The notes beneath the pieces are model-generated. The model had not been told where the DNA came from and did not search any database. It worked only from the letters and a program-made list of their open reading frames with translations. Positions 1 to 64,000 of a stretch of 64,000 bases of DNA are shown in pieces; the stretch's first letter is position 1, and every line of letters starts with the position of its first letter. The position numbers were made by a program, and so were the translations under genes. Location: the NCBI GenBank assembly GCA_011033025.1, contig WFMF01000317.1, positions 60,001 through 124,000 on the forward strand, in the 5' to 3' direction. The DNA comes from Beroe forskalii. Taxonomy: Eukaryota > Ctenophora > Nuda > Beroida > Beroidae.

Positions 1-2715
1 AAACCCTAATCCACCTTGTACTTGTTCTACTTCTCCCTTTGTAAATAAAGACCATGGACATGTAATAACTGGTGACTTGAACATAATTAGTGACCCCTTA
101 CTAAATCAATTATTCAAATTAGGTCCGTCGTTCAGAATCACCCCAAAACTGTTCATACCTTCCATCCATAAAAGCTTAGTCGAAGACTTCAGAAACAGTA
201 CTCTAATCTGGAGTCGGAAATACTACACATTACCTAATGCATTTGTACCTCTCATAAACCTTTTTTCTGATTATTGTTTGAAACGCTTAACCTTTTTCAG
301 TGATAGATTTAACCCTAAATGTGATTACGATCTCAATAACCCTCCTCTATCTACGGCACTCGAAAAATTACATAATGCTTATCTTATTACACCTATAGAC
401 AAAGCATCCAATAATATAGGCATTACTTGCAAATGGTATAGTATTTTTATCACAGTAAAAGAACTAGGACTACTCCCCAAAACAAAAAATAAGACTTACT
501 TGAATACTTCCCTTACAGAATCAGAAATAATTGAATTTATACTAGAAACTTTCCCATTTCAATTTCTGATAGATAATGATAACCCTAAATTACCCTTCAT
601 TTATCCAATGCCTAAACTCCATAAAACTCCTGTAAAATTTAGATTTATAGTCTCGGGAGTAAACACCATCTTAAAACCTGCTCAAAGGGCTTGCACATTG
701 ATTCTAAAAGCCGTTCAATCACAACATAAATATTACTGTGACCTTTTGTTTAACTTTACTGGAGTCAAACGCATGTGGATTACTACTAAGGGTATTTCAT
801 AATGATTTGCACTTGGATCATAGATCCAGACCTGTAAGAGTAAATTAAAAAATAATGCTTGAGCGATAATTTTCAGACAATTTTACGTTAGAAACAGTCA
901 TTCGTCATAATTTTATCGTAGAATAAACAGCCGATTGAAGTATCTTTCGATTTCTGATTACATCAACGCTTTGTGTCACTGTTAACAAAATAATTTTCCC
1001 ATGTGTTGGAACGAACATAACTCAAATTGTGGTAGTCTGATCTTAAAAATTTTTATACCAATTCAAGGTATAAATAACACGAATGACCTCGCAAAATTAT
1101 ATTCAAATTCGATATAAAACGGCAAAGTTATGAATTTTTAATCGATACCATTTAGAAAGTTCATAAATTTTGAAGAAGGCAGACTTTAAAAATTCGTATC
1201 TGGCACATTTTAAGGGTTAGGTTACTCATTTTTACAGCATTTGTGGTGCTTGATATGTTCAACATATGTTTGAAACGAGACGTATATGCAACCATAGTGG
1301 AACAAGTTATGAACATTTTTATGCATTTTGGGTTGAAAAGCTACGAAATTTCCTGGTCTCAATTTTTTAACAGCGAGTTTGGGATTTTCGTGATTCCTCT
1401 TTGGTTCTGGTATATTCCTTGGAAAATACTTCTCTTAGATCAAAATTTTAAGCTCTACAACATGGTGAAGTCCTCATGAGTCTAACTAGTCAGCACAAAA
1501 AGATATATAGTGATTTCTATCACTCTAAGGGGATTCTAGGTGACGCAAAGCGGCATAACATGCTTCAGTACTTTATTTATCTGTTTAAGAACCTCTGAAG
1601 CTCCTAGAACCCTGCCGAGCGGCAACAAATACCGGAGTGGTTCCTATTACAAGTTGCGATAGTCGTTTTTCAGTTTCGTTATTCTGGCAGGCATTTATTG
1701 CTTACATGCAAATCATTATGAAATGCACTAGTAATAACTTTATTGATATCATAAACTCTATAGAAGATATTAACGCTAAAAGTTCAGCACATGATACTGA
1801 GTCCTACGACTTCTCCACTTTATACACAAATCTTAACCACGACTCCTTGATTTCTAATATTAATTGGTGCTTGGGTAAGGCATTCAATAACCATAACAGA
1901 AAATATGTTTCTTTTAAATCATTATCTTCAAAAACCCCATTCTTCACTAACAAACTTACAAACAATAATTATAACTTTGACCTTAGCAATAGTACTTATT
2001 TTACACACATGGTTAGTACACAATACGTTCTTCAAATGTGGAAATGTTACCCTAACTCAAAATATTGGTATTCCAATGGGTGACAATCAAGCACCATATC
2101 AAGCTAATTTAGTTCTTTATAAGGATGAATTCATCTTCATTGAGAAATTATGTAGGGAATAAAAATTTACATATAGCCAAATGTTTTAACAACACACATA
2201 GATTTCTTGATGATATTAACCCTAAAAAATAACTTTGGCCATTTCAATTTCTATAAAAACGGTATTTATTCACCAGGTTTAATTATAAATAAAGAAAACT
2301 TAGATAATAATCGAACCTCAATGCTTGAAATTGATATGTTTATTAACCCTAATAATAAATTCACAACCTTCCTTTATGATAAAAGGGAAAATTTTGGTTT
2401 TCCAATCGTTAAATACCTTCCACTAAAAGTAATATTCATAGCTCCACCATATATAACGTTTCGTAACACAATTGATCCGTTACTCACGCGTATGTAATGA
2501 CTTGAAATACTTTCTAATCGCCCTTAAATCACTATTTCAAAATATGGAATCTAAAGGCTGTAAAAGATATATCCTAATGAAAAAACTCTTTAAATACCTC
2601 ACAAAAAAGGATATTTTAAATAGATACAACATGACCCTAGATTTTAATGATATTTACTTCATAATCTCTTCATACCTTAAAAAACTAAATCAAAGACCTC
2701 TCGACCTATCATAAA
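1..2715 (+). mobile_element. Penelope-like retroelement, decayed reverse transcriptase
   Basis: Broken coding remnant of a Penelope-like reverse transcriptase, probably truncated at its 5' side by the window edge. Seen: a PKLHKTPVKFRFIVSG block at about 602-655 (the PKLHK..P..FR..V block typical of this class), motif A-like YDFSTLYTNLNHD at about 1803-1845, GIPMGDNQAP at about 2070-2100, a degenerate catalytic RFLDD at about 2200-2214, and a YDKRENFGFPIV block at 2378-2411. Frame changes near 2040 and stops near 2160, 2230 and 2495 make it non-coding now. A 946-bp element sits at 786-1731; joining the flanks with one TA restores the frame there. No GIY-YIG endonuclease is recognisable after 2715. 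Class assignment rests on motif order from family knowledge; inactivity is direct. Confidence 0.85.
786..1731 (+). mobile_element. 946-bp TA-inserting TIR element, copy A
   Basis: First of three copies, all exactly 946 bp (others 21362-22307 and 39195-40140). It begins CTAAGGGTATTTCATAATG and its far end, reverse complemented, reads CTAGTGCATTTCATAATG, giving imperfect TIRs of about 24 bp. A TA dinucleotide flanks both sides (784-785, 1732-1733). It interrupts the Penelope-like reading frame, which becomes continuous when the element and one TA are removed. It carries a 78-codon open frame (1243-1479) present in every copy, but no transposase. TA duplication suggests a Tc1/mariner-type or similar transposase acting in trans (inference). 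Confidence 0.85.
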
Positions 2716-4319
2716 ATTTCTCTCTAACCACATTATAACAAGAGACGTATGCTTTATAGAGGGTGCAGAGGGGACCCATATCCGGAAATCTAAAATCACC
2801 TACCGACCTAGTTCACTTGTTTTCCCGCTGATTTATAAATAGTTAAACTAATTTTCATCAATGGCTTGGGAGACAGACCGTCTCTTTCTTTCCATTCTTG
2901 TGGCTTACAACATTTATTGTTATCTGTGAGGCACAGTGCGGGGTTGCGGTGATTCGATGGACTCATGTCTCTGTGTTACTTTTCAATCTCCAGCAGTAAT
3001 TAAATTACCTTCCTTACCTTTGTTATGCTTTCATTTACTTTCCATAATTCCCACATATTTCTACCTTCCCCTTTACTCTCGTTTATACTTTATTGCATCC
3101 TTCCTAACACTTTTACTTTCGCTCCTTGTTTATATTCTTGTTTGTAATCTGGGCGAATGAATGCGAAATGAAGCAAGTTTGTCAAGCATTAAATTGCAAG
3201 TTTTCTTATTTATATGTTTAATTATTCTTTGACATATATTAATTCTTTTCATTAAAATGGGAGCTTTTTTTAATTGTTTGGTTACGGTTCGGGGTACATA
3301 TGGAATGGTTTCACCTTCTATATGTGCGGCCTCCGGGGTGTAGGTTTCTTGGGCTTGGAGGCCGAAAAATCGTGTGTGGTACACTTTGTATTGCACAATC
3401 ACCCTTGCCCAACTGATGACCCATGATAGCCCTTGAGCACTAACTTTCACTTTCAGGCCTTAAATTATTATTAAAATTCATATAATACTTTTAAGCAAGT
3501 TTTTACTGGAATGATTTTACATAAATACATATTAATTGATCTTGCATATTTACGTAGTATATGAATGCACGATGCATATGAATGCACATATAATGGTTCA
3601 TATTATGTTGCCCTTTACTAACCCTGAGATATGGACTGATCGGACTACAGCACTTCTGTACTGTAGTTCATAGATTAAAATACATTTAACATTTGAGCTT
3701 ATAAATAATACCATCCGCTCCTTGCTTTCTTGTAGGTTAAATGATAAATACCCTACTAAAACCCTGTCAAAATGCTCTCCAATGAAATACGGGATAAATC
3801 CACCAAACCAATTATAATACCAATCGTTCCGATCGTTTTGAGTGTGTAGGTAGTTGGTTTATTAAAACGAATGTACAAATGCCAAGAATTTTTATTAAAT
3901 GCTGGATAATTGAGTATGCCAATAATAAGATTGGTTGGTAAATAGAAGAAAATGCACGAAAAACAGGCCTCTTATTCACGTCATCAGTTCATCATTCTAA
4001 ATTATGACAATTACGTAACCCTCTGCTACCAATTATTGGCTCGTAGTATTTATAATATCCACACTTTTATTTGTCATTGGCCATTTTGCTTTAGAGTAAA
4101 GCATTAAATACCCTCATAAATCAAAGTAAGCTGAAGAGAATTTCATAGCTCGAAATCACGATTTACAACTAATCATTATTAAATGAAGCGTGATCGAGCT
4201 CACGAAAATTAGAATTTAACTATAAATGATTATACTACTGTATTTAACAATACTGAAAATTATCAAGTTCGAACCTCCAAGCGAATATATTATGATATTT
4301 ACTATTTCATTTTACTCAC
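2716..4319. other. No confident gene; possible spectrin intron
   Basis: AT-rich sequence between the retroelement and the last visible spectrin exon. A minus-strand open frame at 3130-3450 (106 codons, rich in charged residues in its first two thirds) has a slightly higher GC stretch at 3290-3430 but resembles nothing I recognise. The next beta-spectrin exon expected on the minus strand, the end of the second CH domain, was looked for here and not found. Confidence 0.4.
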
Positions 4320-7300
4320 TTTGGGGATGCCTAGTTGGCTCTCTGCCAAATCAAAGGCCAGCGTTAGGTTCTCTTTGGGGGTCTCCTTGCTCATACCGTC
4401 CATCTCTATCAGATCAGGTCTGTGTTTGTGGATGAGACAAGCAAAGGCCAGTCCGTCACTCCAGGATGAAGTGAAGTTGGTGACTTTGACACTGGGATAG
4501 CCTTTAGTGCGGCGCTGTGACCAGAGGAGGAGCGCTTCCTTGGCACTTTTCTTTTCCTCGTCGTCTGTTTCAAATGTGATATCCTGGCAGGGGAAGGGGT
4601 AGTTGGGGGCCGTGGGAGCTCATAATGGGCCTAAGCCCTTAGGTTTAGTGTACTGGTTGGGAAAGATGAAAGGAGAACACATAAAATCAACCTATGCCCC
4701 TTATAATAAGGCCCAAGGCTTAGGGAACCCTTACAATTCAAAACATGTTAGTAGTTGCCAGTTGGGGACCGTTTCCCGTGAGAGTGTATAAAATTGGCCA
4801 AGTTTAGTGAACTCTTACAATTCAAAACGTTTTGGCAGGCTTCTTATCAACAGTCAATAACCCAATCTTGTGTAAGTCATACGAGATCTGTATTAAATTC
4901 GATAAGGTGGAATTGAAAACAAAAAGAAATCAAGCTGTTTCTGATATCAGTAACATTGAAGTAAAACACTAGAACCAGTGCTATCAAATATCAACATAAC
5001 TCGTAGTTGTAACTCAAACGAAATATACTTACTGAGCGTTCAAAAGTGTATAGTTAAAATGTTTTGTCAATGAATGATTACAGTAATTCTTTTGTTAAGT
5101 TACTCGGATCTGCACACCTGTGCACTGCCTTGAGAATAAGAATAAGGACGTGTTTCTTTAGTCACGACCTTTTCCCACTTTTTTGACATCATTCTTTAGA
5201 TGGAAATTTTCGGACATTAGTTTACTCATCTGAGTATTTGTTCAGCTTTTATTTGGATGAGGAATGGCTGAAGTTTCTTTCCTTTTTCCATTTTGTTCTA
5301 AGTGCATCACAGCTAAAGTTAGACCATGTTAAAAATCGGTTTGTTAAATGTACTGGTTATGCTAAATAAAGACCTGGTCTTTTGTTGCACACTTTTCATT
5401 CCTTGATTTTGACCTCTTGAGTTTATCACTGATCCAAAACTTGTACTTGTTGAAAATATATCCTTTTCTGCTCACTATAAACCACATTTCAGGATAAAAT
5501 GTACTCATCTTATGCTAATTTTGGACCATTAGAAAATCTTTATGTTTTTGAAAAAGTGTTCCCAGGATCCACAAAGGCCATTCTATGGGTTATATTGAAG
5601 TCTTATTTCAAAGAGTCAGTACTAAATGTGTATACTTCGGTCCAATTTTTCAAAAATGTTGAACCACATGCTAATTATGGACCATTGAATAATAGTATGA
5701 AAATCTAATCTAGTGCTTAATTTAGGTTAAATTATAGCAAAATGTGTGATTTCAAGATTGAATCGATCTCTCTTGGCCCCATGGGCAATAAAAGTTGATT
5801 TGCTTGATAAAATGTCACACCTAAATGCTAAAAAGAGCCTCAAACAAATAAAGGTCCCATTTTAGCAAATTTAGAATTATTTTATTCATTTTCTTGATGA
5901 TCTAAGGAAATCATGAAGCCTTATAATGTCCCATTTCATTCTTTAAGAGAAGAAAATAACTTGATAAATGTAAAAAGCTAAAATGAACCATTTTCTCATT
6001 TAGATGAAAGCTCTTGGTCAATTTCGGGGCGAAATTTACCTCATTTTGGTTCTTTCATAGCAATTTTGAAAATTTAACAAAACAAAATGTACTGATGTAA
6101 GAGTAGATAAGATAAATGTCACCTTTATTGATGTTTCAATGCTAATAAACGACCATTTTCTTCAAAATTTGCTCTAAATGATGAAAATGGTCCTTTTTAG
6201 CCGAATTTTACTTTCAAGAACTTGTCCATCATTCTTAGTGGATTGGCTAACTTGATTGAGTAGATTCAGTTTGAAAATGCTACAAAAAAGCCTCCTTACG
6301 AATCAAAACACGACTTTCAAGGCTTATGGACAAGTATTAGCCAAGGTGTCACATTTAACGAAATACCTATGACATTTATCGCTTTTTGGGCCTAGGAAAG
6401 GCAAACAGTGACCATGAATACATCCAGATTCATAAAATCACAATCAGTTTCTTGTTAAATGTTACTAAAGCTAAAAAGGGGTTTTCTTAGCATAAAACTG
6501 TAACAATTAACCCATGAATTATGATTCCTGGCTTATATTTAGCATGTCAACATTATACACTTAATCTCAAATTTCCAGATCAAAAGATGAATAAATGGTC
6601 CTTTTATAGCTATTTTTCTAAATTTGAGATTTCTTGAAAAGCTGAAAAAGGTCGTGACTAAAGAAACATGTCCATAAGTACATAATAGGCGGCATCACAT
6701 AACACTAGAAGACATATAATAAGTCAGCCAACACGTAGTATTCTCAAGGGACTGAAAACATATAATAGCCTGGCTATCTTGACAAGCCGACTGATGACAA
6801 GCCAATTTATATATACCCACAATATATCAAAACATTACAACATAAATATGTAACATGATAAAGTAACATATTTTGCTGTCTTGTGTTTTGACGACGTTGG
6901 TAATTTCAACATCTGTATATTTTTTCTGTTAATTTGATCCTTTAGAACATGTCTACAAAAACAACACTGGACAAACCTGTATCTGGAAACGTAGAATGAT
7001 GGTCCAAATCAGACCCAAGATTAGTCTTGGGTTTCCATCTACAATATCTTCAGGTCCCATGTTTTCAACTTTGATCTGGTAGACAATTTATTGATGAAAT
7101 ATAAGTCATAAATTCTGAAAATAGCCTAAAAAAGAAATCATTCCTACAGCCATATAAAAGTATTATACATAGTACAATGTATTGATTAGATTAATTACTC
7201 ACCTTGGCATGGCGGAGGTAACTGAAGACCTTTTCGTTATTCTCCAATTGGTGAAACCTCATTGTTCCCTTACTGGGCTTAGCCCACTTGTCTCCAGACA

Positions 7301-10021
7301 AAACCTCGAGTAACTTGAGGAGAAGTCGTCCATCACACAGATCAGTGAATAAATCATTCACCTGAGCAGAAAACTCATATTAGGGATAAATAGTGGCATG
7401 TAGAATGATTAATCCAGAAATATGTCAGCATTGAGTTGAACTTAGCCTTCATCTTGATATCATAAATTAAATTCTAAATACTAAGTGCAATAACGAAATT
7501 TGGGGAATCCTTCAATTTCCTGAGGGCCAGAACCTACATACTAACTTATATAGAACTAGAAAAATAGGGGTGTGAGGTATGACAAACTCACAGTCATTTA
7601 GAAGTTGTAGGAATAATCACTTACCCGTAGACTGACTTTGCTGAGATGACTATTGCACCACTTTGTAAATGTCTTTTTCTGAACTCTCTCCCTCTCACCT
7701 GAAGATAGGTCATGATTAACATACATAACTTATTGTGGCCTAAAAGATGTGATCAGCAAAATATGAATTACCTCTGGAAGTTTTGACAATGCAAGACAAA
7801 AATACTTTGTCATCAAAGTCATAGCTTCATCCCCCCCCTAAGAAAAGGGGGGGGATGAAGATTTTGGGTCAGATAAGGTAGGTGGGGGGTTGGCCCAATT
7901 TCAATGATTCTGGGGGGATTTGAACCAAAGGGGGAGTGAAAAATTAAGGGGGGATTGGGATCTGGCAGAAGAATTTCGAAATTTGAGATGAAAATCCTAT
8001 GTCCGTGATAAATATTTTTTCTCAGACTCTTTGGTTTATGGGCTGCGCCCCCAGACCCCCGCTTTCCTTTTGTAAAACTGCCATATCACTGTGATGCTAC
8101 AATTGCTTGCCATTTTCAAGGGATATCAGCTTATCTATGATTTTATATTGTGCTGACAATATTCCTGAGGCTAGATTTTATGCCATGAATCCCTGACAAG
8201 TGTCACTTAAAAGCTTTACCTATGGATTTAAGAATTAATTGACATAAAAAGTGAACTTCAATACCATTTCAGGTATTAGAAATATCATGTTATTATGTGT
8301 TAAAGTTTAAAATAAACTAAATTTCCTGCCTGATTTGTTCTTTACATCTATCTGTCAGATATAACACAGTTTACATACTTTAATCTTGTCATTTAGTTCA
8401 TAGTTTCGGTTGATACTTGTGTAATCAACTCGATGGACATATCTTAGAAAATTTTCGAAGTTTTTGTGGGGGTTGGTCGAATTTTTGAAATTCAGGGGTG
8501 GGATGCCCAAAAGGGGGGGGATTGCGGATTTTGAAAATTCAGGGGGGAGGTTTTGGCAAGGGGGGAGTTAAAAAATTCAGGGGGGATTGGACCCAGGATG
8601 AAGCTATGATCAAAGTTGTGTTGATCAATCAAACTATTTCCCATATTTTTGTCATAGAATCCCAACCATTTGTCCCCAGTCCCCACCCCATTTGAATGGT
8701 AGCATCATTCTACAGTAAAAGGTCTGTTGATGAAAAGATTGTATATGTTCTTTGAGAATCAATCTTACCCCATCATATCATAATATCTTAGCTATATTAC
8801 ATTCTATTAAAGAATAGAATTTAAGCCACAGAGAATGAGAATGTAGAATGTGAAAATATATCATGTATAATCTAATCTTACGGACGGACAGTATGATTGT
8901 CCAATGATGAGATGATTGTGAGTGAGTATGTCCCATCTGAAAAACCAAACATTAATTCCAATTTAAACAATGATGATTTATGAATGATTTCATCTCATCA
9001 ATTTACATGGCCTTGAAATATCAAATAGACCAATTGCACTCTGAATTTCACACATGGGAGTTGGGACTACTTAAGAAACACTTAATAATTATCAAGAACA
9101 ATAATGTGAGTAAAATGAGATGTGAGGATGAAATTAAATCTGAATATGGTAAATATCATTGGTCCTTGATATGCAGGCATAACAGTCACTTATCTATACT
9201 TTCTAGGGGGGAGTGTCACTGTCCCAATTGTCCCAATTGTCCCTGTCCCAATTTACTTTTTTTTGAGTTTGGGACTGGTTTTTGGGACAATTGGGACAAC
9301 TGGGACATTTGGGACAATTGGGACAACCCAAAAGTTGAAAAAATCAGTCATCTATCATTTTAACATTGATCAATGTTTTTCTATCATTGAAATAAAAGTT
9401 ATATTCATACTACTATGCTAATAAGTACAAGTTTTGGTTGTGTGCCGCTATGTAACAAGCTGTGGGCCAAAAACACTAAACTGCCACTCAAAAACGCAAT
9501 CATTTGAGCCCCAGTTGTCTCTGTCACTTCTGTCCCAATGTCCCAATTGTCCCAAATGTCCCATTTGTCCCAGTCCGTATTCACTTTTTTGAGTCCCAAT
9601 TGTTCCATTTTCTCTGTCCCATTTGTCCCAATTGTCCCATTTGTCCCAAATGTCCCAATTGTCCCAGTCCGAATTCACTTTTTTGAGTCCCATTTGTTCC
9701 ATTTTGTCTGTCCCATTTGTCCCAATTGTCCCATTTGTCCCAAATGTCCCATTTGTCCCAATTGTCCCTGTCCCAATCCACTTTTTCTTGAGTTTGGGAC
9801 AATTGGGACAGTGAAACCCCCCCCCCCCTTTATACGAACTATGCTTAATTTCAAACTGAATTATGGAAGTTGAATATCAAAATTAAATGAAAGTGATAGG
9901 TTAAGGACTCATTTTGCAAATGTTTTCATGATTGAGATTTGTGACAACCTTGTAGCACAGCAATACGGTGAGTTTCAAATGTCCTTCCTGAAGGACCATG
10001 TGTTCCTCCAGATCCAGACAT
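4320..10021 (-). CDS. Beta-spectrin, N-terminal actin-binding domain (partial gene)
   Basis: Seven minus-strand exons join without phase conflict into 253 codons: 9967-10021 (proposed ATG at 10021), 8882-8936, 7772-7824, 7625-7698, 7203-7361, 6977-7075, 4320-4583. The last five carry the family match: a [14 protein letters not shown] start of CH1, [11 protein letters not shown], then [19 protein letters not shown], and a CH2 segment with [17 protein letters not shown] and [18 protein letters not shown]. Beta-spectrins crosslink actin under the membrane through this paired calponin-homology domain. Donors are GT (the first, GTATTG, is weak) and acceptors AG. The remainder of CH2, the spectrin repeats and the stop are not seen and would lie left of the window. 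The two most 5' exons are supported only by phase and splice sites. The 7772-7824 exon starts inside a transposon terminus. Whether this is the conventional or heavy beta paralogue is unresolved. Confidence 0.85.
4600..5145. other. Spectrin intron, low-complexity segment
   Basis: Intron sequence upstream (in gene sense) of the CH2 exon. A sequence close to CTTACAATTCAAAAC occurs twice (4730 and 4814), about 85 bp apart, and hints at a small internal duplication. No coding signal. Confidence 0.4.
5146..6673. mobile_element. 1.5-kb TIR element in spectrin intron
   Basis: Ends GGACGTGTTTCTTTAGTCAC and, on the other side, the inverse of GGACATGTTTCTTTAGTCAC: TIRs of about 29 bp with one early mismatch. 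ATAA flanks both sides (5142-5145 and 6674-6677), consistent with a short target duplication, though 3-5 bp cannot be separated. The interior is non-coding, with several near copies of an AAATGGTCCTTTT-like motif in both orientations. Non-autonomous DNA element of unknown superfamily. Confidence 0.7.
7820..8608. mobile_element. hAT-type MITE at a spectrin exon edge
   Basis: TIRs CATAGCTTCATCC / GGATGAAGCTATG (13 bp, perfect) flanked by a perfect 8-bp direct repeat ATCAAAGT (7812-7819 and 8609-8616). An 8-bp target duplication is the hAT hallmark. The interior is G-rich on the plus strand with several runs of six or more G, and no transposase. On the gene's minus strand the element end supplies the AG used as acceptor of the 7772-7824 exon and the first five exon bases. 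Confidence 0.88.
9206..9828. mobile_element. TIR element built of GTCCCAATT-type minisatellite
   Basis: Starts GTGTCACTGTCCCAATTGTC (about 9213) and ends with the inverse GGGACAATTGGGACAGTGAAAC. Two blocks, 9218-9330 and 9530-9810, consist of short units of TCCCAATTG / TCCCATTTG / TCCCAAATG type, so every frame and both strands yield spurious repetitive open frames. A remnant of the same family lies at 48104-48310. It lies in the first spectrin intron as modelled. Confidence 0.65.
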
Positions 10022-10608
10022 CCTAGAGGAATAAGAAATGATTTTTTTAAAAACAACATTCCAATATTTTACAACAGCACAGTTGAAAAAGTTTTAATAG
10101 CAGAGCAAAAATCATTTCAGTATTATTAAATCTCAGTAGTACAAGTACTATACTCTGCACAACCAAATCAAAAGCATAATTCAAAGCTTTTGTATTTGAC
10201 TGAAGTGCAGAACTGAAGTACACATCAAGAGTGCTGATAAGGCCACTCACAATAGACAACCATACACTGCAGAACAACAACATGAAAATTATTGTGGATA
10301 GTCCAATTTTCAGCCTGAAATTAAATCCATTTTTCATTAAAATTGAATCAATTGCACAAAGGAAGATTGCAGCTTGCAGGTCTGTTCTTATGTTAGGTGT
10401 TTAGACATTGCTTCATTGATTAGACCTTTAAAATAGGGTATAGTAGTGTTGTCACTTCTTTTCAAAATCCAATTTTATCCTTGCAAGTTCATTTCAACAG
10501 ATGCTTATATGCTTCAGATGGAGTGTAACGACAGTGCATGTGCATGTAAAGATGGCTTTGATTAAATCAACCTGCAAGTTCACTTATATTCAACAATCTT
10601 GAACACTT
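10022..10608. other. AT-rich sequence upstream of spectrin start, no gene seen
   Basis: Would hold the spectrin promoter if the ATG at 10021 is right. No TATA box, repeat or coding stretch stands out; the 96-codon minus-strand frame at 10047-10337 has hydrophobic composition but no recognised motif and no support. Confidence 0.4.
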
Positions 10609-11830
10609 CTCAATCCAATGTCTTATCAATAAGTCAATAGAGGTGTATGGCAGGGGCGGCTCGTATGGGTGTATGGGTGTTGAGATACACCCAAAGCAGA
10701 TGAGAAGGAAATAAGAAAAAAAAATCAAAAAACAAAAATCTATCTTTTTTCTTTCTTCCATAGTCACGCACGCGGCGCACACTCGCGGATAATACCAAGT
10801 CATTAAAAAAAGCCGCGCATTAAATTCGATTTATTCTTGCTCAAAAATCGAGCGCTATTATATGGGTGTAACGCGCACACCCAAAATCAGGGATTTTACG
10901 TGTAAGTTGAAATGATCTCTTAGCGGCTCGTCAAATCTGGGTGCGTAGTGTAATTTTACAATAGATGGGTGCGAGCGTACACCCATGGTTTGACGGAAAC
11001 TTTCGAGGAAAATTCTGGTAGAACTCTGCTAATAGCCATTTCTCTGCGCCTGCTTGAATTACGTCACTCTTTTCTTTGTAGGCATTTAACTATCGGCATA
11101 TGAACGTTATTTTCTAAAACTTAAAGATTGAATTCACGAACTATATTTCCGTACTTACTTAATTTGAACACGAAATTGAAGTAAGTTTTCTGAGGATGAA
11201 ACGATGAAACTTTCGCAAAATTAGTTGATTTAAAGTCAATTGGCATGTAAATCTTTAGATCATGCATTTCAATATCATTTTGTTTGTCAATCTTCATCAC
11301 ACCTCCACCTTCATCATCACACCTTCATAAAGACCATACAAGAGTACAAAACCACTTCGCAGCACGTGAGTACATAATATTGTTAATATTCATTCAGATC
11401 CGTCAATTTCGAAATATGATTTACAGTACAGTGTGATAAAATGTCGATGTGATATCCTTAGAATCGAGATTTTAGCGTTGAAAAATTCGCTTATTTTTGG
11501 ATAAATTTGACAATTTTAGACCATTTTCATTGCACAATTGAAGAAGAAAATCGTCGGGTCCGCCTACGGCATAGGCCTCCGGCAGTTGGGGGGCCCGCCC
11601 CCCAAACCCCCTGAGACCCTCGAACTTCGGTACCCAAGCCCCCATTCCAGCCACCCCCACGAGCCGCCCCTGGTGTATGGGTATACTACAAACATAACAA
11701 AATGCTACACATCAATTTTCTAATTCAAGTATTGACATAAGTGGCAGAGGAGACTAAACTGTGATTGGTCAGCGGTTACCCTACAGCTGTAAGGTTTCCC
11801 TGCCATCTGTGATGTAGATGTCCCATCAGC
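10609..11830. repeat. Dispersed repeat split by a hAT-type element
   Basis: 10609-10650 plus 11681-11830 is homologous to 63832-64000 (shared ATCCAATGTCTTATC, ACTACAAACATAACAAAATAC-like and CCCTGCCATCTG blocks). The second copy lacks the 1022-bp insertion and has GTGTATGG only once, so it is a natural empty site. Confidence 0.8.
10651..11672 (+). mobile_element. hAT-type non-autonomous element, 1022 bp
   Basis: TIRs CAGGGGCGGCTCGT / ACGAGCCGCCCCTG (14 bp perfect) with a perfect 8-bp target duplication GTGTATGG (10643-10650, 11673-11680), confirmed by the empty homologous site near 63860. CAGGG-type ends and 8-bp duplications are diagnostic of hAT elements. No transposase frame. A partial second copy begins at 62959 in the same orientation. 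Confidence 0.92.
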
Positions 11831-12519
11831 AGGTGGCAATTAGCAAAGAGAAACAGAGGCGTTTTGGCCCAGCATACACTTCACAGCTTACAACTGCAAG
11901 GCTGGTCCAGCCCCACATCTAATCCCCGGCTAATCATACAGTAAGTAAGAGAGAGACTTCAAAGAGGGAAATACACTATTGACAACACTTCACACCTGAA
12001 CTCAAACAAGGGAAATACTGGCTTATCAAAAATATACAGTTCTGTTAATGCAAATTCAATCAATAAAATAAAATAAAATAAATGGTTTTGATAAGTACAT
12101 CAACACTGTTTTCATAAAAACTACCTTCAAACTTCCACTTTTAACTGGATCTTCCAGCCACTAATGAGATACTGAAAATTTAAATTAAATCTATACAACA
12201 AAACCTGCAATAATGTAAAGAAGTGTTAACCAGAGCATCAATTGCAAGGGCTGAAAAACGAAACTTATTGTGCTCTTTCATCTTTGCAATTGGATACATT
12301 GCATTGCATGTAATCCACTAATCCAAAACTATTATTTTATTACACTTAGACTTTGAAATTGGCAACAAATCAAGTCAATTTCAAATGCAAAATAATACTT
12401 GAAATCATTAAACGACTTGAGCGAGTAGACACACAATGTACATAATACATTAATATGACTTTTACAAATGTAAAAGTAACGAAGTCAAAGATAAATGGAT
12501 TATTCGGTCTTTCATCCCA
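11831..12519. other. Intergenic, AT-rich with a short AAATA run
   Basis: No exon supported. A short AAATA-type microsatellite lies at about 12062-12082. The AG-ending pyrimidine tracts seen here are not accompanied by open reading frames of recognisable content. Confidence 0.4.
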
Positions 12520-12840
12520 AGCGCTTCCTAAGCCCGTATAGGTGTGTGTATGCGCCGCGTGCTTCCCTGAGGAAGCGTGCCGCGCAACGCAAACAGGGGT
12601 CCAGGTATGCGTGTTTAGCAACCTTAGGCCTAGCGCTAAAACACGGAAACACAAGTGTGCGCGGCGCGCGCCCGCGCCGCGAAGTTAAGCGTCGCGCGTC
12701 GGGGATCGGGAGTAGGACTCGACAGACGTTGCAATAATGCGGCGCAAAGTGACGTCCAAACTCCAAATGTGGAAGGCGAGGGGCGCGCGATCAGGAGGCC
12801 AGGCAACGTCTGGCAACGCTCGTCTTTAAAGCGCTAGGTG
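12520..12840. repeat. GC-rich island of short repeats
   Basis: Sharp GC-rich, CpG-dense segment in AT-rich surroundings. Its left part (GCGCTTCCTAAGCCCGTATA to GCGTGTTTAGCAA, about 12522-12625) is an enlarged relative of the 73-bp insertion at 27654-27726. Its right part carries GGCAACGTCTGGCAA near 12800, resembling motifs at 28220 and 51125. The apparent open frames on both strands come from GC-rich sequence with few stops and are not supported as genes. Confidence 0.55.
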
Positions 12841-13855
12841 CGCTTAACTATATTTTTCTGACTGACGTCATTATCATAGATAATGTAGAGCCCAGATTTA
12901 TATGGGAGCACTGACCACAATTCAAATTGCTGTCTTTCAACCAGCTGTAATTTTGAATTTAACGTCCATTATTTAATCGGCCACAATTTAAACAGATAAT
13001 TAGATTATAGTTATATCTATGTTATTAAATCTGGCAATGCAATAGAACTGTTAGGCCTTATCACCAAGCATGTTACCTGGCCCTTGTATCTGAACCACGC
13101 CCAAAAATGTATTTGTTCATAAAGAGTGGGTCTCAAAAAAGACAAAAAGTGGGTTAATATGTACTAAGGAAGAAAGGTCTTGATTGAGTTGATATCATGT
13201 CAAAAATGTTATATTATATCATCATATTATCACCTTGAGATCAAAAACAAATATTTGTAATTCCTTTATTGACTTAGTCCTTTTCTACATCTGGATGAGT
13301 ATGCAATATTTCTTTTCTTTTACACCTTGGTGTTACCTATTCCTCCCCATAATTGACTGGGTGAAGAGTGATAGTTAAATACATTTATACTTATGTTGTT
13401 ATGTTGTTGTTGCAAATCACTCAACTGATGGAGTGTTCTGTAAAACACCATTTTTATTTTTGATGTGATTGATCATTGATGCAGTGAAACAAACAACTTT
13501 CAATAAAGCAATCTAACCCACACTTTAATCCACTATTCTACTGACAGTTTCAAGATTATAAAAATCTTTTCTTCAGGAACTCCATATAGTGCAACACAGC
13601 ATTCTCAAATGTGATTGTAACTTGTAGTGTGATTGTAAATTGTAGTGTTTTTATGTACTTTTTATATAATCTTATGGGAAGGTAGAAACTCAAACTGCTC
13701 AAACAGTACATTTGTGTGGCTGTATTGAGCCTATGTCATTGTAGCAATCTGTACTCGAATGTGTTTAAAGATATTATGTCAACCTTATATAACACTAGGT
13801 CAGGCATGATTTCACAGGATACTGGGGGTTTTCATTATAATGGAAGGTAGTTTCA
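12841..13855. other. Upstream region of the AT-hook gene
   Basis: AT-rich, no coding signal. It should contain the promoter and 5' UTR of the following gene; no clear TATA box is evident. A short upstream ATG at 13840 opens an out-of-frame mini-frame of 11 codons that overlaps the proposed start at 13856. Confidence 0.4.
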
Positions 13856-16641
13856 ATGGAAGTGGACAGCTCTGAGAACCTTGAACAAGACCCCAACTCT
13901 CGTCGCTCATCCAGAAAGAGGAGGAAGATCAATTATAAACCAAGTAATGTGAACATTGTGACATCAAATGAATAGCTATCTGGGTTAATTCATTTATTAA
14001 TTAGTGTGTTACATGAGGCCAAATGAGCCTAAATTTAAGAATATTGATTGGCTCTCTGTGAAATTAAAGATGGCACTATATATTTCACATTTCAGATGAG
14101 TCAACAAAGTTGTATGTTACTCACCTCCCTAAAGCTGCAAAGAATGACAAACGTCGTGGAAGACCAAAGTAAGTCTTAATTATGAATGTAATATTTGTTT
14201 TCAATTGTTTGTGTTCACCTGTGGTCATAGCCATGAGCTTTTATCTTATCATACCAAACACACATTTAGACCATTTTAGGATATTACATCATCAATTAAC
14301 TAATTTTGAATTTTACTAAAAATTGGATCATTTCTCCAGGAAGATTAATTGTTTGCCTGAGATTGAGGTTGAGTTAAAACCTAAGCCACCTTTAAAGAAG
14401 AAGAAAAAGTTGTACTGTCTTGATGAAATTGATAAAATGATCTCTGACTTCATTGAGCTTGATGATAAGGCATCAATTGAGAGACTTATTACTAAATTAC
14501 AAAATAGCCTCAAGAAACCCTCAAATGTTAATCAGAAGGAGCCAAATCCTGAGATTAATGATAGTCCCCAAATTGAAGAAAATGATGTCTCTGATCCTAA
14601 GATGATGGAACAAAACAGTGTTCCTACTAATGGTTATACACCTGTACCTAATGTAGAGCAAAGTCCTGCTTTGCAAAGTCCTGTTTTGCAATCTGCTTCA
14701 ACCATTCCTGCTAACCTTCAAACCAAATCTATATCTGTTCATGGGAACAATGTTATCATGCAAGGGGTTATTGATACTGGCATGGCACAACAGTCATGCT
14801 TTCTTATCCCAATTGATATCAACAATATATCAAGAATCTCAGGTATTGTAACCTTTTCTCTGTATTCTCATTGTTGGTAAATATGCTGGGACAGCTCATC
14901 TTCTCACCTTGCTAATTAACTAAGTTATACAAACTACAAAGTATGGTTTATTGATCATCTTATTCAAGCTGAACATAAAAGTAATTATTTTAATTTCTAG
15001 GGTCAGTTCAAGTTATTAGTCCTCAAGGTTATGTGACCAATGGACCACAGTTGATAAGTGCACCACAGTTGTGTAGTGCCCCTGTTGCTGCACACAATGT
15101 AGCTCAACTAGCCCCTCAACAAGCATCTGTTGTATCAGTTCCTTCAATGGATAACTCAATCCAAGTTATGAATCCAGGAATCCCTTTTCAAACTCATCAG
15201 CTACCAGTTGTGATGTCAAACAACAATCCTATTCAGAATGACCATATTCAGAATAATGATATTCAGAATAAGCCTCTTTCAGACCAAATAATTACATGTT
15301 CAAATGATGGTCCTCAAATGGAATGTCCTAGTTCTAATCCAAATGTGTCAGTTAATAACAGTTCTATGCCTGTTGATTCGCCTGTTAATATAACTTGTCA
15401 GAAAGAAGAAAGGGCAGGTCAAAATAATGTCGTGATGCCTGTTATTGAGATTAATGAAAACATAAATGTGGACAAAGTTGATGGAATTGCTTGCACCCCT
15501 GAGAAGAATTCAAATGCCCCAAACCCAAGCCATCAAAGTGAACAGTGTCAGCCAATAATTAGTTGTTCCTCATCAACTAATGATCAGATACATGGTGAGA
15601 TAATAATTTCAATTTCAAAGGATCATAAGTCTTCTGGTAATATTCCATTTTAGTTGTGTCTACTCAAAGGCAAAATACGAGAATAATTTCGTGGCCCTTA
15701 GTTTTAATTTTTTTACTGTATCTTCATATTTCAAACTTTGAAGTACTGTGAAGTAGAATCTGTTATTTTCCCAGAAATGGAACATTCAACTGAGGACACA
15801 GAGCCAGCTAAGAAACCTGTCACCAGTACTGTCATTGAGAGTTTATTAGAAGCACTGCAGTCCACAAACTCACTACAAGAGGTAATCTGATTGGCTGTAG
15901 TCAATGATACTATTTCAATGTCAATGATTAGCTGTTGTTAATACTTCAATACGAAATTCGCTTTAATTACTTCTTTTCCAACACAATCAAATCCCAGATC
16001 ATCGAGCAGTTATCACAAGAGGAGATGATTGCAATAATGGACATCCTAAACCCTGCCCTTCCACCCAACACATCTCCTCCCAACCAACCCATCAACCACA
16101 CCCTTTACAACGGTGGCGAGAGCTCAGCAGTCGATGTAACAACTCCTACTAACTCTGTGGGCACCATCATGTCTACCAGCAATGGATCAGACAGTCCGAC
16201 CGGTGAAATTCCTGTGTCGTTAGGAAACTCTGGTCTGGGGTTTTCCCAAGATTTGGAGAAGCTGGCTGGGGATTTGGAGAAGCTGTCGAAAATGGACATT
16301 GATTCGTTGCCAAGTGGAGCAGTTAATCATTTGGCGAGCGAAATTTCGAAGGTATGGGCAGTTAAGTTGCACACCTAAAAACATGATTACAAGCGTAAAT
16401 TTCCTCATTTTCTAAAATAATAAGACACCTAAAAATGTGATAGGTATATGATTACTGGAACGTTTTGAAGTTTTCTTTACGACCCTCTGTTTAATATATC
16501 CCACAAAATAACACTCCCTTTCAGGTGCTCTTAGGAGGAGGTGAGGTGTTGTCAGAAGATCCCATGTCACGATATGGGCATGAAGCCAGGAATCATCATC
16601 TTGATGAGGAGGATGAGGACTTCCATCACGTCCAGATGTGA
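13856..16641 (+). CDS. Unrecognised AT-hook nuclear protein (seven exons)
   Basis: Exons 13856-13943, 14096-14168, 14340-14842, 15001-15636, 15775-15881, 15998-16351 and 16525-16641 (TGA) join in phase to 626 codons; all introns are GT...AG and short. The N-terminus is strongly basic (SRRSSRKRRK) and is followed by an AT-hook core, KRRGRPKK, spanning the exon 2/3 junction, then PPLKKKKK, so DNA binding in the nucleus is likely. Next come a charged predicted-helical segment (LDEIDKMISDFIELDDKASI), a long Asn/Gln/Ser/Pro-rich middle, a short helical region ending DLEKLAGDLEKLSKMDIDSL, and an acidic tail (DEEDEDFHH). No catalytic domain is visible. I cannot place it in a named family. The start was chosen because it is the first ATG in frame with the basic region. 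Confidence 0.8.
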
Positions 16642-16781
16642 GTTGCATTGTCTGATTGAGAGTGCTAGGTGGAAAGCTTTATATTGAGAGGGGGACAGGC
16701 CCTTTTTAGTTGTATTCAGACATTCAGAGGGGGACAGGCTTTGTTTTGTGAGGGGGACTGACATTGTTTTGATCGCATCTT

Positions 16782-17290
16782 ACTATATATAATGCGTGTT
16801 GTTAATATATATATATATATATTTATTTATTTATTTATTTATGGCTGGCAATTGTTTTCAAGTAGGCAAGAAATTCTTTTTCATCGTGTTGCAAAACTTT
16901 ATAATGAATCAGAAAATTATGAGAGATTTTTCACACTGAGGGGCGTGGGGGCCACGCCCTTTTTTCGCAAAAATTTAACTTTGAATTTTTTCAAAATTCC
17001 TTTGCCATCGAGTTGCTCATGATGAATAAAATTTTGAGAATTTTGTCCGAATTATTGGGTCACCCTGAGGCGGGGCCACGCCTTTTTCGCAAAAAAATTA
17101 AACTTTCGAATTTTTCAAAATTCCTTCGCCATTGAGTTGCTCATGATGAATAAAAATTTTGAGAATTTTGTCCGAATTATTGGGTCATCTGAGGAGCGGG
17201 AGGCCACGCCCTTTTTCATGCAAAATTAAACTTTCGAATTTTTTCAAAATTCCTCGCCATCGAGTTACTTATGATGAATGAAAGGTAAAA
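16782..17290 (+). repeat. Dispersed repeat with hairpin-bearing minisatellite, copy 1
   Basis: Begins ATCTTACTATATATAATGCG, then TA and TTTA microsatellites, then about three tandem units of roughly 115-120 bp. Each contains a CCACGCCCTTTTT motif, a TTCAAAATTCC...GAGTTGCTCATGATGAAT core and a GGGTCA end. The same element, inverted and with about four units, lies at 50030-50625 with the same flanking microsatellites. Non-coding. Confidence 0.75.
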
Positions 17291-18385
17291 CTTGTATCAA
17301 TGAAGAATTTTGTTGAACATCGCCGATGTTGAACTAAGGGGTACTGTGTTTTGAAAATTGAAACGGTTTATTTTTTCTGTTTATTTCCTGGCTGATCTAT
17401 GATATGGGCATTGTATATTGTACATTGTTTATTGTATGCGATAATCAATTGTATGTACTGCTATAAAATTATTGTGTAACATTCTATTTTCAGTGTTTTG
17501 ATGAATGAATTTCATGAATTATGAATCGCATAGTCAAATAGATATAATATAATGACTAAGTAGTTGATAATTCTTTATTATTTCGTTATGATAGGTAATC
17601 ATCTACTTTCGCCTTCAAGATTTCAGAATGCTGATTAGTGACTAATTTGATGAGTTTTAATAGGTAGACTAAACTTAAAGTACACAACTTTATAGCTTCA
17701 TTTCAATTTTCAATCCCAGAAAGAATTGTTTATCATCGTGAAAATTGGATTATCATTTATCAAGATTCTGTTTTGTATTATGTTTGAGATTTGATGAGGT
17801 AGCATACTACAATGTTGTATCAAAATTGTACTAAAAATATAAATGTAATAGCATTTTATTTTCATTCGTCTTCTTGATTCTTGTGATATTTGGTTGATGT
17901 ACCTAATTAGTTTTGACATATTAATCAGTTGCTGTCAATGTTTTGTTATTTTCACTTAGATATTGATATTTAAGGGCACTAAACACGTTTGCCTGTTTAT
18001 GTTGACTTTGTCAAACTTTTAAAATATGTTGGTGAATTTAAGTATATTTTTAACTCAGTAACACTTACAATGAATGATGTTAGAATTTGATATCATTAAT
18101 TTATTAAATATACCGCTTACCAGATAAATCATTATATTGACACAAATTTATAAAAAGTTTCATTTGATCTCTAAACGAAGGTTTCTCGTGATGCATAATG
18201 ATTAATGCTATGAAGTATTATTTATTAAGTTTATTAAATTCCTAATTTTCACCGTTGATGAATTTGATATTATAGCCTAAAAGTGTGATGTAGTACGTAT
18301 TCGAATGTAGGTATTAAGAAATCGTATATTTAAGAAATCATGGTGTGGAATTGTTGTTGCAATTATTGTATTTGAAATTCTGTTA
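17291..18385. other. AT-rich intergenic, nothing recognised
   Basis: About 1.1 kb of AT-rich sequence without repeats, exons or RNA genes that I can identify. Confidence 0.4.
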
Positions 18386-18393
18386 TCTGTACT

Positions 18394-19126
18394 CATAGCT
18401 TCCGAACTGCTCTCTTTTTGAGAGGGCGCCCTCTCATGCCCATCTTTTTGGATCTTGCCCTCCTTTAGGCCCAATTTGAAAATTCATATTTTCACTTCTG
18501 AGGCCTAATTAAAAAAACGGCTCGCATGAAAGTTTTGTTTTATGCCCTAGAACATAACTACCAAGTTTGAAGGGTTTTTCTCAAAAACTGTAGGAGGAGA
18601 TAGATTTTAAAGTTTATTTTTGGCAAATGGCGTCGTAAGTTTACGCGCGCACTGTAATCACAGGCGAAATCGCGATTCAAAAAATTCGTAACTTTGGCTA
18701 GGAACAATATTTTTTGATGCGGTAAAAACCTACTGGTAGCTGGCGTTCAGCTCTATCAAGAACAACAAAAAACCGAAAATCGACCTCAGACCCCCCGGCC
18801 CCATTAAGATTCACGGCCTTAAATAGGTCTTTGTAGGCGGTTTCCAAAAAAAGGTCGATCATATATCTCGGAAGTACACCTAATAAGCACTATCTCGGAT
18901 TGATTTTATAAATCTACCTTTACTGAATGCACCTAAAATACGCCCTAAGTTCCTGAAATTCAACCATAATTTTGAAAATACTGCTAAAAAGCACTATCTC
19001 GGAAAAGAAAGGTCGCATTTTTTTTGGTAAAACAGCTGAGGATATTGCCTTCTTTAATCGGCGATATGCCTTCCTTTTTGGAGCAAAACTGCTCTCCGAA
19101 CGGATTTTCAAAGGTCGGAAGCTATG
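18394..19126. mobile_element. hAT-type MITE, 733 bp
   Basis: Terminal inverted repeats begin CATAGCTTCCGA on both ends and the element is flanked by a perfect 8-bp duplication TCTGTACT (18386-18393 and 19127-19134). Its first nine TIR bases, CATAGCTTC, match those of the 7820-8608 element, so the two belong to related families. No transposase. A related terminus, less conserved, appears at 47985-48060. Confidence 0.87.
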
Positions 19127-19134
19127 TCTGTACT

Positions 19135-19569
19135 GTCATATGCACATGTCAATATATTTTGTCATTTCCTAGTTTTACAGACTTACTGATGTGCCAGTCT
19201 AACATTATATAACGGCTATTAATTTTGAATATCAATCGATGTTATAATATTTCTTGATGTGATTTGTGGAGTAGATTCCATACATGAGCATTGTTAAAGT
19301 ATGATTTAATAGGAGTATGATTGTGCGGCTCAGTTCTGTGTCAGGTTAAGGGTTTTGTTTTATATTTAAGCATTATTTCCTAAGATGTGATATGAATTGT
19401 TCAAAAATCTTACTTATGGTTACTCACGATGATATTTTGTCGTCTGTTAAGATATTAAGATGTTCAGGTGTAATATTGTAATTAATACTGTAATTAATCA
19501 TAATCTTACTCACCTTATAATCTGATTCGAATTTCCTGATTCAAAACTTTCCGTGAAAAATTATTTATT
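19135..19569. other. AT-rich spacer
   Basis: No gene or repeat identified between the MITE and the foldback element. Confidence 0.4.
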
Positions 19570-22500
19570 AATCCACCCAACTTTTGCAAAAATTCCAGCT
19601 TACCTGGAAATTTTTTATAACAATTCATTAACTATTTCAGGGGCTAGTACTGGGTCTCAGGAGCCCAGAAAAAAAAGTTTACCAACCTACCCCATGGGGG
19701 CGGTGGTTTTTTGGGCCACGCCCTTTTTATATTTATACGCTATGTCGTTTTTCATAAGTCGGCTTAGGAAAGTCGTAGAGACTTCATTTTGGGCTCAAAC
19801 GAATCGCAATAAACGTGTTTTTATACAATTGTTGACACCAATATGCCGTAGAACCCTCAGGGAAGAAGTTATGGGCCAAAAACCATTTTCGGAGTAGTAC
19901 GCGGACCAATATTTGGGCTATATTGGTATCTTGGCTCAGGAAGGTCGTAGAGACTTCATTTTGGGCTCAAACGAATCGCAACAGCCGTGTTTTATGCGAT
20001 TGTTGACACCAATATGCTGTAGAACCCTCAGGGAAGAAGTTATGGGCCAAAAACCATCTTCAGAGTAGTCTGCGAACCATTATTTGGGCTATATTGGTAT
20101 CTTAGCTCAGGAAGTTCGTAGAGGCTTCATCTTGGGTGCAAAAGAATCGCAACACTAACAGCCGTGTTTTTATACAATTGTTGACTCCAATATGCCGTAG
20201 AACTCTCAGGGAAGAAGTTATGGGCCAAAAACCATTTTCGGAGTAGTACGCGGACCAATATTTGGGCTATATTGGTATCTTGGATCAGGAAGGTCGTAGA
20301 GACTTCATTTTGGGCTCAAACGAATCGCAACAGCCGTGTTTTTATGCGATTGTTGACACCAATATGCTGTAAAACCCTCAGGGAAGAAGTTATGGGCCAA
20401 AAACCATCTTCGGAGTAGTCTGCGAACCATTATTTAGGCTATATTGGTATCTTGGCTCAGGAAGGTCGTAGAGGCTTTATCTTTAGCGCAAATGAATCGA
20501 AGGGACCATGTTTTCATTCGATTGTATATACTCGAAAACTCTCAGAAAAGAAGTTATGGGCCAAAAACCACTTTTCAGGGTACTTGCAACCCATTCTTTG
20601 GGCTATAGTGGAATCTTGGCGGAGGAAGCTCATAGAACTCAAGAAGCTTCATTTTGAACTGAAGTGAATCACAATGGCAATGTTTTTATTTGATTGTTGC
20701 CACAAATATGCTTGAAAACCCTCAGGAAAGAAGTTATGGATCAAAACCATGTTTCTAGCTACCCATGACCCATTGCTCGAGATATATTGGTATTTCGACT
20801 CATGACCTCAGGTGGGCTCAGGTAGTTCCTAGAGACCCAAAACCCATGATTTCATGCAGCTTTTGTAGTTTTGTATGTAGGTAAGTAGTTATTCACTCAC
20901 TGTCCTACAGCTTTAGGTCTAGGACATTATCCTACAGCTTTAGCTTTGACAATAGTGAACGATTTATTGGTCTCTTCTGACCAATCATATTCTTATTTGA
21001 CATGGTAGAAATCCAGAACTTAATACCATGATATAAGCATCTGCACTCTTTTCCGTTTACTTCAGATTCTGTTCATTCCTCAACAACTTACATAGTTTTA
21101 CACAAACATAAATTTTAGCATACTTAGTTATTTAGCATACTTAGGTATCTATTAATACTTTAAGCTCTGGAGCTTAAATGGTTGAAATTTGTAGTCACCT
21201 TATAATCAAGACATTTGGTGTCTCTAAGAAAGAAAATAGATGCACTTGCCTGTCACTGACAAGCTGACACGTCTTGTTCATCCAGCTGCCGACACCAGCT
21301 GCTTCACAGCTGGAGTCAACAGGCCTAGCAGCACTAGGCAAATAAGCACCAACAGAATATACTAGTGCATTTCATAATGATTTGCATGTAAGCAATAAAT
21401 GCCAGTCAGAATAACGAAACTGAAAAACGACTATCGCAACTTGTAATAGGAACCACTCCGGTATTTGTTGCCGCTCGGCAGGGTTCTAGGAGCTTCAGAG
21501 GTTCTTAAACAGATAAATAAAGTACTGAAGCATGTTATGCCGCTTTGCATCACCTAGAATCCCCTTAGAGTGATAGAAATCACTCTATATCTTTTTGTGC
21601 TGACTAGTTAGACTCATGAGGACTTCACCATGTTGTAAAGCTTAAAATTTTGATCTAAGATAAGTATTTTCAAAGGAATATACCAGAACCAAAGAGGAAT
21701 CACGAAAATCTCAAACTCGCTGTTAGAAAATTGAGGCCAGGAAATTTCGTAGCTTTTTAACCCAAAATGCATAAAATTGTTCATAACTTGTTCCACTATG
21801 GTTGCATATACGTCTCGTTTCAAACATATGTTGAAAATATCAAGCACCACAAATGCTGTAAAAACGAGTAACCTAACCCTTAAAATGCGCCAGATACGAA
21901 TTTTTAAAGTCCGCCTTCTTCAAAATTTATGAACTTTCTAAATGGTATCGATTAAAAATTCATAACTTTGCCGTTTTATATCGAATTTGAATATAATTTT
22001 GCGAGGTCATTTGTGTTATTTATACCTTGAATTGGTATAAAAATTTTAAAGATCAGACTACCACAATTTGAGTTATGTTCGTTCCAACATATGGGAAAAT
22101 CATTTTGTTAACAGTGACACAAAGCGTTGATGTAATCAGAAATCGAAAGATACTTCAATCGGCTGTTTATTCTACGATAAAATTATGACGAATGACTGTT
22201 TCTAACGTAAAATTGTCTGAAAATTATCGCTCAAGCATTATTTTTTAATTTACTCTTACAGGTCTTGATCTAAGATCCAAGTGCAAATCATTATGAAATA
22301 CCCTTAGTATGAATACTTCACATCAAGAATGGGTTGCAGGTACCCTGAAAAATGGTTTGTGGCCGCTATGAAATAAAATCGCGTTTTTTGTCTATAGGAA
22401 CTGCCTGAGCCCGCCTGAGTTCATGAGTCGAAATACCAATTTAAAATCCCGAGCAATGGGTTATGGGTAGCCAAAACATGCTTTTGATCCATACCTTCTT

Positions 22501-23306
22501 TCCTGAGGGTTTTAAAGCATATTTGTGGGAGCAGTCAAATAAAAACATTGCCAAATTTGCGAGCAATTTCATTTTAAGATGAATCTTCCACGAGCTTCCC
22601 CAGCCAAGATACCACTATAACCCCAAGAATGGGTTGCGAGTACTCTGAAAAATGATTTTCGGCCCATAACTTCTTCCCTGAGAGTTTTCGAGTATATTTG
22701 TGGCGACAATTGAATAAAAATGTGGTCATTGCGATTCGTTTGCGCCCAAGATAAAGCCTCTACGACCTTCCTGAGCCAAGATGCCAATATAGCCCAAATA
22801 ATGGTTCGCGGACTACTCCGAAAATGGTTTTTGGCCCATAACTTCTTCCCTGAGGGTTCTACAGCATATTGTTGTCAACAATTGTATAAAAACACGGCTG
22901 TTGCGATTCGTTTGAGCCCAAAATGAAGTCTCTACGACCTTCCTGAGCCAGGATACCAATATAGCCCAAATATTGGTCCGTGTACTACTCCGAAAATGGT
23001 TTTTGGCCCATAACTTCTTCCCTGAAGGTTCTACGGCATATTGGTGTCAACAATTGTCTAAAAACACGTTTATTGCAATTCGTTTGAGCCCAAAATGAAG
23101 TCTCTACGACTTTCCTAAGCCGAGTTATGAAAAAACGACATAGCGTAATAATATAAAAAAGGGCGTGGCCCAAAAAACCACCGCCCCCATGGGGTAGGTT
23201 GGTAAACTTTTTTTTCTGGGCTCCTGAGACCCAGTACTAGCCCCTGAGATAGTTTATGAATTGTTATAAAAAATTTCCAGGTCATTGCAAAAATCGGGTG
23301 GATTAT
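19570..23306. mobile_element. Foldback element with tandem-repeat inverted arms
   Basis: 19570-20850 and 22375-23306 are inverted copies. Both outer ends read AATCCACCC and share GGGGCTAGTACTGGGTCTCA further in. Each arm is mostly a tandem array of a unit of about 175 bp (marker GAAGAAGTTATGGGCCAAAA at about 19863, 20034, 20214 and 20385 on the left and inverted near 22660, 22835 and 23010 on the right). The middle holds copy B of the 946-bp TA element. Inverted arms made of internal tandem repeats are the layout of FB/Galileo-type foldback elements. Target duplication is not resolved. Confidence 0.75.
21362..22307 (-). mobile_element. 946-bp TA-inserting TIR element, copy B
   Basis: Inverted relative to copies A and C; TA on both sides (21360-21361, 22308-22309). 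Same length and TIRs as the other copies, and the same 78-codon open frame (21614-21850, minus). Nested in the centre of the foldback element, so it is younger than that element's arrangement. Confidence 0.87.
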
Positions 23307-24271
23307 ATAGAGAGGTGCTGTTTATGAAAAAGTAGAACAGCTTTAGCTACCTTTGCCACTTGAAAGCAACTTTTGGACAAACATCTTTTCCAGATTTCAA
23401 ACTAGTGAGAAATTTATGGATGGCTAAGGTTATAATGAGAAAGCTATTAAATCGATATGTAAAGACTTAAGTAGATTAACAAAAGTCTACGACATTTGAG
23501 GATGCATTCTGAAATTTCCACACGAGCGCCATTTGTAAGTACGTGATTCGTATTTTACAGATATTCACATACGTACATGGTGGGCGTGATGTGGAAATTT
23601 TACAATGACTCTATTTTCTCGATATCGCGAGTCGCGACAGATAAGATAAAGATGCCTTGTAAAATATTAATGTTTAGTTAAAGATGCTGAGATTATTATA
23701 ATTATGAGTAATTATGTATCTTTATATGGGTGCATATTTAATCAGAATCTATTGAGGAAAAGTTGCATATTCTCAAAGCCACTTTCTTATAACTCTATTA
23801 CTAGTTCACTGAATTAATGATGATTGCCGAATAATGGTTTCAATCTATATAAATTAGAATATCAATTATGAAATCAATTGGGATATTAATGATAGGATAT
23901 AAATTAGGTTGTTAGTTAGGATATTAATTTGAATTCAAATAATGTGATAATAACGATATGTGGTGGTACACTGTTTATTAATTCGTGTGAACTGTGGAAT
24001 ATGAATTGTAATTGTATTTGACTGAGCGTGGTGTGTGATGAACGATTGCCAACAAACTGGTAAGTTGTGTCAGATCTATCAATTACTTTATACGTGTGTC
24101 CAACTTTGTGCATTTGCATCATATCCTGATAGACTGAAAAGCTGATAATGAACCAGCAGAAAATAAAATGAACTGTTTCTTTTGAATTAAACTGAAATGA
24201 TTGAGAAGAAAGAATTTTTACCATCGACTGTGAAAGCATGAAGTTAGACTATACGTCATAATAGTCATGAC
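23307..24271. other. AT-rich intergenic region, no gene supported
   Basis: No coding exon recognised. It may contain the promoter or first exon of the RRM gene downstream, but no ATG-initiated exon with a good donor in the right phase is convincing. Confidence 0.35.
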
Positions 24272-24573
24272 GTGCCGGCTTGGTCACTTGACCAACTGAT
24301 CAGGGGTAGAAACTGGGACACCTCTGCAGAGTTCAAGTTCGGTGATGCGACTTTTTACCCCCGACTTTTTATCCCCCGACCCTTTACCACCCTAGGGTAC
24401 AGGTGCGAACTTTTACCCCTTGGGTAAATAGTCGCATACTCTTCAAGTTCATGCCATGTGGAGGCGACACTCCCTGTTCTTAGTGTTTCAAGTCAATTAC
24501 TGTTGTTCAAGACTGCCCCCGGTCAGATCAAATTTACAGATCATATTTTTGATTGCAGTGACCAAGCCGGCAC
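24272..24573. mobile_element. 302-bp MITE with GTGCCGGC ends
   Basis: Perfect 17-bp TIRs GTGCCGGCTTGGTCACT. The interior is short and non-coding with a CCCCCGAC-rich stretch. No matching direct repeat is visible at the flanks, so the superfamily is undetermined. Confidence 0.65.
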
Positions 24574-24844
24574 AATTCAATAAATATAGTTATGTCCTTT
24601 TATTTAAGTAATGCACCCAAGTCTCAAGTTGCTCTTGAAATCCCTCTATAAGGCCACTGCTACAATTTAACGGTCTTGCTTCAAGTACAATGTACACTTA
24701 TAACATACGTCACGTTTTAGATTGCCTTTGATAATTGATTTAATTTGTCGTGAGACATCATAATTGCATAAAAACCCTTGCTAATTATATCCGCCTCAAT
24801 TGGGATTTTAAGAGTAATTTGATTTCACATCCTCTGTTTATCAG

Positions 24845-25147
24845 ATCTGTACAGATGATACCTTTCAGCAAGAACCAGCTCAAGTTCCCACCCCTGAAAC
24901 CACAATAGCTGGCGTGCCAGGAGGTAATGATGGAATTTCTGCGAAATTACTGAAATTTCTAAATTTAATTTAAAAAAGAGTGATTGTCATCTTTGTTATG
25001 CTGGGAACAGTTGTTTCCACTAACAAAAAATTGGTCATTTCAGTTACATATGTTACCCAAGACACGTTCGCACAACAAAACCGATACCAGTACATTGATC
25101 CTAACGATCCCAAATCAAAGACAGTCTACGTTGGAAATTTGACTTGG
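24845..25147 (+). CDS. RRM-domain RNA-binding protein, two exons (partial)
   Basis: Exons 24845-24923 and 25044-25147, with consensus acceptors and donors, join in phase. The second encodes a linker (YIDPNDPKSK) followed by TVYVGNLTW, a textbook RNP2 beginning of an RNA-recognition motif; the exon ends there, so RNP1 must lie in a downstream exon. The first exon (QEPAQVPTPETTIAGVPG) is low-complexity. Neither an initiating exon nor the rest of the RRM was found. The 1 kb downstream is occupied by a MITE and a local duplication, so the gene either has a longer intron or is broken. The specific family is not recognised. Confidence 0.65.
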
Positions 25148-25264
25148 GTAAGTGGTCACAATTCATTTCATTTCTTATTGGACAGCATAAGAACCTAATT
25201 CCCATGACGTTTGCATCGTTCGTTTGTTCATTATTGTCTGAAGTTTTACTATCCACGTCTCCTA

Positions 25265-25661
25265 CCTTATTAACCTTTATTTAGCTAGCCTTTTTTTAAC
25301 CGGCCTTTTTTTAATCGTGACCAATTTCCTGATATATGACCTCTTGAAAACGCCTATTTTTACGCTAGAATGGACTTTTTGAACTGTAAATGACCCAAAA
25401 GACCCCATAATATTACCAAAAACTGCTCTTTCCCATTCAGCAGCATTGCAGATAATCCAAAATCAAATAAGCATACATCTTTGCACAGATTTTTCCCCAA
25501 GTCCATTAACACTGTCATAAAAGGTTCCTTTGACCTAAATTGATTGGCCTTTAATTTGACCGGCCCCACTTTAACGGGTATTTTTTCAACCAGCCATTTG
25601 GACAAAAATATTAGAGTTGTTTTGTCCTTATTAAGGGCCGGTTAAATGAACGCCGATAAGG
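25265..25661. mobile_element. 397-bp TA-flanked MITE, copy 1
   Basis: Ends CCTTATT... / ...AATAAGG-like, flanked by TA (25263-25264, 25662-25663). Internal motifs AACCGGCC, GACCGGCCCC and AAGGGCCGGTTAAA are shared with the second copy at 31974-32370, which is also 397 bp. The TA target suggests Tc1/mariner-type mobilisation. Confidence 0.72.
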
Positions 25662-25755
25662 TATGTTGCTGTATCTATGGCACATTATGTTTATCGGTCC
25701 ACGAGAGTCAATGTTTCGCCGATTTTGGAACAAAATTGGAACAAAATCGGAACAA

Positions 25756-26214
25756 AGTGTGAAAATCTGTAAGCATATATTTGCGGCCAGACTTAGGATT
25801 GGATTGACTTTTTGATGATGGGAATAGATACATTGAATCGATAGTTTTGATAAGTTTTTAGGGGTCGGACTGCCATCATGGTGCCACCAGATAGCCGCCA
25901 AAGCCACCTATTTTCGCGCGTAAATACCCCATTTTGGAGCAATTCTAACTGGTATAACCGGGTCATAGGTACTCAAATTGTTGCTAGAGATGTTCCAGAG
26001 AATGAGTGTGATGATATTTTGACCGTACATCTCGCTGGAAGCGTATAAGAAAGTGGAACAAAGTTTCTTAGAAAATGGAACAAATATGGGAAAACTTGTA
26101 ATCATACGAGAAAAAGTGTGAAAATCTGTAAGCATATATTTGCGGCCAGACTTAGGATTGGATTGACTTTTTGATGATGGGAATGTTGTAGATACATTGA
26201 ATCGATAGTTTTGA
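25756..26214. repeat. Direct duplication of about 100 bp
   Basis: 25756-25856 recurs at 26112-26214 (shared AAATCTGTAAGCATATATTTG and GGATTGGATTGACTTTTTGA) about 356 bp away; the second copy has a 5-bp TGTTG addition. No coding sense. Confidence 0.7.
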
Positions 26215-26566
26215 TGTCTGGTCGGATCAGGCCACCCTGTGATCCACTAGACGAAGGAGATGGTACATAGCCATCTTCGGCTGATAGCTGATCTAATCTG
26301 CAGGCAAGCCTTGACTTGCCTTGCAGTCCGTTTTGAAGCCATGGGCGTTAGTAGAATTCCAGACCTGTGTGGTCCAGGTCTGGGTTCTGAGCCCAGGATA
26401 TAACCCGGCAGTCGGGTGGCCTAAAACCACCCAGGAGTTCACACCCTTGGCCTAGTGTATAGGGAAGTCTCCATGCTCTGCATGGCTGCCACTGGCCTGG
26501 TTGATTAAACCGACCATGGCCATTTTTACTAAGACTACTAAGCACATGCAGTGGGTGTGCAGCTTA
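26215..26566. other. GC-richer segment, possible tRNA-derived SINE head
   Basis: Compositionally distinct from its surroundings. TGGCCTAGTGTATAGG (26449) resembles a tRNA A box and GGTTGATTAAACC (about 26499) is a degenerate B box at normal spacing. No target duplication or tail was identified, so this is only a possibility. Confidence 0.3.
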
Positions 26567-26692
26567 ACAGATACGTCACACTTGCCTACAAAAGTTTCAA
26601 TGAGCAACCTTAACCCTTTCAGGACTATACCTTTCAGGGCTATACCTTTCAGGACTCTCCCCTGGTACAATGGATCATGGAAACCACAACAT

Positions 26693-27468
26693 ATAATGAC
26701 AGAAGGAGAGCGGTGATGCTGTTTGGACTTGAGGAGTCAGCCAATGAAGTTGTGCAAGATACAGTGAAAGATGTGCTCCGAGTCAGCTGTTCTACGGCAC
26801 GGCTCTTGGTCAAAGACTGCCACCGTGTTGGGGCTGTCAGGACAGGATATGCGCGCCCGGTTAAGGCAACGTTTCACAGCAATGAAACAGCAGCATTAGC
26901 ACTGAAATGTGGAAAGAATCTGCGAGGAACGCGGTTCAGTGGAGTGCACATATCTCCCGACAGAACTCGTGAAGAAAGAGAAGAAAGGAAGGGACTTGTT
27001 TCACAACTACGAGAAAAGATACGAAGTGACCCAGGACAGTACCACTACATCAGCAATGGTTCCGTGTGCAGCAGGGAAAGAGGACCAACTCCTTCACCCC
27101 GGACACCAGCATCCACATCCACGCCCCCTTCGTCAACTTCAATCTCCCCGTCTTCTCCACTGACTACCCTCAACCCGGCCACTGCTTGAACGCTCGCCTG
27201 CCTCGCGCCGGATGGGACTTGCTGAACAACCCCAAGCACCAAGTCCCCATCCAACTTTTTGAGTGTGTTTTGTTTTTATGATTTGGAGTGCTAATTTCAG
27301 TGTGTGTTGACGTGACAGTGGCAATCAGCCCACATTGTGCGGCGAATACATGCCTTGTACGGCATCTCAATGTGCTTGTGGTCTTATTTATTATTGTTAA
27401 TGTAATAATTTTATTCATTTATTTCGGCACATGCCAGCCCCACCGTGGGTTTTCAAACAAACAAACAT
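26693..27468 (+). mobile_element. ORF1-only LINE-derived insertion
   Basis: Insertion flanked by AACAT (26688-26692 and 27464-27468). Its 3' tail AAACAAACAAACAT and the empty allele at 63720 define it. It encodes most of a LINE first protein (26693-27189, open also from an in-frame ATG at 26677 in the host repeat). Recognised blocks are RRRAVMLFGLEES, RPVKATF, LRGTRF and HISPDRTREEREERK, typical of the nucleic-acid-binding ORF1-like segment in CR1/L2-type elements. A Ser/Thr/Pro tail and a short 3' UTR follow directly, with no endonuclease or reverse transcriptase. Whether this is a deleted copy or an ORF1-only family cannot be told from one copy. Confidence 0.8.
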
Positions 27469-27653
27469 AAGGACAACTTAACTCTACTCCTTGGCTTCCG
27501 TACTTTTCGCCAGTACCAACAGACTCTCACTAAATCTTCATTTGATATATCTTAGCCACTTGCATCATTCTGCGTCGATCAAATGAACTAATCAAATGAA
27601 AAGCGCACACAATCTCTCTCACTTGTTTTTTTGCGCCGATGTCTTCGTGTTAT

Positions 27654-27726
27654 GCTCTTCCTAAGCCCGCATAGGTGTGTGTACACAGCGCGAGCCACAC
27701 AGGGATATACGTGTTTAGCAAGTTAT
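27654..27726. mobile_element. 73-bp micro-insertion with GTTAT duplication
   Basis: Relative to the homologous repeat near 63540, this copy carries an extra GCTCTTCCTAAGCCCGCATA...GTGTTTAGCAA segment flanked by GTTAT on both sides (27649-27653, 27722-27726). A longer relative is at 12522-12625. Too short to code; a very small MITE or SINE-like unit. Confidence 0.65.
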
Positions 27727-27850
27727 GCGCGTTTTTCATTTGATCAGTCCATTTGATCAATGCGGAACGATGAAACCACCTTTTCCAATTTCCATGAAAT
27801 GAACTTATTAAAATCTGTAATTGAACTTTTCAAATGTGAGATCTTATTGC

Positions 27851-28270
27851 TTACCTTAGTTTAGTTTTAGTTTAAAATTTTGTCATACAACAACACGATT
27901 GGATACAATTCCTCGCCACACTTATTCACTCATCATGTACCCTAACAAGGTACTCGAAATACAACAATAAGTTAAAAAAACATAAGCATTGTACCACAAG
28001 CAGGTACCAATCATAAATAACATAAGGCAGGCTCATTTCTTCATAATATACATACAGGTGAAAGCTTGCATTCTGCCACAAAATTCCTATTCTGCTATTA
28101 TAAAGTCATAAAGTCTCTGTAACATTTAAAATTCATTCAATGCCTTGCATAGCTGATTATCAATTGAATTTCCTTCAAAATGCGCGATCGTGCGCGGCTT
28201 ATTGTTGTCTGACGTCGTCAGGCAACGCCTGACAAGCTTATTGCTTGTTATCAACAGACAATGGGCAGCG
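27851..28270. other. AT-rich spacer
   Basis: No gene recognised. Near 28206-28230 lies GTCTGACGTC...GGCAACGCCTGAC, an inverted-repeat motif related to the GC-rich islands at 12.8 and 51.1 kb. Confidence 0.35.
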
Positions 28271-28689
28271 TTCCCCTAACCGGTTTTAGCGCTTGCCGCG
28301 CCGCGCACTCCGTGCGTGTAACCAGGGTCCTGGCTAGGGCAATGGGCAGCGCATGAATGCGCAGCGCCGCGCAGCCGCGGAAAAGAATGGCGCGCGGCGG
28401 AGGGTAGGGTAAAATCCTACTAGTGCTAAATAATTATTAACTTTCTCTAACCAGAGCCCTCTTTTGCACGCGCGCCGCGCGCCGTCGTTTAGCCGTACGG
28501 CCGTGCGAAGCACGTAACCATCTGGTGAGATGAAATTGTTACCCATTGATATCGATAAGTTGATAATATGAGATTTGAGATCTAAATGATTACATACAAT
28601 TATCTTGCCCTAACCAGGGCCATGGTTACGCGCACGGAGTGCGCGGCGCGGCAAGCGCTAAGTCGTATCGACACCCCTGGTTAGGGGAA
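28271..28689. mobile_element. GC-rich foldback MITE, about 420 bp
   Basis: Ends TTCCCCTAACCGG / CCTGGTTAGGGGAA. Subterminal inverted arms share GCGCTTGCCGCGCCGCGCAC and CCAGG(G/A)CC blocks (28289-28333 and 28616-28660), able to form a strong stem. The middle has CpG-rich GCGCAGCG repeats. Minus-strand open frames here reflect composition. Confidence 0.65.
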
Positions 28690-28736
28690 ACCATTATCCT
28701 TACTTGACTTTGCTTTGCTTTACATTATCTAAGTAC

Positions 28737-28835
28737 TAGCAGGGCAGTTGGACCTGTTAACACACAGCTAACTCGGCGCTACTATGCAGCACCTCTTTTG
28801 CAAATTTTAAACACTACCATTCAAATTGATTGGAT
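28737..28835 (+). repeat. ACTAGCAGG dispersed repeat, copy 1
   Basis: Matches the pre-insertion sequence of copy 2 (30290-30366 plus 32687-32705): shared CGGCGCT, GCAGCACCTC and ATTCAAATTGATTG blocks. Function unknown. Confidence 0.6.
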
Positions 28836-29173
28836 AGTTTTTAATTTTATCGCATCAAAATATTCCTATCAGATCAAATAGATCAAATATCAAATTTCAT
28901 GAAGGAGCAGATTGGAAAATAGAAATTCGTTGGTCACTCTTATTAGTCATGCTAAACCATGTGAATTTTGTTCTGTTTTGATTGCAAGATGATTTCAATT
29001 CTGACAACTGATTCTCATAGTTATGTTGAACAATTTTGTTTCTTTCACAATTAATCAATTTATAAATCTTATAGTATGCTCCTATATGTGAGCCCAATGT
29101 ACAGAATCATAAGTTACCATAAAAGAACTAGGAACCAGATACTGAAACTAGCACAAAGCACAAAATTAGACCA

Positions 29174-29776
29174 GTAGGTCTGGTCACAACATCATTAGTA
29201 AGAGTAAGGCTTATAGTAATTCCAGTAAGGACATTTGTAAACTGAGATCTGCTTTCCTCCCTGAACGTAGAAGGAACTATTGGAATAGATTACCAGTTTA
29301 TGTGAAGAATTCTGAGAATGTTAATGATTTTAAAACTAACTTACAAAGTTTCAAGAATGATTGTAAAGAGAGCTCTGACCATAACTTTTGGGAGGTTTCA
29401 AACTTAATCATTGATAAAATAGAAGGATGAAATTACATGAATAATAAGAAAAATAATAACTATCTGATCGAAAATCCTTTTGTATTTTTACTTTTTGTTG
29501 GTTTCATAAATCTAACTTATTAACAAGTAAACCACATTTATCACAGTAATTTATTTACCACAGTAATTTATTTATCACAGTAATTTACTTATTTATCACA
29601 GTATTTTATTTGTCACAGCTGATCATTTATCACCTAATTAACTGTTTATGAATGATTTTTACAATGTTTAATGGGCACCTGAATGGTGCGTAAGAATGTT
29701 ACCAATGTTATTTATATATTGTTTGTGTGAATTGTGATGGTTAAATACCATTACCCTTTTATTATTATTATTATTA
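29174..29776 (+). mobile_element. LINE 3' end (reverse transcriptase C-terminus plus tail)
   Basis: 29174-29430 encodes a typical C-terminal tail of a CR1/Jockey-type LINE polyprotein: SRSGHNI near its start, ERRRNYWNRLPVYVKN, then NDFKTNLQSF and TGA. It is followed by an AT-rich 3' UTR and ends at a TTA microsatellite (29757-29776), the usual tail of such 5'-truncated insertions. No other part of the element is present. Confidence 0.72.
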
Positions 29777-30286
29777 GCTAAGAAAAAGGTATTAACATCT
29801 ATAAAACCAAAGTACCAGTTTAAACTATTACTTTTAAATATTATTTTTAATCTTATTTCGTTCAGGATACTATTCAGTACTGTTACTGCAATGTTATTTA
29901 TTACTTCTTTATTTATTACTTTAAATTTAATTTCTTCTTTGTAGAATAAATACAGTCATATAATACAGTCATGTAGTCAATATAATTTGTAGTCAATATA
30001 ATTTGTAGTCAATATAATTTCAATAACTTATTACCATGAATTATGTTTTTAACAGGGGCCTGTCGAACTCATATGTGCACAGCTTTTTCATGCGCAGCAT
30101 AATTGTGCACGGCTCGCTGCCTGTTGATTACAGGCAGTGAGCCGCGCACTATTACGCTGCGCATTGAAAAGCCGTGCATATATGAGTTTGACACGCCACC
30201 GTAATCTTGTTATCATTAACCGTTTCTATCAAATACTTTGCTATAATTGTTCATAATCTGTTGTTAAGTTATTTTTATTAAATTAC
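29777..30286. other. AT-rich spacer with a 60-bp inverted repeat
   Basis: GTGCACGGCTCGCTGCCTG (30106) faces CAGGCAGTGAGCCGCGCAC (30131), with outer arms TATGTGCACAGCTTTT and AAAAGCCGTGCATATA. This makes a hairpin of roughly 60-bp arms at 30060-30190, probably a small foldback MITE. No gene. Confidence 0.55.
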
Positions 30287-30366
30287 TAGCAGGCCCGTTG
30301 GGCCTGCAAGCACAAAGCTCATTCGGCGCTGCTACGCAGCACCTCGTTCGCAAATTTTAGACATGG

Positions 30367-32678
30367 CAGTGACGTAGCCAGAGGGTATGCAGACTATGCA
30401 TTGCATACCCTGAGAAACTCCTTTGCATAGTCTGAGATTTTTGGAGAAAATTTGCATACCCTGAAATTCCAGTGTGTAGAAATGCACACAAAGTTCCCTT
30501 GAAATTCCCATATCACTATTGCATTGCAGATCATTGCTACACTCAGAACTGATTGATTCTTGTGCAAAATTGAAACATAATTCCACGCAATTTACGGGAT
30601 GATGACAGCATTCCTCCGGTATATGTAAATAAACAGGAGAGTGCAAAGGCATTGCTATTGCTTATGCTATAGAACTGATTGATTCTTGTGAAACATAATT
30701 CCGCAAAATTTACAGGAAGATGACAGCATTACTCAAATATGTAAACAGGGAAGGGCAAAGGCAATCAAACTTGTGTCGTGTAACCTTATTAAGATTGATG
30801 TTATATTCTAACCCCAAATTGAATGACAATCTGAAAGTCTGAAGTGGTTAATGACGTGTGACATGAGACTGCGTCGTCTTTGGAAACTTTAGGCATTAAC
30901 AGAGAGAGAAGGAGATGGGTTACAATAACAGGGTCAATGGTTTCCTTTGAAGAAGCATTAGCCAAAAACGGTGATCTAATAAAATATTCGGCCAATATTA
31001 TTTTAATTTGACAAAGAAAGCAATATATCAACTGCATCAAAGATTTCTATTGACCTCATCTGTGATACCTAATTTTCTAATTTTGTAATTTTTGTTTGCC
31101 CTGTTGATTTCTTGATTTGGAATTGTGCTTGCTGAGAGATAAATGATTGGCGATTCTTGGAACTGACATAGGTATGAACTAAAGCATTCAAGTTGCAGCT
31201 CTTAAGGCCGAAACAGCTCAGTCTTTTCTCTTTTTGCCCTGCATACTAAGGTTGATTCATTGGGATGCTTAGTGTTTATATTCTTAAGTACATACTTACA
31301 TAACAGCAAGGTTGTTGATTATGTATTTGAAAAAAAAATTAAAACACCCATATTTTCACTGTAGGTACCTATCTGTATTTTATTTTGACTGAAAGTCATG
31401 GCTATCCGTATTTGTTACTCTGCTGTATTATAGTATTATAGGTACCTATTCTCAATTGAAATACACACTATGCAGTACAATGTCGCAATTTTACCAGTTT
31501 AGACGTTTCAAAAGCTTTGAGGGCCATTGACGTCAGTTTTTTTTAATTTCTAAATTTAATTTCAATGCCAACACTGGTCACTATTGGCCATTGGATATTA
31601 TAAAGCAATCGAGTTGCGATTTGACTGTGAACTCGCACGTACAAAGTTTGCTCTTTCATGACGATTTCGGGATTTCAACGCATAAGGAAATTTAACCTCT
31701 AAACTCCGAGTCCGACGATATCAATTCCGATTTCTTGCCATCATTCTTTTAAATTAAATGTTTCATATTGTCAAAACAATTGATTTGTTGTTTTCAATGA
31801 ATCGCTATTTTATTACGACACTGTCGTCAGCCACACTGAAGATCCATTGCCAAAAATTCGGCATTTGCATTAAATTGATAAATCATACCTACTGTACGTA
31901 TTTTTGAAAAACTTGATACATATTTTTACATTAAACTGCCGTATTTTCCTCTCTTCACGTACTTTTTTGCGTACCTTATTCATTATTGGCCTTTATCAAG
32001 CCGGCCTTTTTTTAAATAACCGGCCTTATGGACAAAAATGGACCCTTTCTAAACCATTTTAACCAGCCCCTTGGACAAAAATCTTTCAAGTAGCTGCCAA
32101 ACCAAGAAATTTTAGCCCAAAAAGTGCCATGAAAACCAATTTATACTCAGCAAATTGCATCAAAAACCTAAATTCCGGTCTGTTATCATCATTTAGGTCA
32201 TTATCTGTGTTATATAATGACGGTAAAATTAAACTAAAAGTTATAAAAGTTTCATTTGACCAAAATTATCTGGCCTTTTATTTAATCAGCCCCATTTTAA
32301 CTGGCCCTTTGAACAAAAAAATCAAAGTCGTTTTTGTCCTTAAGGGCCGGTTAAACAAAGGCCAATAAGGTACCTATTTCGGATATTCAACGACCAGAAT
32401 CGAAATTTTCAATTTAAATACTAATAGTTACGTATACGTATTTTTTTAAAAAACACGTTTTCCTTTGAAAACTGGTTCAGACTTGCAGATATTAGCGTAG
32501 GTGCCTAATACGTAATTCAATCAAAAGACACTTAATGAAATTAATCAATTAACAATGCGAACTTGCGAACGAGGTGATTCAGCGCGAAGTGCTGAATCGC
32601 CAAGGGAGCTCTGAAAAAGTCTGCATACTCTTGAACATGTGATGCATAACCTGGTCTGAAATCCTGGCTACGTTACTG
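30367..32678. mobile_element. hAT-type element, 2312 bp, no transposase seen
   Basis: TIRs CAGTGACGTAGCCAG / CTGGCTACGTTACTG (one mismatch) and a perfect 8-bp duplication AGACATGG (30359-30366, 32679-32686). CAGTG-starting ends and 8-bp duplication indicate hAT. The long minus frame at 30332-30652 overlaps the terminus and resembles no transposase that I can identify. A TA-flanked MITE is nested at 31974-32370. Confidence 0.88.
31974..32370. mobile_element. 397-bp TA-flanked MITE, copy 2 (nested)
   Basis: Same length and internal blocks as 25265-25661; TA at 31972-31973 and 32371-32372. TIRs CCTTATT...GGCCTTTAT and its inverse AAAGGCCAATAAGG. Confidence 0.75.
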
Positions 32679-32786
32679 AGACATGGCCATTCAAATTGAT
32701 TGTACACCTTTTTAAATCTTAAATGGCTCTTAACGGTTGATTTCACAACTGCAGTTACTACTGTTATCACCGACTAATTATATGAA

Positions 32787-33445
32787 AACAATCAATCTGA
32801 AATATCCTCCGTTATTCAAGTTATGCCCATTCTCCATCTTGAGATTGTAAATTTGAAGTTTAGAAATCGTCAAATTTACAAAAACTACAGCACAGCATTT
32901 AACAGTAGTAGCGTAATAAAAAGCACCCGCATAGAACTGATTAGTGATTATAATCTGCACGTGTGCACAAAATTTAGTTTCCATAGCAACGGCACCAATA
33001 TGCACCATTTAGCCTTAATTTCTCTTGATAATCTCTTGGCAAGGTCAAAAAAATTTACAGCGATGGGGAAAAAACGTGAAACTTCACTTTATATATAAGA
33101 TTTCAATGTAGCTCCACATGAATGTGAGGCATTACTAATTTGTTGTGGGTACCTTGACATAAGGGTGCTTAATACAGTGATATAATATGGTGAAATTAGT
33201 TTGTATATTTAAGTTGATGCTATGTCAAAAATTTTCTATAATTCTACAAAAAACAATCCATCTGAAATATCCTCCATTATTCAAGGTATGTCCATTCTCC
33301 ATCTTGAAATCTTGACTTCGAAGTATAAAGAAAACGCCAAATTTTCTAAAACTACAGCACAGCATTTTACAATAGTAGCTTAATAGAAAGCACTCACATA
33401 GAACTGATTATAATCTGCACGTGTACAAAATTGGTTTCCATAGCA
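32787..33445. repeat. Diverged direct duplication, about 190 bp
   Basis: 32790-32986 and 33258-33445 share CTGAAATATCCTCC, CCATTCTCCATCTTGA, AAACTACAGCACAGCATTT and TTTCCATAGCAAC blocks. The strings ACTTTATATATAAGATTTCA at 33087 and at the oxidase promoter (33966) also match, so the promoter region may derive from the same repeat. Confidence 0.65.
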
Positions 33446-33969
33446 ACAGCACCTCTTTTCTCCCCTTTTCCTTCGTTTCTCTTGCTATTTTCTTGGCAAG
33501 CTCCAATTTAATTGTGTACAGCCGCACAGACTGCCTTTTATGAACAAAAGGCAGTCAATAACTAGGTTCAGTTCAATATATATAACTGTAACACCTTCAC
33601 CCTGAATATATACTCTTGATTTGTAAAATTATCCTTACTTTAAATGATGGTTCATTAAAGGGAAACAACAAGCCTCAAGCCCTGTGACCCTGCATTCCGC
33701 CCTCATTTTAGAGCCCACTTGTAATGCCAAGTGGAAGGTCCTTATTAAGTTTATGAGCTGAGCCTAGGAAAATGAATTATCTTGTTTACAAACTCTGGTC
33801 GCACAACACCAACACCTCTATGCCCTCTAATAATCAGCAAGACAAGATATTTGTTCTGATATATTTTCCACTATGTAGGAATGATTAATGGAATGTCAAT
33901 AGCAAATTTTGTTGTATTCTGAAATTTTGTTTCATTCTGAGACAAACATTATTCACGTGTGACTTTACT

Positions 33970-33979
33970 TTATATATAA
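33970..33979 (+). promoter_or_regulatory. Putative TATA box of the left oxidase
   Basis: TTATATATAA about 50 bp before the ATG at 34028. The same element is kept in the right arm (59456-59465). Confidence 0.45.
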
Positions 33980-34027
33980 GATTTCACTATTTTACTAACT
34001 CTTTACAAAACACTAGGAAGTAAGGTA

Positions 34028-35646
34028 ATGAAAGAAATATTTCTGGCATTATGGGGATTGTGTTTTTACATTGCTTCTCCTAAATCAACTTTTGAATATT
34101 GCATGTCTTATAATGAAACTTGTTGGCCTACTCAGCTGGAGTGGAATGAATTGAGCAAAAATATTACTGGTGGAAAAGTATATAATATAGGTGATTCTTC
34201 TGAATATAGTTTATCTTGCTCTGCTCAATCCACTACCTATGGTGCTGCCTACAAGCTTGAAAACAATGGAGAAGGAAGATGTATGCAATACCACGATTGC
34301 TCAAAGAAAAGGTGTGATTCATCATTGATTGGAATATTCCACAATTTTCAGTACAGGCATATAATGAAAATGATGTTGTTGAAGCAATCAGATTTGCCAA
34401 CAAGCATAATATCCAAGTGGTTGTCAAGACTTCAGGGCATAATTATGCTGGTTCAAGTATGGGTGAGGGTGCACTCTTAATTTGGATGAGGAAGTTTGAA
34501 AAAATAAGCACTGTGAAAAATAACTATATTGTTTGTGGAGAAACATATGAGGCTGCATTACATGTGGGTGGTGGTGAGGTATGGGAAGAGGCTTATAAGG
34601 CAGTAGGTAACTCATATCACATAGTTGGTGGAGGCGGTCTCACAGTTTCAGCAGCCGGGGGATGGTTGATGGGTGGTGGACTTTCAGCTTCTTCAAGACT
34701 CTATGGCATGGGGATTGACCAAGTGACTGACTTCAAAGTTGTGCTGGCTGATGGGTCAATAGTCACTGCTAGCAAATGTGAAAATGAAGATCTTTTTTGG
34801 GCCCTTCGTGGAGGTGGTGGTGGAACATTTGGTGTGATTCTAAGTGTGCACTATCAGCTACATGAGACAAAGCCATTTTGTGAGTTATCATTTGCAACAA
34901 CTGACTTTTATGCACCGTTCTGGAACACTAAAACCATTTATAAATGGATAGATCTTCTTGTAGATGAAGCCCCATCACTAAGTCAAAATTGGGGAGGCTA
35001 TTGGGGACTTAACTGGGGAATTTTCTATTATGAAGGTGAGGAAGAGGACATGTTGAAAGATAGCTTTTACCAAGGTATAAGAGCACTTGGTTACATTGAT
35101 TCTTCACTCAGGTGTGATGAATCATACTTTGCACTTCGAGGTGGTCCTGATGAAATGACCACTGATCAAACAGGTCAAGATGAGTTCAACATTGCTAGTC
35201 GACTGATTCCTTTGGAATATGTAACAAATCAGCCTGATAAAGTGAAAGAAACGTTAAAATGGATGGTTCACAATGGATTCTACACTTTCAACTATATCAT
35301 TGGTGGTAGGATGTCGCAAGTTGATCATGATGCAACTGCTGTTCATCCAGCTATGAGAAAGTCAGTATTTCAAATAGAAACTTTTGATGAGAGATTAATA
35401 CAGAAGCTACGAGATGAATTCCCCGATTCGGGTGCAGGGTTTAATCATGCTGCAAAAGATGAACCTGACTGGGAAAATCAGTTCTGGGGCTCCAACCTTG
35501 AGCGCTTGAAATCACTCAAATTAAAGTATGACCCCGAAAACAGATTCAACTGCTGGCACTGCATTGGATATATTGACAGCTCAACTATGAGCATCTCAGC
35601 TGCTCATTACCTTGTGACTGCCTTGTTTTTGAGAACTCTTATTTAG
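34028..35646 (+). pseudogene. FAD-linked oxidase (berberine-bridge-like), left copy, frameshifted
   Basis: Single-exon gene of the FAD-binding PCMH plus BBE C-terminal family, which oxidises alcohols, sugars or related substrates using covalent FAD. It has a hydrophobic signal peptide (LALWGLCFYIA) and a Cys-rich N-terminus, so it is likely secreted. KTSGHNYAGSS supplies the histidine expected to bind FAD (about residue 138), WALRGGGGGTFGV is the flavin-loop motif and LKYDPENRF is the BBE motif near the end. The family's second flavin anchor, a cysteine before the VxGGGxxxG loop, is absent (SYHIVGGGG), so mono-covalent FAD is expected. One G is missing near 34327 relative to the right copy (TTGATTGG versus TTGGATTGG), breaking the frame after about 100 codons. 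The C-terminus is intact and ends in a hydrophobic stretch. Confidence 0.88.
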
Positions 35647-38414
35647 GTACTTATTTGATTCCAATCTGTGAAAATCTTATACTTGATAGAAGTATAGATT
35701 TAAAATCTTGATAAAATTTTGATACTTGTTAAATTACCATAAATTTTCAATATTTGAAGCAGTTCAGTTAAATAACTAAATAAATAAACATAATGCTTAA
35801 AGGCCAACTGATCATTTCAAAAAAAACTCTAGATGAGTATACCAAGCAAAGCATCATACAATAATTATATTGATTACATGTATGATACCTCATCATGGAC
35901 AATAAAGTCACGCTGACTACCTCACTGTGAATATTAATGTCCTTGAAAATTAAGTCCGAGATACTTATGTCCGTAATATTCAGGTCCATGATAATTAGGT
36001 CCTGCATTTCCTCTTTTTAAACACTTAAACGTGCAAATAATGAAATTCTCAAGAAAATTGTATTTTTATCCTTGGTGACAGCGATATGAAAATTCATGTT
36101 CAATTAACAAAAAATCTTCAATTTAAGTATTCAAATCGTGTAAGAAAGTGGGAAAATCCTGCCAAAAATTTCGAATTTTTGTTTAAAATTTGAAATGGCA
36201 GGATCGAGCATCAAGTTTTAGGTCAGTGAATCATGAGTCCGTGATAATTCTGTCCGATAGGGTAGGTTTAGGACATAACGAAGACAGTTCCTGGCCTGGA
36301 TTAATGTGAACAAAGCAAAATGTCAGCATGAAAATCAGTTGTCAGAACTAAAATCATCTTGCAATCATCGCAGGGAACAAAATTCACGTGGTTTAGCACG
36401 ATCAAGATTAACTGAACTATTTTCACTTTGCACCTTCATGAAATTAAATACTTCGCTTTAGTCAATTATTGGATTGCTATCTATGGTTTCAATCCGTACT
36501 TTTTTCAAAATTTGCAAGTGAGGTTGTGTGAAGTGTCGCCAAGTGAGATGTATCCTGTATTAATATATTATTGTGTATTTTGTAAATAATGTGTTTTGGA
36601 AATTTGATAATTAGTTAACCTAAATGACTAACTATAATATAATATTTATAACAAATTATAAGATTATAATAGTGTAAGATTATTTAATATCATGATAATA
36701 AAGTTTGAATGACCTTACTTTTCATTTTGTTGTTAAGTATCTATTCAATTACATGATTTTAATGACAAAAATCGAAATAACTTTTACCGGTGGCAACATT
36801 TCTGCATTTCGAAACTTGAAAATAATTCCCTGGAAGTTTTCATGGAAATGGCTTAACGGGAAGTTATTGTAAAAGTTTCCATTAAAGCTTCCTGTATAGG
36901 CTCTCCAAAACCGAGACGGTTGTCGTAGTAACCCCCTGCTGATTTGGTGACGTCAGTCCATTTCTTTCGGTTGGAACCAATGTAACTAAACCTCACGCAG
37001 TCCGAAACAACGTTATTCTAACTTGGAATTACTAGAATTGACCAATTTCCTAATTTCTACAAATCTTCCACGTGAACTCACGTGCTGAAATGTAGCACCC
37101 AGATCTAATTTCTCGTGCATTAGTCGTATTTGAACTCATTTCAACGTAATCAAGTCGAAAATCGCGTGTAAATATCATTTTCTTGAAATCCCCTAATTTC
37201 TACAAAACGTCCACGTGAAATCACGTGATTCACTATTTCATCGTATATTTCCCACATTTAGTCACTGAGAGACATGAGGAAACCATTATTAGTTCGTCAT
37301 CCGATCACAGAATAAGGCTAAAGTACAATTTTTCATCATTAACGTAATGTCAACCATTTTGCGGCTCAATTTTTAGAGGCTTCGCATGATGACATATTTT
37401 GACTGATCACCTTGAAACTCGTTTTATAGCTAAATCTCGAGGTCTAAAAGCAAAATATCGAAGTAAAACATATTCCGACGAAAACTCTCTGAGTTAGAGA
37501 TGTTCAAAGTAGCGCAAAATAACGTTTTATCGCAAAATACGTTATTTTAGCGGTTTTACGCGATTTTGATGACGTCATCACAGCACCCAAATAGGCTCAA
37601 ACCAACTTCCCGTATGGCCTATGTAGCAATTCCGCCTTAGTACAACATACTTTGACCGATCTCATCTCAAGATAAGTCGTAGTTCTTGACAGCTCACTCG
37701 TTTAAGTTTTGTCCTAAAATTTTGACATCGATTTTTCACCGTACCTTAGGAAATCGCGTATATCTCGATGAAAAATCGAGATAGCCCAATGATCCGTATG
37801 ATTTTCTGAAAGCTCTTTAAATTTCCAACTAACGATTTTTCAAAATTTTTGAGCTATCTCCACTCCTTCTTGGTGAAAAATGCGCTCGAAAACGACCTAT
37901 TTTCGCTAAAAAAGCAGTAAAATTTCGCTAAGTTGATGACGTCATAATGACGTCATAATGACGTCACCAGAACTTCTTTTATAGCCTATTACATTTTCCC
38001 ATCTTAGATCTACAAAACCTGACCTTGATCATGTCTCTACCATTTGTGGAACTTGAGATCTCATCGATTTAAATTGGGTCCCAAATTATCATCTTCTTAG
38101 TATCCTGTGACACCGAATTCTCTCATATATAGCCCTGGCCAGTTACGTTACTGTAGCGCCCGATTTAAGTATACGCGTATCTATAAGAACGGTTGTTCTA
38201 GACCCAAAATTTTACGACTAATCGTTCTGGATAGGTTTCGACTCTCTATTTCTTTTTATTTTTCTGATATGCAGGAGGTTACCGCCCTGGCCAGGGCGGG
38301 AATGATTGTGGCATTTATCGAAGTACAGTATGTGAGAGGGCTGCTATCGGCCTGAATATAATATTATCTATATTTTCATATTCTCATGAAATTACTGTAT
38401 TTTAAAAACTGAGA
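35647..38414. other. Intergenic region, with a left-arm-only 1.4-kb block
   Basis: 35647-36898 and 38303-38414 are shared with the right arm; 36899-38302 is not. AATAAA-type signals occur at 35774-35790 after the oxidase stop. The arm-specific block contains a triple TGACGTCATAA-type run (37934-37965) and a CCCTGGCCAG motif twice (38134, 38285). It has no TIRs or flanking duplication, so a deletion from the right arm is as likely as an insertion here. Confidence 0.6.
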
Positions 38415-41400
38415 ATGTCCCTTCAAGACTTGAGCATAAGTGGGTCCCCAACTCCTCGAGCTGTTTCCCGTAGGGCTGTCAGTGCACGGCACCAACGAGT
38501 CCAGGCTAGTGTCAAGGAGGACGCCGCCAACAAGGCTCAGGGGGTAAGTCACATGGTCACAAAGTTATAAATTCTGCTATATATAAGTATATAGTCTTCT
38601 ATACTTCTATACAATGATTTTCTGCGTGATTTTAACGGGTGAGTGGACTGATGTCAAAATTTGAATCTTGTCCGAATTTAAGAGTTATCCTTTACAATTG
38701 CAATGCCTTTTCCATCAGAAGGGCCTAGTCAGAACTCAGAATGGACTTTTGTCAGAAGTGAACCTGAGTGCGAGATACCTTAGCTTATAGGGCTATACGA
38801 TTTGATTTAAAAAAAGTGTTACGAGTATATGGAAAAGACAATTTATGTTTAATTGTTTAAATCACTGGCGAGTTATTTTGGGTCAAATGACATTTGATTA
38901 TTTCTTGGCTTATACAGTAAATAATTCAGTTTGATCAATAGAATAGACAAATATTTTTCCCTCCCCCTCTTGCCTCTTGTCTGACAAAAAGGCATTGAGA
39001 ACTGAGGGGGGTTGGCAATGGACAAGTTCAGAAAAGTTCTGGAAAATTTGTACATACTACCTCCACAGCGGTAACCATGCTGACAACCAATCAAAGAGGA
39101 GTATTCACTTTGCACGTGCAGTGTGCACGCCTGCTAGCGAATACATGCTAGCAGTTTATGTACAATTTCTTCAGAGTTCCAGAAAATGCATATACTAAGG
39201 GTAATTCATAATGATTTGCACTTGGATCATAGATCAAGACCTGTAAGAGTAAATTAAAAAATAATGCTTGAGCGATAATTTTCAGACAATTTTACGTTAG
39301 AAACAGTCATTCGTCATAATTTTATCGTAGAATAAACAGCCGATTGAAGTATCTTTCGATTTCTGATTACATCAACGCTTTGTGTCACTGTTAACAAAAT
39401 AATTTTCCCATGTGTTGGAACGAACATAACTCAAGTTGTGGTAGTCTGATCTTAAAAATTTTTATACCAATTCAAGGTATAAATAACACAAATGACCTCG
39501 CAAAATTATATTCAAATTCGATATAAAACTGCAAAGTTATGAATTTTTAATCGATACCATTTAGAAAGTTCATAAATTTTGAAGAAGGCGGACTTTAAAA
39601 ATTCGTATCTGGCGCATTTTAAGGGTTAGGTTACTCGTTTTTACAGCATTTGTGGTGCTTGATATTTTCAACATATGTTTGAAACGAGACGTATATGCAA
39701 CCATAGTGGAACAAGTTATGAACAATTTTATGCATTTTGGGTTAAAAAGCTACGAAATTTCCTGGCCTCAATTTTCTAACAGCGAGTTTGGGATTTTCGT
39801 GATTCCTCTTTGGTTCTGGTATATTCCTTTGAAAATACTTCTCTTAGATCAAAATTTTAAGCTCTACAACATGGTGAAGTCCTCATGAGTCTAACTAGTC
39901 AGCACAAAAAGATATAGAGTGATTTCTATCACTCTAAGGGGATTCTAGGTGATGCAAAGCGGCATAACATGCTTCAGTACTTTATTTATCTGTTTAAGAA
40001 CCTCTGAAGCTCCTAGAACCCTGCCGAGCGGCAACAAATACCGGAGTGGTTCCTATTACAAGTTGCGATAGTCGTTTTTCAGTTTCGTTATTCTGACAGG
40101 CATTTATTGCTTACATGCAAATCATTATGAAATGCACTTGTAATAACTATAAATTTACACGTGATGTGTAATTCAGCCGATGTGCCGGCTAGAGGGTAGA
40201 CTGAATGACTATAATTTTCTGATTGGGCGGCTATCAGAATTTCATTTAAACTTGAATTTTAATATCAAAAGTAGTAAAGGACCATTTCAGGCAATAAAAA
40301 TGATCCAATTGTTGCGATATGAAAGTAATCAGCAAATTGAATAAGTTAAGGGACTAGCTTCTGAAAAATTTCAGAGATAACGGGGGAGGGAAATTAAGCG
40401 CCTGCATACAGGACCTACAAATAACAAGAATTGTGCCGGCAGGCGCAATTCTTGTTCATTAGATTTTCCATTCAAATAGGGTGCTGTCATAACCAAAGAA
40501 AAGCTTGCCTTAGCAAAGAAGCTTGCCTACTATCAAACTGAAGTGGATAATGATAAGAAAGTTTCTGATAACCATGTTGGAAAGGTTCGAAGGATACGTT
40601 TGGTTTTTCGGCCTTAAATCATTTTTGGCATCATTGAATCTTTTTTATTCATAAGATAATGACATTTGCATGAATCTCTGAGCATTTTAAACTATGAGCA
40701 TGATATTAAATCATTCTTTTCTTTTTTACATGCAAATAATATGATGGAAATGTAGTTGCAATATATTAGTAAACCCATCATGTCTCCTTCAGAGAGAAGC
40801 CCCTCGTGCCTCTAACCCTCCCAATCTCGCTGCTCCTCCTGCACCCACGCTCACTGCCCCTCGGGAGTCAGTTGCTCCCCGGATCCGGAGCAAAACCTCC
40901 AAAACAAGTGCCGTGCCTCCCCTCAAGTTAAACCTCCTAAAGCGGCCCGGCAGTGCTGGCTATCATGTGACTCCTGGCCTGGAATCCTCACGCTCAGTCC
41001 TCAGTTGGGGAGAAGACTCATTCAGACGACCTGCTGAGGTGTCCCGTACTGAGGCGCCCCGTGCTGAGGTGCCCCGTGCTGAGGTGCCCCGTGCTGAGGT
41101 GTCCCGCGCTGAGCCGCCCCGTGCTGAGGTGTCCCGTGCTGAGCCGCCCCGTGCTGAGGATGTCCAGGAGAAGCAGCAGGAGAATGTTGGAGAAAATGTC
41201 AACAATCACAATAACAGTGTAGGTATGCTGGCTGTAACGAAATTATGCATTGTGATTTACAGAATTTCTGAAGACGCAAAAGAAATTTGATATATAACTG
41301 ATACTGACATGAAACATTCGTAGTCACGTACTGCGTAGAGAATCTAAAGGTGAAAGTACCTATAAGAATTAAAAAGCCAAAAGTAATAATAATCATGGAG

Positions 41401-44400
41401 TAATAATAAGTAATAATAATAGGTAATAATAAGTAGTAATAATCATGGAGAAATCATGGAGAAAAATTTTTACATATAAAAGTCAAAAGATGAGGGGCCA
41501 AAAAGCTGGTCAACACATGCCAGTTATGGAGAAGTGAGCAACTAAGAGCTCATCAAATCTCGACAGAAGTGAGCACAATTTTTGTACTTTTGTAAAAGTA
41601 TATTTTTGATGCAGATAGCTGCAGAAGAAGAAGAAGGTCCTGCAAGCCCCGGTGGAGACTCTGACGATGAACTCACTGGTCAGCCCCTCGGATTCCATGC
41701 TTTTGAGACGGAGGTTTGGACAGAATAATGTACGGAAATATGAATACTATAGATACTTGATACTATAGATACTAGATACTATAGATACTAGAGTCTAGAT
41801 ACTATAGATACTAGATACTATAGATACTAGATGCTATAGATACTAGATACTATAGATACTAGATACTTAGATCGACGATACGTGGAATGATTGATAGATT
41901 TTTTGATAAAAAATGTCTAAATCTATGCCAATAAAGCATTGATTAAGTTCATTTCAAATGTATGCGATCCTTAGGAAGAAGGAGTGAAGAGGAAGCGGAA
42001 ATCAGAGGCGGTAGAATCGCAGATGGTTCAGGACTTGACTCAGCCTGAGACAACCCTAGAACAGCGTGCCCTGAGCACTCCCTGGGCAACCTCTGAACGG
42101 AGCTACACGCCTCAGAGATACACACCGACCCAGCCCTTAGATTCAGAGAGGGCTGATTTCTACGCCCTCAAAGAGATTCCCCGAGTTAAGCGTCTGGATA
42201 GAGTGCTCCATTCCACCAGCAGTGAGCTGACATTCGACCACCTCACAAACAGAGGAGTTAGTCACAGAGTCTCCTTCAAAGTCAGGATCATCAGCAGGTT
42301 AGTCACAGACTCCCAGAATAAAGTGAAGGATGAGAAGCAAATCTAACTAGATTGCCCCAGTGTCTCCGGTTCACATATCCATTGGCATGGGAATTGTCGG
42401 GTCTGGAATTATATTTCTCTAGTTTACCCAATCAAAATTTGTCAAGATATCATTGCGACCATTAACTACATAGGGATTGTCATACCCCTCTCATTGCCAC
42501 ATTTCAGATGTGCCAGAGACAGTTTGCGGGATCTGTACGCCTACTTTTTCGTGTCAGATGGTTCACTTGCTGTGTACGAATACAAAGAAATGGGAAAGAG
42601 GTATCCATTTATTGCTTACTTGCTTGGTATTCAATGTCATGAATAGGGCGTCTTGATAAGACATAATTCCTGTATTGGTCATTACACAAAATTATACGGA
42701 ACACAATGGATTCTATTATAAACTATGATAAATGATGAATTATCAGCGAAGAAATTTACTGATTAGCACTTTATCCATTATGTAAGTATTAAGTAGTAAA
42801 TATCGTCACAAATTAGCAACAGAGAACTTAGTACAGTAAAAACATTCGACTACGTAACTGTCCTTTCGCTGTTCCATGAATTCAATGCTCTTCAACCATC
42901 GATGGCCCAGTGGATAAGGTGTCAGACTTGAAATTTGATGGGCAATGCTGCAAGGCGCCAATAGATTTTTGACTTTGTCCTTTTGTCCAGCCGTGACAAC
43001 TTCCCTTGCAGGTGGTCAGTGAGCCCCTTCTTCCCCCGTGCTGACAACTTCCCTTGCAGGTGGTCAGTGAGCCCCTTCTTCCCCCAAAGCTGACAACTTC
43101 CCTTGCAGGTGGTCAGTGAGCCCCTTCTTCCCCCGTGCTGACAACTTCCCTTGCAGGTGGTCAGTGAGCCCCTTCTTCCCCCGTGCTGACAACTTCCCTT
43201 GCAGGTGGTCAGTGAGCCCCTTCTTCCCCCGTGCTGACAACTTCCCTTGCAGGTGGTCAGTGAGCCCCTTCTTCCCCGTGCTGACAACTTCTCTTGCAGG
43301 TGGTCAGTGAGCCCCTTCTTCCCCCGTGCTGACAACTTCCCTTGCAGGTGGTCAGTGAGCCCTTCTTCCCCGTGCTGACAACTTCCCTTGCAGATGGTCA
43401 GTGAGCCCCTTCTTCCCCCGTGCTGACAACTTCCCTTGCAGGTGGTCAGTGAGCCCCTTCTTCCCCCACGTGCCGTGTATTACCACTCTGCAGGGGCGTG
43501 CTGACAACTTCCCTTGCAGGTGGTCAGTGAGCCCTTCTTCCCCGACAACTTCCCTTGCAGGTGGTCAGGGCCTCCCTCCACCTCCCCACGAGCAACAACC
43601 CCGCCCTGCCCCCCTCCATCACAGGTGGTCAGGGCCCCTCTTCCCCCGTGCAAACTCAGGTGGTCACATAGCACCCCCGTGATGACAACTTCCCTTGCAG
43701 GTGGTCAGTGAGCCCCTTCTTCCCCGTGCTGACCTCATCAGTATAGTGTGAGTTGTCATTGTGACCTCATTAGGTATAGTGTGCCCCTCTTCCCCGTGTG
43801 ACAACTCATTGCAGGTGCTGTTCCCTTGCATTGGTCAGTGACCTCATTAGCTATAGTGTGCAGGTGTCAGTGAGCCCCTTCAGTATAGTGCAGTTGTCAT
43901 AGTGACCTCATCAGGTATCAGTGAGCCCCTTCTTCCCCCCGTGTGACAACTTCCCTTGCAGGTGGTCAGTGAGCCCCTTCTTCCCCGTGCTGACAACTCC
44001 CCTTGCAGGTGGTAGTGTGAGTTGTCCCTCGTGACCTCATCAGTGGTCAGTGAGTTGTCATATTGACCTCATTAGTATAGTGTGAGTTGTCATAGTGACC
44101 TCATCAGTATAGTGTGAGTTGTCATAGTGACCTCATTAGTATAGTGTGAGCTCTTCCCCGTGCTGACAACTTCCTTGCAGGTGGTCAGTGAGCCCCTTCT
44201 TCCCCCGTGCTGACAACTTCCCTTGCAGGTGGTCAGTGAGCCTCTTCCCCGTATAGTGTGAGTTGTCATTGTGACCTCATCAGTATAGTGTGAGTTGTCA
44301 ACCCCTACTCTGAGCATCAAGATAGGGTGAGTTGTCGTTGTGACCTCATTAGTATAGTGTGAGTTGTCATAGTGACCTCATCAGTATAGTGTGAGTTGTC

Positions 44401-47400
44401 ATAGTGACCTCATTAGAATAGTGTGAGTTGTCATAGTGACCTCATCAGTATAGTGTGAGTTGTCATAGTGACCTCATCAGTATAGTGTGAGTTGTCATAG
44501 TGACCTTATTCTTATAGTGTGAGTTGTAAGAATGACCTCATCAGTATAGTGTGAGTTGTCATAGTGACCTCATCAGTATAGTGTGAGTTGTCATAGTGAC
44601 CTTATTCTTATAGTGTGAGTTGTAAGAATAACCTCATCAGTATAGTGCGAGTTGTCATTGTGACCTCATCAGTATAGTGTGAGTTGTCATAGTGACCTCA
44701 TCAGTATAGTGTGAGTTGTCATAGTGACCTCATCAGTATAGTGTGAGTTGTCATAGCGACCTCATTAGTATAGTGTGAGTTGTCATAGTGACCTCATCAG
44801 TATAGTGCGAGTTGTCATAGTGACCTCATCAGTATAGTGTGAGTTGTCATAGTGACCTCATCAGTATAGTGTGAGTTGTCATAGTGACCTCATTAGTATA
44901 GTGTGAGTTGTCATAGTGACCTCATTAGTATAGTGTGAGTTGTCATAGTGACCTCATCAGTATAGTGTGAGTTGTCATAGTGACCTCATCAGTATAGTGT
45001 GAGTTGTCATAGTGACCTCATCAGTATAGTTTGAGTTGTCATAGTGACCTCATCAGTATAGTGTGAGTTGTCATAGTGACCTCATCAGTATAGTGTGAGT
45101 TGTCATAGCGACCTCATTAGTATAGTGTGAGTTGTCATAGTGGCCTCATTAGTATAGTGTTAGTTGTCATAGTGACCTTGTTAGTATAGTGTTAGTTGTC
45201 ATAGTGACCTCATCAGTATAGTGTGAGTTGTCATAGTGACCTCATTAGTATAGTGTGAGTTGTCATAGTGACCTCATCAGTATAGTGAAAAAGTGTGAAT
45301 TGTCATTGTGACGTGATTAGTTACTCTGTTGTCATAGTAACCTAAGAACCTAGTAGCCTATTATACTGCAGTATCCCTTGTTTTGAGCTATTCTTGATCC
45401 TACAAACTTACAAAGTAGTTTGTAGTTCGTGGTTGTCATAGTCACTGCCTGGAAAGTACATTATCATGATGGCTGGCATCATAGGTTCCAAATAACAATG
45501 TAGGATAATAGGTACAGTGCATGGTAACTCTGTAAGATTTGGCAGATGTTGAACTTGCAGTCAGCGCCGATACACCGCCGATAGGCGCTGATCGGGCCCA
45601 ATCAGCGCTGATCAGCGGTACCGCCGATCAGCGCCGATGGAAAAATTTAATTCTCATCGGCGATTGTCGGCGCTGATTAGCGCTGGTCGGCGCCGATTGC
45701 CTAAGATTGTAGCTTATAACTTAATTTCATGATAAAGTATTAAGAGAATGGAATGATAATGGGATAATTTTGGAGCTGTTGTTTTGTTGAGTCAGCAGAC
45801 CGCAGAGCTACAGCTGTGGAACGAGCTCAACAGTCCCCACTGCTTCTATTGCTTTCTCTCAAACGAGTGTAACACGTGGCCATCTATTGCTGCTTTCTCT
45901 CACTACCTCACTCAAACGAGTGTAACACGTGGCCATCTTAACAATCAACTTAACATTTAACAGGGTGATCATCTAGTAACAATGGTTACATCTTTAACAA
46001 TGCGATTACCTCTGCTGCATTTCAGGCACAACGGATGCAGGATTGATGAGAGAGCTGAAAGAGAGGAATGTCTCAAAAGATACGTGTCTCCGGAAGAAAA
46101 ATGTAGAATCAGAAACTTGGAAAATGTCCAAAGTATGCGTGCTATGATGACCGAATTACATTGAGAAGCATGTCTGCTTGCTTTCTTCATTTCTTGTGCA
46201 ATTTGAACGAGATTTTACATTTTTATATTCTTAGGTAGGAAACTACTTTTCATGGTCTCGTGCCAGTGTTAAGGAACAAAAGAGAATCATGCCTAAATTT
46301 TTACATTGTTAGGTTCCCTTCCTACCTGCTTTGGCAAAATCGTTGCAACTTTAAAACTGTGACTTATATTTTCAAAGACACCTCTTTAAGAATCAAGCCC
46401 TAAGCTTTTCTGCATTTTGATTTAAAAGCATATTTTAAAGCACAAATCTCCTAAACATCATGCTTCCCATAGATCAGATCAAAGAACAGCTAAAGTCTCG
46501 TCCTGTGAGGTCTCTGGTGGGTTTGGGACACTACTTCCTGCTCCATGACAAAGATAAGGATGGCTTCTGGAGGGCTGACGAGCTGCAGGCGGTTCTAAGG
46601 ACCTTCAGGATACAGCTGCCTCACAGTGTGAGTAGCGATTAGTGGCTCTAGATTACTCCAACTTCCTACATAGAGTTGCAGCTGCCTCACAGTGTAAATT
46701 GAGTAAAGTTGAGTAAAGTTGAGTAAAGTTGAGTAAAGTTGAGTAAAGTTGAGTAAAGTTGAGTAAAGTTGAGTAAAGTTGAGTAAAGTTGAGTAAAGCT
46801 GAGTAAAATTAAGTAAAGCTGAGTAAAATTGAGTAAAGTTTACCCGTAAGTCTGCATTCCGTGATCCTCAGGACTTCGTGCTGTTTTTCAACATTCTTGA
46901 CGAGGACGGGAGCGGCTTGCTGGACGTTGGGGAGTTTCTGCGAGGCATGCTGGGAGAAATGTGCGAGGCCAGAGTGGGCCTCGTGACTCGTGCCTGGCTG
47001 AGGATGGACCCTGGGAAACGCGGGGAGGTGTCCTTCGTGACAGTGAGACAATTCTACAACCCGGCCATTAGCTTCGACCCTAGAACAGGTAATATACGAT
47101 GTGATGTATTAATTTTGGTGTGAGTTTGGTAACGGAAAGTTTTCCTAATTTCAACGTGAACTGTAATCCACGAAAACATATACCTAGTTGGGGGCTGGCA
47201 AGCAAAGTCTACTGATAGCATCGCCGTCCAATGCTCGCCCTCGGGCTTGCCAACTGCCGCGGGGGCTTGCCAACCCCTGATATATACTTGTTGATGCGAA
47301 ATTCTATCAGAAATCACGAAAAACATTTCAAAACAGTTGTTTCATACTTTCTTAACAAGTATTTGACTATTTGATGGCTAATAGATCATGAATTCGTCAT

Positions 47401-48958
47401 TTGAAATCGGTCATAAATTCATTGAAGGTTTGAAATTTTTGCTAAAATTATGTCAAGAGTTCATTTTTCAGCAGCTAGTGTACTTAACGCGCGCGCGCCG
47501 CAAGCAAATCTGGCAATTCTCCAATATAACTCGCGAGCCTTCATAATCTATGACAATGACGTCACTCTGAAAATTTATTTAGGGTTAGGATTCTGGATTA
47601 GGATTTGTTAGGTTTAGGGTAAGGAGGTTTTGTTGTTAAACGTCACTCAGTCAGACTTCAGAGTATGGGAGACATACTGCATATCCTAGTTTACAACGGA
47701 CTCGACCGGACCGAACTGTGGATTGTGGAAATATAATCATAAGTTGGATATCATGATCTGTATTTCTGTAATCATTAGTTGAACGCGTTTTCAGACAGTA
47801 AGATGACAAGAGAGGAACTTATTGAAGAGTTCTTAGACTGTTTCTCTGCCGGACCATTGAACCAGAAGATCACATTCTGTGTGAGTAGATTCGAGCTTTT
47901 AGCCTCCTGAGTAACACCAGAGCCGTAATGTAATTCACATCTGAGTTATGCGGTGGACTCTCTGCGGGTCAACCGGCGCTATCCATAGCTGCTGAACTGC
48001 CCTCCTATTGGGATGGCGCCCCCAATTCCCAAGCCCTCCCTTTGCCCTCCCTTAGAACCTTGCCCTCCTTTGTGGATGGCAAATCTGAAAATTTACCTAT
48101 AATGGGGGTGTCACTGTCCCAAACTGAAGAAAAAAGCGGATTTGGGACAGGGACAAATGTGACTAAAGGGGACGGAGAAAATGGAACAAATGGAATTCAA
48201 AAAGTGGATGCGGACTGGGGCAATTGGGAAATATGGGACAAGAGTGACAGAGACAACTGAGGCTGAAATTTTTGTGTTTTTGAGCGGCAGTTTAGTGTTT
48301 TTTTTCTTACAGCCTTTTACTCTTTTACAATATCGGGGATCCATTTAAGGATACTGCCCGAGGGCGTAAGCCCGAGGGATGTATCTGGTTTTGGTCTGAG
48401 CCCGTAGGGCGAGGGTATAAACCCGCATGATCATTCATGGATATTGGATTCCCGCATGAAAACGTCAAAGGGTCCTATAATAGGCGAGTAGTGTTATTTT
48501 ATAGGAATTCATTTCCCCTAACTAGGGATCTGGTTAGAGCAAGGAATTCATGAATGGTTTTTGCCTGCCCTTCTTACCATTCATATATTGAATGAACCAG
48601 AAACATAGAATTGGAGGTCAATCACGTCCATTAACTGGTATGTGTGATCATAGGTCAAAATTATTAACGTCCATTTCAGTCAATAATGAAATTTTCAGTC
48701 AATAATGATGCATATGCGATATATTATATCGCATATGCATCATTATTGACTGAAAATTTCATTATCGACTGAAATGAACGTTAGAAGGGTCAGTTGACGG
48801 AATTTACAACCCATAATAACACCATTTCGTCAGTTTCAACTTTTCAATGACGCATCGCATTGTTCCAGGAGTTCGCGGATTACTACACAGCAATCAGCTT
48901 GTCCACTGCTTCCGACGAGGTTTTCACAGCACTCATGAAGCATTGCTGGAACATTTGA
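38415..48958 (+). CDS. CAPS2: Calcyphosine-2-like EF-hand protein (twelve exons; exon 7 disrupted)
   Basis: Exons 1-6: 38415-38543, 40480-40584, 40793-41218, 41615-41713, 41975-42297, 42508-42600. Exons 8-12: 46026-46132, 46473-46627, 46872-47088, 47795-47880, 48869-48958 (TGA). All use GT...AG with matching phases. The 3' half has two canonical EF-hand loops, DKDKDGFWRADE and DEDGSGLLDVGE, and a C-terminus (EFADYYTAIS) aligned with calcyphosines. The N-terminal half (FFVSDGSLAVYEYKEMGKR) matches the extension specific to calcyphosine-2. Calcyphosines are small Ca2+-binding regulators; a role in ciliated cells is family-level inference. Exon 3 carries eight 5-residue repeats (PRAEV type). Exon 7 should lie between 42601 and 46025 but is broken up inside minisatellites, so a full-length product is doubtful unless splicing avoids them. 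Confidence 0.85.
39195..40140 (+). mobile_element. 946-bp TA-inserting TIR element, copy C
   Basis: In intron 1. TA at 39193-39194 and 40141-40142. The right arm has the empty site ATATAATAAC-like at about 55645-55655 with a single TA, proving insertion after the arms separated. Contains the 78-codon frame (39652-39888). Confidence 0.93.
40424..40455. repeat. Short hairpin before exon 2
   Basis: ACAAGAATTG and CAATTCTTGT flank a GCCGGC core, ending about 25 bp before the acceptor of exon 2. Present in both arms (55342-55370). It could present or mask the acceptor in RNA; this is speculative. Confidence 0.5.
41037..41156 (+). repeat. 15-bp coding repeat in exon 3
   Basis: Eight tandem 15-bp units (GTGCCCCGTGCTGAG type) encode a five-residue repeat. 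The right arm has seven, so copy number differs between arms by one whole unit without affecting the frame there. Confidence 0.85.
41738..41872 (+). repeat. ATACTATAGATACTAG minisatellite in intron 4
   Basis: About seven short units; the right arm has essentially one (54121-54140), so this array expanded only on the left. Confidence 0.8.
42896..42948 (+). tRNA. tRNA-Ser(UGA)-like 5' half (pseudogene or SINE head)
   Basis: TGGCCCAGTGGATAAGG is a strong A box, followed by a plausible anticodon stem around ACTTGAAAT with anticodon TGA. After about 50 bases the resemblance stops and no T arm is present, so it is not a functional tRNA. The right-arm copy (about 53119-53171, minus) has the more standard GGCCGAGTGG. 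Confidence 0.55.
42993..43735 (+). repeat. 48-bp minisatellite made of the exon 7 acceptor junction (left)
   Basis: About ten consecutive units, then irregular ones. Each unit contains ACAACTTCCCTTGCAG followed by GTGGTCAGTGAGCCCC, which in the right arm are exactly the end of intron 6 and the start of exon 7. Unit length is a multiple of three, so the gene frame stays open through regular units. Pieces of exon 7 proper are embedded at 43468-43499, 43568-43623 and 43664-43676. Stray units continue to about 44240. Antisense open frames across the array are by-products. Confidence 0.92.
43728..45297 (+). repeat. 32-bp minisatellite made of the exon 7 donor junction (left)
   Basis: About thirty regular units and several irregular ones of GACCTCATCAGTATAGT|GTGAGTTGTCATAGT. 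The part before the bar is the 3' end of exon 7 and the part after is the start of intron 7 with a consensus GTGAGT donor. An exon 7 fragment (ACCCCTACTCTGAGC...GATAGG) sits inside at 44299-44327. Confidence 0.93.
45301..46025 (+). other. Intron 7, palindromic spacer begins
   Basis: Unique sequence between the arms starts here. It contains a GC-rich cluster at 45555-45705 (own entry) and a 40-bp direct duplication around AACGAGTGTAACACGTGGCCATCT (45853 and 45911). Confidence 0.5.
45555..45705. repeat. GGCGCTGATCGG-type palindromic cluster
   Basis: Many overlapping forms of CGCCGAT / ATCGGCG / CAGCGCTGATCAGCG in both orientations within 150 bp of intron 7. Strong hairpin potential; origin unknown. 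Confidence 0.65.
46675..46845 (+). repeat. Duplicated exon 9 donor junction plus 10-bp minisatellite
   Basis: GCAGCTGCCTCACAGTGT at 46677 repeats the last bases of exon 9 and its donor (46611-46629). It runs straight into about fourteen units of GAGTAAAGTT (46699-46842). Confidence 0.8.
47168..47292. repeat. Small foldback in intron 10
   Basis: ACCTAGTTGGGGGCTGGCAAGC faces GCTTGCCAACCCCTGATATA across about 80 bp, with an extra GGGCTTGCCAAC copy between. Likely a micro-MITE. Confidence 0.55.
47293..47794 (+). other. Intron 10, TTAGGG-like stretch
   Basis: Contains TTAGGGTTAGG at 47578-47588, then degenerate GGATTAGG and GTTTAGGGTAAGG. It is too short and imperfect to call a telomeric repeat. 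GCGCGCGC occurs at 47492. Confidence 0.4.
48104..48310 (-). mobile_element. GTCCC-type element remnant in intron 11
   Basis: Terminus GGGGGTGTCACTGTCCC plus GGACAAATG/GGACTGGG units and the same TTTTTGAGCGGCAGTTTAGTG flank found inverted near 9470-9500. One end only; the other TIR is missing. Confidence 0.55.
48665..48783. repeat. 119-bp near-perfect palindrome in intron 11
   Basis: 59-nt arms around a single central base, with two mismatches; the outer arms begin TAACGT(C/T)CATTTCAGTC and the centre is GCGATATA-T-TATATCGC. It lies 85 bp before the last exon's acceptor. Confidence 0.9.
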
Positions 48959-49417
48959 ATCTCTCCTGGACAAACTCAGTACTGAGAATGTCGCTGTGGA
49001 TGTATATTGGAATTTCTGTTTTATGGATTTGTGTAAGACTGACTATAGGAGTTACAGGTTGGAGGTGTTGAACTTTCGTTTTATAACACTTGGTACAATA
49101 TTTTAGACTACGTGTCTTCGTTTATTAAGGCAATTAAGAGTGCGTTGCTGTTGAAAGTCCAAACGTACGGCGAGTCTTGGAAATCTACTCATTCTTGTGT
49201 AAGAAGTTTGTTAACGTTTCATTTAGAAATGAAAGATTTTGAAATTATTTTCTTAGTCACTTTTGTTGGATTATGATATTATCAGCTTACCCATATGCTG
49301 CGTTAACTGTTACAGATTTAACTTCCATTCTTTCAGCATGCTTCCCTCTCCAATCGACTCTTTCATTTCGTTGAATAAGAGTCGCATGGTTACAATAACC
49401 AGTACTTTATTTACTTC
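48959..49417 (+). other. 3' flank of the calcyphosine-2-like gene
   Basis: Probable 3' UTR and downstream sequence. No clear AATAAA close to the stop was found. Confidence 0.4.
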
Positions 49418-49659
49418 ACTCAATGGTACAAGTACATTGTACAAATGGAAACGATGTGGTTCTTTAAGTTTAGTGACTATCACTTTCGTCGTTCTACGAC
49501 ATCTTCAGGTGTCAAATTTGATTGTATAAAATAGTGTTGTGAAATTTCAAACTTTACAACACTTTATAGTGATTATACAATCAAATTTGAGACCTGAAGA
49601 TGTCGTAGAACGACGAAATTGAAGCCACGTGTTTTCCATTTGTACTTGTACCATTGAGT
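49418..49659. mobile_element. 242-bp foldback MITE
   Basis: ACTCAATGGTACAAGTACA and its inverse form the ends. Further inverted blocks TCGTCGTTCTACGACATCTTC and ATTTGATTGTATA make arms of about 100 bp. ACTCAATGG ends occur on both sides; the target duplication is unclear. Confidence 0.65.
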
Positions 49660-50029
49660 CAAAAGAGAATATCAATAACTAAAGTTGACTCATTATATTA
49701 TAATCGCCAATTTCGTTTTACAAAAATGCAAATGAGAGGGCTAGAATTAGAAATGGACGCGGTTTGGAGGATTGTGGGAGACTTTGTGATACATACTTCC
49801 TTCATCCGTAATGTTAATTCTGAAATTGAAAAGTGTCCGGGTGGGGGGGGGGGGAATTTCCATTATCACCCTCCCGTGATCATAATTCGGGTGTGATAAT
49901 TATCGATACTAGTCGGTTCCCGTCCTACGGACGGCGATTGATGGCAGCCGCATGAGCTAACAGCCACATGTCCCTTTGACAGTGATTTGACCGTGCGAGT
50001 TTGGAGGGGAAATTCGAAACCTTAATTTC

Positions 50030-50625
50030 TGCGAAAAAAAGTTTTCCACGCCCCCAACGGTAACCCAATATTGCCGACAAAATTCTCAAAACCTTTCCTC
50101 ATCATAAGCAACTCCATAGCGAAGGAATTTTGCAAAAAATCGAAAATCTATTTTTTTGCGAAAAAAGGGCGTGGCCTCCCACGCCCCTTACGGTGACTTA
50201 ATAATTCGGACAAAATTCTCAAAACTTTCATTCATCATAAGCAACTCGATGGCGAATGAATTTTGAAAAAATTCGAAAGTTTAATTTTTGCGAAAAAAAG
50301 GGCGTGGCCCCCACGCCCCTCAGGGTGACCCAATAATTCGGACAAAATTCTCAAAATTTTTATTCACCATAAACAACTCAATGGCGAAAGAATTTTGAAA
50401 AAATTCGAAAGTTTAATTTTTGCGAAAAAAAGGGCGTGGCCCCCCACGCCCCTCAGGGTGGCCGAAAAAATCTCTCATAATTTTTCTGATTCATTAAAAA
50501 GTTTTTGCAACACGATGAAAAAATAATTTCGTTGCCTACTTGAAAACGAATCGCCAGCCATAAATAAATAAATAAATAAATAAATATATATGTATTAACA
50601 ACACGCATTATATATAGTAAGATAT
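50030..50625 (-). repeat. Dispersed repeat with hairpin-bearing minisatellite, copy 2
   Basis: Inverted counterpart of 16782-17290, with about four units of roughly 115-120 bp and the same TTTA/TA microsatellites and CGCATTATATATAGTAAGAT end. Each unit has AAAGGGCGTGGCC...CCACGCCCCT, a short stem. Confidence 0.75.
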
Positions 50626-51789
50626 CACCCCTTTAAAACTACTACTGTATAGTGGCGCGCGCAAAAATTTTCTAAAGGAGCAAATGAAGCCCAAATATAA
50701 AACCAAATCTAGGCGGTAAACAGCCATCCCGAAAAAATGAGTGCAGAAAAAAACTTGAAAAGAAATTTTGATAAAGGAGCACTTGCAAATCTATAAAGGC
50801 ATTCAATCCGGACGAGGGTCGTCGTTGTATCGAAAATTGTCAAACTCGGCTGACGCCTCGTGTGATAATTTTCGATATAACATTAATATGGTGGCCGAGA
50901 GTGGCCATCAGAAAAATGTTGTGATAAAAATTTTAAAAAGAAAAAATTATTGTGAAAAAAAAATCTGAAAAAAAAATTAAAAAAAAACTCAAACGAAAAT
51001 TTTTGTCGTTGGCCGAGATTGGCCATATACAGGGCGACATGCGCGCGCGCAGAATTGCGTGCGCGCAATTTTTGTACAGTAAATCGTCGTGTGGCGATAT
51101 TGCCAGGCGTTGCCTGGCCTCGCGCGCGCGCCCCGACTCGCAGGGCAGGCAACGTCTGGCAATGGCGATAGCGCCCACTTATTCTCCGTAGACATCGGTC
51201 AAGCTTCACTTTTTCGTTTGAGTTTTTGCCGATTCATGCAGCTGTTCAGTCAAATTTTAATGAAGAGAATGAATGGCACTTTGACGTGGTCTCTCAGCTC
51301 ATTACTTAAGTATCTAATACCTTGATGAATTCCGAATGAAAACCATTTTAAACTTCAAGACAATTAAAACGCCGTCATCTTAGGGATATTTCGACAAATG
51401 CTTGATTTCATTTTCAACTTGAATTTGGATAATTTATTTAACAATGCTTACAAGCGAATATATGATACCTAGTTTACAAGCACACAGAAGATGATCTATA
51501 AGGACATTGTGGTTCGTGAGGCGGGACACGCTGCTATAGTATTCTATATCAGTATCTATTCTACGGGAGTCGGCATAGGTAATTAATGAGCGAAAACTCA
51601 ATTTGTTTTCAAGCCTAGACATAACACTCTAAAACCGTAGTGGAGGGAAATCAGAAGGTACATTCCAGATAATTATTGAGTAGGTAATCCGCTCAATTTG
51701 TTCTCAAGTCTGGTGAAATTTCTCTGAAAATAAACACGAACCATACCGTATATAAAAAAGGTCATATGACACCACACAAACTGATGAGG
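50626..51789. other. Spacer with a CpG-rich patch, no gene
   Basis: 50930-51010 is A-rich; 51029-51170 is CG-rich with GCGCGCGC runs and the inverted pair TTGCCAGGCGTTGCCTGG / GGCAACGTCTGGCAA, the same motif as at 12.8 and 28.2 kb. The rest is AT-rich. No exon supported. Confidence 0.45.
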
Positions 51790-52409
51790 TCACAAACCCT
51801 CACACACTATTCCTAATTTTAGGTCACTATGAAAACTCACACTATACTGATATTAAGTCTATGACAACTCACACTATACTAATGAGGTCACAACGACAAC
51901 TCACCCTATACTGATGAGGTTACTATGACAACTCACACTATACTGATGAGGTCACAATGACAACTCACACTATACTGACGAGGTCACTATGACAACTCAC
52001 ACTATACTGATGAGGTCACTATGACAACTCACACTATACTAATGAGGTCACTATGACAACTCACACTATACTGATGAGGTCACTATGACAACTCACACTA
52101 TACTAATGAGGTCAATATGACAACTCACACTATACTGATGAGGTCACTATGACAACTCACACTATACTAATGATGTCACAATGACAACTCACACTATAAG
52201 AATAAGGTCACTATGACAACTCACACTATACTGATGAGGTCACTATGACAACTCACACTATACTGATGAGGTCACTATGACAACTCACACTATACTAATG
52301 AGGTCACAATGACAACTCACACTATACTGATGAGGTCCACTGACAGCTCACACTATTAGGGGTCAATGACAACTCACACTATACTGATGAGGTCACTATG
52401 ACAACTCAC
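51790..52409 (-). repeat. 32-bp donor-junction minisatellite (right)
   Basis: About eighteen units of the same sequence as 43728-45297, directly continuing from the true donor of exon 7 at 52408-52409. Confidence 0.92.
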
Positions 52410-55400
52410 ACTATACTGATGAGGTCATCAGGTGCTATGTCCGCTACTCTGAGTTGCAGTAGAGGTGCCCGTGTGATGGAGGGGGGCAGGGCGGGGTTGT
52501 TGCTCGTGGGGAGGTGGAGGGAGGCCCCTATCTTCAGATCACTCAGCGAGTAGGGGTTGCCTAGCAACGCCCCTGCAGAGTGGTAATACACGGCACGTGG
52601 GAAGAAGGGGCTCACTGACCACCTGCAAGGGAAGTTGTCAGCACGGGGGAAGAAGGGGCTCACTGACCATCTGCAAGGGAAGTTGTCAGCACGGGGGAAG
52701 AAGGGGCTCACTGACCACCTGCAGGGGAAGTTGTCAGCACGGGGGAAGAAGGGGCTCACTGACCACCTGGGGAAGTTGTCAGCACAGGGGAAGAAGGGGC
52801 TCACTGACCACCATAAAGGGAAGTTGTCAGCACACACACGTGGGAAGAGGGGCTCACTGACCACCTGCAAGGGAAGTTGTCAGCACAGGGGAAGAAGGGG
52901 CTCACTGATGACCACCTGCAAGGAAGTCCAGTCCTTTGGGGAAGAAGGCTCACTGACCACCTGCAAGGGAAGTTGTCAGCACGGGGGAAGAAGGGGCTCA
53001 CTGACCACCTGCAAGGGAAGTTGTCAGCACGTGGGAAGAAGGGGCTCACTGACCACCTGTGATGGAAGTTGTCACGGCTGGACAAAAGGACAAAGTCAAA
53101 AATCTATTGGCGCCTTGCAGCATTGCCCATCAAATTTCAAGTCTGAGACCTTATCCACTCGGCCATCGATGGTTGAAGAGCATTGAATTCCTGGAACAGC
53201 GAAACGACAGTTACGTAGTCGAGTTTTTTTTACTGTACTCTGTTGCTAATTTGTGACGATATTCACTACTTAATACTTACATAATGGATTTAAAAGTGCT
53301 AATCAGTAAATTTCTTCGCTGATCATTCACCCCTGACCCTTTAAAAATTCATGACATTGAATACCAAGCAAGTAAGCAATAAATAGATACCTCTTTCCCA
53401 TTTCTTTGTATTCGTACACAGCAAGTGAACCATCTGACACGAAAAAGTAGGCGTACAGATCCCGCAAACTGTCTCTGGCACATCTGAAATGTGGCAATGA
53501 GAGGGGGATGACAATCCCTATGTAGTTAATGGTTGCAATGATATCTTGACAAATTTTGATTGGGTAAACTAGAGAAATATAATTCCAGATCCGACAATTC
53601 CCATGCCAATGGATATGTGAATCGGAGACACTGGGACAATCTAGTTAGATTTGGTTCTCATCCTTCACTTTATTTAGGGGAGTTTGCAACTAACCTGCTG
53701 ATGATCCTGACTTTGAGCGGAACTCTGTGACTAACTCCTCTGTTTGTGAGGTGGTCGAATGTCAGCTCACTGCTGGTGGAATGGAGCACTCTATCCAGAC
53801 GCTTAACTCGGGGAATCTCTTTGAGGGCGTAGAAATCAGCCCTCTCTGAATCTAAGGGCTGGGTCGGTGTGTATCTCTGAGGCGTGTAGCTCCGTTCAGA
53901 GGTTGCCCAGGGAGTGCTCAGGGCACGCTGTTCTAGGGTTGTCTCAGGCTGAGTCAAGTCCTGAACCATCTGCGATTCTACCGCCTCCGATTTCCGCTTC
54001 CTCTTCACTCCTTCTTCCTAAGGATCGCATACATTTGAAATGAACTCAATCAATGCTTTACTGGCTTTGATTTAGACATTTGTCAAAAAATCTAATACAT
54101 ATCCCACGTATCGTCGATCTATGTATCTAGTATTCATATTTCCGTACATTATTCTGTCCAAACCTCCGTCTCAAAAGCATGGAATCCGAGGGGCTGACCA
54201 GTGAGTTCATCGTCAGAGTCTCCACCGGGGCTTGCAGGACCTTCTTCTTCTTCTGCAGCCATCTGCATCAAAAACGTACTTTTACAAAAGTACAAAAATT
54301 GTGCTCACTTCTGTCGAGATTTGATGAGCTCTTAGTTGCTCACTTCTCCATAAGTGGCATGTCTTCACCAGCTCTTTGGCCCCTAATCTTTTGCCTTTTT
54401 TAGTTATGAACAAACAAATATGTAAAAATTTATCTCCATAATGATTATCATTACTTTTGACTTTCTATACTCTTACCTATAGATTCTATCCGCAGTGCGT
54501 GACTACGAATGTTTCATTTCAGCATCAGTTATATATAAAATTTCTTTTGCGTTTCAAGAATTCTCTAAATCACAATGCATAATTTCGTTACAGCCAGCAT
54601 ACCTACACTGTTATTGTGATTGTTGACATTTTCTCCAACATTCTCCTGCTGCTTCTCCTGGACATCCTCAGCACGGGGCACCTCAGCACGGGGTGCCTCA
54701 GCACGGGGCGGCTCAGTACGGGGCACCTCAGCACGGGGCACCTGAGCACGGGGCGCCTCAGTACGGGGCACCTCAGCAGGTCGTCTGAATGAGTCTTCTC
54801 CCCAACTGAGGACTGAGCGTGAGGATTCCAGGCCAGGAGTCACATGATAGCCAGCACTGCCGGGCCGCTTTAGGAGGTTTAACTTGAGGAGGGCACGGCA
54901 CTTGTTTGGAGGTTTGCTCCGGATCCGGGAGCAACTGACTCCCGAGGGGCAGTGAGCACGTGGGTGCAGGAGTAGCAGCGAGATTGGGAGGTTATGAGGC
55001 TTCTCTCTGAAGGAGACATGATGGGTTATTAATATTTCAACTCCATTTCCATCATATCATTTGCTTAAAAAAAGAAAAAGAATTAATATCATGCTCATAG
55101 TGCAAAATGCTCAGAGATTCATGCAAATGTCATTATCTTATGAATAAAAAAGATTCAATGATGCCAAAAATGATTTAAGGCCGAAAAACTGCAAACGTAT
55201 CCTTCGAACCTTTCCAACATGGTTATCAGAAACTTTCTTATCATTATCCACTTCAGTTTGATAGTAGGCAAGCTTCTTTGCTAAGGCAAGCTTTTCTTTG
55301 GTTATGACAGCACCCTATTTGAATGGAAAATCTAATGAACAAGAATTGCCGCCTGCCGGCACAATTCTTGTTATTTGTAGGTCCTGTATGCAGGCGCTTA

Positions 55401-56434
55401 ATTTCCCTCCCCCGTTATCTCTGAAATTTTTCAGAAGCTAGTCCCTTAACTTATTCAATTTGCTGATTACTTTCATATCGCAACAATTGGATCATTTTTA
55501 TTGCCTGAAATGGTCCTTTACTACTTTTGATATTAAAATTCAAGTTTAAATGAAATTCTGATAGCCGCCCAATCAGAAAATTATAGTCATTCAGTCTACC
55601 CTCTAGCCGGCACATCGGCTGAATTACACATCACGTGTAAATTTATAGTTATTATATGCATTTTCTGGAACTCTGAAGAAATTGTACATAAACTGCTAGC
55701 ATGTATTCGCTAGCAGGCGTGCACAGTGCACACTGCACGTGCAAAGTGAATACTCCTCTTTGATTGGTTGTCAGCATGGTTACCGCTGTGGAGGTAGTAT
55801 GTACAAATTTTCCAGAACTTTCTGAACTTATCCATTGCCAACCCTCCTCAGTCCTCAATGCCTTTTTGTCAGACAAAGAGGCAAGAGGGGGAGAGAAAAA
55901 TATTTGTCTATTCTATTGATCAAACTGAATTATTTACTGTATAAGCCAAGAAATAATCAAATGTCATTTGACCCAAAATAACTCGCCAGTGATTTAAACA
56001 ATTAAACATAAATTGTCTTTTCCATATACTCGTAACACTTTTTTTAAATCAAATCGTATAGCCCTATAAGCTACTTAGGTATCTCGCACTCAGGTTCACT
56101 TCTGACAAAAGTCCATTCTGAGTTCTGACTAGGCCCTTCTGATGGAAAAGGCATTGCAATTGTAAAGGATAACTCTTAAATTCGGACAAGATTCAAATTT
56201 TGACATCAGTCCACTCACCCGTTAAAATCACGCAGAAAATCATTGTATAGAAGTATAGAAGACTATATATAGCAGAATTTATAACTTTGTGACCATGTGA
56301 CTTACCCCCTGAGCCTTGTTGGCGGCGTCCTCCTTGACACTAGCCTGGACTCGTTGGTGCCGTGCACTGACAGCCCTACGGGAAACAGCTCGAGGAGTTG
56401 GGGACCCACTTATGCTCAAGTCTTGAAGGGACAT
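52410..56434 (-). pseudogene. Calcyphosine-2-like gene, N-terminal half only (right copy)
   Basis: Exons 56306-56434 (ATG at 56434), 55210-55314, 54607-55006, 54164-54262, 53695-54017, 53391-53483 and 52410-52622. Exon 7 is intact here: WSVSPFFPRAVYYHSAG at its start and DIAPDDLISI at its end, matching the calcyphosine-2 segment between the N-terminal extension and the EF-hands, with phases that fit exon 6 and exon 8 of the left gene. Exon 3 is 400 bp against 426 on the left: one 15-bp unit fewer plus several small deletions that break its frame. No EF-hand exon follows on this strand. It could give at most a truncated protein; it also documents what left exon 7 looked like. Confidence 0.85.
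52590..53078 (-). repeat. 48-bp acceptor-junction minisatellite (right)
   Basis: About ten units ending at intact exon 7 (first acceptor adjacent to it at 52623-52624). The minus-strand frame runs open from about 52870 through the regular units into exon 7, so any of several acceptors would be usable in frame. Confidence 0.92.
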
Positions 56435-57787
56435 TCTCAGTTTTTAAAATACAGTAATTATATGAGAATATGAAAATATAGATAATATTATATTCAGGCC
56501 GATAGCAGCCCTCTCACATACTGTACTTCGATAAATGCCACAATCATATACAGGAAGCTTTAATGGTAACTTTTACAATAACTTCCCGTTAAGCCATTTC
56601 CATGAAAACTTCCAGGGAATTATTTTCAAGTTTCGAAATGCAGAAATGTTGCCACCAGTAAAAGTTATTTCGATTTTTGTCATTAAAATCATGTAATTGA
56701 ATAGATACTTAACAACAAAATGAAAAGTAAGTTCATTCAAACTTTATTATCATGATATTAAATAATCTTACACTATTATTATCTTATAATTTGTTATAAA
56801 TATCATATTATAGTTAGTCATTTAGGTTAACTAATTATCAAATTTCCAAAACGCATTATTTACAAAATACACAATAATATAATACATGATACATCTCACT
56901 TGGCGACACTTCACACAACGTCACTTGCAAATTTTGAAAAAAGTACGGATTGAAACCATAGATAGCAATCCAATAATTGACTAAAGCGAAGTATTTAATT
57001 TCATGAAGGTGCAAAGTGAAAATAGTTCATTTAATCTTGATCGTGCTAAACCACGTGAATTTTGTTCCCTGCGATGATTGCAAGATGATTTTAGTTCTGA
57101 CAACTGATTTTCATGCTGACATTTTGCTTTGTTCACATTAATTCAGGCCAGGAACTGTCTTCGTTATGTCCTAAACCTACCCTATTGGACAGAATTATCA
57201 CGGACTCATGATTCACTGACCTAAAACTTGATGCTCGATCCTGCCATTTCAAATTTTAAACAAAAATTCGAAATTTTTGGCAGAATTTTCCCACTTTCTT
57301 ACACGATTTGAATACTTAAATTGAAGATTTTTTGTTAATTGAATATGAATTTTCATATCGCTGTCACCAAGGACAAAAAATACAATTTTCTTGAGAATTT
57401 CATTATTTGCACGTTTAGAGAGGGGCAATGCAGGACTTAATTATCATGGACCTGAATATTACGGACATAAGTATCTCGGACATAATTTTCAAGGACATTA
57501 ATATTCACACTGAGGTGGTCAGCGTGACTTTATTGTCCATGATGAGGTATCATACATGTAATCAATATAATTATTGTATGATGCTTTGCTTGGTATACTC
57601 ATCTAGAGTTTTTTTGAAATGATCAGTTGGCCTTTAAGCATTATGTTTATTTATTTAGTTATTTAACTGAACTGCTTCAAATATTGAAAATTTATGGTAA
57701 TTTAACAAGTATCAAAATTTTATCAAGATTTTAAATCTATACTTCTATCAAGTATTAGATTTTCACACAGTGGAATCAAATAAGTAC
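56435..57787. other. Intergenic region of the right arm
   Basis: Counterpart of 35647-38414 without the 1.4-kb block (junction at about 56547). Contains short GGACATAATTTTCAAGGACATTAA-like iterations (57430-57500) and no gene. Confidence 0.6.
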
Positions 57788-59407
57788 CTAAATAAGAGTT
57801 CTCAAGAACAAGGCAGTCACAAGGTAATGAGCAGCTGAGATGCTCATAGTTGAGCTGTCAATATATCCAATGCAATGCCAGCAGTTGAATCTGTTTTCGG
57901 GGTCATACTTTAATTTGAGTGATTTCAAGCGCTCAAGGTTGGAGCCCCAGAACTGATTTTCCCAGTCAGGTTCATCTTTGCAGCATGATTAAACCCCTGC
58001 ACCCGAATCGGGGAATTCATCTCGTAGCTTCTGTATTAATCTCTCATCAAAAGTTTCTATTTGAAATACTGACTTTCTCATAGCTGGATGAACAGCAGTT
58101 GCATCATGATCAACTTGCGACATCCTACCACCAATGATATAGTTGAAAGTGTAGAATCCATTGTGAACCATCCATTTTAACGTTTCTTTCACTTTATCAG
58201 GCTGATTTGTTACGTATTCCAAAGGAATCAGTCGACTAGCAATGTTGAACTCATTTTGACCTGTTTGATCAGTGGTCATTTCATCAGGACCACCTCGAAG
58301 TGCAAAGTATGATTCATCACATCTGAGTGAAGAATCAATGTTACCAAGTGCTCTTATACCTTGGTAAAAGCTATCTTCCAACATGTCCTCTTCCTCACCT
58401 TCATAATAGAAAATTCCCCAGTTAAGTCCCCAATAGCCTCCCCAATTTTGACTTAGTGTTGGGGCTTCATCTACAAGAAGATCTATCCATTTATAAATGG
58501 TTTTAGTGTTCCAGAACGGTGCATAAAAGTCAGTTGTTGCAAATGATAATTCACAAAATGGCTTTGTCTCATGTAGCTGATAGTGCACACTTAGAATCAC
58601 ACCAAATGTTCCACCACCACCTCCACGAAGGGCCCAAAAAAGATCTTCATTTTCACATTTGCTAGCAGTGACTATTGACCCATCAGCCAGCACAACTTTG
58701 AAGTCAGTCACTTGGTCAATCCCCATGCCATAGAGTCTTGAAGAAGCTGAAAGTCCACCACCCATCAACCATCCCCCGGCTGCTGAAACTGTGAGACCGC
58801 CTCCACCAACTATGTGATATGAGTTACCTACTGCCTTATAAGCCTCTTCCCATACCTCACCACCACCCACATGTAATGCAGCCTCATATGTTTCTCCACA
58901 AACAATATAGTTATTTTTCACAGTGCTTATTTTTTCAAACTTCCTCATCCAAATTAAGAGTGCACCCTCACCCATACTTGAACCAGCATAATTATGCCCT
59001 GAAGTCTTGACAACCACTTGGATATTATGCTTGTTAGCAAATCTGATTGCTTCAACAACGTCATTTTCATTATATGCCTGTACTGAAAATTGTGGAATAT
59101 TCCAATCCAATGATGAATCACACCTTTTCTTTGAGCAATCGTGGTATTGCATACATCTTCCTTCTCCATTGTTTTCAAGCTTGTAGGCAGCACCATAGGT
59201 AGTGGATTGAGCAGAGCAAGATACACTATATTCAGAAGAATCACCTATATTATATACTTTTCCACCAGTAATATTTTTGCTCAATTCATTCCACTCCAGC
59301 TGAGTAGGCCAACAAGTTTCATTATAAGACATGCAATATTCAAAAGTTGATTTAGGAGAAGCAATGTAAAAACACAATCCCCATAATGCCAGAAATATTT
59401 CTTTCAT
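57788..59407 (-). pseudogene. FAD-linked oxidase (berberine-bridge-like), right copy, premature stop
   Basis: Intronless, ATG at 59407, open for 472 codons: signal peptide, PCMH-type FAD domain with the SGHNYAGSS histidine and the RGGGGGTFG loop, and most of the substrate domain. Near 57990 GGG has become GGGG, creating an in-frame TAA. About 14 bases later AAAA has become AAA, which restores the frame for the BBE tail (KYDPENRF) and the normal stop at 57788-57790. The left copy is intact at both places but broken near its own residue 100. As both changes are homopolymer length differences, this may be a functional gene with consensus errors. Confidence 0.85.
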
Positions 59408-59455
59408 TACCTTACTTCCTAGTGTTTTGTAAAGAGTTAGTAAAATTGTGAAATC

Positions 59456-59465
59456 TTATATATAA
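59456..59465 (-). promoter_or_regulatory. Putative TATA box of the right oxidase
   Basis: TTATATATAA about 50 bp before the ATG at 59407, conserved between arms. A 3-kb element lies 22 bp upstream of it. Confidence 0.45.
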
Positions 59466-59487
59466 AGTAAAATCACACGTGAATAAT

Positions 59488-62400
59488 AGTCCAACGGATT
59501 TTTGCATTGAAATTAAAATCGAAAATAACAAGCTGATTTCACCTGGATAAGTTCCCATTGGGTCCCCTGAGGTCACAAAAAAAGTTTACAAAAATCTGAG
59601 TGGGGCAAATATGATTTTTTTCAAATTCCCCTCAGGCGCATAGGCGCATATGTTCAAAATAGGATATCTCAGCTTCTGAATGAGATACAGACCTCCATGA
59701 GGACCTCAAAATGACCGCAATAGTCAAATTATGTTGGGCGGACGAGGTTTCCAGGGTCCCAAAACCTTAAGTTTCTGAGATATTGTCGAAAAAACGGAAC
59801 GCAGCTAGTGTATTTGAGCGATGCAGGTGAAAATGTGCATTTCAGTCCTAGAGATTGTTACCTTTACTCCCAAGAATAGAAAATAACAAGCTGATTCCAC
59901 ATTTATAAGTAACAATGGCCTCTGAGGCCTTAAAAAAGTTTAACAATCAACCAAGTGAGGTAAAATGTGTTTTTACAATTTTCCCTAGAGCACAACCATA
60001 CAGTTACAATGTCACGTAAGTCCAAAGTGTAGAAAACTTGTATTTTAGCTTAGTAAGAATTCATGCAGAATTCATAATTGCAGCTCAAATTTTTTGCTAT
60101 GACCATGATTTATTCAAATTGAGAAGCCATCACATCTATTACCTCAGCAGCAGAGGATTTAAGGGGTTTCCAAATACTGACAGTAGCTGACAGGAGGAAG
60201 GGCGTCAAGGTTACGTCAGCAAAAATTTTGGGATTTTTGTGGCAGTTGGTACACACTGATTGTGCAATAAAATCAAAGGTAGAGGATATTATGATAGAGA
60301 TAGATATTTGCTTTTAGGAAGTTGTGATGCTCATTATCCCAATCATAATATATAACTGGGATACCATGCTTCAATTCTGCAACAGAACTGGATCATATTC
60401 AATATTCATCATCCATGAATGCATGAATGGTTAAGGGTGATTAAACTATTTAAAGAAAATTGCTCACTATCCATGACCCATTTGGGCTGGGAAATCATAT
60501 ATTATAGCTTTATAACATCATCGAAGATCACTGCTCTCATACTCTTATTATTTCATTTGAATGCCAGAGTTGCTTTTATATTAATCAACCTAACCAGTGG
60601 CCTTCACGGCGGCCTCCCTAGACAGAAGCAATCAAGTGACTGAAATGCTTGCACAATTCAAGACTTTCAGGTCAACCAAGCCAGCCTTGAGCCATACAGA
60701 TTTCGCAAAACCACAAATGAGCATATACATCATGATTTCAGTGTAGGCTTTTTAGCAGATTTGTCAAAATGGGTCAAAGATGGCCAGGCCATCTCCCAAA
60801 TTGCCAGGCTATTTAACTTAGCAAACTACTGACTCATCCCAGTTAAACGTTATAAACATGTTCATATTGATTAAGGTTCAGCTGGACTTGATGGGCAAAG
60901 CCCAAAAAGTATATGCCATTATAAGTTATAAATGATTACTGTGCAGCTAGATCTATACCAGCTTGGATAAGTTTATTCAATGAGTAGGTAACAGATTGGT
61001 ATCCCTGAGCTCAGCACTTTTCTGTTGCAAGTGTTGTGATCAGTTTCATACAATAATCAGTATTCGGCACTCCTAGAATTCCTACACACCATCAAGAGCC
61101 TGAGCATACTCCAAATGAACTTTAGATGCTTTGATGTCACTTTCGCAGACATGATGCCTACATGAACATGAACACCCCAATCTAAGAGTTTATCAAGACT
61201 GTGACTACCATGAATCTATCTCTTCACTCCTGATTCTCATTAGTATTGATGAGGCTATTATTAAGGTTTTGGTTATTGAAGGGTTGAAGAGTCATTTCCA
61301 AGATAAGAGTACACAACGTGGTTATTCATGTTGTGCAACTGGGCAAGTGCAGCACGTTTTACTAAGAGTGCACAATAAGTTGGATAAAGTTTCATAGTTT
61401 CAAAGAGTGCACTACCATAAGATAAGATACCACATCCAGTACAAAAGGGTAGCTCAAATTTTTTGGCTTTATTCTGCATCCAAAAACAGTTTCTGGTTCA
61501 TGAGTTATAATTCACTAGTTCACTGAATTCTTGAGTTCATATGCTGATTAATCTGGGAGTTGTCATATACTCACATATTGTTCAAGTAATTGTTTACCAT
61601 TTTAAAGAAGCAAAACGCTAGGTGAGAACATCTGAGGGGTTTCATATCCCCTCCCTCTCCTCTGTCAGCATTGGGTTTTGACTAGCCTCCCACCTGGCGT
61701 TGGCTTACCCCCAGACCAAAAATGTACTACTTGGGTTAGAAATATAGTAGATGAAAAATCTCAAAATTTTTGATGACGTAACCTTGACCCCCTTCCTCCT
61801 GTCAGCTACTGGAAACCCCTTAGATCCTCTGCTGCTGAGGTAATAGATGTGATGGCTTCTCAATTTGAATAAATCATGGTCATAGCAAAAAATTGGAGCT
61901 GCAATTATGAATTCTGCATGATCTTACTAAGCTAAAATACAAGTTTTCTACACTTTGGACTTACGTGACATTGTATGGTTGTGCTCTAGGGAAAATTGTA
62001 AAAACACATTTTACCTCACTTGGTTGATTGTTAAACTTTTTTAAGGCCTCAGAGGCCATTGTTACTTATAAATGTGGAATCAGCTTGTTATTTTCTATTC
62101 TTGGGAGTAAAGGTAACAATCTCTAGGACTGAAATGCACATTTTCACCTGCATCGCTCAAATACGCTAGCCGCGTTTCGTTTTTTCGACAATATCTCAGA
62201 AACTAAAGGTTTTGGGACCCTGGAGACCTCGTCCGCCCAACATAATTCGACTATTGCGGTCATTTTGAGGTGCTCATGGAGTCCTGTATCTCATTCAGAA
62301 GCTGAGATATCCTATTTTGAACATATGCGCCTATGCGCCTGAGGGGAATTTGAAAAAAATCATATTTGCCCCACTCAGATTTTTGTAAACTTTTTTTTGT

Positions 62401-62497
62401 GACCTCAGGGGACCCAATGGGAACTTATCCAGGTGAAATCAGCTTGTTATTTTCGATTTTAATTTCAGCCCATTTTTATGCGAAAATCCGTTGGACT
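59488..62497. mobile_element. 3.0-kb element with about 750-bp inverted repeats
   Basis: Ends AGTCCAACGGATTTTT and its inverse. The inverted arms run about 59488-60238 and 61757-62497 with high identity. Flanked by ATAAT (59483-59487, 62498-62502); the left arm has the empty site GAATAATG at about 33949-33956, though a 3-bp TAA duplication with TIRs one base longer fits equally. Each arm itself contains two related subunits (GAAAATAACAAGCTGATT at 59520 and 59879). The 1.5-kb middle has no recognisable transposase. Foldback-type non-autonomous element. Confidence 0.9.
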
Positions 62498-62502
62498 ATA
62501 AT

Positions 62503-62958
62503 GTTTGTCTCAGAATGAAACAAAATTTCAGAATAAAACAAAATTTTCTATTGACATTCCATTAATCATTCCTACATAGTGGAAAATATATCAGAACAAA
62601 TATCTTGTCTTGCTGAGTATTAGAGGGCATAGGGGTGTTGGTGTTGTGCGACCAGAGTTTGTAAACAAGATAATTCCTAGGCTCAGCTCATAAACTTAAT
62701 AAGGACCTTCCACTTGGCATTACAAGTGGGCTTTAAAATGAGGGCGGAATGCATGGTCACAGGGCTTGAGGCTTGTTGTTTCCCTTTAATGAACCATCAT
62801 TTAAAGCAAGGATCTTATATATAATTTCGTAAGAGCATGTGAATTATGTATGTGCGGGCGCACATTTTAAATTTGAGCTTGCCAACTACATATCAAGGAA
62901 AACGAATGCAAACGGGAGAAATCAGGTGCCGTTGCTATGGAGTTGGATATTTGCGCAC
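62503..62958. other. End of right arm and flank
   Basis: Homology to the left arm ends at about 62813. The following 145 bp is AT-rich with no gene. Confidence 0.55.
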
Positions 62959-63440
62959 CAGGGGCGGCTCGTATGGGTGTATGGGTGTTGAGATACACCC
63001 AAAGCAGATAAGAAGAAAATAAGAAAAAAAATAAAAAAAATCTATTTTTTCTTTCTTCCATAGTCACGCGCGCAGCGCACACTCGCGGAGAATACCAAAT
63101 CATTTGAAAAAAGCCGCGCATTAAATTCGATTTATTCTTGCTCGAAAATCGAGCGCTATTATATGGGTGTAACGCGCACACCCAAAATCAGGGATTTTAC
63201 GTGTAAGTTGCAATGATCTCTTAGCGGCTCGTCAAATCTGGGTGCGTAGTGTAATTTTACAATAGATGGGTGCGAGCGTACACCCATGGTTTGGCGGGAA
63301 ACTTTCGAGGAAAATTTTGGTAGAACTCTGCGATTAGCGCCATTTCTCTTGTGTCTGCTTGAATTACGTCACTCTTTTCTTTGTAGGCATTTAACTATCG
63401 GCATATTATGAACGTTATTTTCTAAAGTTCAATTTCAGAT
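62959..63440 (+). mobile_element. hAT-type element copy, 3' truncated
   Basis: Starts CAGGGGCGGCTCGTATGGGT like 10651-11672 and matches its first 450 bp or so, then breaks off after ACGTTATTTTCTAAA. The other terminus is absent. Confidence 0.85.
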
Positions 63441-63831
63441 TTTAATAAGTTCAATTCATGGATAAGGTGGTTTCATCGTTTCGTGTTGATCAAATGGACT
63501 GATCAAATGAAAAACGCGCATAACACAAAGACGTCAGCGCTAGCGTAAAAAATCAAGCGGGTGAGATTGTGTGCATTTTTCATTTGATTCAAGTTTATTC
63601 GATCGACGCAGAATGATGCAAGTGGCTAAGATATATCAAATGAAGATTAAGTGAGAGTCTGTTGGAACTGGCGAAAAGTATGGAAGCCAAGGAGTAGAGT
63701 TAAGTTGTTCTTATGTTGTGGTTTCCATGATCCATTGTACCAGGGGAGAGTCCTGAAAGGTATAGTCCTGAAGGCTGAAAAGGTTGCTCATTGAAACTTT
63801 TGTAGGTAAGTGTGACGTATCTGTTAATCCA
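63441..63831 (-). repeat. Copy of the 26.6-27.9 kb repeat, without insertions
   Basis: Inverted match to 26567-26692 plus 27469-27850; empty for both the LINE piece and the 73-bp insertion. Confidence 0.8.
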
Positions 63832-64000
63832 ATGTCTTATCTATAGAGGTGTATGGGTAAACTACAAACATAACAAAATACTGCATATCGATTTTCTAAT
63901 TCAAGGATTGACATGAGAGGCGGAAGAGACTAAACTGTGAATCATCAGTGGTTACCCTACAGTTGTAAGGTCTCCCTGCCATCTGCGATGTAGGTGTACC
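63832..64000 (+). repeat. Copy of the 10.6-11.8 kb repeat, empty of hAT
   Basis: Matches 10609-10650 plus 11681-11830 with GTGTATGG once. Cut by the window end. Confidence 0.8.

Follow-up and report, generated by a model that had tools for sequence, protein, structure and literature searches.

How can both splice borders of a single coding exon come to lie within minisatellites, and what becomes of an exon that is flanked in this way? The question is raised by a gene of the ctenophore Beroe forskalii, in a window of 64,000 nucleotides (the whole stretch of DNA analyzed here). The author of a preliminary description knew of no published mechanism or family of this kind, but one exists, as minisatellite-like tandem duplications spanning intron-exon borders have already been published from amphioxus under the name "mirages" (available text of PMC3087553 and PMC3902484).

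The gene, which we refer to as CAPS2, is distributed over the window as follows.

33631..62813: inverted duplication found by self-comparison, with arms at about 33631-45343 (left) and 51749-62813 (right)
38415..42600, plus strand: exons 1-6 of the left arm, whole span
from 38415, plus strand: exon 1, left arm (tblastn with the Mnemiopsis and Bolinopsis proteins)
40480-40584, 40793-41222 and 41615-41713, plus strand: exons 2-4, left arm (tblastn; borders by motif)
41975-42297 and 42508-42600, plus strand: exons 5-6, left arm (tblastn; borders by motif)
46026-46132, 46473-46627 and 46872-47088, plus strand: exons 8-10, EF-hand part
46628..46840, plus strand: exon 9 donor border region, in which the border is duplicated once and followed by a 10-bp array
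47795-47880 and 48869-48958, plus strand: exons 11-12, EF-hand part
52410..52622, minus strand: exon 7 (CAPS2-like gene) in its intact form, right arm, 213 bp, within the PH/DM10-like domain of CAPS2
53391..56434, minus strand: right-arm copy of exons 1-6

Both junctions quoted in the preliminary description were found where it had placed them, at the 213-bp exon on the minus strand (52410-52622). This exon is open and carries the reading frame of exon 6 on into exon 8, and joining exons 5-12 at the proposed borders with the right-arm exon 7 gives a single open frame of 427 residues. A protein search at E 1e-3 or better returned two matches only, both ctenophore orthologues (Mnemiopsis and Bolinopsis); these best matches are 65-66% identical, and one of them is named calcyphosin-2-like. 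Exon 7 itself is 58-60% identical to residues 350-421 of the Mnemiopsis protein and 353-424 of the Bolinopsis protein. Among Pfam models, EF-hand_7 scored above its cut-off (E 4.8e-12), PH_CAYP2 reached E 8.4e-5 at 22.7 bits, below its threshold of 27, and DM10 (E 0.0085) was likewise under its cut-off. Judged by these similarities, the predicted gene is probably a calcyphosin-2 (CAPS2) orthologue, with exon 7 as a predicted coding exon.

The arrays around exon 7, and the block that takes its place in the left arm, are located as follows.

42994..43473, plus strand: acceptor array, left arm, ten 48-bp units
43474..44340, plus strand: mixed block, left arm, with exon 7 fragments amid 48-bp, 32-bp and hybrid units
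44341..45343, plus strand: donor array, left arm, about thirty 32-bp units, degenerate at its inner edge
51759..52427, minus strand: donor array, right arm, about 20 32-bp units, degenerate at its inner edge
52593..53074, minus strand: acceptor array, right arm, 48-bp units, 10.0 copies (Tandem Repeats Finder)

Arrays were located with Tandem Repeats Finder, and unit types were assigned by segmentation against one exon-7 template. The program placed the left acceptor array at 42994-43467 (9.9 copies); the donor arrays differ between the arms, with 19.2 copies on the right (51821-52427) versus 32.2 on the left (44251-45287). Template segmentation bore out the proposal that the 48-bp array is a tandem of the acceptor junction and the 32-bp array a tandem of the donor junction: in both arms each junction lies inside its unit, and each unit combines intron and exon bases. 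The 48-bp unit consists of TGAC, which we take to be branch-point-like, a pyrimidine tract, CAG/G and the first exon bases, and the 32-bp unit consists of the exon end plus GTGAGT. Counting AG before (G/A)TGGTC as a candidate acceptor and GTGAGT as a candidate donor, we found 9 acceptors and 18 donors in the right arm, and 18 and 32, respectively, in the left. The further claim that the exon is bracketed by arrays in both arms was correct for the arrays; the exon itself is intact on the right and in pieces on the left.

Are these arrays derived from the exon, or do they merely adjoin it? The 216-Mb assembly was searched with a 20-base acceptor-junction pattern (at most one mismatch) and a 29-base donor-unit pattern (at most two mismatches). 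All 21 acceptor and all 44 donor matches listed are on this contig, within the arrays or the left mixed block, and reversed control patterns gave 0 matches. Because the patterns are confined to this locus among the matches listed and the controls are empty, the likeness of the units to the junctions is not a product of chance. Across both borders, the exonic halves of the units can be aligned gap-free with the proteins of Mnemiopsis and Bolinopsis, which argues that the arrays grew out of the exon borders; at the protein level, neither of the two orthologues has an insert at these positions. An unrelated satellite next to exon 7 was therefore rejected, since the exonic halves consist of coding sequence alignable with the orthologues, and the unit patterns, among the matches listed, occur at this locus only. 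The preliminary description had allowed that orthologues might reveal exon 7 to be non-coding or the arrays to be chance neighbors, and the two orthologous proteins reveal neither. The alignments and the pattern search support the view that the acceptor and donor borders of one coding exon would each have been amplified into a minisatellite of its own from a single ancestral border.

Acceptor and donor units have in common an inverted word of 8 bases, TGACAACT (P 0.0085, 2000 letter shuffles). An RNA hairpin between the arrays was considered and set aside as weak, with one 461-nt fold at z -2.03 and 4 of 100 shuffles folding equally well. No selection on splice columns was detected among the donor units (P 0.148); the corresponding test on acceptor units is invalid, as those units had been picked by seed.

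The two arms of the inverted duplication have had different fates. Their collinear pieces of at least 900 bp are 82-98% identical, the left arm carries an insertion of about 900 bp relative to the right, and the inverted repeat stops at the end of the left donor array (45343). Exons 8-12 (46026..48958) each match the assembly once, at a site downstream of the left arm, and are missing from the right arm. Exon 7 is intact in the right arm only, so that the arm joined to exons 8-12 is the one in which it is broken up. Template segmentation and exact-match segmentation of the mixed block identified clear exon 7 fragments at 43474-43496 (23 bases), 43568-43621 (54) and 44299-44314 (16), the last of which sits within the 32-bp array; a fourth, at 43666-43673, is doubtful, its 8 bases being short enough for chance. 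Within the block, the sequence changes from one unit type to another, or to or from exon, at 14 switches. Seven are exactly readable, with overlaps of 1-5 bases and a mean of 2.57 versus 0.69 for random joins (P 0.00015), although this statistic rests on a selected half, because the other 7 have 3-95 unmatched bases between the parts.

Damage in the arms is complementary, affecting exon 7 on the left and exon 3 on the right, a pattern that errors of consensus or phasing could also produce. In the right arm, the expected frame of exon 3 is interrupted by a stop codon, and the exon has small indels at short runs. An alternative frame of this exon is open. Inversion of the spacer, which could in principle provide exons 8-12 with an intact exon 7, was not adopted because of that stop. 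For the ctenophore Hormiphora, inversions in the heterozygous state and frequent trans-spliced leaders are reported (available text of PMC8527503).

Acceptor-donor pairs 21-699 bp apart were tested for an open exon in frame. In the right arm 4 of 72 pairs qualified, all of them combining the first donor with one of the four acceptors closest to the exon; in the left arm none of 107 did. Exon 6 joined directly to exon 8 keeps the frame. With its exon 7 in pieces, the left-arm gene could thus, on paper, at best skip the exon in frame.

We propose, with a probability of roughly 0.7, that two mirage minisatellites were seeded, one at the acceptor and one at the donor border of exon 7, that they are nearly neutral, and that the left exon was later destroyed. 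The seeds would have been two short duplications, one spanning each of these borders, and slippage or unequal exchange would then have enlarged both in a genome rich in minisatellites (23 arrays make up 7.6% of the 180 kb sampled). Extra copies would have been cheap, since in the right arm the exon-proximal acceptor and first donor are intact and the remainder of the array would be intron. The acceptor array probably predates the arm duplication or was copied between arms, given that unit variants recur in both arms at matching or neighboring positions: in each arm CAGATGG marks the second unit counted from the exon, and a CCCAAAG-type variant occupies unit 2 on the left and unit 3 on the right. 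Later, joining or template switching among the two arrays and the exon may have left the left-arm exon in pieces. The rearrangement is present in the assembly; its destruction of the exon holds if the assembly is right. The two mirages on one exon could also have a common cause. More tentatively, paired mirages might be a route to exon loss, in which array-array joining consumes the exon and leaves in-frame skipping; the left arm would then be an exon caught being lost, and the right arm the earlier state.

An unlikely alternative is that the left block, and perhaps the inverted duplication too, is an assembly or amplification artefact, the true locus being a single gene whose exon 7 is intact and flanked by mirages. 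Complementary breakage and the indels in right-arm exon 3 are in keeping with it, and the amphioxus BflGb6 mirage was seemingly misassembled in the genome draft, according to its authors (available text of PMC3087553). The arms nevertheless differ in array length, in the left-arm insertion of about 900 bp and in sequence (82-98% identity). Readable switches overlap by just 1-5 bases, and usual assembly overlaps are far longer, although amplification chimaeras are still compatible with such short overlaps.

It is improbable that the acceptor array is in use, with the four nearest 3' splice sites adding 0, 16, 32 or 48 residues as repeats of RWSVSPFFPRADNFPC to the PH-like domain of CAPS2, at a length set by the minisatellite. 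The 48-bp unit does amount to 16 codons without a stop in the frame of the exon, open in-frame exons result from four of the acceptors, an ORF at 52406-52879 on the minus strand crosses several units, and an AGGT array varies monomer number in human UBC (available text of PMC10809524). It would not be surprising, however, for a 48-bp unit to be open in one frame, and neither orthologue has an insert at this place; the right arm, moreover, lacks exons 8-12 and has the exon 3 stop.

We give the least credence to a border-directed process (e.g. tied to splicing or transcription) that amplifies splice junctions, which could account for duplicates at three of 21 CAPS2 borders tested (both exon 7 borders and the exon 9 donor, whose second copy at 46694 matches 21/28 bases) and for an acceptor mirage in a myosin gene, but duplicates were not enriched at CAPS2 borders (3/21 versus 30/300 random 28-mers from its spacer) or in the sampled myosin genes (3/62 versus 81/600 random positions in the same loci). 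One of the three duplicated myosin borders is a second true acceptor mirage. In the sampled myosin genes, nearby duplicates are rarer at borders than at random positions, so that a border-specific process is not required.

The occurrence of mirages in a ctenophore, in two unrelated genes (CAPS2 and myosin), suggests that they are tied to minisatellite-rich animal genomes and not to one lineage. The juxtaposition of an intact exon with its broken counterpart makes the tolerance of splice-site copies, and the way exons are lost, open to testing. In the freely accessible literature searched, we found no mirages outside amphioxus and no precedent for many-unit arrays at both borders of one exon or for mirage-linked exon break-up.

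The comparison with known systems is based on the available text of each source. Amphioxus mirages are described in Adh3, the globins BflGb6 and BflGb9, troponin C and PGBD5; copy number is variable and many units carry an AG or GT signal (PMC3087553, PMC3902484), and splicing was regular by RT-PCR (PMC3087553). As in amphioxus, the units here span the exon-intron border with exon and intron bases, at both borders, and many retain AG or GT. The host is a ctenophore instead of a cephalochordate, and there are about 10 and 20-33 units, compared with 3 and 6 in two BflGb6 haplotypes. Both borders of the same exon are involved, whereas for the globins one border is named per exon, the acceptor in BflGb6 and the donor in BflGb9 (PMC3087553, PMC3902484); unlike in amphioxus, one gene copy has the exon broken up. 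In the Rogers model, introns are gained through tandem duplication of AGGT proto-splice sites (cited in PMC3087553), and a case is reported from potato (PMC4974935). The duplication here likewise carries splice signals, with AGGT at the acceptor of the 48-bp unit, but it is an existing border that was duplicated and no new intron is demonstrated. Human UBC resembles our locus in its tandem AGGT sites in frame with the repeat and in being an array of dual-specific splice sites that yields variable monomer number (PMC10809524); its repeats, however, are whole protein monomers of shown use, while the sites here are known from sequence. Mirage minisatellites were thus known already, and what is new is the ctenophore host, the involvement of both borders of one exon and the break-up of that exon.

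The CAPS2 locus at exon 7 shows the defining anatomy of a mirage, a minisatellite whose unit spans an intron-exon border. The preliminary description had held that no described family or mechanism covers such a structure, which was wrong; further mirages are those of PGBD5 and troponin C (PMC3902484). Among the listed papers on ctenophores with minisatellites or tandem repeats, no title or abstract described a comparable case.

Self-comparison of the window revealed one large inverted duplication, its arms lying at ~33631-45343 and ~51749-62813, and the 5' half of a single gene is present in each. Exons 8-12, the 3' half, are found in the spacer, oriented like the left arm, and have one match per exon in the 216-Mb assembly. 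Splicing exons 5-12 with the exon 7 of the right arm gives a single open frame of 427 residues, in which Pfam reports an EF-hand pair that clears its cut-off and PH_CAYP2 at a score under its own. The gene is most likely CAPS2, and the genome most likely that of a ctenophore, since the product has only two matches at E 1e-3 or better, one from Mnemiopsis at 66% and one from Bolinopsis at 65% ('calcyphosin-2-like'), both spanning the whole query. In right-arm exon 3 the frame predicted by exon 2 runs into a stop near the start of the exon; a different frame of the same exon is open throughout. Taken as assembled, both copies fail to encode the full protein in the expected frame, which may reflect biology or assembly error.

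Other repeats and a further gene were noted in the window. A coding 15/30-bp minisatellite (PRAEV-type repeats) occupies CAPS2 exon 3 at 41032-41165 and 54666-54778 and differs in copy number between arms. The exon 9 donor border is duplicated once at 46610-46840, leading into a 10-bp array (GTAAAGTTGA, 14.8 copies). A second gene in both arms (34318-35646 and 57989-59455), a putative FAD-linked oxidase, is a single open frame of 488 residues in the right arm and occupies two frames in the left. A ~950-bp repeat occurs in three copies, 97-99% identical (779-1733, 21360-22314 and 39192-40142), the third of which interrupts the left arm and is absent from the right. Arrays of 172-bp units lie in opposite orientation ~2 kb apart (19761-20755 and 22579-23121).

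That the borders of exon 7 have been amplified is well-founded. The acceptor and donor junctions originally reported keep exon 7 in frame with its neighbours, exons 6 and 8, and the Mnemiopsis and Bolinopsis proteins align uninterrupted across both borders. Peptides from the exonic part of each unit sit within this alignment (WSVSPFFPRA against VSASPFYSRG and VTASPLFPRT; DDLISIV against AETLSLL and EDVLSLV). Because the orthologues continue through both borders and align with the unit peptides, the borders would have given rise to the arrays, and not the reverse. Pattern matches from each unit are all on this contig (21/21 and 44/44 among the matches listed).

The right arm is tidy, with ten 48-bp units, then exon 7, then about twenty 32-bp units that decay toward the inner edge. 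Counting AG before (G/A)TGGTC as an acceptor and GTGAGT as a donor, it holds 9 acceptors and 18 donors. Among the 72 pairings of an acceptor with a donor at a distance of 21-699 bases, four are open in frame, all of them combining the first donor with one of the four nearest acceptors; thus the acceptor array is frame-neutral over a short distance (48 bases being 16 open codons). No open exon is found in this arm when reading past the first donor. Together these two results fit a structure that is harmless provided splicing keeps to the exon-proximal sites.

The left arm is disordered, and the earlier view that an intact exon is bracketed in both arms fails here: ten 48-bp units are followed by exon 7 in pieces, among which lie units and hybrid units from both arrays.

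Left-arm pieces of exon 7, from segmentation (window positions)
43474-43496, piece of exon 7
43568-43621, piece of exon 7
43666-43673, perhaps a piece, 8 bases
44299-44314, piece within the 32-bp array

Exact-match segmentation counted 14 switches between unit types or exon, of which seven overlap by 1-5 bases and seven are parted by 3-95 unmatched bases. The seven readable switches overlap by 2.57 bases on average, whereas random joins give 0.69 (P 0.00015); this is no more than suggestive of microhomology, since the seven are a selected half of the 14. By the same site definitions, none of 107 acceptor-donor pairs in the left arm yields an open exon; a direct exon 6-8 junction stays in frame.

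Unit variants bear on the order of events. The CAGATGG variant is the second unit from the exon in both arms, and a CCCAAAG-type unit, counted from the far end, is second in the left arm and third in the right. Because the arms share these variants, the acceptor array would either predate their separation or have later been copied between them. In each arm the inverted repeat breaks off within the donor array, where the decayed units of the two arms do not look alike.

Duplicates are not enriched at splice borders. Scoring any nearby copy that matches 21 or more of 28 bases, duplicates accompany 3/21 CAPS2 borders versus 30/300 random 28-mers from the spacer, and 3/62 myosin borders versus 81/600 random positions in the same loci. 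The myosin set comprises the 31 of 78 exon matches within five sequence stretches, and its borders are approximate, being the ends of profile matches. Eighteen random 10-kb pieces of the genome gave duplicates at 135/600 positions (91/600 without one piece, L029) and contained 23 arrays (period 10-150, at least five copies) covering 7.6% of bases, more than half of that in one piece. One of the three myosin border matches is, by eye, a true acceptor mirage, the second in this genome, with some eight 34-bp units that run across TTTCAG|TTCAAC at the motor exon FNSFEQLCIN, in a gene confirmed as myosin.

Myosin acceptor mirage (TRF and by eye)
Sequence piece L045 2474-2748 (G000:C225:1033074-1033348, same genome), minus strand

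The other two matches are intronic arrays adjoining the splice site, as is one further array 19 bases from a myosin exon match. Such intronic minisatellites, which by eye adjoin myosin splice sites (two acceptor, one donor) and do not span them, lie at L044 1441-1712, L045 336-1195 and L048 565-660 of pieces from this assembly.

The intact and broken copies of CAPS2 exon 7 form a good natural pair for asking how mirage-bracketed exons survive or die. Compared with known mirages, this locus differs in its host phylum, in having both borders of one exon hit, with many units each, and in its broken left copy.
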